Source: an uncultured Mucilaginibacter sp.
Lineage (GTDB): Bacteria > Bacteroidota > Bacteroidia > Sphingobacteriales > Sphingobacteriaceae
Assembly (NCBI RefSeq): GCF_903913935.1
Contig: NZ_CAIWNH010000558.1
Span: 1 to 36,204, forward strand
DNA: 36,204 nt
Direction of reading: 5' to 3'
The position numbers were made by a program, and so were the translations under genes. Numbering within the stretch: position 1 is the first letter of the stretch; each line of letters starts with the position of its first letter. Below, one piece after another: positions 1 through 36,204 of the stretch. Below the pieces are notes generated by a model that saw only the letters and a list, made by a program, of their open reading frames with translations, had not been told where the DNA came from and made no database searches.

Positions 1-924
1 CAGCCATACAATTTAGGCAAGGATACCGTTTGTACGCTTTTAAAAACCGGCATCAACGATTCCTTTTTAATAAAGGATGGCGCCATGAAATATGTATACA
101 GGGTTTATAGCCTTAATTGGAGAACAAGAACGGAAATTCTTGAAGAGATCAGGCTGCTTAATTTGCTGCATTCAAATCATATCCCGGTTTCCTATCCCTT
201 GCTAAACATTCATGGCGAATATATTGAGGAACTAAAAGCACCTGAAGGACTACGATTTGGCGTATTGTTTACTTTTGCCAGGGGCGAAAAGTTGTTGAAC
301 TTTCCGGCTGATCTGCATTTTAAAGCAGGTGAAATTATGGCAAAAATGCACCGCCTCACTAATAGCATTAAACTCGACCGGGTAAACTATACACCTGGAG
401 TGATCCTGGAAGATTCATTTGAACACCTCAAAAAATTTCTACCTGCGGGTACGGCCGAAATGGATTTTATGGTATCGGCCCAAAAATGCCTGCTGGATGA
501 ATTTGCACACTTTGATGAAGGCCAATTGCGAAAAGGCGCGGTTCATATGGATATCTGGTTTAATAATATCAGCATTGACCATGAAACCGGTATCACCCTG
601 TTTGATTTTGATTTTTGCGGTAACGGCTGGCTCTGCTATGATGTGGCCTATTATATTTTACAATTAAACAGCACCGAAAAGGATGAAGCTGAATGCAAAT
701 TAAAAACTGATGCATTTTTAAGCGGCTATGAATCGATTACAAAGCTAACGACTGAAGAAAAACGGATCATCCCTCACCTGGGTGTGGCATTATACTTTTT
801 TTACCTGGGCATCCAGTGCCAAAGGTTTGATAATTGGTCGAATACGTTTTTAAACGAAATGTATTTAAAGCGGTTTATCAATTTACTGGTAAAAAGGTAT
901 TTTGAGAAGAATGGGTTGGGGTGA
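1..924 (+). CDS. Aminoglycoside phosphotransferase-fold kinase (partial, 5' end outside window)
   Basis: Predicted small-molecule kinase of the APH/homoserine kinase type II superfamily; the substrate cannot be told. The frame is open back to base 1, and the residues before the ATG at 85 (GINDSFLIKDGAMKYVYRVY) look like the kinase N-lobe strands, so that ATG is internal and the true start lies upstream of the window. The catalytic loop HMDIWFNN (pattern HxDxxxxN) is at about 538-561, followed by the metal-binding DFD near 604-612. These are the Brenner-type motifs of the fold. In Bacteroidota such genes are often annotated only as 'phosphotransferase enzyme family'. It is convergent with the next gene, 12 bp away. 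The family is fairly sure; the biological role is unknown. Confidence 0.8.
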   Translation, partial: QPYNLGKDTVCTLLKTGINDSFLIKDGAMKYVYRVYSLNWRTRTEILEEIRLLNLLHSNHIPVSYPLLNIHGEYIEELKAPEGLRFGVLFTFARGEKLLNFPADLHFKAGEIMAKMHRLTNSIKLDRVNYTPGVILEDSFEHLKKFLPAGTAEMDFMVSAQKCLLDEFAHFDEGQLRKGAVHMDIWFNNISIDHETGITLFDFDFCGNGWLCYDVAYYILQLNSTEKDEAECKLKTDAFLSGYESITKLTTEEKRIIPHLGVALYFFYLGIQCQRFDNWSNTFLNEMYLKRFINLLVKRYFEKNGLG

Positions 925-936
925 GAAAGATCAATT

Positions 937-1761
937 CTACTTCTGCCTAACCAGTTTGTATTTAAGCTTACCCAGTACTAATTCCGTTGAATCGGCATTT
1001 TCTCCGGTTTCGTACAGCTTCAAAGTGTCTGCAATTATTTTGAAAGAATACCAAACTTGGCGTTTGGTGTCAATATTGAAACCAATTTCATCAAGGTTGT
1101 CATTAGCATCAGAATTTAGATCAATATTGATAAAGTAAGTTTTGCAATTCAAAAGGCCAATTACTTTTCCATCTTCAGTGAAAGATATTTTAGAGGTGGA
1201 GCCCCGGCTATCGGTTAATTTATAGTTGCCTGCTACAAGTGATTTATTAACATAATTATATAAACCGTAGCCTAATTTTTTATCGGGCTGCCTTTGTAAA
1301 ATCCGCTTGAATTTAGTTTTAAAATACTGTTTTTTTGCTTCATCATATTGCGGCACCAGTAAAGTGGTATCTCCATTTTCAATTGAATAGCTTAGATCTT
1401 GTCCATTAAACAAAATGGTTCCAGGGGCTTTACCCGGCTGAAATTTAATGGTAACATCTCCACTATCATGATTCCCATAGCCGGCAATAAATTTGATGCT
1501 GTCTCCCGTAATTTGATCTGTGTTTACGTAAAAAGTTGTAATCCATGTAGCCAGATCGGCTGCCGCCAATGGTGATTTGGTTCTTATTACTTTTTCAACA
1601 TAATCTGCGTTTACCCACACCCCCTGTACTATCGGTTTAAATTTTTTGATCAATTCCTCCGATTGATTTTTGGCAGATGAATTATTTGCTAAAGAATCTT
1701 TACCAGGTTTTTTACTATTGCTTTTACAGGATATAAACACATAAAAACATATAAGTATCAA
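937..1761 (-). CDS. Hypothetical lipoprotein, start region possibly frameshifted
   Basis: Unrecognised 274-residue protein, probably an exported lipoprotein. The open frame begins at a TTG at 1761 and starts MILICFYVFISCKS, a hydrophobic stretch ending in a lipobox-like cysteine, but without the usual basic N-terminus. Fourteen bases upstream an ATG (1773-1775) reads MKITI and then hits TGA. One extra T in the T run at that point would join it to the open frame and give a textbook lipoprotein signal, MKITILILICFYVFISC. The mature part is polar with alternating strand-like segments and no domain I recognise. A TTG start cannot be excluded. Confidence 0.6.
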   Translation of the reverse strand: MILICFYVFISCKSNSKKPGKDSLANNSSAKNQSEELIKKFKPIVQGVWVNADYVEKVIRTKSPLAAADLATWITTFYVNTDQITGDSIKFIAGYGNHDSGDVTIKFQPGKAPGTILFNGQDLSYSIENGDTTLLVPQYDEAKKQYFKTKFKRILQRQPDKKLGYGLYNYVNKSLVAGNYKLTDSRGSTSKISFTEDGKVIGLLNCKTYFINIDLNSDANDNLDEIGFNIDTKRQVWYSFKIIADTLKLYETGENADSTELVLGKLKYKLVRQK

Positions 1762-1830
1762 ATGGTGATTTTCATTGTGATAAGCTATAAGCTGCTACTA
1801 AAGTAAAAATAATTCGTAAGCAAAGTAAAA

Positions 1831-1861
1831 GACTTCCGAAGTTTTGAAAACTTCGGAAGTC
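1831..1861. repeat. 31-bp perfect palindrome
   Basis: A 15-base arm (1831-1845, GACTTCCGAAGTTTT) is followed by one base and its exact reverse complement (1847-1861). It sits between the lipoprotein gene and ispG. There is no clear T run after it on either strand, so it resembles an interspersed palindromic repeat more than a terminator. Its CTTCCGAAGT core resembles the TTCCGGACTT words repeated at 11161-11356. Confidence 0.75.
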
Positions 1862-1920
1862 TGCGAACCACGCAGCATTACAACCTTTCAACTTTCCAAC
1901 ATTACAACAAACCTATTTTG

Positions 1921-1928
1921 TATTTTTG
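1921..1928 (+). promoter_or_regulatory. Candidate -7 element for ispG
   Basis: TATTTTTG fits the Bacteroidota -7 consensus TAnnTTTG and ends four bases before the ispG ATG at 1933. If used, the transcript would be leaderless or nearly so. No good -33 TTTG is visible 19-21 bp upstream, so support is limited. Confidence 0.35.
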
Positions 1929-1932
1929 TACT

Positions 1933-3954
1933 ATGAATACTGCTTCCATCAAAACGCTGCCGGGCCGTTATTGTAATTCGCTAACCGAATACTCGCGTTT
2001 TGTAACGCGGGAAGTGACTATCGGCGATGTGCCGATGGGCGGCATCAACCCCATCCGCATCCAAAGCATGACCACCACCGATACCATGGATACCATTGGC
2101 ACGGTGGAGCAATCGATCAGGATGATAGAAGCAGGCTGCGACTACGTGCGCATCACCGCGCCGAGTATTAAGGAAGCAAAAAACCTGGCCGAGATCAAAA
2201 AACAACTCCGGGCCCGGGGTTATACGGCGCCTTTGGTGGCCGATATCCACTTTACGCCAAATGCAGCTGAGGTTGCCGCAAGGATCGTAGAAAAAGTAAG
2301 GGTAAACCCCGGCAATTATGCAGATAAAAAGAAATTCGACCAGATAGATTATACAGATGCTGAATACCAGGGCGAACTGGAGCGTATTTACCAGAAATTT
2401 GCGCCGCTGGTAAAAATTTGCAAAGAATATGGCACGGCCATGCGCATCGGCACCAACCACGGCTCGCTGAGCGACAGGATCATGAGCCGCTATGGCGACA
2501 CGCCGCGGGGTATGGTAGAATCGGCGATGGAATTTATGCGGATGTGTGAAACGCTGAACTATTACAGTCTGGTGGTCAGCATGAAATCGAGCAACCCGCA
2601 GGTAATGGTGCAGGCCTACCGCCTCCTGGTGGAGACCATGGTTGCCGAAGGGATGAACTACCCGCTGCACCTGGGTGTTACTGAAGCCGGCGACGGCGAA
2701 GATGGCCGCATCAAATCAGCTGTAGGGATCGGTACCCTGCTGGAAGATGGCCTGGGCGATACTGTACGCGTATCCCTAACCGAAGAACCCGAAGCAGAAG
2801 CCCCGGTGGCGATTGCACTCGTTAATCGGTATGTTGAAAGGGCAAAAGCCGAAAGGCAAAAGGCGAAAGGTAACGCGGGTGAAAAACCCCTTTCACCTTT
2901 CACCTTTCGCCTTTCACCTCAGACGCATAATCCCTACGAATACAAACGTCGCCACACTTATGAAGCCAACGCTTTCATCGGTGGCCATATGGTGCCTAGG
3001 GTTGTGGTTGATCTATCCAACAAAAACTTAAAAGACCCGGCGGTGTTAAATGCAGCCGGTTACCTGTACGCGCCGCTGCTGGATAAATACAATATGGCCG
3101 AACAGTCGGTTGACTTTGTTTATTTGGGGGATAGTTTACCATCATTCAATTTTCCCGGCAACTTAAAACAGTTGTACAATTATGCTACCTGGTTAAAACT
3201 GGCGGATAAAACCATGTGCCACCCGGTATTTACACTCAACGAATTTGTAAACGCAGCCGACCGCTCATCAGCGTTAAAACTGGTGAAGCTAAAACATACC
3301 GACCTTGATTCAGATGATTTTGGTGCCTTGCCGTTTGATCCCTCGCTGATATTTGTTTTGGAGACTGATGAGCTGCATGGAATGGCTGAACAGCGTGCCT
3401 TCTTTTTTAAGCTCGAAGAAATGGGTTTAGATGTACCGGTGATCATTAAACGTAATTACGCTTTTTCGACTGTAGACTCAATACTTCAGACTCAAGACTT
3501 ACAACTTCACGCCGCCACTGATCTCGGCGCTTTGCTGGTTGATGGCTTCGGCGATGGCATCTGGATAGAAGCCCCGGAAGTTGAAACTAAAGTGATCACC
3601 TCAACCGCCTTTGGCATTTTACAGGCCACCCGTTCACGGATCTCAAAAACCGAATATATCAGTTGCCCCAGTTGCGGCCGTACGCTGTTCGACCTGATGG
3701 AAACCACGCAGATGATCCGCAGCCGGACAAGTCACCTTAAAGGATTAAAAATCGGCATTATGGGCTGTATCGTAAATGGCCCCGGCGAAATGGCCGATGC
3801 TGATTATGGTTATGTCGGCTCCGGTCCGGGTAAGGTTACGCTTTATCGCGGCAAAGAGGCCGTGAAGAAAAATATATCCTCAACGAATGCGCTTGACGAA
3901 CTGATCGGAATTATCGTTGAAGACGGCAATTGGATAGAAAACAGCGACTTATAA
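1933..3954 (+). CDS. ispG: 4-hydroxy-3-methylbut-2-en-1-yl diphosphate synthase (IspG), long form
   Basis: Catalyses the penultimate step of the MEP isoprenoid pathway, converting MEcPP to HMBPP, in the cytoplasm. The N-terminal half is the TIM barrel (GGINPIRIQSMTTTDTMDT, VADIHFTPNAA, NHGSLSDRI). The C-terminal [4Fe-4S] domain carries CPSC (C578, C581), then GCIVNGPGEMADADYG with C612 and E619. At about 673 residues it matches the long form with an extra central domain known in Bacteroidota, plants and Chlamydiae. I chose ATG 1933 over the TTG at 1918 because the latter would overlap the promoter-like element. Residues about 309-328 are encoded by a palindromic repeat, giving a lysine/alanine-rich and then SPFTFRLSP linker between the barrel and the central domain. 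The gene looks functional. Confidence 0.95.
   Translation: MNTASIKTLPGRYCNSLTEYSRFVTREVTIGDVPMGGINPIRIQSMTTTDTMDTIGTVEQSIRMIEAGCDYVRITAPSIKEAKNLAEIKKQLRARGYTAPLVADIHFTPNAAEVAARIVEKVRVNPGNYADKKKFDQIDYTDAEYQGELERIYQKFAPLVKICKEYGTAMRIGTNHGSLSDRIMSRYGDTPRGMVESAMEFMRMCETLNYYSLVVSMKSSNPQVMVQAYRLLVETMVAEGMNYPLHLGVTEAGDGEDGRIKSAVGIGTLLEDGLGDTVRVSLTEEPEAEAPVAIALVNRYVERAKAERQKAKGNAGEKPLSPFTFRLSPQTHNPYEYKRRHTYEANAFIGGHMVPRVVVDLSNKNLKDPAVLNAAGYLYAPLLDKYNMAEQSVDFVYLGDSLPSFNFPGNLKQLYNYATWLKLADKTMCHPVFTLNEFVNAADRSSALKLVKLKHTDLDSDDFGALPFDPSLIFVLETDELHGMAEQRAFFFKLEEMGLDVPVIIKRNYAFSTVDSILQTQDLQLHAATDLGALLVDGFGDGIWIEAPEVETKVITSTAFGILQATRSRISKTEYISCPSCGRTLFDLMETTQMIRSRTSHLKGLKIGIMGCIVNGPGEMADADYGYVGSGPGKVTLYRGKEAVKKNISSTNALDELIGIIVEDGNWIENSDL
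2859..2914 (+). repeat. Palindromic repeat inserted in frame inside ispG
   Basis: AAAGGCGAAAGGT (2859-2871) is exactly complementary to ACCTTTCGCCTTT (2902-2914). Between them, GGTGAAA (2878-2884) pairs with TTTCACC (2891-2897) around a six-base loop. The surrounding sequence (about 2842-2918) is built of repeated GAAAGG / CCTTTC words. The reading frame stays open through it. It falls in a linker that varies in length among IspG proteins. Confidence 0.75.
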
Positions 3955-4009
3955 TAATATATTTCACCGTTTTTTTGGCAAATTCGGGAATAAGTCTTAA
4001 ACTTATGGT

Positions 4010-5439
4010 ATGAAATTTCCTAAACTTCAATATGTAATAATACTATGGGGTTTAATAGTAATAAATAACAGTTCTTTTGGGCAAAATTACCCGAGAGGGC
4101 TTGACTTTAATGACTCGGCTTACGCCACGGTGCCACGTAAAGCTCCTTTGTTGCGGTCTTTAGATACCATACCTTCCAAATTTTCCTTAAAAGACTATGC
4201 GCCTCATCCAAAAAGCCAGGGCGAATACCTTACATGCACCGCATGGGCATGTGCCTATTGTGCACGCACTATGGTTGATGCCATAAAATATAACTGGACC
4301 AACAAAGATTCGATAACTGCCAAAGCTTTTTCTCCGGCCTTTTTGTTTCGTTTGCTCAGCCCTGGTAATAATGGTTGCTCGGCAGAAACTGATATGGATG
4401 TTGCTCTGCAGCTGATGAAAAACAAGGGTTGCATCCCATACCTTGAGTTGCCATCTATGTGTGTGCCTGCCGTTAGTACGGATCAGATCGGAAAAGCAAC
4501 TAATTATAAAATAAGGGACTTTGCGCGTCTTTTTGATGTAGGCTCTTTCGCTAACCTGAAAATTCAGGCAGTTAAGAAAGCGATATCCGAAAAAAAACCG
4601 GTTATGGTGGGTATTATTTGCCCCCTTCGTTTAATCATGCCTATCATACCTGGCAGCCGACTGAACAGCCCCTTTCAAGTTTTGGTGGCCATGCATTATG
4701 TGTAGTTGGCTATGATGATAATCAATATGGTGGCGCCTTTGAAGTGCAAAACAGCTGGGGTGAAAACTGGGGATTTGAAGGATATACCTGGATAAACTAC
4801 CAGGATTTTGCCCGGTTTGTACGCTATGGGTATGAGCTGATAGACTTGCCAGACGTAAAGCCGGATGTAGCGGACCTTTCAGGCTCGATAAAGCTGATGC
4901 TAACATCAGGCGAGGAAATGCCTGCCAATCTTTCAGTTACAACCCGGGGCTTAATTGCCGTGTCTGCCCAAAAATCGCCAGACCCATTAACCGTTTATCA
5001 AACAGCCAATTCCTATGCATCTGGCACCCGCTTTAATGTTTTTGTAGCAAACGATCAACCGGCTTATGTTTACGCCATCGGTTCGGATCTTGGCAATAAC
5101 GATGTTGTATTATTCCCTTTCGAAAAGAATATCAGCGCAGCCCTTACTTATAAAAAAAGTACTTTCGCGATACCCCAAAATGGCTACATTGAGTTTGATA
5201 AAAAGCCAGGTAAGGATTTTTTGTGTGTGTTATACAGCAGGAGCGAACTAAATATCAATGACATTATCACAAAATTAGGTGCAGAGCAGGGCTCCTTTAA
5301 TCAAAGGATATATAAAGTGATGGCTAACCGAATAGTTGACCCGGGGGATGTGAAATTTGCAAATGATAAAATTGCCTTCCAGGCACATAGCAAAGGGAAA
5401 GAGGTACTGGCAATGATGGTAGAACTAGATCATAAATAG
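4010..5439 (+). pseudogene. Secreted papain-like C1 cysteine peptidase with C-terminal DUF4384, frameshifted
   Basis: One ancestral gene is now split in two frames. The first part (4010-4705) has a signal peptide ending near SSFGQ and the catalytic Cys region SQGEYLTCTAWA (C76, codon 4235-4237). The second frame carries the catalytic His (GGHALCVVGYDD, codon 4690-4692) and Asn (NSWGENWG, codon 4750-4752), then a DUF4384-like domain (GTRFNVFVAND, AYVYAIGSD, FLCVLYS) to the stop at 5439. The switch is at the C run 4621-4625: a sixth C would read ...IICPPSFNHAYHTW and give about 476 residues with the full triad. Without it, the first product ends at 4705 without His and Asn. DUF4384 is often found with caspase-like proteins, and one follows 9 bp downstream. 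Alternatives are sequencing error or phase variation. Confidence 0.85.
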
Positions 5440-5448
5440 AACACTCCG

Positions 5449-8235
5449 ATGATAAAAAGGCGAATAAGCTTATTGGTATTTTTTCTGACGATTTCCGCGT
5501 CGCTGATGGCACAAACCGTTTACCAGCAAAATTTCAGGGAGGTAGATCCACAGTGGTCTGAGCATGACGACATGTACACCCATGAGAAAATTGAGAACCA
5601 CAAATTTGTCATTACCCAAAAGAACATTAAATACTCCTACCAGGCGGTAGAGATTCCGCTGGAGGATGGAAAGGATTATAGTATTGAAACAATAGTTACC
5701 CACATAGCAGGCGGCGAAATGGATCCTTATGGGCTTGTTTTTGCAGGGGAAGGGGCAACGGATAATTATATTTTTGCTATTTCCGCAAATGGCCGGTTTA
5801 TTTTTGGAAGCCAAACCAACGGATTGTTTACGCCTATTATAAGATGGACGGAATCAAATGTGGTAAAACGGGGAAATAGCCAGCCAAACAAACTACGCAT
5901 TGAAACGGCAGGCGACAAATTGAAACTCATTATTAACGACCGACAGGTTGCTAAAATAGCTATGATACAACCTTTTGGCAACGAAGTTGGTTTTGTGGTT
6001 GGTAAGCCTCAAACTGCCGCATTTGAATATTTGCTGGTAAGTTATATGGCTGATCCATCAAATGAAACCGTTAATAAGCCAACTAAACAACCATCCGTTT
6101 TGCCGCGCGCTGATTCCGTTAGGCGCGTAGTTGTTGCCCCAGCCAAGGCAATTGACAGCCCGCCGAATCCTGACGTCGCAAAAATAGCTCCCATAGCGGT
6201 GTCTGCCCCGGTTTTACCGGAAAGCTCCGGCCGTGATTCTATAAAAAAACCGGTAAATGCCGTAACGATTAATGAACGTAAACCTACTGCGGCGGATTCG
6301 GTTAAAAATACCATTGCCCAACCCGTCAATACCGTAGTTGTTTCGCCACCTGCTCCAACGCCTGCCGGAACAGCCAATGCTGTCGTGACCATACCAGTTA
6401 ATCCTTCAATTATCAACCCTGTTATTTCTTCTGCTTCTGTGCCTGTCGACGCCCAGGCTGCCAGACCTGTTAATTCAGTCGTTACCGCACCAGCGGGCGC
6501 CTCTATTATTGATACGGCAAGGAGTGTTCACAATACGATTCCGGCGGTAGCTGCAATAGACACAGCAAAAAAAGCCGTTAACCAGGCGGTTAATTCAGTA
6601 GTCAATCAGCGGCTTAACGCGGTAATTACTGACACCGCTTTTTATGCTGATTTTAATGCCGGCGACAAAAAAAAGTGGGTTTTAAATCAGTCGGATTCTA
6701 CATCACAAGTTATAAGCACGGGTACGTTGAGAATATCGCACAGGGCCAAATTTGGATTTACAGATGCAATCGCTATTTGTAGCCCTAAAGTGGATATGCA
6801 CCGCGACTTTTTGATCAATACAACAACTGTACATTTTTCGGGGAGGAGGAATTACGGTTACGGCATTGAGTTTGGCGCCGATAGTGCCCATCAATATCAT
6901 TTTTGGATCACCGCAAGCGGCTATTATAATATAAGTAAAACGGATGATAAAGGCTTTACAACTACAATAAGCTACAATAGCAGTGATTTTATAAAAAAGG
7001 GCGATAGTGTAAAAAATATGCTTGGCATTGAGCACAAAGGCGGCCAGCTTTATTTTTTTGTTAATGGCCAGCAAGTCGAGAAACACCCCGATATTGATTT
7101 TTCCGGTCATATGTTCGGCGTGTCTGTGGCATCAAGTCAGTTTGTCGGTTTTGACAAATTTACCTTCGGCTTTATTGATAAACCGGCGTCTGCTGTAGCC
7201 TCAGACACAGTTTCGACACCCCAAATTACGGTTACCTCGCCTGAGGTCCCGCGCGGATTAAAGGTGGTGCAGAACAGCGATATGCTGCATGTAGTTGGAA
7301 AAGCTAAAGATAAGGCAGGTATAATCTCCATCAAAGTAAACGATGTGCCGGCAAGCTTTGATGATAATGGAAATTTTATGGTAGATATACCAATGGCTGT
7401 TGGCGAAAATGTCTTAAAGATAGTGGCGCAGAATGCTGAAATGAGATTGGGCTTTTATACATTTCATGTAACGCGAAATGTTATACCCGCTGTTGAACAG
7501 GCCGTGGTGAAACAAGTTGCCTCAGAAGGTAAATACTTCGCATTGCTGATTGGTGAACAGGACTACCTGGATCAGCGCATACCGAGCCTGGAACAACCGG
7601 TTATTGATGCCAACAACTTGTCAAATGCCCTGGTGAATAATTATACATTCGCACCCGAAAATATCAGTATCCTGCAAAACCCCTCCCGAAAGGATTTTTT
7701 TAAAGCCCTCGAGGATATGAAAAGTAAAGTAAATAGCGAGGACAATGTGCTTATATTTTATGCTGGCCACGGCAAGTATGACGATGACCAGCTGCAGGGC
7801 TATTGGTTTCCGTCAGACGCAATGATTGACAGGCGCGATACATGGATCTCAAACTCCGACCTGATCGGTTATTTAAGAGCCATAAAATCAAAGCACACCT
7901 TATTGATCAGCGACGCTTGTTTTTCGGGGAGTATTTTTAAAGGCCGTGGAATAGAGTTTGCCTCAAAGGGAATACAAGAGTTATATAAATTACCAAGCCG
8001 GAAAGCAATGACCAGCGGGATGATGAAGCCGGTAGCCGACAAAAGCATCTTTATTCAATACCTTGTAAAACGGCTTAATGACAATACCGATAAATTTTTG
8101 TCATCCGAGCAATTGTTCTTTCGGTTTAAGGAAGCTGTTGTTAACAATAGTGCAACCGGGCAAATCCCTCAGTTTGGAGAGATCAGGGAGGCTGGTGACG
8201 AGGGTGGCGATTTTATTTTCATCCGGAAAGAATAA
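5449..8235 (+). CDS. Secreted caspase-like (C14) cysteine peptidase with two ConA/LamG-like domains
   Basis: A 928-residue exported protein. The signal peptide is MIKRRISLLVFFLTISASLMAQ. Residues about 23-203 form a concanavalin/LamG-type beta-sandwich (inferred from the strand pattern). Residues 204-395 are a Pro/Val/Ala-rich low-complexity linker with recurring PVN-V words. A second similar sandwich covers 396-578, and an Ig/Big-like module 590-676 (GKAKDKAGIISIKVN). The caspase p20-like domain covers 694-925, with catalytic His774 in YAGHG and Cys824 in SDACFSGS, so the dyad is intact. It follows the C1 peptidase gene by 9 bp and is probably co-transcribed. Known prokaryotic caspase homologues cleave after basic residues. 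The sandwich domains suggest binding to a glycan or surface partner, but that is inference. Confidence 0.88.
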   Translation: MIKRRISLLVFFLTISASLMAQTVYQQNFREVDPQWSEHDDMYTHEKIENHKFVITQKNIKYSYQAVEIPLEDGKDYSIETIVTHIAGGEMDPYGLVFAGEGATDNYIFAISANGRFIFGSQTNGLFTPIIRWTESNVVKRGNSQPNKLRIETAGDKLKLIINDRQVAKIAMIQPFGNEVGFVVGKPQTAAFEYLLVSYMADPSNETVNKPTKQPSVLPRADSVRRVVVAPAKAIDSPPNPDVAKIAPIAVSAPVLPESSGRDSIKKPVNAVTINERKPTAADSVKNTIAQPVNTVVVSPPAPTPAGTANAVVTIPVNPSIINPVISSASVPVDAQAARPVNSVVTAPAGASIIDTARSVHNTIPAVAAIDTAKKAVNQAVNSVVNQRLNAVITDTAFYADFNAGDKKKWVLNQSDSTSQVISTGTLRISHRAKFGFTDAIAICSPKVDMHRDFLINTTTVHFSGRRNYGYGIEFGADSAHQYHFWITASGYYNISKTDDKGFTTTISYNSSDFIKKGDSVKNMLGIEHKGGQLYFFVNGQQVEKHPDIDFSGHMFGVSVASSQFVGFDKFTFGFIDKPASAVASDTVSTPQITVTSPEVPRGLKVVQNSDMLHVVGKAKDKAGIISIKVNDVPASFDDNGNFMVDIPMAVGENVLKIVAQNAEMRLGFYTFHVTRNVIPAVEQAVVKQVASEGKYFALLIGEQDYLDQRIPSLEQPVIDANNLSNALVNNYTFAPENISILQNPSRKDFFKALEDMKSKVNSEDNVLIFYAGHGKYDDDQLQGYWFPSDAMIDRRDTWISNSDLIGYLRAIKSKHTLLISDACFSGSIFKGRGIEFASKGIQELYKLPSRKAMTSGMMKPVADKSIFIQYLVKRLNDNTDKFLSSEQLFFRFKEAVVNNSATGQIPQFGEIREAGDEGGDFIFIRKE

Positions 8236-8274
8236 AAACAGGCCGCAACAATACCCGGTCGTGACAGTAGCAGA

Positions 8275-8319
8275 TCATTGTTTTAATCGTTTTAAAGTCA
8301 AATGATTAATAAACAATGA
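8275..8319. terminator. Bidirectional stem-loop between convergent genes
   Basis: TCATTGTTTTAATC (8275-8288) pairs with GATTAATAAACAATGA (8304-8319), with a two-base bulge and a 15-base loop. It lies between the converging caspase gene and the T9SS-signal gene. The stem is AT-rich and has no clean T tract, so termination is likely by position rather than proven. Confidence 0.45.
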
Positions 8320-8324
8320 CTTAT

Positions 8325-9197
8325 CTACTCCTCTTTCATGATTCTTTTTACAGCAATACCGCTGCCCTGTTTTACCTGCAGGTAGTAAATACCGTTTAAA
8401 CCGAGAACAAAACTCTTTGTAAAGCTGGTGCCCGTTGTTTTTTCAGCCCACAGTTCTTTGCCTTCGCTGTTAATCAGTTTAACAGATGCAGCTCCTTTTG
8501 AAGGTAGTGTAAACAGCAAGAAAGTTTTGCCTGTCGAAAACTCGGGAACGATATTCAAGTCAGTAATATCAAGTCTTGGGCCTTCAACAGGCGGCATTTT
8601 TTTCAGGTCATCGTTGGTTACATCCGAAATATTGAAGCTCACGCGCGTGCTGATGTCGTTATTGTCAGTATTAATATAGGTAAAATTCTGGCTGTTCCTG
8701 TGATCGGGTCGCATCATAGGTCTCCTCATCGGGCCGTTTACATCACCATTTCTCCATTCCATTCTCTCCTGCATTTGGTCCGGGTTGTTATATTTAATAG
8801 TCACGCGGTTGTTCATGCCTCCCCGTGTCTCTGAACGTGTTTCAACCATATTGCCAAGGCTATCTTTATTGATCACAATATTTTCGGTAATCATCTGCCG
8901 TCCGCCATCATTTTTCATCGCAGTATCCCTGCGTTTAAAAACAAAAACCCGCTGCTTGCTATCACCACCTGGTGCCATATCTCCTGATAAATGTTTAATG
9001 TCCCTGAGCGCATTCGCCCTGTCTTTTGGCGATAGTGTTTTAATGTTATTGCCGTTAATGGTCGTATCGCCGTTTTCTATTTTTATTTCAATATCCTTTT
9101 TATTTTGGGCCATCAGCATTGGCGGTAATCCGAGTATCGCCATCATGCTTAAGGCAAAAATGAATTCAAAGCCGGGTCTGGAAAATTGGGTTTTCAT
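8325..9197 (-). CDS. Exported protein with type IX secretion C-terminal sorting signal
   Basis: A 290-residue protein with a signal peptide (MKTQFSRPGFEFIFALSMM...LMAQ). The middle is charged and of low complexity (methionine, arginine, asparagine and aspartate rich), with no recognised domain. The last ~75 residues have the layout of the type-A Por secretion C-terminal domain: LNIVPEFSTGKTFLLF, SVKLINSEGKELW, FVLGLNGIYYLQVKQG, then a basic VKRIMKEE end. By family knowledge this directs export through the T9SS and surface attachment or release. It is transcribed divergently from the histidine kinase at 9327, with 129 bp between starts, so joint regulation is plausible. It could be a target or ligand of the sensor; that is inference. 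Confidence 0.75.
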   Translation of the reverse strand: MKTQFSRPGFEFIFALSMMAILGLPPMLMAQNKKDIEIKIENGDTTINGNNIKTLSPKDRANALRDIKHLSGDMAPGGDSKQRVFVFKRRDTAMKNDGGRQMITENIVINKDSLGNMVETRSETRGGMNNRVTIKYNNPDQMQERMEWRNGDVNGPMRRPMMRPDHRNSQNFTYINTDNNDISTRVSFNISDVTNDDLKKMPPVEGPRLDITDLNIVPEFSTGKTFLLFTLPSKGAASVKLINSEGKELWAEKTTGTSFTKSFVLGLNGIYYLQVKQGSGIAVKRIMKEE

Positions 9198-9217
9198 GTA
9201 TATTGGGATTTAAGGTT

Positions 9218-9225
9218 CAAAATTA
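9218..9225 (-). promoter_or_regulatory. Candidate -7 element for the T9SS-signal gene
   Basis: On the minus strand TAATTTTG fits TAnnTTTG. A TTTG lies 16 bp further upstream (9242-9245), slightly closer than the usual -33 spacing. The predicted leader would be about 15 nt. Confidence 0.4.
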
Positions 9226-9310
9226 GCAAACAACTATAACCCAAAACGTTAATTGGGTATATTTAATTGTTAAAATTTGTTAAAAGCCAATAATGTCCGG
9301 TTATTTAAAA

Positions 9311-9318
9311 TAATTTTG
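9311..9318 (+). promoter_or_regulatory. Candidate -7 element for the histidine kinase
   Basis: TAATTTTG fits TAnnTTTG and ends eight bases before the ATG at 9327. A TTTG at 9276-9279 is too far upstream for standard spacing. The transcript would have almost no leader. Confidence 0.35.
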
Positions 9319-9326
9319 TTTTTGGC

Positions 9327-11156
9327 ATGAAAACAAAAAGCATCGCGCTGATCATAGGTTTGATGGGTTTTGCACTATTAGGTGTAATGGCTATGCAATT
9401 GTATTTTTTGCGCCAGTCGTACCAAATGCAATCGGAACTTTTTGACCGCTCGGTAAATGAGGCCCTTGGTAATGTCGTTGCTAAAATAAGTAAGCAGGAC
9501 GCCCTGAATTTTCTGAAAGTAAAAGCAAAGGGGGGCGACGCCTATAAACCGGTGTGGAACGGTATTCAAAATAATATCAGCATCAGTAAAGGTGTTACAG
9601 ACAATAACCTTGTCGCAAATGCTAATCTTGCAACCAGGCATAAATTAACAAGCCGGGAACGGAAGATAGCTGTTTGGCGCGATAGCCTGAGGCGGATGAT
9701 CCTGCATAAAAGGATGGACGATGAAATGGCCAGGCTATTACAAGGCGGATCGGTTGACCTGCAGATCCATTTGGAAGAATTTACTGATGAATTTGGCAAT
9801 GTTCACGGTAGTGTGACCCCGGTACTGGTTAGGAACCCGGCACCCGTTTTAAATAAGCATCAGAAGCTGCATAAATATGATACAGTACGTTATACCTATA
9901 TGGACCCGCAATTTGGGAAACAGGTAATTTCTATACCACATTTGAATGTACAGTGGCAGCAGGAACAGCAAAGAAAACAAAAGGAAAGGCAGTTACGCGA
10001 ACTGCAGAGAATGTTGGCAAATGATTCGCTGCAAAATACACCAAGGGGTAAAACAACGGTAATTGAAAATCTGGCCGAAGAATACGGAAAGTATGGCGAG
10101 CCATTAAAAATGCGTTTGAACCCTTTTTGGATAGATACGCTGATAAGGTTTGAACTGCATAATAAAGGGATCGATCTGCCGATTAGTTACGACGTAATGA
10201 CTGCCAACAGCGACTCCGTTATTTTTTCCAAAGCAAATGATGTTAGCGGCGCTCAGCCTACATTTAAAAATATCACCGTTTATCAAACGCCTATCTTCAG
10301 CAGGGATGTGATTAATGATCCGGGTTTGATCAGGCTCGCGTTTCCGCAAAAAAACTCATTGATCATTAACAAGATGACCGCCTCATTGGCTACAACAGGT
10401 GGTTTACTGATGGTACTGGTTTTTTGCTTTGGTTATACCATTTTCTCGATACTTCGTCAAAAAAAGGTGTCCGAAATGAAAACAGATTTTATCAATAACA
10501 TGACCCACGAGTTTAAAACTCCTGTATCAACTATCATGATCGCCAGCGAAGCCCTGAAAGACAGTGAGATTGCAGTTGACAGAAGCAGGGTGGCAAGGCT
10601 CGCCAATATCATTTATGAAGAAAACGAGCGTTTAGGGAGCCATATCGAAAGGGTGTTGAACATTGCGCGGATCGAGAAAGATGACTTTAAACTCGAAAAA
10701 AGGCCACTGGATGTAAATGAAATGATAGCCGTTGTGGTTGATAGCATGGAGCTGAAACTGCAAAAATGCAATGCTAAAACCACCTTACAACTGGATGCGG
10801 AAAATGCAGTGATCAGCGCTGACGAATTGCACTTTTCCAACGTGATTTATAACCTTATAGACAATGCCATTAAATATAGCGCAGGCGATCCTGAAATTAC
10901 TATCAGCACCCAAAACAAAAACGGGCAGGTGGTTATAAAAGTAGCTGATAAGGGCATAGGCATGAGCCGCGACCAGCAAACAAAAATATTTGAACAGTTT
11001 TACCGCATACCAACCGGCAACCTGCACGATGTTAAAGGGTTTGGGTTAGGCCTGAGTTATGTAAATACTGTTGTGAAAAGGCTTAACGGTATGATCAGCG
11101 TAAAATCGGAAAAGGAAAAAGGATCGGAATTTGAATTGAAGTTCCAGGTAACGTAG
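9327..11156 (+). CDS. Membrane sensor histidine kinase (RprX-like)
   Basis: A 609-residue sensor kinase of a two-component system. TM1 is at about residues 7-27. A large periplasmic region (about 28-350) contains a Gln/Lys/Arg-rich stretch near 210-235, possibly coiled coil. TM2 is at about 352-375. HisKA carries the phospho-acceptor H394 in NNMTHEFKTPVS. The HATPase has an N box (NVIYNLIDNAIKYS, ~505-518), G1 (ADKGIGMS, ~541) and G2 (GFGLGLSY, ~571). Its organisation resembles the RprX kinases of Bacteroidota. The partner regulator follows after a 205-bp gap filled with repeats, unusual for a pair normally placed close together. The signal sensed is unknown. Confidence 0.9.
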   Translation: MKTKSIALIIGLMGFALLGVMAMQLYFLRQSYQMQSELFDRSVNEALGNVVAKISKQDALNFLKVKAKGGDAYKPVWNGIQNNISISKGVTDNNLVANANLATRHKLTSRERKIAVWRDSLRRMILHKRMDDEMARLLQGGSVDLQIHLEEFTDEFGNVHGSVTPVLVRNPAPVLNKHQKLHKYDTVRYTYMDPQFGKQVISIPHLNVQWQQEQQRKQKERQLRELQRMLANDSLQNTPRGKTTVIENLAEEYGKYGEPLKMRLNPFWIDTLIRFELHNKGIDLPISYDVMTANSDSVIFSKANDVSGAQPTFKNITVYQTPIFSRDVINDPGLIRLAFPQKNSLIINKMTASLATTGGLLMVLVFCFGYTIFSILRQKKVSEMKTDFINNMTHEFKTPVSTIMIASEALKDSEIAVDRSRVARLANIIYEENERLGSHIERVLNIARIEKDDFKLEKRPLDVNEMIAVVVDSMELKLQKCNAKTTLQLDAENAVISADELHFSNVIYNLIDNAIKYSAGDPEITISTQNKNGQVVIKVADKGIGMSRDQQTKIFEQFYRIPTGNLHDVKGFGLGLSYVNTVVKRLNGMISVKSEKEKGSEFELKFQVT

Positions 11157-11160
11157 GGGG

Positions 11161-11356
11161 AAGTCCGGAAGAAGCTTCGTGGAGCGGTATTAACTGTTCG
11201 GGTGAAATACTACATACTTTATAAATAATCAATCTTTCGGACTTTCGGACTTTCCGGACTTTCGGACTTAAAACAATCAACCTTCGGACTTTCGGGCTTT
11301 TCCGACTTCCGGACTTAAAACAATCTTTCGAACTTCCGGCTTTCCGGACTTAAATA
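11161..11356 (+). repeat. Degenerate tandem repeat block between kinase and regulator
   Basis: Three imperfect ~35-47 bp units (11231-11274, 11275-11321, 11322-11356) each start AATC, contain repeats of the word TTCGGACTT or TTCCGGACTT, and end GGACTTAAA. An inverted copy of the word, AAGTCCGGAAG (11161-11171), lies on the other side and pairs exactly with CTTCCGGACTT at 11306-11316. The block occupies nearly all the gap upstream of the regulator start at 11362. No gene is seen in it. Confidence 0.75.
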
Positions 11357-11361
11357 ATCAC

Positions 11362-12054
11362 ATGAAAAAAATACTATTGGTTGAAGATGATCCGAATTTA
11401 GGACTGTTGTTACAGGATTACCTGCAACTGAAAGGCAAGTTCGACGTTGTTTTGTGTAAAGACGGCGAAGAAGGCTTGCGCAACTTCACAAAAAACACCT
11501 ACGACTTGTTGATCCTGGATGTAATGATGCCCAAGAAAGATGGCTTTACGTTGGGAAAGGATATCAGGAAAATAAACAGCCACGTACCGATCATTTTTGC
11601 GACCGCCAAGGGGATGATAGAAGACAAAACCCAGGCTTTTAATTTGGGGGGAGACGATTATATTACCAAGCCTTTTCGTATTGAAGAGTTGCTGCTCCGT
11701 ATAAACGCCCTGTTAAAAAGAGCGGGCAATTCTGAAAAACATGAAGAAGAAAAGCAAACCATATTTAAAATAGGCCGTTACACTTTTGACTATACCCAAC
11801 AGGTAATTACGATAGGTGACAGCCCGCAAAAACTATCTACTAAAGAGGCGGAACTGTTGCGTTTGCTGTGCCTGCGTAAAAACGAGGTGCTTACCCGCGA
11901 AGAAGCCTTGCTGAATATCTGGCACGATGATAACTATTTTAACGGCCGTAGCATGGACGTGTTTTTAAGTAAAATACGCAAGTATTTAAAGGATGATCCG
12001 AGTGTGGAGATCATTAACGTGCATGGCCGGGGGTATAAATTGCTGATCAATTAA
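11362..12054 (+). CDS. OmpR/PhoB-family response regulator (RprY-like)
   Basis: A 230-residue DNA-binding response regulator, partner of the upstream kinase. The receiver domain (~1-120) has the acidic pair D9/D10, phospho-acceptor D53 in LLILDVMMPKKDG, T81 and K103 in YITKPF. The winged-helix C-terminal domain (~135-228) has KLSTKEAELLRLLCLRKNEV and RSMDVFLSKIRKYL...HGRGYKL, typical of OmpR/PhoB. All catalytic positions are present. Its stop overlaps the convergent hypothetical gene by 8 bp. Because the repeat block lies directly upstream, its expression may depend on readthrough from the kinase gene. Confidence 0.93.
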   Translation: MKKILLVEDDPNLGLLLQDYLQLKGKFDVVLCKDGEEGLRNFTKNTYDLLILDVMMPKKDGFTLGKDIRKINSHVPIIFATAKGMIEDKTQAFNLGGDDYITKPFRIEELLLRINALLKRAGNSEKHEEEKQTIFKIGRYTFDYTQQVITIGDSPQKLSTKEAELLRLLCLRKNEVLTREEALLNIWHDDNYFNGRSMDVFLSKIRKYLKDDPSVEIINVHGRGYKLLIN

Positions 12055-12646
12055 GCGCGGTTTTAAAATAACCGCTCAAATAATATTTGTTTGTCTTGGT
12101 GCCTTTTTTGCCGTTTTGTATTATTTCAATAAACCCGGCTTTTATGTATCCGCTTATGTTGGTTGCCAGGGCGTAGTTTTTCTGATATAGGACCAGTTGG
12201 CACAGGGTAACTTTATAAACTATTTTCTCATCCATGATTAACTCGGGATATACAACCCTGGGATTGAAGTTGACGGTATTGTTGCTTAGTGTAAAATTAA
12301 ACTCATTGGCGTAAGCTGGCATCCCGCCGCTAAAGTTCAGTCTGATAGTTGCCCCCATTCTTTTAGCATAACAATACTTTACTGTATAACCACCCTGTAC
12401 ATTTGTTTTGCAATTAGTCGTGAAATATTGATGTACAGTATCCGCCGGTTCAATTTTTTCGCCGTCTATTTTCTCAAATGTGCCATCGTCATGTTTTATA
12501 ATATCTTCTTTATAATCCCATTTTTTTGTGAATGAAAATACGCCTTCCGGTGCTTCCTTAAAAACAACAACCGGAAAATGCTGACCAAATGCAGGTTGTG
12601 CTACAGAGAAACAATAGGCGACTACTATCAACAACCGGGACTTCAT
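12047..12646 (-). CDS. Hypothetical exported protein
   Basis: A 199-residue protein I do not recognise. A signal peptide is clear (MKSRLLIVVAYCFSVAQPAFGQ). The mature part has two pairs of cysteines near the middle (TTNCKTNVQGGYTVKYCYAKR), which could form a disulfide after export, and a strand-rich C-terminal half (VTLCQLVLYQKNYALATNISGYIKAG is one part of it). It overlaps the response-regulator stop tail to tail and lies 13 bp downstream of a small broken gene on the same strand, so the two may share a transcript. Confidence 0.7.
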   Translation of the reverse strand: MKSRLLIVVAYCFSVAQPAFGQHFPVVVFKEAPEGVFSFTKKWDYKEDIIKHDDGTFEKIDGEKIEPADTVHQYFTTNCKTNVQGGYTVKYCYAKRMGATIRLNFSGGMPAYANEFNFTLSNNTVNFNPRVVYPELIMDEKIVYKVTLCQLVLYQKNYALATNISGYIKAGFIEIIQNGKKGTKTNKYYLSGYFKTALN

Positions 12647-12659
12647 TTGATTTAGTGAG

Positions 12660-12864
12660 TTATTTCCGTGATCTCATGCTAAACGCAGTTTTATCCATTC
12701 GTGGCGGTTCACTTTCAGGATAATTATAGGCAATGCTATTTAAATAATTAGCAATCCGCAGGCGCTCCTGCCATGTTAAGTTTTTTATAATAAGCAGCAT
12801 GGTTTGAAGCTTCTTCGGCTGTTTGCATTTTAAATGCCGTTCTGTCTAAACGATATGAACCCAT
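12660..12864 (-). pseudogene. Small conserved-looking ~67-aa protein gene, frameshifted at a T6/A6 run
   Basis: Read from ATG 12864, the product starts MGSYRLDRTAFKMQTAEEAS and continues to HAAYYKK, then shifts frame and stops. If the A6 run (T6 on the plus strand, 12781-12786) had five bases, the frame would continue NLTWQERLRIANYLNSIAYN and end PPRMDKTAFSMRSRK at the stop 12660-12662, about 67 residues. The LDRTAF opening echoed by MDKTAF near the end, and the ERL..ANYLNS-AY core, resemble a short uncharacterised Bacteroidota protein seen in many genomes (recalled, not searched). Coding-like sequence on both sides of one homopolymer argues for a recent lesion or a sequencing error. Function unknown. 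Confidence 0.65.
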
Positions 12865-12868
12865 AATT

Positions 12869-12876
12869 CAAATATA
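12869..12876 (-). promoter_or_regulatory. Candidate -7 element for the small broken gene
   Basis: On the minus strand TATATTTG fits TAnnTTTG and ends four bases before the ATG at 12864, implying a nearly leaderless transcript. No convincing -33 element. Confidence 0.35.
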
Positions 12877-13069
12877 CTTCAAATTAATTATCGCTTGAAA
12901 AAGGAATCAAGAACCGGGTTCAGGACAGAAGAAATATAGGTTGATCATCAACGTCAACACAAAAAACTATCGATTTGTTGTTGATACTTCTTTTTTAGTC
13001 TTGATTCTTGACTCTATCATTGTAACAAACATTTTAAACAGCAGACGAGATATTGCAGTTTTTAATAAA

Positions 13070-13077
13070 TAAGTTTG
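13070..13077 (+). promoter_or_regulatory. Candidate -7 element for the M28 peptidase gene
   Basis: TAAGTTTG fits TAnnTTTG, 25 bp before the ATG at 13103. The -33 side shows only a weak TTG, at 13053-13055. Confidence 0.35.
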
Positions 13078-13102
13078 TTCCAACTGATCTTAAATATTAA
13101 AA

Positions 13103-14662
13103 ATGAATAAAAAACTACTTTCATTGTGCCTGCTTGTGGCAGGTGCTGTTGGCGGCGCGTTTGCGCAGGAGCCTGTTGACACAGCTATGGTAAAAAAAAT
13201 CCGCGAGGAGGGATTGAACCATTCAAAGGTGATGGAAACAGCGTTTTACCTTATAGATGTGTCGGGGCCGCGTTTATCCGGTTCGCCTGAATTAAAGCAT
13301 GCCCAGGAATGGGCGGTTAACCAGTTAAAATTTTGGGGGATGGTAAACGCGCAGCGCGAACCCTGGGGAAAATTCGGGAAAGGCTGGGAGGTTCAAAAAA
13401 ACTATGCGGCCATCACCCTGCCGTATTACCACGCCATAATTGCTATCCCCAAAGCCTGGACACCGGGCACGAACGGCCTCATAAAAAGTAATGTTGTGCT
13501 TATTAAAGCAGATACCATTACCGACCTGGACAAATATAAAGGTACCCTGCAGGGGAAAATTGTAATTATTGATGCTAAAGCAGGTGCCGAACGCACTTTT
13601 AAAACGGATGCATCACGGGCTACCGATGAAGAGCTGGATGCCATGGCCAAAGCAAAACCGGAAACTGCTGCGCCACGCAGGGCTATTGACCGCAATTCGC
13701 CGGCATTCCGCGCCAGGGCATTACGTACGGCAATTAACACGTTTTTAAAAGATCAAAATGCCGGGTTGGTATTGAGCCAGGCCCGTGGCAGCGATGGTAC
13801 CGTTTTTACCACTAACGGCGCATCCTATGCGGATACGGCAAAAGCTGTGTCACCTGAACTTGAGGTGAGCGGGGAGGATTTTCAGCGTATTTTGCGTTTG
13901 GTAAAAGCGGGTATACGCGTTGAAATGGAAGCCGATATAAAAACACAATTTTATTCAGATGATTTACAAGGCTATGATGTTGTAGCCGAAATACCCGGAA
14001 CTGATAAAAAGCTGAAAGACCAGGTAGTAATGATTGGTGGCCATCTCGACTCCTGGCATGCGGCAACCGGCGGAACGGATAACGCCGCCGGGAGCGCCGT
14101 AATGATGGAAGTAATGCGCATCCTGAAAGCAGTAAACTTTAAACCCCGCCGCACCATTCGCATCGCCTTGTGGAGCTCAGAAGAACAGGGTTTATTTGGT
14201 TCAAGAGGATATGTGCTCAACCATTTTGGCGATCCAAAAACGATGGAACTTAAACCTGAACAGGCAAAACTTTCAGCCTATTACAACCTTGATAACGGTT
14301 CAGGAAAGATCCGCGGCATTTTTTTGCAGGGTGACTCGTTGGCGGGGCCAATATTTAAAACCTGGCTTGATCCGTTTAAAGACCTTGGTGCATCGACCGT
14401 TACTATTCGAAATACTGGAAGTACGGATCACGTATCATTTGACGCCATAGGGATTCCTGGGTTCCAATTTATACAGGACGGTCTGGACTATGGTAGCCGT
14501 ACCCACCACAGTAACCAGGATACATATGATAAATTAAGTGAGGATGATTTGAAACAGGCGGCAACTATCGTTGCATCCTTTGTTTACCATACTTCCCAGC
14601 GTGAGGAAATGATACCAAGAAAAGAATTGCCCAAGCCGCAACCGCCGGCTGTCCGCAATTAA
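13103..14662 (+). CDS. Secreted M28-family zinc metallopeptidase with PA-domain insertion
   Basis: A 519-residue exported aminopeptidase or carboxypeptidase of family M28. The signal peptide is MNKKLLSLCLLVAGAVGGAFAQ. A protease-associated-type insert lies at about 130-280. The di-zinc site is complete: H314 in GGHLDSWH, D326 in GGTDNAAG, the E360/E361 pair in WSSEEQG, D397 in NLDNGSG and H468/H469 in RTHHSNQDTYD. It is probably periplasmic or extracellular peptide trimming. It ends with a strong intrinsic terminator and is therefore separate from the SusD gene downstream. Family assignment is firm; substrate is not known. Confidence 0.93.
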   Translation: MNKKLLSLCLLVAGAVGGAFAQEPVDTAMVKKIREEGLNHSKVMETAFYLIDVSGPRLSGSPELKHAQEWAVNQLKFWGMVNAQREPWGKFGKGWEVQKNYAAITLPYYHAIIAIPKAWTPGTNGLIKSNVVLIKADTITDLDKYKGTLQGKIVIIDAKAGAERTFKTDASRATDEELDAMAKAKPETAAPRRAIDRNSPAFRARALRTAINTFLKDQNAGLVLSQARGSDGTVFTTNGASYADTAKAVSPELEVSGEDFQRILRLVKAGIRVEMEADIKTQFYSDDLQGYDVVAEIPGTDKKLKDQVVMIGGHLDSWHAATGGTDNAAGSAVMMEVMRILKAVNFKPRRTIRIALWSSEEQGLFGSRGYVLNHFGDPKTMELKPEQAKLSAYYNLDNGSGKIRGIFLQGDSLAGPIFKTWLDPFKDLGASTVTIRNTGSTDHVSFDAIGIPGFQFIQDGLDYGSRTHHSNQDTYDKLSEDDLKQAATIVASFVYHTSQREEMIPRKELPKPQPPAVRN

Positions 14663-14670
14663 AAAGTATG

Positions 14671-14697
14671 GCCCCCCGCGAAAACGGGGGGCTTTTT
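14671..14697 (+). terminator. Rho-independent terminator after the M28 gene
   Basis: GCCCCCCG (14671-14678) pairs with CGGGGGGC (14685-14692) around a CGAAAA loop, followed by TTTTT. It ends the peptidase transcript. Confidence 0.92.
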
Positions 14698-14815
14698 ATT
14701 TTTAAGGCGAAAATAGCTTGGGTTTAACAGGGAATCCTGGTTTGTTCAAACATGTACGGCTTTTGTTTTGAGGTGTTTACCTGTTAGGGATATTATTACC
14801 TAATCAAATAACTTT

Positions 14816-14823
14816 TATATTTG
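14816..14823 (+). promoter_or_regulatory. Candidate -7 element upstream of susD
   Basis: TATATTTG fits TAnnTTTG about 92 bp before the ATG at 14916, which would give a long leader. No matching -33 TTTG at standard spacing. The rest of 14698-14915 shows no gene. Confidence 0.3.
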
Positions 14824-14915
14824 ATGTAGCACATGATAATGAATCATCGTATAACTTGTCAATACCTCTTTGAACAATTATAAACCGAATTCCTGAACGT
14901 ATTTAATTTTTGCTC

Positions 14916-16781
14916 ATGAAGACTTCTTATGGTAAATACATTGCCCCGGGGGCTTTGGTTGCACTTACTTTAACCTTTTCGTGTAAAAAACTGCTTAACC
15001 AGGCGCCAGTCGGCTCGTTAAACGGCGCGGTCTTGGCCAACAAGGCGGGGCTTGACGGTTTATTGATCGGTGCCTACTCCATGCTGGATGGTTATACCAA
15101 CACTTCCGGCACTGAATGGGAATCGGGTATTGATAATTGGGCCTATGGCGGAGTTGCAGCTGACGATGCTTTTAAAGGGTCGAATTCCACCGACCAAACA
15201 GCGGTAGCACCCATCGCTAACCATACAGTAGATCCCTCAAACGAATATATTGCCGAGAAATGGGCCGCATTTTACAACGCTATTCAGCGTGCAAATGACG
15301 TGATCCGCGAACTTCCTCAAATAAAAGATGGTTCGGTATCCCCGGATTACGCAAAAGAAGTAACAGCCGAAGCGAAATTTTTGCGCGGTGTGTTCCACTT
15401 CGAATTGGCAAAAATGTTCAGGAATGTACCTTATGTAGATGAGTCGATCACTTACGGCGCAGGTAACTTCAACGTACCAAACCCTGGCCCGATATGGGAC
15501 AAAATTGAAGCTGATTTTACTGCTGCAATGGCTGGTTTACCAAAAACACAGGGACAGATTGGCCGTGCCAACTATTACGCAGCCGAAGCTTTTTTAGCAA
15601 AAGCTTACCTTTGGGATCACCAATATGCTAAAGCAAAAACAGCTTTGGATGACCTGATCAACAATGGCGAAACTGCCGGCGGTACCAAATATGCATTGAG
15701 CGCTAATTATGAAGATAATTACAATGCGGTTAAAAAGAATGGTCCTGAATCTGTATTCGCTGTTCAGATGACTGTTAATGATGGCTCAAACGGATCGAAT
15801 GACAATGCTGGTGAGGGCTTAAACTTCCCTGCAGGTACCTATACAGGTTGCTGCGGTTTCTATCAGCCGTCATATACTTTGGCTAACGCCTTTAAAGTGG
15901 ATGAAAATGGCTTGCCCATGTTAGGCACAACAAGTATGTCTGTTGCTGATTTCACCGGTGATAACAAAACAACTACCAACGTTACTGCTAACATTCCAAA
16001 TTCAAGCGTTCAAAACTTAGGTAATGACCATGGATTAGGTGCGGCGGATGCATTCACTCCTCCGTCTGATGCATTAGATCCCCGTATCGACTGGACAGTT
16101 GGCCGTCGTGGTATCCCATATCTTGACTGGGGCCTTTGCGGTGGTGAACAATGGTCACGTGGCGACCTTTGCCCATACAACCCGATCAAAAACGTGTTCT
16201 ACAACTCACAACAAGCTTCAACTGCTGATAATAACGGTGGTTGGGCCAGTAACCAGGGTACAGCTGATAACTACAACCTGATCACTCTTGCTGACCTTTA
16301 TTTATGGCGTGCAGAGTGTGAGGTTGAATCAAGCGACCTTGCCGGTGCAATGGCCGATGTGAACATGGTAAGGGCCCGTATGCAAAACCCTGCAGGCTGG
16401 GTACACACTTATATTGATAACAGCAACCCTAGTGCTGGTTTCACTGATGTGCCGGCTGCTAACTATAAGATTGGTTTGTATACCACATTTGCTTCACAAT
16501 CATATGCCCGCGAAGCGGTTCATATGGAAGAGCAGTTAGAGTTTGGTATGGAAGGTCACCGTTTCTTCGACTTACAGCGCTGGGATCCTATTTATGGTGG
16601 TCCTGAGCCTGCAGGTTACATGGCTGGCGTAGTTAACGGCCATATTGCAGCTGTTACCCGCATTGCTAACCCTGTGTTAGACGGTCACTCATTCACCGCA
16701 GGTAAAAATGAGCTTTATCCAATACCACTTCAACAGGTTACTCTTGAAAATGGTCAATTGAAACAAAATCCTAAATACTAA
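14916..16781 (+). CDS. RagB/SusD-family nutrient-binding outer-membrane lipoprotein (orphan)
   Basis: A 621-residue surface lipoprotein that normally caps a SusC TonB-dependent transporter. The signal ends in a lipobox (TLTFSCKK). The SusD-like N-terminal TPR part has FYNAIQRANDVIRELPQI and AEAKFLRGVFHFELAKMFRNVP; the C-terminal half has the typical LADLYLWRAECEVESSDL...ADVNMVRARM, EEQLEFGMEGHRFFDLQRWD and a final YPIPLQQV.LNG-like LKQNPKY. I use ATG 14916 rather than the TTG at 14910. No SusC gene is adjacent: upstream is a terminated peptidase gene, and a terminator follows. The ligand is unknown. Codon use is regular and C-ending-rich, suggesting high expression. Confidence 0.95.
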   Translation: MKTSYGKYIAPGALVALTLTFSCKKLLNQAPVGSLNGAVLANKAGLDGLLIGAYSMLDGYTNTSGTEWESGIDNWAYGGVAADDAFKGSNSTDQTAVAPIANHTVDPSNEYIAEKWAAFYNAIQRANDVIRELPQIKDGSVSPDYAKEVTAEAKFLRGVFHFELAKMFRNVPYVDESITYGAGNFNVPNPGPIWDKIEADFTAAMAGLPKTQGQIGRANYYAAEAFLAKAYLWDHQYAKAKTALDDLINNGETAGGTKYALSANYEDNYNAVKKNGPESVFAVQMTVNDGSNGSNDNAGEGLNFPAGTYTGCCGFYQPSYTLANAFKVDENGLPMLGTTSMSVADFTGDNKTTTNVTANIPNSSVQNLGNDHGLGAADAFTPPSDALDPRIDWTVGRRGIPYLDWGLCGGEQWSRGDLCPYNPIKNVFYNSQQASTADNNGGWASNQGTADNYNLITLADLYLWRAECEVESSDLAGAMADVNMVRARMQNPAGWVHTYIDNSNPSAGFTDVPAANYKIGLYTTFASQSYAREAVHMEEQLEFGMEGHRFFDLQRWDPIYGGPEPAGYMAGVVNGHIAAVTRIANPVLDGHSFTAGKNELYPIPLQQVTLENGQLKQNPKY

Positions 16782-16800
16782 GGATAAATACTTTAAAAAA

Positions 16801-16835
16801 GAGGTGGTGATGTATATCACCGCCTCTTTTTTTTT
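16801..16835 (+). terminator. Rho-independent terminator after susD
   Basis: GAGGTGGTGA (16801-16810) pairs with TCACCGCCTC (16817-16826), with one G-U pair and a TGTATA loop, followed by a run of nine T. It separates susD from the FG-GAP operon. Confidence 0.9.
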
Positions 16836-16961
16836 AACTTAGCGAGCTGTTTTTGCTGTAAAGCAACCCAATTCAAAACTATTTTTGATACCGGGTTTGT
16901 TGTACACAAAAAAAATCACTGAGAAGAAATTTTGTCCCTCAAAGGATACTATATACCCCAA

Positions 16962-19900
16962 ATGTTTAAGTTGATGAGAAAAAACCTTTATCTATTGCTT
17001 GGTTTATTTTTTCTATTAATAGTATCATGCAAAAAAAAGGATACACTTTTTGAAACGATCCCATCATCATTTTCGGGCGTTAATTTTAATAATAAGATTG
17101 TTGAAAATGACTCGATCAATCCTTTAGATAAGCTCAATATTTACAACGGCGGCGGCGTAGGAATCGGCGATTTTAACAACGATGGCTTACAGGATATTTA
17201 TTTGGTAGGCAACGCGGTACCCAACAGGTTATACATTAATAAAGGTAATTTTAAGTTTCAGGATGTTACTAAGGAGGCTGGCGTAGGCGGCAAGGGGGGC
17301 TGGGGAAGAGGTGTAGCAGTTGTTGACATAAATAATGATGGTTTATTAGATATTTATGTTTGCAATACATTGCTAAGTGATTCCAATAAACGGACAAACC
17401 TGCTTTACATCAACCAGGGGCCCGATAAAAACGGGGTGCCCCATTTTAAAGAAATGGCCAAAGAATATGGCCTTGATATAAAGTTACATTCTACGATGGC
17501 GTCATTTTTTGATTATGATAATGATGGCGACCTGGATATGTACCTTACCGTAAATGATGCAGAATCATCAGATAATACAAGCACATTCAGGCCTATTATA
17601 CGGGATGGAACAGGAAAAAGCACCGGGCATCTTTACCGTAATGATTGGGATCCTGTGTTAAAACATCCTGTTTTTCATGATGTATCAAAACAGGCGGGAA
17701 TCTTGATGGAAGGGTATGGTCACGCTACCACTACGGTTGATATTAACCGGGATGGCTGGAAAGATATCTATGTAACCAACGATTTTTTGCCCGAAAACAT
17801 ATTATACATTAATAATCATGATGGTACATTTACCGATCGGTCAAAGGAATATTTTAAACATACATCAACCAGTTCGATGGGACAGGATATTGAGGACCTG
17901 AATAATGATGGCCTGGCCGACGTTTTTGAGCTGGACATGTTCCCTGAGGACAATTACCGGAAAAAGATGTTTATGAGTTCAAACTCATACCAGGTTTTCA
18001 GAAATTATGATTATTACGGTTACCAGTACCAATATAACCGGAATACATTACAAATTAACCAGGGGCCGCGCCCCGGACAGAATGACTCAATTGGCGAGCC
18101 AGCCTTCAGTGAAACCAGTTTTTTAAGTGGGGTATCGCAAACCGACTGGAGCTGGTGCCCTTTGATAACCGATTTTGATAACGATGGCTTTAGGGATATT
18201 GTTATTACTAATGGCTATCCGCGTGATGTAAATGACCATGATTTTACAACTTTTAGAGCTGAAGCTTATATGGTGGCTTCAAAAAAACAAATACTTGACC
18301 AAATACCAATTATTAAAATACCAAATTATGCCTTTAAAAACGGCGGCAACCTTCAATTCGCGGATGTAACTAAAAGCTGGGGGCTTGATGTACCTACATT
18401 TTCAAATGGCGCTGCCTATGCTGATCTTGATAATGACGGTGATATGGACCTGGTGATCAACAACATTAACGATGAAGTGCTGATCTACAAAAATACAGCA
18501 AGAGAAAAAAATAAAAGCGATAGTCATTACCTGAACATAAAGTTTGCCGGTGGCAGCCAAAACAAGGACGGGATAGGTGCATGGGCCGATATTTATTATA
18601 GTAATAACAAACACCAGGTGTATGAAAACACGCCCTATCGGGGTTATCTTTCTACAATACAAAATATAGCACATTTTGGCGTTGGCAGGGATAGCCTGCT
18701 TGATTCGGTGGTGATCAAATGGCCAAATGGTAAAAAACAATGCCTTGCAAAAGTAAAGGCCGATCAGCTGCTGAAAGTAAAAATGGCAGATGCAAAAGAT
18801 AATTTCACGTTCGATCTGCCTAAAATAAATACACAATCTTTATTTAAAGAAGTAACCCGCAATGTTGGAGTTACCTACAAACACAAAGAAGACGACCTGG
18901 CTGATTTTAATATCCAAAAGCTGATCCCTCATAAATTGTCGCAGTATTCTCCAGCTATTGCTGTAGGGGATGTTGATGGCAACGGGTATGATGATATGGT
19001 GATTGGCGGAACTTCAAAATATCCTGCCCAGTTACTGTTGCAGCAATCCGACGGCAAATTTATCCAACGCGATTTGCTTCCCAAAGGAGCAGATAACCTT
19101 AAAGATCATTTTAAAGATGAAGGGTTACTGTTGTTTGATGCCAATGGAGATGGCCAGCCTGACCTTTATATAGCAAGTGGTGGCTACGAAAATAAGCCAG
19201 GCTCCCCGTATTACCAGGACAGGCTTTACATAAATGATGGTAAAGGCAACTTCACCGAGGCTGTTGATGCACTTCCTAAAAACTACACCAGTAAGCTATG
19301 TGTGAAAGCAATAGATTATAATAAGGACGGTAAGATGGATTTGTTTGTTTCCGGCCGTGTTGAGCCCTGGCATTACCCGAAACCAGTGTCAAGCATGATC
19401 CTTCGCAATGACAGTAAGAACGGGAAAATAAAGTTTACCGATGTTACGGCAACTGTAGCAAAAGACCTGCAAAACATCGGGCTGGTTTGTGATGCAACTT
19501 TTTCTGATTTCGATAATGACGGCTGGCCTGATCTGATACTTACCGGTGAGTGGATGCCGGTAACGTTTTTGAAAAATGACCACGGTATATTTAAGAATGT
19601 TACGACCAATACCGGAATAAGTGATAAATTGGGCTGGTGGAATACCATAGCGGCCGGCGATTTTAACCATGACGGTAAAATTGATTACATTGTTGGTAAC
19701 ACGGGGTTAAATACTTTTTATAAAGCTTCGGATAAATATCCGGTTTATATCACTGCTAAAGATTTTGATAATAATGGTAGTTATGATGCTTTTCCTTCAC
19801 TGTTTTTAAAAGATCAAAGTGGTGAAATGCAGGAGTTTCCGGTGAATACGCGCGATGATATCATCAAACAGATGATAGGTATGCGGGTAAAATTTCAGAA

Positions 19901-20567
19901 TTACAAATCCTATGCCGTAGCGACAATGGATTCAGTTATCACTCCCGAGATGCGGCAGGAAGCTTTACGGCTGAAGGTAAACACCATGGAATCCTGTTAT
20001 TTGCGTAATGATGGAGATGGGAAATTCACAATGACCCCTTTGCCGCTTGAGGCCCAGGTTTCGCAGCTTAATGGGATGGTAGTAGATGATTTTGATGGGG
20101 ATGGAAACCTGGACATTGCTTTAAACGGTAACGACTATGGAACTGAAGTTGGGACCGGGCGCTATGACGCATTTAACGGACTAATGTTAAAGGGCGATGG
20201 GCACGGAAATTTCACACCGCTGACGCTTCAGAAGAGTGGTATTTACATTCCGGGGGATGGAAAGGCCCTTGTAAAATTAATGGGCGCAAAAGGCGACTAT
20301 TTGATTGCTGCGAGCCAAAACAGGGATGTACTTAAAATATTTGAACTAAAACGGGCGGTTCATCCGCTTAAAATCGAACCCACAGACGCCTACGCTATAA
20401 TAAAATATAAAAACGGGAAAATAACCAAATTGGAATTTTATAACGGCACGTCTTTTTTGTCGCAGTCAGGCAGGTTTTTTAATGTTGATAATACCATGGA
20501 ATCAGTAAAAATTACTGACAATATGGGTCGGGGTAGGAATGTTCTGTTAAACCAATATATGAAATGA
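16962..20567 (+). CDS. Large lipoprotein with FG-GAP/VCBS propellers and ASPIC/UnbV domain (CRTAC1-like)
   Basis: About 1,201 residues. The start is taken at ATG 16962 (alternatively 16974; a TTG at 16932 is unlikely), giving a lipoprotein signal ending LFFLLIVSCKKK. At least a dozen Ca-binding-type loops of pattern DxDxDGxxD occur, such as DFNNDGLQD, DYDNDGDLD and DFDNDGFRD in the first half and DVDGNGYDD, DFDNDGWPD and DFDGDGNLD in the second. An ASPIC/UnbV domain (~525-610; HFGVGRDSLLDSVVIKWPNG) separates the two sets, so the protein looks like two propellers around an ASPIC module. It is probably surface-exposed and binds protein or polysaccharide. Its TGA overlaps the next start (ATGA), implying translational coupling with the haloperoxidase-like gene. 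Confidence 0.9.
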   Translation: MFKLMRKNLYLLLGLFFLLIVSCKKKDTLFETIPSSFSGVNFNNKIVENDSINPLDKLNIYNGGGVGIGDFNNDGLQDIYLVGNAVPNRLYINKGNFKFQDVTKEAGVGGKGGWGRGVAVVDINNDGLLDIYVCNTLLSDSNKRTNLLYINQGPDKNGVPHFKEMAKEYGLDIKLHSTMASFFDYDNDGDLDMYLTVNDAESSDNTSTFRPIIRDGTGKSTGHLYRNDWDPVLKHPVFHDVSKQAGILMEGYGHATTTVDINRDGWKDIYVTNDFLPENILYINNHDGTFTDRSKEYFKHTSTSSMGQDIEDLNNDGLADVFELDMFPEDNYRKKMFMSSNSYQVFRNYDYYGYQYQYNRNTLQINQGPRPGQNDSIGEPAFSETSFLSGVSQTDWSWCPLITDFDNDGFRDIVITNGYPRDVNDHDFTTFRAEAYMVASKKQILDQIPIIKIPNYAFKNGGNLQFADVTKSWGLDVPTFSNGAAYADLDNDGDMDLVINNINDEVLIYKNTAREKNKSDSHYLNIKFAGGSQNKDGIGAWADIYYSNNKHQVYENTPYRGYLSTIQNIAHFGVGRDSLLDSVVIKWPNGKKQCLAKVKADQLLKVKMADAKDNFTFDLPKINTQSLFKEVTRNVGVTYKHKEDDLADFNIQKLIPHKLSQYSPAIAVGDVDGNGYDDMVIGGTSKYPAQLLLQQSDGKFIQRDLLPKGADNLKDHFKDEGLLLFDANGDGQPDLYIASGGYENKPGSPYYQDRLYINDGKGNFTEAVDALPKNYTSKLCVKAIDYNKDGKMDLFVSGRVEPWHYPKPVSSMILRNDSKNGKIKFTDVTATVAKDLQNIGLVCDATFSDFDNDGWPDLILTGEWMPVTFLKNDHGIFKNVTTNTGISDKLGWWNTIAAGDFNHDGKIDYIVGNTGLNTFYKASDKYPVYITAKDFDNNGSYDAFPSLFLKDQSGEMQEFPVNTRDDIIKQMIGMRVKFQNYKSYAVATMDSVITPEMRQEALRLKVNTMESCYLRNDGDGKFTMTPLPLEAQVSQLNGMVVDDFDGDGNLDIALNGNDYGTEVGTGRYDAFNGLMLKGDGHGNFTPLTLQKSGIYIPGDGKALVKLMGAKGDYLIAASQNRDVLKIFELKRAVHPLKIEPTDAYAIIKYKNGKITKLEFYNGTSFLSQSGRFFNVDNTMESVKITDNMGRGRNVLLNQYMK

Positions 20568-21883
20568 GAAATGTTAAATTAACGGCAGTTTTGCTTTTAG
20601 CATTAGTTGCCGTGGGTTGTTCCCACAAAAACAAATCAGTACCAATAAATGATGCTGATGTGCTGCATGAAAATGAGCACCAGTTAACACAGGTAATTAT
20701 TTACGATGTGTTTACTCCGCCCGTAGCGTCACGTATTTATGGTTACACGGCACTTGCATCGTATGAGGCGATGCGTTATGCCGACCCGAAATTTAGTTCA
20801 ATTATTACCCAGCTCAAAGGCTTTGGTAATCCGCCCGTACCCCAAAAAGGCAAAGACTACAATTTTGCCTTAGCCGCAACCAAGGCATTTTTTACGGTGG
20901 CACATAAGGTAACCTTTTCTATAGACTCTTTAAAAAAGTATGAAAATGGTGTTTACCAGATGTACAAAGATAATCTTGACGACTCCACATATGCGCGTTC
21001 GGTTGATTTTGGCGAACAAATTGGGAAATTAATATTAAAAAGAGCCGATGTTGACGATTACCCCCAAACCAGGGGAAAACCGAAATATTTAGGTGAAACC
21101 AGCCCTGCAAAATGGCGCCCTACTCCGCCGGATTATATGGATGGCGTTGAATTTTGCTGGGGTGATATGAAAGTTTTGGCTGTTGATTCCTCAAAACAGT
21201 TTTTTCCGGGTCCGCCGCCGGCTTATAGTGAGGATAAAAATAGTGCATTTGTTAAGCAATATATGGAGGTATATAACAAAAACAAAAGCTTAACTGACGA
21301 GGAAAAACTAACTGCCGCTTACTGGGATGATAACCCGTTTGTAATTCAACATAGCGGTCATTTAATGTTTGCTGATAAAAAGATCACTCCCGGCGGGCAC
21401 TGGATAGGTATTACTACCATAGCCTGTAAGCAAAGTCATGCTAACGCAGTTAAAACTGCGCAAGCCTATGCGCTTACTTCAATAGGTTTGTATGATGCAT
21501 TTATATGCTGCTGGGAAGTAAAATATAAATACAGCTATGCAAGGCCGGTGACTAATATTAACGAGAAAGTCGATCATTACTGGCTGCCTTTATTGCAAAC
21601 GCCTCCATTCCCTGAATATACTGCCGGCCACTCCACCATCAGCGCTGCGGCAGCAGTTTTGTTAACACATTAATTTGGCGACAATTTTGCCTTTCAGGAT
21701 ACAAGTGATCTTCATTACATAGGCAAACAACGGCATTTTGACTCTTTTATTAAAGCGGCTGATGAAACTGCCCTGAGCCGGTTTTATGGTGGGATCCATT
21801 ATCTTAACAGTTCACTGGTAGGTGAGGCCCAGGGTAAACAAATCGGCGATTTTATCTGGAATAAATTAAAACTGACTAATTAA
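20564..21883 (+). pseudogene. Vanadium-dependent haloperoxidase-like (PAP2 fold) lipoprotein, interrupted by an in-frame TAA
   Basis: Family role: vanadate-dependent halide oxidation or phosphatase chemistry at a PAP2-type site. The signal ends VAVGCSHKN, a lipoprotein. Three vanadate/phosphate-site motifs are visible: K320...R327-P328 (KYKYSYARP), H356 in YTAGHST, and R406/H412 in SRFYGGIHY. A TAA at 21671-21673 (codon 370) falls between motifs two and three; the same frame continues FGDNFAFQDTSDLHYIG and on to a natural stop at 21881-21883, about 439 residues. The 369-residue truncated product would lack the third motif and be inactive at this site. A single base change or sequencing error would explain it; readthrough is a less likely option. 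It is coupled by ATGA overlap to the upstream gene, and the next gene starts 17 bp after the natural stop. Confidence 0.88.
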
Positions 21884-21900
21884 ACGATTTATAATTTGCA

Positions 21901-23451
21901 ATGAACTTTAAAAAGCCTTATTTATTTACATTCTACCTTATTTTGTTGGTCGGGTTATTCTCCGGTTGCTTATTGATCAACGGTTGTTCCTCAAACGGAC
22001 CCGCTGCGTACACAATTACGGGCGATACCCTTGTTGATGGCAAAAAGCTAGTGGAGATCAATTGTGCCAAATGCCATGCGCTGGTACCGGCAAATGCGCT
22101 TAATAAAAACGTTTGGAGCCACCATACGCTACCACATATGGCGCACTACGTGGGACTGTCTTCTTATCTTGGCGGATATTATAAAAGTGAAAAAGATACA
22201 GGAGGAATGTCATTGTCTGAATGGCAAATCATCGTCGGTTATTACCGAAAGCTGGCCCCTGATACCATACTATCTATCCCAAAGCCAACCCCCTTACTAA
22301 ATGATTGGGCTGGATTTACGTTGAAAAAACCAGAACAGGCTAAGTTTTCGACCTATACAACCATGGCAATGGTAAATCCGTTTACCCATAAAATTTATAC
22401 TTCAGATGCTTTGACGGACAGGTTGCTTGAGTGGGATAGCAATTTTAACGCGCGAAAAGTAACAACGTTGCCATCAACAACTGTGAACGCAATCTTTAAA
22501 AAGGATGACAAAGGAAATAACATTGGCATTTTTTCGAGTATTGGCCAGATACAGGCTGTTGATTTTCCGAATGGCAGGGTGTTAAATATTAACCTTGATT
22601 CAAAAACTGATACAACTGCAAACCTGGTTGCCGATGACCTGGCCAGGCCGGTTCAGACGCTGGAAGGTGATTTTAATAAAGATGGCCTAACCGATGTAGT
22701 AATACTGGGGCAGGGACATTATAGGGGTGGCGTTTATCTATTTAAACAAAATCCTGACCACAGCTATGCCCAATCCAATATTTCAAATAAAGCCGGTGCT
22801 GTTCAGGCGGTAGCAGGTGATTTTAACAATGATGGCTGGCAGGATCTGATGATATTGTTTGGCAGCGGCGATGAGGGTTTATGTTTGTTTTTGAATGACC
22901 ATAAGGGTGGTTTCACCGAGAAGAATTTGCTGCGTTTTCCGCCTGTTTATGGATCAACCAGCTTTCAGCTGGCCGATATGGACCATGATGGCAAACCTGA
23001 CCTAATTTATACAAGTGGTTATAATTTTAATGATTCGCGAATATTAAAGCCCTATCACGGTGTGTATATTTTTAAGAATATGGGTAACTGGGATTTTAAA
23101 CAAAAATGGTTCTACCCGTTAGATGGTTGTACAAAAGCTATCGCAGCTGATTTTGATGGAGATGGCGACCTGGATATTGCGGTAAGTTCATTTTATGCAG
23201 ATCTGCAACATAATCCAGAGGCGGGGTTTGTGTATTTTGAACAGGTAAGCCCTTTTAACTTTAAAGCCCATGCGATCCCTGTTAGTAAAAATGGACGCTG
23301 GTTTACTATGGATGTAGGCGATTACAACGGTGATGGCAAGCCCGATATAGTTTTAGGTAACTACAGTACCGGGTTTATGATACAGGGAGTTAAACCGTTC
23401 TGGGATGCAAAAACTCCTTTTATAGTACTGGAGAATAATTTCAAAAAGTAA
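21901..23451 (+). CDS. Lipoprotein fusing a cytochrome c-type heme motif to FG-GAP/VCBS repeats
   Basis: A 516-residue protein with an N-terminal signal containing two possible lipoboxes (LFSGC, LINGC). Just after it is CAKCH (C55, C58, H59), the c-type heme motif, in VEINCAKCHALVPA, with a nearby methionine (LPHMAHYVG) that could be the distal ligand. The rest (~120-510) is a propeller with FG-GAP loops: DFNKDGLTD, DFNNDGWQD, DMDHDGKPD, DFDGDGDLD and DYNGDGKPD. It follows the haloperoxidase-like gene by 17 bp and probably ends that operon. The heme domain suggests electron transfer at the cell surface or periplasm, perhaps to or from its neighbour; that link is inference. Confidence 0.85.
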   Translation: MNFKKPYLFTFYLILLVGLFSGCLLINGCSSNGPAAYTITGDTLVDGKKLVEINCAKCHALVPANALNKNVWSHHTLPHMAHYVGLSSYLGGYYKSEKDTGGMSLSEWQIIVGYYRKLAPDTILSIPKPTPLLNDWAGFTLKKPEQAKFSTYTTMAMVNPFTHKIYTSDALTDRLLEWDSNFNARKVTTLPSTTVNAIFKKDDKGNNIGIFSSIGQIQAVDFPNGRVLNINLDSKTDTTANLVADDLARPVQTLEGDFNKDGLTDVVILGQGHYRGGVYLFKQNPDHSYAQSNISNKAGAVQAVAGDFNNDGWQDLMILFGSGDEGLCLFLNDHKGGFTEKNLLRFPPVYGSTSFQLADMDHDGKPDLIYTSGYNFNDSRILKPYHGVYIFKNMGNWDFKQKWFYPLDGCTKAIAADFDGDGDLDIAVSSFYADLQHNPEAGFVYFEQVSPFNFKAHAIPVSKNGRWFTMDVGDYNGDGKPDIVLGNYSTGFMIQGVKPFWDAKTPFIVLENNFKK

Positions 23452-23462
23452 AGCTTAAATGA

Positions 23463-23501
23463 TAGACGGTAAGTTGGATCAATAATTCAACTTACCATCT
23501 A
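23463..23501. terminator. Stem-loop between convergent genes
   Basis: TAGACGGTAAGTTG (23463-23476) pairs with CAACTTACCATCTA (23488-23501) with one G-U/A-C mismatch. It lies between the FG-GAP operon and the convergent HD gene. No strong T run follows on either strand, so its terminator role is probable but not certain. Confidence 0.55.
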
Positions 23502-23555
23502 TTAAATCGGCATCAGGTCGCCATTGTTGGTTATCGGAGATGAATGGGCCCGCCA

Positions 23556-24128
23556 CTATTTTGATCTTAAGATCTCAAGATGTGCTTGTTTTCTATCCTG
23601 TCGCAAATTTATAGCTGCATTTGTAAAATAATAATGGCTCTCGAAAAACGACACCTGCAACTTATTCCATTCATCGATGTTTTTTACTACGCCGCCATAA
23701 GCAAATTCCTTATAGAGGAGATCGCTGATCCGGAAAAAATCGTCCCTGCCAAGGTAATCGAGATCAGCATCCGCTATAATCTGTTCTAATAGGTTTTTCG
23801 GCGTTTGCGGTAGCCGCGTTGCCATAATCATACCACTGATTTTTTCAATGTCGCCAGTTCCAAAGCCGAAGTTTGGTAAGTACAATTCTGCTATCCGGCA
23901 TGAGCCTTCTTCGTGATTAGCTGCTCCTTCAATAAATCCGGAATCGTGAAATAAAGCTGCGGTAAGCAATAATTGCATTTCATGTATAGTAATGTTTTCA
24001 AGTTTGCCTAAATTTTCAGCAGCCTCGCAAACATCCATTACATGATCGTAACTATGGTAGGTGAGGTGAGCCGGTAGCTCCCTTTTAAGTTTGTTTAATA
24101 TGAATTCCTTCGCTGCCTGAAACTGCAT
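23556..24128 (-). CDS. HD-domain metal-dependent phosphohydrolase
   Basis: A 190-residue cytoplasmic protein of the HD superfamily. The metal-binding set is present: H29 in YHSYDHVMDV, H61-D62 in ALFHDSGF, and the acidic IADADLDYLG segment (D120-D124). H72 in the ANHEEGS segment fits the additional HD-family ligand region. No nucleotide-specific domain is attached, so the substrate (nucleotide or second messenger) cannot be assigned. It is a single gene, convergent with the FG-GAP operon and divergent from the GH2 gene. Confidence 0.85.
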   Translation of the reverse strand: MQFQAAKEFILNKLKRELPAHLTYHSYDHVMDVCEAAENLGKLENITIHEMQLLLTAALFHDSGFIEGAANHEEGSCRIAELYLPNFGFGTGDIEKISGMIMATRLPQTPKNLLEQIIADADLDYLGRDDFFRISDLLYKEFAYGGVVKNIDEWNKLQVSFFESHYYFTNAAINLRQDRKQAHLEILRSK

Positions 24129-24407
24129 ATGATAACCGTCAAAGCTTTTATCTGATTTAATTCAGCCTGTTGAAATAATATGAATTTGAATAATCTGACC
24201 TTACCTTTCTTTAACGTTATTTATGGGATAAAGTTCATCCAAAATAATACAATAAAACGGTAAATTAGTACAGTTTCTCCTTCATTATAGTTAAGTAGAT
24301 TTACTGCCGTAAATTGTGTGTAGATGAAACACTATGCATTCCCGGACTAAAAAAAATTAAACCAGTTGATGGGTAGTTTCATCTTCAATTAAAAATAAGG
24401 TATATCA
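24129..24407. other. Divergent intergenic region between HD and GH2 genes
   Basis: No gene seen. A 9-bp inverted repeat, AGATGAAAC (24322-24330) and GTTTCATCT (24376-24384), lies 24-86 bp before the GH2 start and could be an operator. No clear TAnnTTTG element. Confidence 0.4.
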
Positions 24408-27203
24408 ATGAAAAAAGCTTTTTATTTACTTACTATTGCTTTAATAATCATTTCTTTTTTGCCTGCTTATCTTTTTGCGCAAAACGGAACTGTTAAACAA
24501 GTCAAACTTACAAATTTTGATTTGCAATCATCATCCCAGGTAAGCGCTTCAGGCGAGGAGTTATCAAAGAGCAATTATAAGTACAAGGGTTATTGGTTCC
24601 CTGTTAAAGTTCCCTCGACAGTTCTTACCGGCCTGGTGGCGAATCATATTTATCCTGATCCGTATCAGGGCCTTAATAATATGCTGATTCCTGATGCTTC
24701 TGATCAGTTTAACAAAGAATATAACCTCGAGCAATACAGCTATTTGCCCAATGAACCCAACCCCTGGAAAAAACCGTATTGGTATCGCACCACCTTTAAA
24801 GTACCTGCGGGTGACAAAGGCCGTCACTTCCAGCTAATTTTTGAGGGAATAAATTATCGTGCAGCGGTTTGGGTAAATGGGACACAAATAGCCGACTCCA
24901 CCCAAATGGCCGGCATGTTTGCTGATTATAACCTGGATGTAACTAATGCTATAACAACGGGGTGCGAAAATACCCTTGCAGTAAAAATTTACCCGCTTGA
25001 TTATGCAGGCTATCCTGCAAAAGAACAATTACAAGCCTTGGGCCCATTTTTTGAAAACGGGGGACCAACAGGCGATATTGGTAAAAACGTAACCATGTTA
25101 TGTTCGGTAGGGTGGGACTGGATCCCGCCCGTTCGTGATCGTAATATGGGGATCTGGCAGCCCGTTTACCTGCGTACAACCGGCGCAGTAACCATCGGGC
25201 ATCCAAAATTAGTTACTGAATTGCCAAATCTGCCCGATACAAGTGTTGCCAAATTATCATTAAACCTCTCTCTCAGCAATCACGGTGCAACTGAGCAAAA
25301 AGGGAAATTAAGCATCAGCATAAAACCTGAAAATTTTGCAGGATTACCGGTTCAATTCATTCAAAACGAAACGGTTGCAGCGAACGGTATCACAATGGTG
25401 GATTTGAATGCCGAAAAGATCAGCCAATTGCTTATTCATCAGCCGCATTTATGGTGGCCTAATGGTTATGGTAAGGCCAATTTATACCGCATCCGATTGC
25501 AGTTTATGGACGGAAAGGGGATCGCTGATGATACTTCATTTGTTTTTGGGATCCGTACTGCCAGTTCGACGGCCACAAATGTTAGGGGTTTTGTTAGGCG
25601 CGATTTTTATGTTAACGGCAAAAAAGTACACCTAAACGGTGGTGCCTGGGTACCCGATATGATGGTGAACCGCGATTCGGCGCGTTATGATTATGAAATG
25701 CACTTGTGCCGTAATGCTAATGTCAATCTGGTACGGATCTGGGGCGGGGGCGTAACACCACCGGACGCGTTTTGGAATGCTGCCGACAAATATGGTGAGA
25801 TGGTATGGTCAGACTTTTGGGTTACAGGCGATACCCAGGGCGAGTTTAAGGGTTCGCCGGACTGGCCCATTGAGGGGAACGTTTTTGTGAAAAACATAGT
25901 AAGCACCATTTATAGGATCCGCAACCACCCCAGCTTATTGGTATGGACAGGCGGTAATGAGGGCCACGCCCGTAAAGAATTATACGATGCTATGCGCGAT
26001 AATATTATAGCCATGGATGGTACACGGCCTTTTATACCCAGTTCATCGGGCTATGCCAAATTGCCTGCAGGATGGAAAGGTTCGTACCCGGATGATATGC
26101 CATCAGGTGTTTACAGCGGAGGGCCGTATCAATGGGAAGATCCAAAAGTGTATTATAAAAAGGCGGATTTCGGTGGCGATTGGGTATTTAAAGATGAAAC
26201 CGGTATCCCCTCGCAACCACCTTATACCACGCTCGCTAAAACCATTCCCGACCTGGTTTGGGATACTAAATTGCCATACCCTTTAAATAATAGCTGGGGT
26301 TACCACGATGCTTGTACCGGCGCGGCTCAATATGACAAATATTATAACGAAATGGTAAAACGGTATGGACAGCCGTCAACGCTGGTGAATTTTTCCGATA
26401 AAATGCAGCTAATGAACTGGGTGGGTTACCAGGGTATTTTTGAAGCTGCCGGGCATAAACTGAATGAGACAGGCGGGGTAATGTTGTGGAAACTAAATTC
26501 GGCCCTGCCAAGTGTGGTATGGCAAATATATGATTGGTACCTGGAACCGAATGCGGGTTATTACGCCATGCAAAACGCGGTTGAACCACTACATATCCAG
26601 TTTAACCAGGATGATTCAACGGCGGCCGTTATCAACCGTATGCATCGCGCCACAGGTTTGTTAACCGCAACGGCCGACATTTATGATATTAACAGCAAGT
26701 TGGTAAAAACATTTAGTGTAAATCACATCGGCCTTGCTGAAGCCGGTACGCAGGAGGTGATCCATTTAAAAGAAATTTTAAAAACTGCGAAAGGCGTAAG
26801 TTTTGTTGTGTTGAATTTAACGAACGCTACAGGTAAAACGGTGTCGCACAACGTTTACTGGATGGCGCCTGGTGATGATTTGACTGGCTTTAACAGCCTG
26901 CAGCAAGCGCAGGTGCAGGTAAAAGTATTAAAAGCCGAAAAGGGTATCAGCGAAAACAAATGGACACTGCAGGTTAGCAACAAGACAGATAAAATAGCCT
27001 TTTTTGTACGCCCGCAGTTGATGCAAAATGGTGAAGAAGTTATGCCAAGTTACTGGACCGGCAATTACTTTACGCTGGCGCCCAATGAGCGCATCACTAT
27101 ATCGGTGAGTGCGCCGGTAGCCAAACTGGGAAAGGAGCAACCCACTGTTTTATTAGAAGGCTGGAACATCCCGAAGCAGGTAATATCTTTAACTGTAAAA
27201 TAG
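24408..27203 (+). CDS. GH2 glycosidase (exo-beta-glucosaminidase / beta-mannosidase type)
   Basis: A 931-residue exported glycoside hydrolase (signal MKKAFYLLTIALIIISF...LFAQ). The N-terminal jelly roll includes YWYRTTFKVP and RAAVWVNGTQIADS; an Ig-like domain follows, then the TIM barrel with the segment NVNLVRIWGGGVTPPDAFW. Predicted acid/base Glu518 is in VWTGGNEGHA and predicted nucleophile Glu597 in FKDETGIPSQPP. The motif MLWKLNSALPSVVWQIYDWYLEPNAGYY followed by EPLHIQF, split here between barrel end and C-terminal domain, matches the CsxA exo-glucosaminidase and plant endo-beta-mannosidase branch better than LacZ. It probably releases terminal GlcN or mannose units in the periplasm or outside. 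Exact specificity is uncertain. Confidence 0.88.
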   Translation: MKKAFYLLTIALIIISFLPAYLFAQNGTVKQVKLTNFDLQSSSQVSASGEELSKSNYKYKGYWFPVKVPSTVLTGLVANHIYPDPYQGLNNMLIPDASDQFNKEYNLEQYSYLPNEPNPWKKPYWYRTTFKVPAGDKGRHFQLIFEGINYRAAVWVNGTQIADSTQMAGMFADYNLDVTNAITTGCENTLAVKIYPLDYAGYPAKEQLQALGPFFENGGPTGDIGKNVTMLCSVGWDWIPPVRDRNMGIWQPVYLRTTGAVTIGHPKLVTELPNLPDTSVAKLSLNLSLSNHGATEQKGKLSISIKPENFAGLPVQFIQNETVAANGITMVDLNAEKISQLLIHQPHLWWPNGYGKANLYRIRLQFMDGKGIADDTSFVFGIRTASSTATNVRGFVRRDFYVNGKKVHLNGGAWVPDMMVNRDSARYDYEMHLCRNANVNLVRIWGGGVTPPDAFWNAADKYGEMVWSDFWVTGDTQGEFKGSPDWPIEGNVFVKNIVSTIYRIRNHPSLLVWTGGNEGHARKELYDAMRDNIIAMDGTRPFIPSSSGYAKLPAGWKGSYPDDMPSGVYSGGPYQWEDPKVYYKKADFGGDWVFKDETGIPSQPPYTTLAKTIPDLVWDTKLPYPLNNSWGYHDACTGAAQYDKYYNEMVKRYGQPSTLVNFSDKMQLMNWVGYQGIFEAAGHKLNETGGVMLWKLNSALPSVVWQIYDWYLEPNAGYYAMQNAVEPLHIQFNQDDSTAAVINRMHRATGLLTATADIYDINSKLVKTFSVNHIGLAEAGTQEVIHLKEILKTAKGVSFVVLNLTNATGKTVSHNVYWMAPGDDLTGFNSLQQAQVQVKVLKAEKGISENKWTLQVSNKTDKIAFFVRPQLMQNGEEVMPSYWTGNYFTLAPNERITISVSAPVAKLGKEQPTVLLEGWNIPKQVISLTVK

Positions 27204-27237
27204 AAATCAATCAATCTAAATAATCAAGTCAGGCAAG

Positions 27238-27264
27238 GCCTCCCCGAAACGGGAGGCTTTTGTT
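27238..27264 (+). terminator. Rho-independent terminator after the GH2 gene
   Basis: GCCTCCC (27238-27244) pairs with GGGAGGC (27251-27257), followed by TTTTGTTTT. It lies between the GH2 gene and the convergent patatin gene. Confidence 0.88.
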
Positions 27265-28161
27265 TTAAGCAGGGTTATAGGCTGCAAGGCATTTGATCGC
27301 AGCGTATCTGCCAACTTCAACCATTTCTTCGGCCCTGTAAAAATCAAAAGTACCACAAGCGTGCCGTGAAACATCTACCAAAATATCAGGTGTATAGTTG
27401 TCCAGCGTCATCTGTGTGATATGATAGGTCATGAAACTGAGCGTTTTATTGATCAGGTTAAAGTATCCCAATTTTTCTTCGCCATTGGATTTTTCTTCAT
27501 TGCCCGATGGATGTAAAATATGCAGCTGGTTGTAAAAATCTTTGAGTTTTTTTTGATAAGTGGATTGTATGGCCACCGTTTCAGTTTTCGCAATAGGTGG
27601 TTTTTCAACAGGGATATCGGCATTTACATTCACAGCGATCAATATATCGCCAGGCGTTCTTTTTATACGATTGATAGGCATATTATTAATGATACCGCCG
27701 TCGATAAGCAGGCCGTCTTCAAACTTTACAGGCGTAAAAACAGTGGGAATAGCCATGGATGCCCGTATGGCCTCAAATAAACTGCCTGTGGTAAAAACAA
27801 CCTCTTTTTTATGAATGATATCGGCTGCTACGGCCGCATAGGGAATATCCAGGTCTTCAATATTTGCATCCGGGATAAATGTTTTAACACTATTAAGCAG
27901 TTTATCGCCTTTAACCAATCCCTGCGAACTAAGTGTAAAATCCACCAGGCTAAAGAGCTTTATTTTATCAAGGGTATAAAGCCAGTTTTTATATTCCTCC
28001 AGCTTCCCCAGCGCATAAACCCCGCCAACTACTGCACCCATGGAGGTGCCTGCAATTGAGGTGATATCAAATCCTTTCTTTACCAGTTCCTCTATGACAC
28101 CAATGTGGGCTATGCCACGCGCGCCACCCCCTGATAATACTAATGCAGCTTTTTGTTTCAT
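27265..28161 (-). CDS. Patatin-like phospholipase (RssA-type)
   Basis: A 298-residue serine lipid acyl hydrolase. The oxyanion loop is GGGARG near residues 11-16, the nucleophile Ser40 is in GTSMG, and the catalytic Asp154 is in LLIDGGIINNMP. There is no signal peptide, so it probably acts in the cytoplasm or at the inner face of the membrane. The C-terminal third (~200-298) has no recognised domain. It is convergent with GH2 and divergent from the esterase gene. The family is firm; the lipid substrate is unknown. Confidence 0.9.
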   Translation of the reverse strand: MKQKAALVLSGGGARGIAHIGVIEELVKKGFDITSIAGTSMGAVVGGVYALGKLEEYKNWLYTLDKIKLFSLVDFTLSSQGLVKGDKLLNSVKTFIPDANIEDLDIPYAAVAADIIHKKEVVFTTGSLFEAIRASMAIPTVFTPVKFEDGLLIDGGIINNMPINRIKRTPGDILIAVNVNADIPVEKPPIAKTETVAIQSTYQKKLKDFYNQLHILHPSGNEEKSNGEEKLGYFNLINKTLSFMTYHITQMTLDNYTPDILVDVSRHACGTFDFYRAEEMVEVGRYAAIKCLAAYNPA

Positions 28162-28376
28162 TTTATTTATTACCGGTACTCTATCTTTCCCGCTGGTTAA
28201 GCAAAGCCCAAGTTTCCGCGCTTCACCGTTTCGGCATATAAATCCGTTGGTAATTTAATTTAAATTCATCATTAAAGATCAATCTTATTGTTTATTGCCT
28301 ATCCTTTTCTTTCAGTCATTAAACTTGCATATTTTTATAGATACGTTTTGAACCCATCAGTTTTTTAAGTCAATAT

Positions 28377-30128
28377 ATGAAACAAGCTATAACTATTTTA
28401 TGCGCCTTATTATTGTTTAATATCTGTAAGGCACAGGATGTCGTCGGGTTAATATACCCGGTTGATCCGGCACAACAAGCGCACCCGGATATACCGAAAG
28501 GCGAAGTTTTAAAGTTTGATTTTAATACATCTGCCATTTACCCGGGCACCAAACGAAGTTATTGGGTTTATATCCCGGCTGAATATAAGCCCGATAAACC
28601 CGCGTGTTTATACGTGGATATGGACGGCGTGCAGTTTAACGCGCCAACTGTTTTTGATTACCTGATCAGCAAGGGCGAAATGCCGGTTACGATAGGCGTT
28701 TTTGTAAGCTCGGGTTCAGTAATGAAAAATGATACGGATGCCATCCGGTATAACCGCAGCCATGAGTTTGACAGCATGAATAACGATTTTGTGAACTTTT
28801 TGATCACTGAACTTTTGTCGGACGTTGAAAAGAAGAAGTCTTCGGATGGTAGAGTTATTAATATTTCAAAGGACGCAAATGATCACGCTATTGCTGGAGC
28901 CAGCAGCGGCGCAATATGTGCTTTTACCGCAGCCTGGCAGCGCCCGGATATGTTTAGCCGGGTATACAGTGCTATTGGTACCTATGTAGGCATGCGCGGG
29001 GGCAACGATTACCCCGTTTTGATCAGGAAAACAGAGCCTAAACCCATAAGAATATTTTTACAGGACGGCCTGAATGATGCCTGGAACCCGCTATTCAGCA
29101 ACTGGTATACCTCCAACTTAAACATGGAGGCTGCATTAAGTTTTGCCGGGTACGAGGTTAACCACGCTTGGGGCAACGGTGGGCATGATGGCGTACAGGC
29201 CACCGCCATTTTCCCGGATGCAATGCGCTGGTTGTGGAAGGGCTGGCCCCAAAAAGTGCTGGGAGGAAAAAGCAATAACGATATGCTGCCCACTATTTTG
29301 CCGGAAGGTGAAATATGGCAGCGCTTTGATGAGCAAGAAGATCACGCGATTTCAATTAGTAATGGCCCGGGTGGCGAATTATTTGTACTTGGAAATCCGG
29401 GCTGGATAGAGAAAATTGATAAAAATGGAAAAGTGATCGAAGTTATTAAACACGGAGTTGAAGCTATGGCATCTGATTTGAATGGCAAACTCGATTTTAT
29501 TGGAGAGGGTGGCGCAGGATTATTTACTTTATCACCAAGCAGCAAACCTTATGTTGTTTCAAAAAACATACATGGTGACCATTTAGTGGTAGCTGACAAT
29601 GGATATATTTATGTCTCACAACCATCAACAAACACAAATTCTTCTGGGAAAATATGGCTTATAAAGCCGGGTGCTAAACCAATTGCAGTTGATTCCGGTC
29701 TGCGTTTTGCATCCGCCATTACCATTTCTCCCGACAGGAGTATGTTGCTGGTTGCCGAAGATAATACCAATTGGATTTACAACTATGTGATCAACGCTGA
29801 CGGTTCATTGAAATTTAAAGAGCGCTGGTACTGGCTGCACCAAACGGACAATTTCGGCTACAGCCAGGTGGGCAGTATCGAAATGGATAACCAGGGCAAT
29901 TTATACGCGGCGACAAACCTGGGCGTGCAAGTCTGCGACCAGAATGGCCGCGTACGTGCCATATTGCAAATACCGGGAGGACCGGTAACCGGTTTATGCT
30001 TTGGCGGCGCCAATTTTGATACTCTTTATGTAATTTGCAACGGCAAACTTTACAAACGAAAACTCAAGGTAAATGGCGTACCGGCCTGGGCCGAACCGGT
30101 TCACCCTAAGGAAACTGGGGCGGGGTAA
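28377..30128 (+). CDS. Secreted esterase (enterochelin-esterase fold) fused to an SMP-30/gluconolactonase-like propeller
   Basis: A 583-residue exported protein (signal MKQAITILCALLLFNICKAQ). Residues ~50-300 form an alpha/beta hydrolase of the enterochelin-esterase type: nucleophile Ser176 in GASSGA, acid in LQDGLNDAW, and His270 in GNGGHDG. Residues ~310-575 have repeated strand motifs of an SMP-30/gluconolactonase beta-propeller (ISPDRSMLLVAEDNTNWIY is an example; GNLYAATNLGVQVCDQNG another). Such two-domain proteins act on sugar-derived esters or lactones by family knowledge. Near the GH2 gene it may be part of carbohydrate use, but no operon links them. Confidence 0.85.
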   Translation: MKQAITILCALLLFNICKAQDVVGLIYPVDPAQQAHPDIPKGEVLKFDFNTSAIYPGTKRSYWVYIPAEYKPDKPACLYVDMDGVQFNAPTVFDYLISKGEMPVTIGVFVSSGSVMKNDTDAIRYNRSHEFDSMNNDFVNFLITELLSDVEKKKSSDGRVINISKDANDHAIAGASSGAICAFTAAWQRPDMFSRVYSAIGTYVGMRGGNDYPVLIRKTEPKPIRIFLQDGLNDAWNPLFSNWYTSNLNMEAALSFAGYEVNHAWGNGGHDGVQATAIFPDAMRWLWKGWPQKVLGGKSNNDMLPTILPEGEIWQRFDEQEDHAISISNGPGGELFVLGNPGWIEKIDKNGKVIEVIKHGVEAMASDLNGKLDFIGEGGAGLFTLSPSSKPYVVSKNIHGDHLVVADNGYIYVSQPSTNTNSSGKIWLIKPGAKPIAVDSGLRFASAITISPDRSMLLVAEDNTNWIYNYVINADGSLKFKERWYWLHQTDNFGYSQVGSIEMDNQGNLYAATNLGVQVCDQNGRVRAILQIPGGPVTGLCFGGANFDTLYVICNGKLYKRKLKVNGVPAWAEPVHPKETGAG

Positions 30129-30135
30129 TTTGAAT

Positions 30136-30534
30136 TCAAACGTTCTTTTCCAAATACGCTTCCCCGGAGATAACCGGCGACATATGTTCAGCTTCCTCAT
30201 CATTAAAAAGCCTCGAACGGATCATAAAACGCAAACCGAGGGGGATCTCGAGCGAAAAACTTGAGCCACGGCCTTTGGTAACATCAAGGGTAAGATGGGT
30301 GTGCTGCCAGTATTCAAACTGGTCGCGGCTCATAAAAAAACCACAACCGGCCACATCCCCCAGGTAAGCATCGCTTTCGCCAACCCTGAACTCGCCTTTC
30401 TCAAAACACATCGGCTGCGAACCATCGCAACAACCGCCGCTTTGATGAAACATTAGTTCGCCATGTTGTTTGCGTAACTGTTCAATCAATTCAACAGCTT
30501 CGGGGGTTGCTGCTATTCGTGCTGTTTTTTCCAT
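30136..30534 (-). CDS. DUF779 family protein
   Basis: A protein of ~132 residues, full length for the DUF779 family, which is commonly encoded beside acetaldehyde-type aldehyde dehydrogenases. The cysteine cluster SGGCCDGSQPMCF near the N-terminus and the DVAGCGFFMSRDQFEYWQHT segment are typical. I chose ATG 30534 (MEKTARIAATPEAV) over a TTG at 30570. It lies 58 bp downstream of the aldehyde dehydrogenase gene on the same strand, so one transcript is likely. Function is unproven; the cysteines suggest metal or redox chemistry. Confidence 0.88.
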   Translation of the reverse strand: MEKTARIAATPEAVELIEQLRKQHGELMFHQSGGCCDGSQPMCFEKGEFRVGESDAYLGDVAGCGFFMSRDQFEYWQHTHLTLDVTKGRGSSFSLEIPLGLRFMIRSRLFNDEEAEHMSPVISGEAYLEKNV

Positions 30535-30592
30535 CGTTCCAAATAAAAAAGGAGTTACAGCCGAAGCCATAACGCCTTTAAATCAATCGTAA

Positions 30593-32119
30593 TTAAAAGA
30601 ATCCTAACTTTTTCTTGTCGTAAGAAATAAGCATGTTTTTATTCTGGCGGTAGTGGTTTAGCATCATTTTGTGCGTTTCGCGACCAAAACCTGATTTTTT
30701 ATACCCACCGAATGGCGCGTGTGCAGGATAAGCATGGTAGCAATTCACCCAAACACGACCGGCCTGTATTGCACGTGGAATTTGATACAACTCGTGTGCA
30801 TCTCTTGTCCACAAACCTGCTCCAAGCCCGTAAAGAGAATCATTAGCGATCTCGATCGCTTCTTCGGTAGTTTTAAAGGTAGTAACACAAACGACAGGTC
30901 CAAAAATCTCTTCCTGGAAAACCCTCATTTTGTTATGCCCCTTAAGCAGTGTTGGCTGGATATAATAACCTTCGCTCAAGCCCGAGCCGTCAAGATATTT
31001 TGCACCGCCGCCTGTTAATACTTCTGCACCTTCTTCTTTGCCTATTTCGATATAGGAAAGAATTTTCTCGTACTGATCCTGTGAGGCCTGTGCGCCCATC
31101 ATGGTTTCAGGGTTAAGCGGATGACCCATCTTTATCTTTTCTACACGTTCAATTACGCGTTTAATAAAGCGATGATAGATAGATTCATGAATTAGCATGC
31201 GTGAAGGGCAGGTGCATACTTCACCCTGGTTAAGGGCGAACATCGCCGATCCTTCCAAACACTTGTCAAAAAACTCATCATCGGCATCCATTACGCTTGG
31301 CATAAATATGTTTGGCGATTTACCACCCAGTTCCATCGTAACCGGGTTAAGGTTTTCGGATGCATATTGCATGATCAATCGCCCCGTGGTGGTTTCGCCG
31401 GTGAAGGCGACTTTCGCTACCCTTGGAGAACTTGCCAATGGTTTGCCCGCTTCAAGGCCAAAACCTGTAACGATGTTTACCACACCTGCAGGGATCACAT
31501 CTTTAATCAAATCCATCAGGATCAATATCCCGACAGGTGTTTGTTCAGCGGGTTTCATTACCACGGTACAACCTGCTGCAATGGCAGGGGCCATTTTCCA
31601 TGCAGCCATAAGTAATGGAAAGTTCCATGGGATGATCTGCCCGACGACGCCGAGTGGCTCGTTGATGTTAAGAGAGACAGTGTTTGCGTCGAGTTCACTA
31701 ACGGTACTTTCTTCTGATCTTATCACTCCTGCATAATACCTGAAGTGGTCAATAGCCAACGGCAGGTCGGCTGCCATGGTTTCCCTTATTGGTTTACCAT
31801 TGTCGATAGTTTCAATTGCTGCCAGGTAGTTAAGATTATCCTCCATAACCTGTGCAATTTTCAATAATACGTTGCTTCTTTCTGTGGGCGAGGAATTCGA
31901 CCAGGTGGCAAATGCTTTATGTGCAGCGTCCAGGGCCAGCTCGATATCTTCCTTGCCCGAGCGGGGAACTTTAGTGAAAGCCTGCCCGTCAATAGGCGAT
32001 ATACTGTCAAAATACTCGCCTTTTACCGGCGATTTCCATTCGCCGCCAATAAAGTTGTCATAATGATCTTTAAACGAAGGGCGCGCAACCAGCCTTTCGG
32101 TTTCCAAAAGTGTTTCCAT
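30593..32119 (-). CDS. NAD-dependent aldehyde dehydrogenase (ExaC/AldA-like)
   Basis: A 508-residue aldehyde dehydrogenase, probably oxidising short aldehydes such as acetaldehyde with NAD in the cytoplasm. Motifs are the Rossmann segment ([19 protein letters not shown]), the general base E263 in MELGGKSPN, and the catalytic C302 in [11 protein letters not shown], with a second cysteine two residues later as in the ExaC/acetaldehyde group. The C-terminal oligomer part ends in KKLGFF, the usual family end. Divergent from an AraC-type regulator, with paired direct repeats in between, it is likely controlled by that regulator. DUF779 follows. Confidence 0.95.
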
Positions 32120-32180
32120 AAAAAAATTTAGTTTAGTTATAAATTGGTGATTATAAAATTAGGGCACAGGCACCTAACTG

Positions 32181-32211
32181 TTATGCACTATTGTATCAGG
32201 TTTATGCATTA
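32181..32211. promoter_or_regulatory. Two direct repeats spaced 21 bp, candidate AraC-type operator
   Basis: TTATGCACTA (32181-32190) and TTATGCATTA (32202-32211) differ at one base and are 21 bp apart, two helical turns, the spacing AraC-family activators use. They lie 62-92 bp upstream of the aldehyde dehydrogenase start. A third TTATGCA (32317-32323) overlaps the regulator's own start codon, which may allow self-repression. Confidence 0.55.
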
Positions 32212-32232
32212 AAATATTAATAATTTAGAAAC

Positions 32233-32249
32233 GTTATTTATAAAATAAC
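32233..32249. promoter_or_regulatory. 17-bp inverted repeat between ALDH and AraC genes
   Basis: GTTATTT and AAATAAC flank three bases. It lies in the divergent control region, just upstream of a near-consensus -7 (TATCTTTA, 32254-32261) for the regulator gene, so it may be a second operator or part of that promoter. Confidence 0.4.
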
Positions 32250-32318
32250 TCGCTATCTTTATTTTAACCAATTAGCTGCTTTAATTGCAGCAGCATTACA
32301 GATTCGCCTCTACTTTTT

Positions 32319-33239
32319 ATGCAGCAGAAGTTTAAACCTCAGCTAGTGCCTTTGCAGGCCGAAAAGGACTTGAAGACCCTTGTCGAGAACAGGTCGGTTT
32401 ATACAATGCAGCATTGTGAGCTAAATGTTTTTGAAACCCGGCAGCAATCAGAAAAAGTAAAACTGGTTTTTGATGATATGGTGCTTACCACTATGCTGCG
32501 CGGTAAAAAAGTGATGCACCTTTTTGGTTCCGAGCATTTTGATTATTTGCCCGGCGAATCGGTAATTGTACCGGATAAGGAGGAAATGATCATTGATTTC
32601 CCTGAAGCAGACTTGCTTAACCCCACGCAATGCATTGCCCTGGCAGTAGAGGCAACAATGCTGAAAGATACGCTTAACCTGCTCAACGAAAAATATCCTA
32701 AAACTGAAAAACAGGAGAGCTGGAATATTGATATCTCTTGCTTCCACCTGCAAAATTCTATGGAAATTACCTCGGCGGTGAACAGGCTGATCAACATCAG
32801 TACCGAAAATATTGCGGGGAAAGACGTATTGGTTGATTTTACGCTGAAAGAACTGCTCATCCGCCTGATGCAAACCCAGGCCCGTAAATTGATCCTTGAC
32901 AGCTATAATAACTACACTGCCACCAACCGTTTTGCTTCTGCCGTACAATATATAAAGGCACATATCAGTGAAGAAATTACTATAGATACGCTCAGCAACC
33001 TTTGCTGCATGAGTAAACCCACTTTTTTCAGGTGTTTTAAGCGTGAATTTGGTATCAGCCCGGTTGATTTTATTCTGCACGAGCGCATAAAAATAGCCTG
33101 TACTATGTTGCGCGACCAGAATGTAACCATTAGTGAGGCCTGCTACGCAGTAGGGATAAACAATTTAAGCTACTTTTTTAAATTGTTTAAGCGGATAGAG
33201 GGCAAAACGCCAAACGAATTCCGCAAGGGGTTGAATTAA
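32319..33239 (+). CDS. AraC-family transcriptional regulator
   Basis: A 306-residue regulator. The N-terminal ~190 residues resemble the AraC-type ligand-binding arm found in activators of aldehyde-use genes (FGSEHFDYLPGESVIVPD). The C-terminal ~105 residues hold the double helix-turn-helix: AVQYIKAHISEEITIDTL...MSKPTFFRCFKREFGISPVDFI, then NVTISEACYAVGINNLSYFFKLFKRIEGKTPNEFR in two helices. It is divergent from aldehyde dehydrogenase/DUF779, and the likely target is that operon. The effector is unknown; an alcohol or aldehyde is a guess. Confidence 0.92.
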   Translation: MQQKFKPQLVPLQAEKDLKTLVENRSVYTMQHCELNVFETRQQSEKVKLVFDDMVLTTMLRGKKVMHLFGSEHFDYLPGESVIVPDKEEMIIDFPEADLLNPTQCIALAVEATMLKDTLNLLNEKYPKTEKQESWNIDISCFHLQNSMEITSAVNRLINISTENIAGKDVLVDFTLKELLIRLMQTQARKLILDSYNNYTATNRFASAVQYIKAHISEEITIDTLSNLCCMSKPTFFRCFKREFGISPVDFILHERIKIACTMLRDQNVTISEACYAVGINNLSYFFKLFKRIEGKTPNEFRKGLN

Positions 33240-33256
33240 AATAAAACCAAGTTGCT

Positions 33257-33264
33257 TAACTTTG
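33257..33264 (+). promoter_or_regulatory. Candidate -7 element for the PEP mutase-family gene
   Basis: TAACTTTG fits TAnnTTTG, 37 bp before the ATG at 33302. A TTG at 33231-33233 is about 23 bp upstream, near the expected -33 spacing. Confidence 0.4.
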
Positions 33265-33301
33265 GATTTTCGCTAATTAATCAATCTTTTTTTACTTATC
33301 A

Positions 33302-34144
33302 ATGGATTTTACGCCAGATAATTCGCAATTGACAAATGCCCAGGCATTTAAAAGCCTGCATGAGCGCGACGGCATTTTTGTAGTTCCTAACCCCTGGGAT
33401 GCAGGTTCGGCAAAAATGCTGGAAAGTATCGGGTTTAAGGCCCTGGCTACAACAAGTGCAGGTCTTGCTTTCTCATTGGCGAAAGCTGACGGAGAAGGTT
33501 CAGTTACTCTTCAGGAGACATTGGAAAATGCCCGCCGCATCGTTTCCGCAGTAAATATCCCTGTTTCAGCCGATCTTGAAAATGGCTATGGTATTGATCC
33601 GGAAGTTTGCGCGGAAACCATATTGCTGGCGGCCCGGGCCGGTCTTGCAGGTGGCTCTATTGAGGATACCACCGGTCGCCCGGAGTATCCGATCCTGCCT
33701 TTTGATCTTTCGGTTGAGCGGATCAAAGCTGCCGTAAACGCTGCCAAAAGCCTTCCTTTTCCGTTTATGTTAACAGCCAGGGCCGAAAATTTGATCTATG
33801 GAAGACAGGATCTTAAAGACACTGTCAGACGCCTGGAGGCATTTGCTGATGCGGGCGCCGATGTGCTTTTCGCACCGGGTATAAAAACGCCCGACGAAAT
33901 TGCTTTAGTAGTAAAAGCAGTGGCCCCGCGGCCTGTTAATGTTGTTATGGGGTTAAATAATTGCAATTTATCGCTGACGCAGTTGGAGGACCTTGGGGTT
34001 AAGCGCGTTAGTCTTGGTTCTTCGCTTGCAAGGGCTGCCTACAGCGCCTTTATTAATGGTGCAAAAGAGATTTTCCAGCATGGAACCTTTGATTTCGCAG
34101 GTAATGCCATCTCTTATGCCGAAATCAATAAGCTATTCAAATAA
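33302..34144 (+). CDS. PEP mutase / isocitrate lyase superfamily protein
   Basis: A 280-residue TIM-barrel enzyme of the PEPM/ICL superfamily, which forms or breaks C-C or P-C bonds via Mg-bound oxyacids. Family marks are VPNPWDAGSAKML at the start, the Mg-site acids in SADLENGYG, GSIEDTTGRPEYPI, TARAENLIYG and VMGLN. The KKCGH motif of true isocitrate and methylisocitrate lyases is absent, so it is one of the uncharacterised carboxyphosphonate-mutase/oxaloacetase-like members. The amine oxidase gene follows 48 bp later and may be co-transcribed. Confidence 0.88.
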   Translation: MDFTPDNSQLTNAQAFKSLHERDGIFVVPNPWDAGSAKMLESIGFKALATTSAGLAFSLAKADGEGSVTLQETLENARRIVSAVNIPVSADLENGYGIDPEVCAETILLAARAGLAGGSIEDTTGRPEYPILPFDLSVERIKAAVNAAKSLPFPFMLTARAENLIYGRQDLKDTVRRLEAFADAGADVLFAPGIKTPDEIALVVKAVAPRPVNVVMGLNNCNLSLTQLEDLGVKRVSLGSSLARAAYSAFINGAKEIFQHGTFDFAGNAISYAEINKLFK

Positions 34145-34192
34145 TCAGCATTCATAATACCATTTCTATATTTACATCAGCAAACAAGCAAT

Positions 34193-35497
34193 ATGACTAA
34201 GGCTGACATTTTAATTATCGGCGCCGGCGCTACGGGTTTAATGGCTGCCGTCACGTTAGCTAAGGCGGGCAAAATGGTAATTGTGCTGGAAGCCCGTAAC
34301 CGTTGCGGTGGGCGCATCCATACCATTAACCAGGGCTTGTTTTTTAAGGATACAGAACTTGGAGCGGAATTTATCCATGGCGACTTGCCGGTAACATTAA
34401 GTCTGTTAAAAGAGGCGGGTATTGCATTTGATACCGCTTCAGGGGAAATGGTGCATTATAAAAATGGGAAATTCAATAATGATGAGGGCGTTGAAGGATG
34501 GGACCTGTTGATGCAAAAACTCAAAACCATAGATAAAGACATTAGTATTAATGAGTTTTTGGATAGAGAATTTGGCAGCGAAGCATACCATGACTTGAAA
34601 AATTCAGTGCGCCAATTTGCTGCAGGCTATGATTCAGCCGATCCGGATCGGGGAAGTACTTTTGCGCTGCGAAATGAATGGCTGAATGATGATGAGGATG
34701 CACAATACAGGGTTAAAGGCGGTTATGTGAAAATAGTGGACTATTTGGAAGACAGGATAAAAAATGCGGGCGGAAGCATTTTTTTGAATTCGGCCGTTAA
34801 AGAGATTAAATGGAAGCCGGGGTATGTGAAAGTGATTACCAATGACGGTGTTGTTTATGGGGCAGGTCAGTTGCTCATTGCACTGCCTTTGGGGGTTTTG
34901 CAGGCAGATAAAGACCAATTGGGGGCATTAACCTTTAACCCGCAGATCTCTGAACAGATGGCAGCTATTAACCAAATGGGTTTTGGCGCTGTTATTAAAA
35001 TACTGCTTGAATTTGATGAGCCTTTCTGGATAGATAAACAAACGGAATTACAGGCAGGTAAGAACCTGGAAAATATGATTTTCTTACTATCTGACGAAGA
35101 GATCCCCACCTGGTGGACACAGACTCCGGATCCAAGTCCTGTAATTACAGGCTGGTTAGGTGGCCCGCCCGCTGCGGCTAAGAAAGATGTTCCGGATGAG
35201 GAAGTTTTACGGCAATCGTTGCAATCGTTAAGCAATATATTTAAAAGGAACATCGAAGATCTAAAAGCAAAGGTGGTTGCATCCCGAATTGTAAACTGGA
35301 CCAATGATCCTTTTACGATGGGGTCTTACGCTTATGATACCGTTAATGCTTCTGCCTTTCGCGAAATATTGAAGCAGCCTGTCGATAATACACTGTTTTT
35401 TGCAGGTGAATATCTATATGATGGCGCTGCAATGGGAACCGTAGAAGCAGCGTTAACAAGCGGGGAGGAAGTGGCGAAAAAGATGATTCCAAAATAG
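34193..35497 (+). CDS. Flavin-dependent amine oxidase
   Basis: A 434-residue FAD-dependent oxidoreductase of the monoamine oxidase/polyamine oxidase family. The dinucleotide-binding motif IIGAGATGLMAA is near residue 7, GGRIHT follows, then ELGAEFIHGD. The C-terminal FAD motif is LFFAGEYLYDGAAMGTVEAAL. No signal peptide is seen, so it is probably cytoplasmic. Substrate amine is not evident. It runs in the same direction as the PEPM/ICL gene 48 bp upstream; a near -7 (TATATTTA, 34167-34174) could give it its own promoter. Confidence 0.9.
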   Translation: MTKADILIIGAGATGLMAAVTLAKAGKMVIVLEARNRCGGRIHTINQGLFFKDTELGAEFIHGDLPVTLSLLKEAGIAFDTASGEMVHYKNGKFNNDEGVEGWDLLMQKLKTIDKDISINEFLDREFGSEAYHDLKNSVRQFAAGYDSADPDRGSTFALRNEWLNDDEDAQYRVKGGYVKIVDYLEDRIKNAGGSIFLNSAVKEIKWKPGYVKVITNDGVVYGAGQLLIALPLGVLQADKDQLGALTFNPQISEQMAAINQMGFGAVIKILLEFDEPFWIDKQTELQAGKNLENMIFLLSDEEIPTWWTQTPDPSPVITGWLGGPPAAAKKDVPDEEVLRQSLQSLSNIFKRNIEDLKAKVVASRIVNWTNDPFTMGSYAYDTVNASAFREILKQPVDNTLFFAGEYLYDGAAMGTVEAALTSGEEVAKKMIPK

Positions 35498-35515
35498 TCG
35501 GACAAGTTTATTAAT

Positions 35516-35902
35516 TTAAACGTGAGCTGCTTTATTTGTGTTTATAAAAACTTCAGCAGGAATCCCCAAAAACGAGTGTAGTTTTTTCACCATCTTTAAA
35601 GTAAGCTCCTTTTTTCCGGATAATACAGACGAAACATGCCCTTTTGAGCCAATTATTGGTTCAAGATCTTTCATTTTTAAACCCCTTTCATTTAGCTTAA
35701 GTTTAATGACTTCCAAAGGGTCAGGCGTAGGAATGAAAATATTTTTATCCTCGTAGTCTTTTACCAAAACTAAAAGCATATCCAATTCATCTGCTTCAGC
35801 AGTGCCATCTTCTGCATGGAAAATTTCAATTGTTCTCTCAATCGCCTCCCTGTAGTCAGCATCGGATTTTAAGACCTTCCATTGTTTAGTTTCAGTTCTC
35901 AT
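35516..35902 (-). CDS. higA: HigA-type antitoxin with XRE helix-turn-helix
   Basis: A 128-residue antitoxin. The C-terminal half is a helix-turn-helix (LEVIKLKLNERGLKMKDLEP, then SKGHVSSVLSGKKELTLKMV and KLHSFLGIPAEVFI), characteristic of HigA antitoxins. The N-terminal half (DYREAIERTIEIFHA, acidic) is the usual HigA extension. It lies 12 bp downstream of the toxin gene, the normal toxin-first higBA order. It is expected to neutralise HigB and repress the operon. Confidence 0.92.
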   Translation of the reverse strand: MRTETKQWKVLKSDADYREAIERTIEIFHAEDGTAEADELDMLLVLVKDYEDKNIFIPTPDPLEVIKLKLNERGLKMKDLEPIIGSKGHVSSVLSGKKELTLKMVKKLHSFLGIPAEVFINTNKAAHV

Positions 35903-35914
35903 ATTAGTGATCTG

Positions 35915-36204
35915 TTATAAAGTGTATTTTACGGTAGCTGCATCAATTTTATCATATTCTGAATGGGTTCCAAACCAAATGATATAGGCCGCTTGCCGTT
36001 TAAAATTAATAGAAATAATTAACCTGTAATCGTTGCCCTTGATGTTAAAAATTACTCTTTCATTTGAAACTATACTTGCATTGCCATATGTGGATTTTAA
36101 TTGATTGAAATTTTCAAAAGAGGCCTTGATAAATTCCTGATACCAATTAAGCAGAGCCGTTCTTGCATTGGGATATTTATTAATAAAAAGCAAAATTGTC
36201 CCTC
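35915..36204 (-). CDS. higB: HigB-family mRNA interferase toxin (partial at right edge)
   Basis: A RelE-fold ribosome-dependent mRNA-cleaving toxin by family knowledge. NASIVSNERVIFNIKGNDYRL, given here only in part, and the ending WFGTHSEYDKIDA are the HigB signature. The open frame continues to the window edge; a TTG at 36193 is an internal codon rather than a likely start, since homologues begin a few residues earlier with a basic segment. The true start lies just beyond 36204. The promoter and operator are therefore not visible. Confidence 0.88.
   Translation of the reverse strand, partial: GTILLFINKYPNARTALLNWYQEFIKASFENFNQLKSTYGNASIVSNERVIFNIKGNDYRLIISINFKRQAAYIIWFGTHSEYDKIDAATVKYTL

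Follow-up and report, generated by a model that had tools for sequence, protein, structure and literature searches.

Iodoperoxidase relatives in Bacteroidota are known mainly from marine algae-degraders, and Mucilaginibacter is a mostly terrestrial genus. The closest described systems include an enzyme, a strain, and a type of membrane complex. The enzyme (4USZ_A) is the vanadium iodoperoxidase of Zobellia galactanivorans, and the strain, Arenibacter C-21, carries at least five 4USZ homologues and takes up iodine in an H2O2-dependent manner, for which a mechanism combining glucose oxidase and haloperoxidase has been proposed (PMC5064120). SusCD-centred complexes with additional lipoproteins are documented (PMC7618045). 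In a search of titles and abstract starts, a weak test as the literature covered was mostly open-access, no description was found of an operon combining SusC/SusD, FG-GAP, haloperoxidase and cytochrome genes.

Here, the window (the whole 36,204-nucleotide stretch of uncultured Mucilaginibacter DNA that was analysed) contains three adjoining lipoprotein genes at 16962-23451 on the forward strand: gene 1 (FG-GAP/ASPIC), gene 2 (a vanadium-haloperoxidase, VHPO, relative) and gene 3 (heme/FG-GAP). With a rough probability of 0.55, the window holds, in eroded form, a SusC/SusD-type redox locus that is conserved in Bacteroidota and acts as proposed below. Four points extend the initial annotation: the membership of SusC and SusD in the unit, a hairpin between SusD and gene 1, a second cytochrome usual in the genus, and the erosion of the window copy.

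Results

Table 1. Features of the locus in window coordinates.
Feature	Position	Strand	Evidence
SusD-like lipoprotein	14916..16781	+	Pfam SusD_RagB 3.4e-33
Intergenic hairpin (SusD/gene 1), terminator- or attenuator-like, with T run	16795..16832	+	sequence folding
Gene 1, lipoprotein with ASPIC/UnbV region and putative double FG-GAP propeller	16962..20567 (start 16962 or 16974)	+	Pfam, alignment, AF2 model, fold search
Gene 2, VHPO relative, ORF shortened by in-frame stop	20564..21673	+	ORF list, read-through, PDB match, alignments
In-frame TAA, codon 370 of gene 2	21671..21673	+	stop-free in intact relatives
Remaining gene 2 frame past stop; untranslated if stop real	21674..21883	+	counterparts of R406 (21779-21781), H412 (21797-21799)
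Gene 3, predicted c-type heme domain fused to FG-GAP propeller, lipoprotein	21901..23451	+	CAKCH 22063-22077, conserved W72, M80; Pfam, AF2 model
HD-like hydrolase	23556..24128	-	weak Pfam HD-CE match
GH2 enzyme, downstream locus end in many relatives	24408..27203	+	Pfam

The initial annotation had described three neighbouring lipoproteins, and the lipobox-type cysteines bear this out: C21 of gene 1 and C29 of gene 3 are each invariant in 34 rows, and C19 of gene 2 is kept in at least 90% of 24 rows. The reported spacing also holds, with genes 1 and 2 overlapping by 4 bp and gene 3 starting 17 bp past the end of gene 2 when that frame is read on. Gene 1 matches FG-GAP_3 (1.9e-68) and UnbV_ASPIC (1.5e-17) in Pfam, and its 14 Dx[DN]x[DN]G loops lie seven ahead of the ASPIC region and seven past it. 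This split fits two seven-bladed propellers; a two-propeller protein had been suggested. The gene 1 AF2 model (pLDDT 89.3) has CRTAC1 (9etn) as its top Foldseek match (E 1.2e-25), and the two proteins are also sequence relatives (2.1e-15).

Gene 3 carries CAKCH at residues 55-59 together with an FG-GAP_3 match (8.4e-35), which agrees with the proposed fusion of a heme c motif to FG-GAP repeats; Pfam cytochrome models match weakly, under cut-off. The conservation of the motif, on which the initial annotation had staked its reading, is complete: CxxCH occurs in 60 of 60 heme/FG-GAP sequences, the window's included, with W72 and M80 present in at least 95%. In a 53-row alignment C55, C58, H59 and W72 are invariant, and M80 is kept in at least 90%. 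With CxxCH and a conserved distal Met, gene 3 has the features of a c-type cytochrome, and heme attachment is predicted. Its AF2 model has a pLDDT of 87.6.

Alone, the truncated gene 2 ORF matches no Pfam family at 0.001. Read past the stop, with X at the TAA, the frame extends to 21883 and gives 439 residues, which match PAP2 (1.4e-6) and, end to end, PDB 4cit_A (1.9e-113 over residues 7-437; profile 2.3e-190), as expected from the earlier assignment to the vanadium haloperoxidases. The closest solved structure is 4cit/4usz. K320, R327, G355, H356, R406 and H412 are all encoded in the read-through and invariant in alignments of 12 and 24 rows; each presumably has the role in the vanadate site that is known for the family. 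The initial annotation's mention of a "repaired enzyme" implied a broken gene, and the in-frame TAA is indeed present: it removes two vanadate-site residues, the counterparts of R406 and H412, and a complete enzyme is not encoded. Judged by its sequence, gene 2 of the window is a broken member of the ZgVIPO1-type VHPOs. As the C-terminal end of the vanadate site is lost, the window copy probably makes no haloperoxidase. All 46 other genus rows at 59% identity or above have a stop-free match, and all 80 named loci, the top 80 among 583 confirmed candidates, have an open VHPO ORF.

SusC, SusD and the flanks of the window copy

SusD stands alone in the window: no SusC similarity was found there by tblastn, and SusC lies on another contig. 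The hairpin that separates SusD from gene 1 (below -8 kcal/mol, T6) recurs in 27 of the 33 relatives holding both genes, a count made without a shuffled control. GH2 is present in 15 of 38 orthologous genus loci.

The window's genome contains a second SusD, its 5' part following SusC on contig C189 and its 3' part on C490. Against the window SusD, the C189 part is identical in its last 58 bases and reaches 82% over 496 aligned bases; the C490 part reaches 88% over 1313 bases. Own-genome searches gave no matches to gene 1, VHPO or gene 3 on C490. The sequences thus appear to represent two SusD copies, with SusC belonging to the other one. Misassembly as the whole cause of the missing SusC was rejected when this second copy was found. 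The junction of M28 and SusD in the window may be either a genuine rearrangement or a mis-join. In relatives, M28 and the VHPO locus are far from each other (for example, 7.07 versus 4.56 Mb in one single-contig genome), and in 8 of 8 relatives examined no SusD match occurs in the ~6 kb after M28.

Conservation across genomes

Two sets of loci were compared, which share genomes and are not independent. The genus set comprised all 46 VHPO rows at 59% identity or above, excluding the window's own; 38 had at least 7.6 kb upstream and 4 kb downstream and were kept, and 8 were dropped. The named set comprised the best 80 of 583 confirmed candidates, 60 of which were kept (at least 4.5 kb upstream, 2.5 kb downstream) and 20 dropped. 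Only some of the distant VHPO rows of the genus search enter, solely in a redundant neighbour table of 176 loci, and the phylum sample searches scored at most five candidates per genome.

The VHPO family is present in 51 of 61 Mucilaginibacter genomes, the window's own included. Among the 38 orthologous genus loci, gene 1 lies directly upstream of VHPO in 33 and is absent in 5, and SusC is present in 32. The gaps are narrow: -31 to 34 bp from gene 1 to VHPO, and -27 to 28 bp from VHPO to gene 3. The usual Mucilaginibacter order is SusC, SusD, hairpin, FG-GAP/ASPIC, VHPO, heme/FG-GAP, second cytochrome. In the named set, 50 of 60 VHPO loci have a same-strand gene 1 homologue no more than 6 kb away, versus ~1.4% expected (from 6 matches in the 5.26 Mb own genome), so the pairing exceeds chance. 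Named loci with SusC, SusD, gene 1 and VHPO, among the best 80 of 583, come from Mucilaginibacter, a Pseudopedobacter MAG, Chitinophagaceae and Dyadobacter.

Gene 3 is more variable. The comparison of neighbourhoods proposed in the initial annotation succeeds insofar as the order is kept in much of Mucilaginibacter and the genes are also grouped, in other orders, in Chitinophagaceae, but gene 3, present in 27 of the 38 genus loci, is absent from 11. Mucilaginibacter and Flavihumibacter carry it downstream of VHPO, and Segetibacter, Cnuella and Flavisolibacter have it upstream; its pairing with VHPO thus recurs in more than one order. In the phylum sample, the gene 3 family lies within 5 kb of VHPO in 5 of 25 genomes with both (counted by eye, with at most five candidates scored per genome), and 4 of these 5 are Mucilaginibacter. 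Of the 21 VHPO loci below 50% identity, 14 include propellers but none includes the gene 3 family, and this family is also found without VHPO nearby.

At the level of gene content, these comparisons show an intact unit of SusC, SusD, hairpin, FG-GAP/ASPIC lipoprotein and ZgVIPO1-type VHPO relative, often with a heme/FG-GAP gene and, in Mucilaginibacter, a second cytochrome. The earlier reading of a redox module stands in part: conserved order and an invariant heme motif favour it, but outside the genus the gene 3 family is mostly distant from VHPO. The sequence comparisons support a module of redox-type genes conserved among relatives, for which we infer a physical complex, halide oxidation and a substrate.

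The second-cytochrome slot

Of the 27 orthologous loci with gene 3, 21 have a further heme/FG-GAP gene in the second slot and the other 6 a heptaheme lipoprotein; none has both and none has neither. Fitch parsimony on 44 tips gives 8 switches, a count that depends on a tree with weak nodes. Eight changes is also the lowest value among 500 shuffles (mean 12.8), so slot content is partly inherited. That one of two heme kinds always occupies the slot, despite 8 switches, hints that heme itself is what the slot needs. The rule is limited to orthologous genus loci; the paralogous genus loci L116 and L117, like those of Chitinophagaceae, carry just one heme gene.

In the window copy the second cytochrome is missing beside gene 3. 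Loci L126 and L130 have a heptaheme lipoprotein gene between gene 3 and the HD-like hydrolase, and this gene is absent in the window. No heptaheme relative was found in the window's whole genome, although the same genus search is positive in 38 of 61 genomes, and no second gene 3 copy was found in that genome. No convincing heptaheme or SusC remnants were found in the window. The marks of erosion are three: the in-frame stop, a SusC elsewhere in the genome, and the missing second cytochrome.

Discussion

In an intact locus, the SusC/SusD importer would form the outer-membrane base of the system, upon which the propeller proteins may serve as calcium-stabilised scaffolds or glycan binders. The haloperoxidase, supplied with H2O2 and vanadate, would oxidize halide at the cell surface, most likely iodide or bromide, while the cytochromes would move electrons to or from this chemistry. 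Halide oxidation would modify or loosen a substrate, which SusC/SusD would then import. A source of H2O2 is not fixed in the VHPO locus: genes belonging to one GMC-oxidoreductase-like sequence cluster lie within 6 genes of VHPO in only 7 of 176 loci of the redundant set. A stronger version, with a rather low probability, is an oxidative utilisome. This would be an outer-membrane SusC/SusD importer bearing a VHPO together with one or two wired cytochromes. Halide oxidation at the surface would act jointly with extracellular electron transfer to prepare the import substrate, and two apparently unrelated cytochromes would be interchangeable in one position.

Other roles for the enzymes would account for some of these data. 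PAP2 phosphatases and VHPOs have a common fold and most of the site in common, and gene 2 could be an acid phosphatase that dephosphorylates a substrate before SusC/SusD uptake, with the heme proteins serving other ends. The PAP2 match and the presence of SusC/SusD and glycosidases in the locus agree with this. The acid phosphatase motif, SRx5Hx3D, ends in an Asp, and the most distant row (L122, 32% identity) has Asp 4 residues past the last His; in the window, however, this residue is Ser (HYLNS), and 11 of 12 alignment rows have either Ser or Ala there. The end-to-end match to 4cit and a recurring coupling to cytochromes, unexpected for such an enzyme, also make a phosphatase improbable. Alternatively, the principal enzyme might be gene 3, a propeller that acts on sugars as aldos-2-ulose dehydratase (AUDH) does and has a heme for electron transfer; the VHPO would then be an accessory consuming peroxide from sugar oxidation. 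The gene 3 propeller does match AUDH best by fold (4a7y, Z 30.9, 351 residues, 3.2 Å; next match from another family, Z 27.4), Pfam AUDH_beta_propeller matches 1 of 34 gene 3 relatives at 0.0012, and GH2, GH3, GH65-type and GMC genes lie near some loci. This is nevertheless unlikely: by sequence, AUDH gives no significant match (E 0.68), and a common propeller fold proves no function, as VCBS-type propellers comprise both binders and enzymes (PMC8023676).

The genes might also be neighbours merely because SusC/SusD loci gather surface lipoproteins, with no joint function. In several of the loci L206-L225, members of the gene 3 and gene 1 families do lie beside SusC/SusD without VHPO, but tight spacing, a shared strand, recurrence across orders and lineages, and the second-slot rule leave this explanation little room. 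A sequencing or assembly error behind the gene 2 stop, with the enzyme intact in the organism, has a considerably better chance, if somewhat short of even; it would oppose the erosion alone and is compatible with the operon. The genome is a 603-contig draft, another window gene (4010-5439) looks split too, and constraint past the stop is about that before it (pN 0.05-0.15 versus pS 0.55-0.89, five comparisons). A very recent genuine mutation, however, would leave the same picture, and both the missing second cytochrome, with neither heptaheme nor second gene 3 genome-wide, and the position of SusC elsewhere fit real erosion.

If the locus works as proposed, the VHPO family, common in Mucilaginibacter and often inside a nutrient-uptake locus, would offer a genetic handle on the land roles of these enzymes (halogen cycling, polymer attack), and cytochromes would be linked with a locus of the SusCD type. 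With a second cytochrome that is interchangeable, the role of heme can be put to the test.

Comparison with known systems

AUDH (4a7k, 4a7y, 4a7z) and gene 3 are alike in propeller fold alone, at 12-13% identity, and gene 3 has in addition an N-terminal heme domain. CRTAC1 is closer to gene 1, with both sequence and fold kinship and the same combination of FG-GAP propeller and UnbV_ASPIC domain, but gene 1 is a bacterial lipoprotein with a second propeller. Arenibacter strain C-21 is likewise a member of Bacteroidota with 4USZ homologues; it is marine, and PMC5064120 describes no operon with SusC/SusD, FG-GAP or cytochrome genes. The Zobellia galactanivorans iodoperoxidase (4cit, 4usz) matches gene 2 end to end, and every vanadate-site residue is found in the read-through. 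Gene 2 differs in being cut ahead of the last Arg and His. It also has Ala for Ser before the conserved GH, so its halide preference may differ from that of 4cit. Compared with the SusCD utilisome, or polysaccharide utilisation locus (PMC7618045), the present locus counts a haloperoxidase relative and cytochromes among its additional lipoproteins, and in the window no SusC adjoins SusD; like the utilisome, the relatives' loci join SusC, SusD, extra lipoproteins and glycosidases.

Gene content and order

The three adjacent plus-strand lipoprotein genes of the window (gene 1, an FG-GAP/ASPIC double propeller; gene 2, a vanadium-haloperoxidase (VHPO) relative; gene 3, a c-heme/FG-GAP propeller) are best regarded as a single, damaged representative of a conserved operon type made of known families. 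No description of such an operon type was found in the literature searched. The initial annotation had placed the genes at 16962-23451 with starts overlapping or 17 bp apart; the coordinates were confirmed, and the gene 2 start indeed sits inside the gene 1 stop (ATGA overlap). Gene 1 carries 7 + 7 calcium-type loops, and its predicted model is confident (pLDDT 89.3). The cut-short gene 2 ORF alone matches no Pfam family; read on past its stop with X, it is a relative of the Zobellia galactanivorans iodoperoxidase (PDB 4cit/4usz) end to end.

Coordinates of features (window positions unless a fetched locus, L, is named)
Feature	Position	Description
Papain-like gene	4010-5439	ORF pair, overlapping and differing in frame, that resembles one split papain-family protein; Peptidase_C1 match in second ORF only; possible second frameshift, real or from assembly
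Caspase-type gene	5449-8235	Large protein with Peptidase_C14 domain; adjoins the split papain-like gene
Junction	14663-14916	M28 peptidase gene/SusD block; the two stand apart in relatives
Gene 1	16962/16974-20567	FG-GAP/ASPIC lipoprotein (Pfam match)
Gene 3	21901-23451	CAKCH motif and FG-GAP propeller
Flavin amine oxidase gene	34193-35497	Downstream; relatives at most six genes from VHPO at 16/176 redundant loci
Heptaheme example	L052:5737-6972	Lipoprotein with seven CxxCH
Distant VHPO relatives by GH65-type genes		L097, L099, L102, L104, L105, L106, L113, L114, L123, L124, L177, L229, L233, L235, L236

Gene content and order recur, at sequence level, together with the catalytic and heme residues. 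All 46 Mucilaginibacter loci with a VHPO at least 59% identical to that of the window were fetched, and counts rest on the 38 with enough flank. Gene 1 lies directly upstream of VHPO in 33 and is missing in five; SusC is present in 32 and GH2 in 15. Between SusD and gene 1, the window and 27 of 33 relatives have a hairpin with a T run, an arrangement that would fit a single locus with stepped-down expression, comprising the lipoprotein genes as well as SusC/SusD. Among the best 80 named loci of the genome scan, 60 had flanks and were counted; 50 of them have a same-strand gene 1 no more than 6 kb away. Those at least 50% identical to the VHPO of locus L046 (n=39) hold gene 1 in 36, SusC in 35 and gene 3 in 23; those below 50% (n=21) hold gene 1 in 14 and neither gene 3 nor SusC (0/21 each).

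The proposal of a redox module stands in part: gene 3 accompanies VHPO in 27 of the 38 genus loci (11 lack it), but outside the genus the two are mostly apart. Of 296 genomes sampled across the phylum, 63 contain VHPO and 31 contain gene 3; 25 hold both, against 6.6 expected if independent (31 x 63/296, relatedness not controlled). By eye, the two lie within 5 kb in only five of these 25, four of them of the genus, and about 10 kb apart in one more. Outside the genus, gene 3 thus mostly partners other loci.

Heme motif and second cytochrome

Conservation of the heme motif among homologues is borne out by CxxCH in 60/60 gene-3 sequences, the window included. W72 and M80 are conserved at 95% or more in these 60, and C55, C58, H59 and W72 do not vary across 53 rows, among them copies located away from VHPO.

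Most telling is the position after gene 3, which is occupied in all 27 genus loci with gene 3. In 21 it holds another copy of gene 3, and in 6 a heptaheme protein encoded on the reverse strand, which has seven CxxCH motifs and begins like a lipoprotein; no locus has both or neither. On the VHPO tree this state requires 8 changes by parsimony (the state is known for 44 tips, 15 with heptaheme and 29 with a second copy), which equals the minimum from shuffled labels (mean 12.8), so the state is partly inherited. It has also switched repeatedly, in places between sister loci such as L129 and L127. The rule is limited to orthologous genus loci; paralogous loci L116 and L117 and those of Chitinophagaceae carry a single heme gene. 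The two proteins form separate sequence clusters with c-heme motifs in common, and their replacement of each other points, indirectly, to electron transfer as the common requirement of this slot.

Gene 3 may instead be an enzyme acting on sugars. This is a live rival, as the best fold match of its propeller is aldos-2-ulose dehydratase, although the two do not fit by sequence. The wider VHPO family may be mixed, judging from L122, the most distant paralogue aligned, which carries a phosphatase-typical Asp. Distant VHPO relatives adjoin GH65-type genes at 21/176 redundant loci, and genes for trehalase or an FGGY kinase lie near VHPO at some other loci; these neighbours suggest a different sugar context for the distant branch.

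Erosion of the window copy

The window copy of the operon is eroded. Codon 370 of gene 2 is an in-frame TAA, a stop absent from 46/46 genus rows and 80/80 named loci. The segment beyond it is still constrained (pN 0.05-0.15 vs pS 0.55-0.89, five comparisons), which means that the stop either arose recently or is an error. Counterparts of R406 and H412 (read-through numbering) are encoded in the lost segment; these residues are invariant in family alignments and, as is known for the family, hold vanadate.

As at L126 and L130, the latter the sister of the window copy on the VHPO tree, a minus-strand HD gene and then GH2 neighbour the window genes. Both of these loci have a heptaheme gene and the window copy has none; no member was found in its whole genome, although the heptaheme family occurs in 38 of 61 genus genomes, where it often also stands apart from VHPO. 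SusC is not adjacent in the window; contig C189 carries it next to a different copy of SusD, the other end of which is on C490. This second SusC-SusD pair is split over L125 (G000:C189) and L266 (G000:C490), and 58 bases at one contig end are identical to the window SusD. SusD followed M28 in 0/8 relatives examined.

Proposed role and known systems

Most likely, an intact locus would make a SusC/SusD importer of the outer membrane together with propeller scaffolds, a vanadium haloperoxidase and either one or two cytochromes; its products would oxidize a halide or substrate at the surface. Here, the surface location, complex, halide, electron route and substrate are what we infer. GMC-like genes lie near VHPO at only 7/176 redundant loci, which does not support a fixed peroxide source. 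For a haloperoxidase paired with a sugar oxidase that supplies peroxide, the precedent is the mechanism proposed for Arenibacter C-21 (PMC5064120). The nearest solved relative of gene 1 is CRTAC1, and lipoprotein complexes centred on SusCD have a precedent in the utilisome (PMC7618045).
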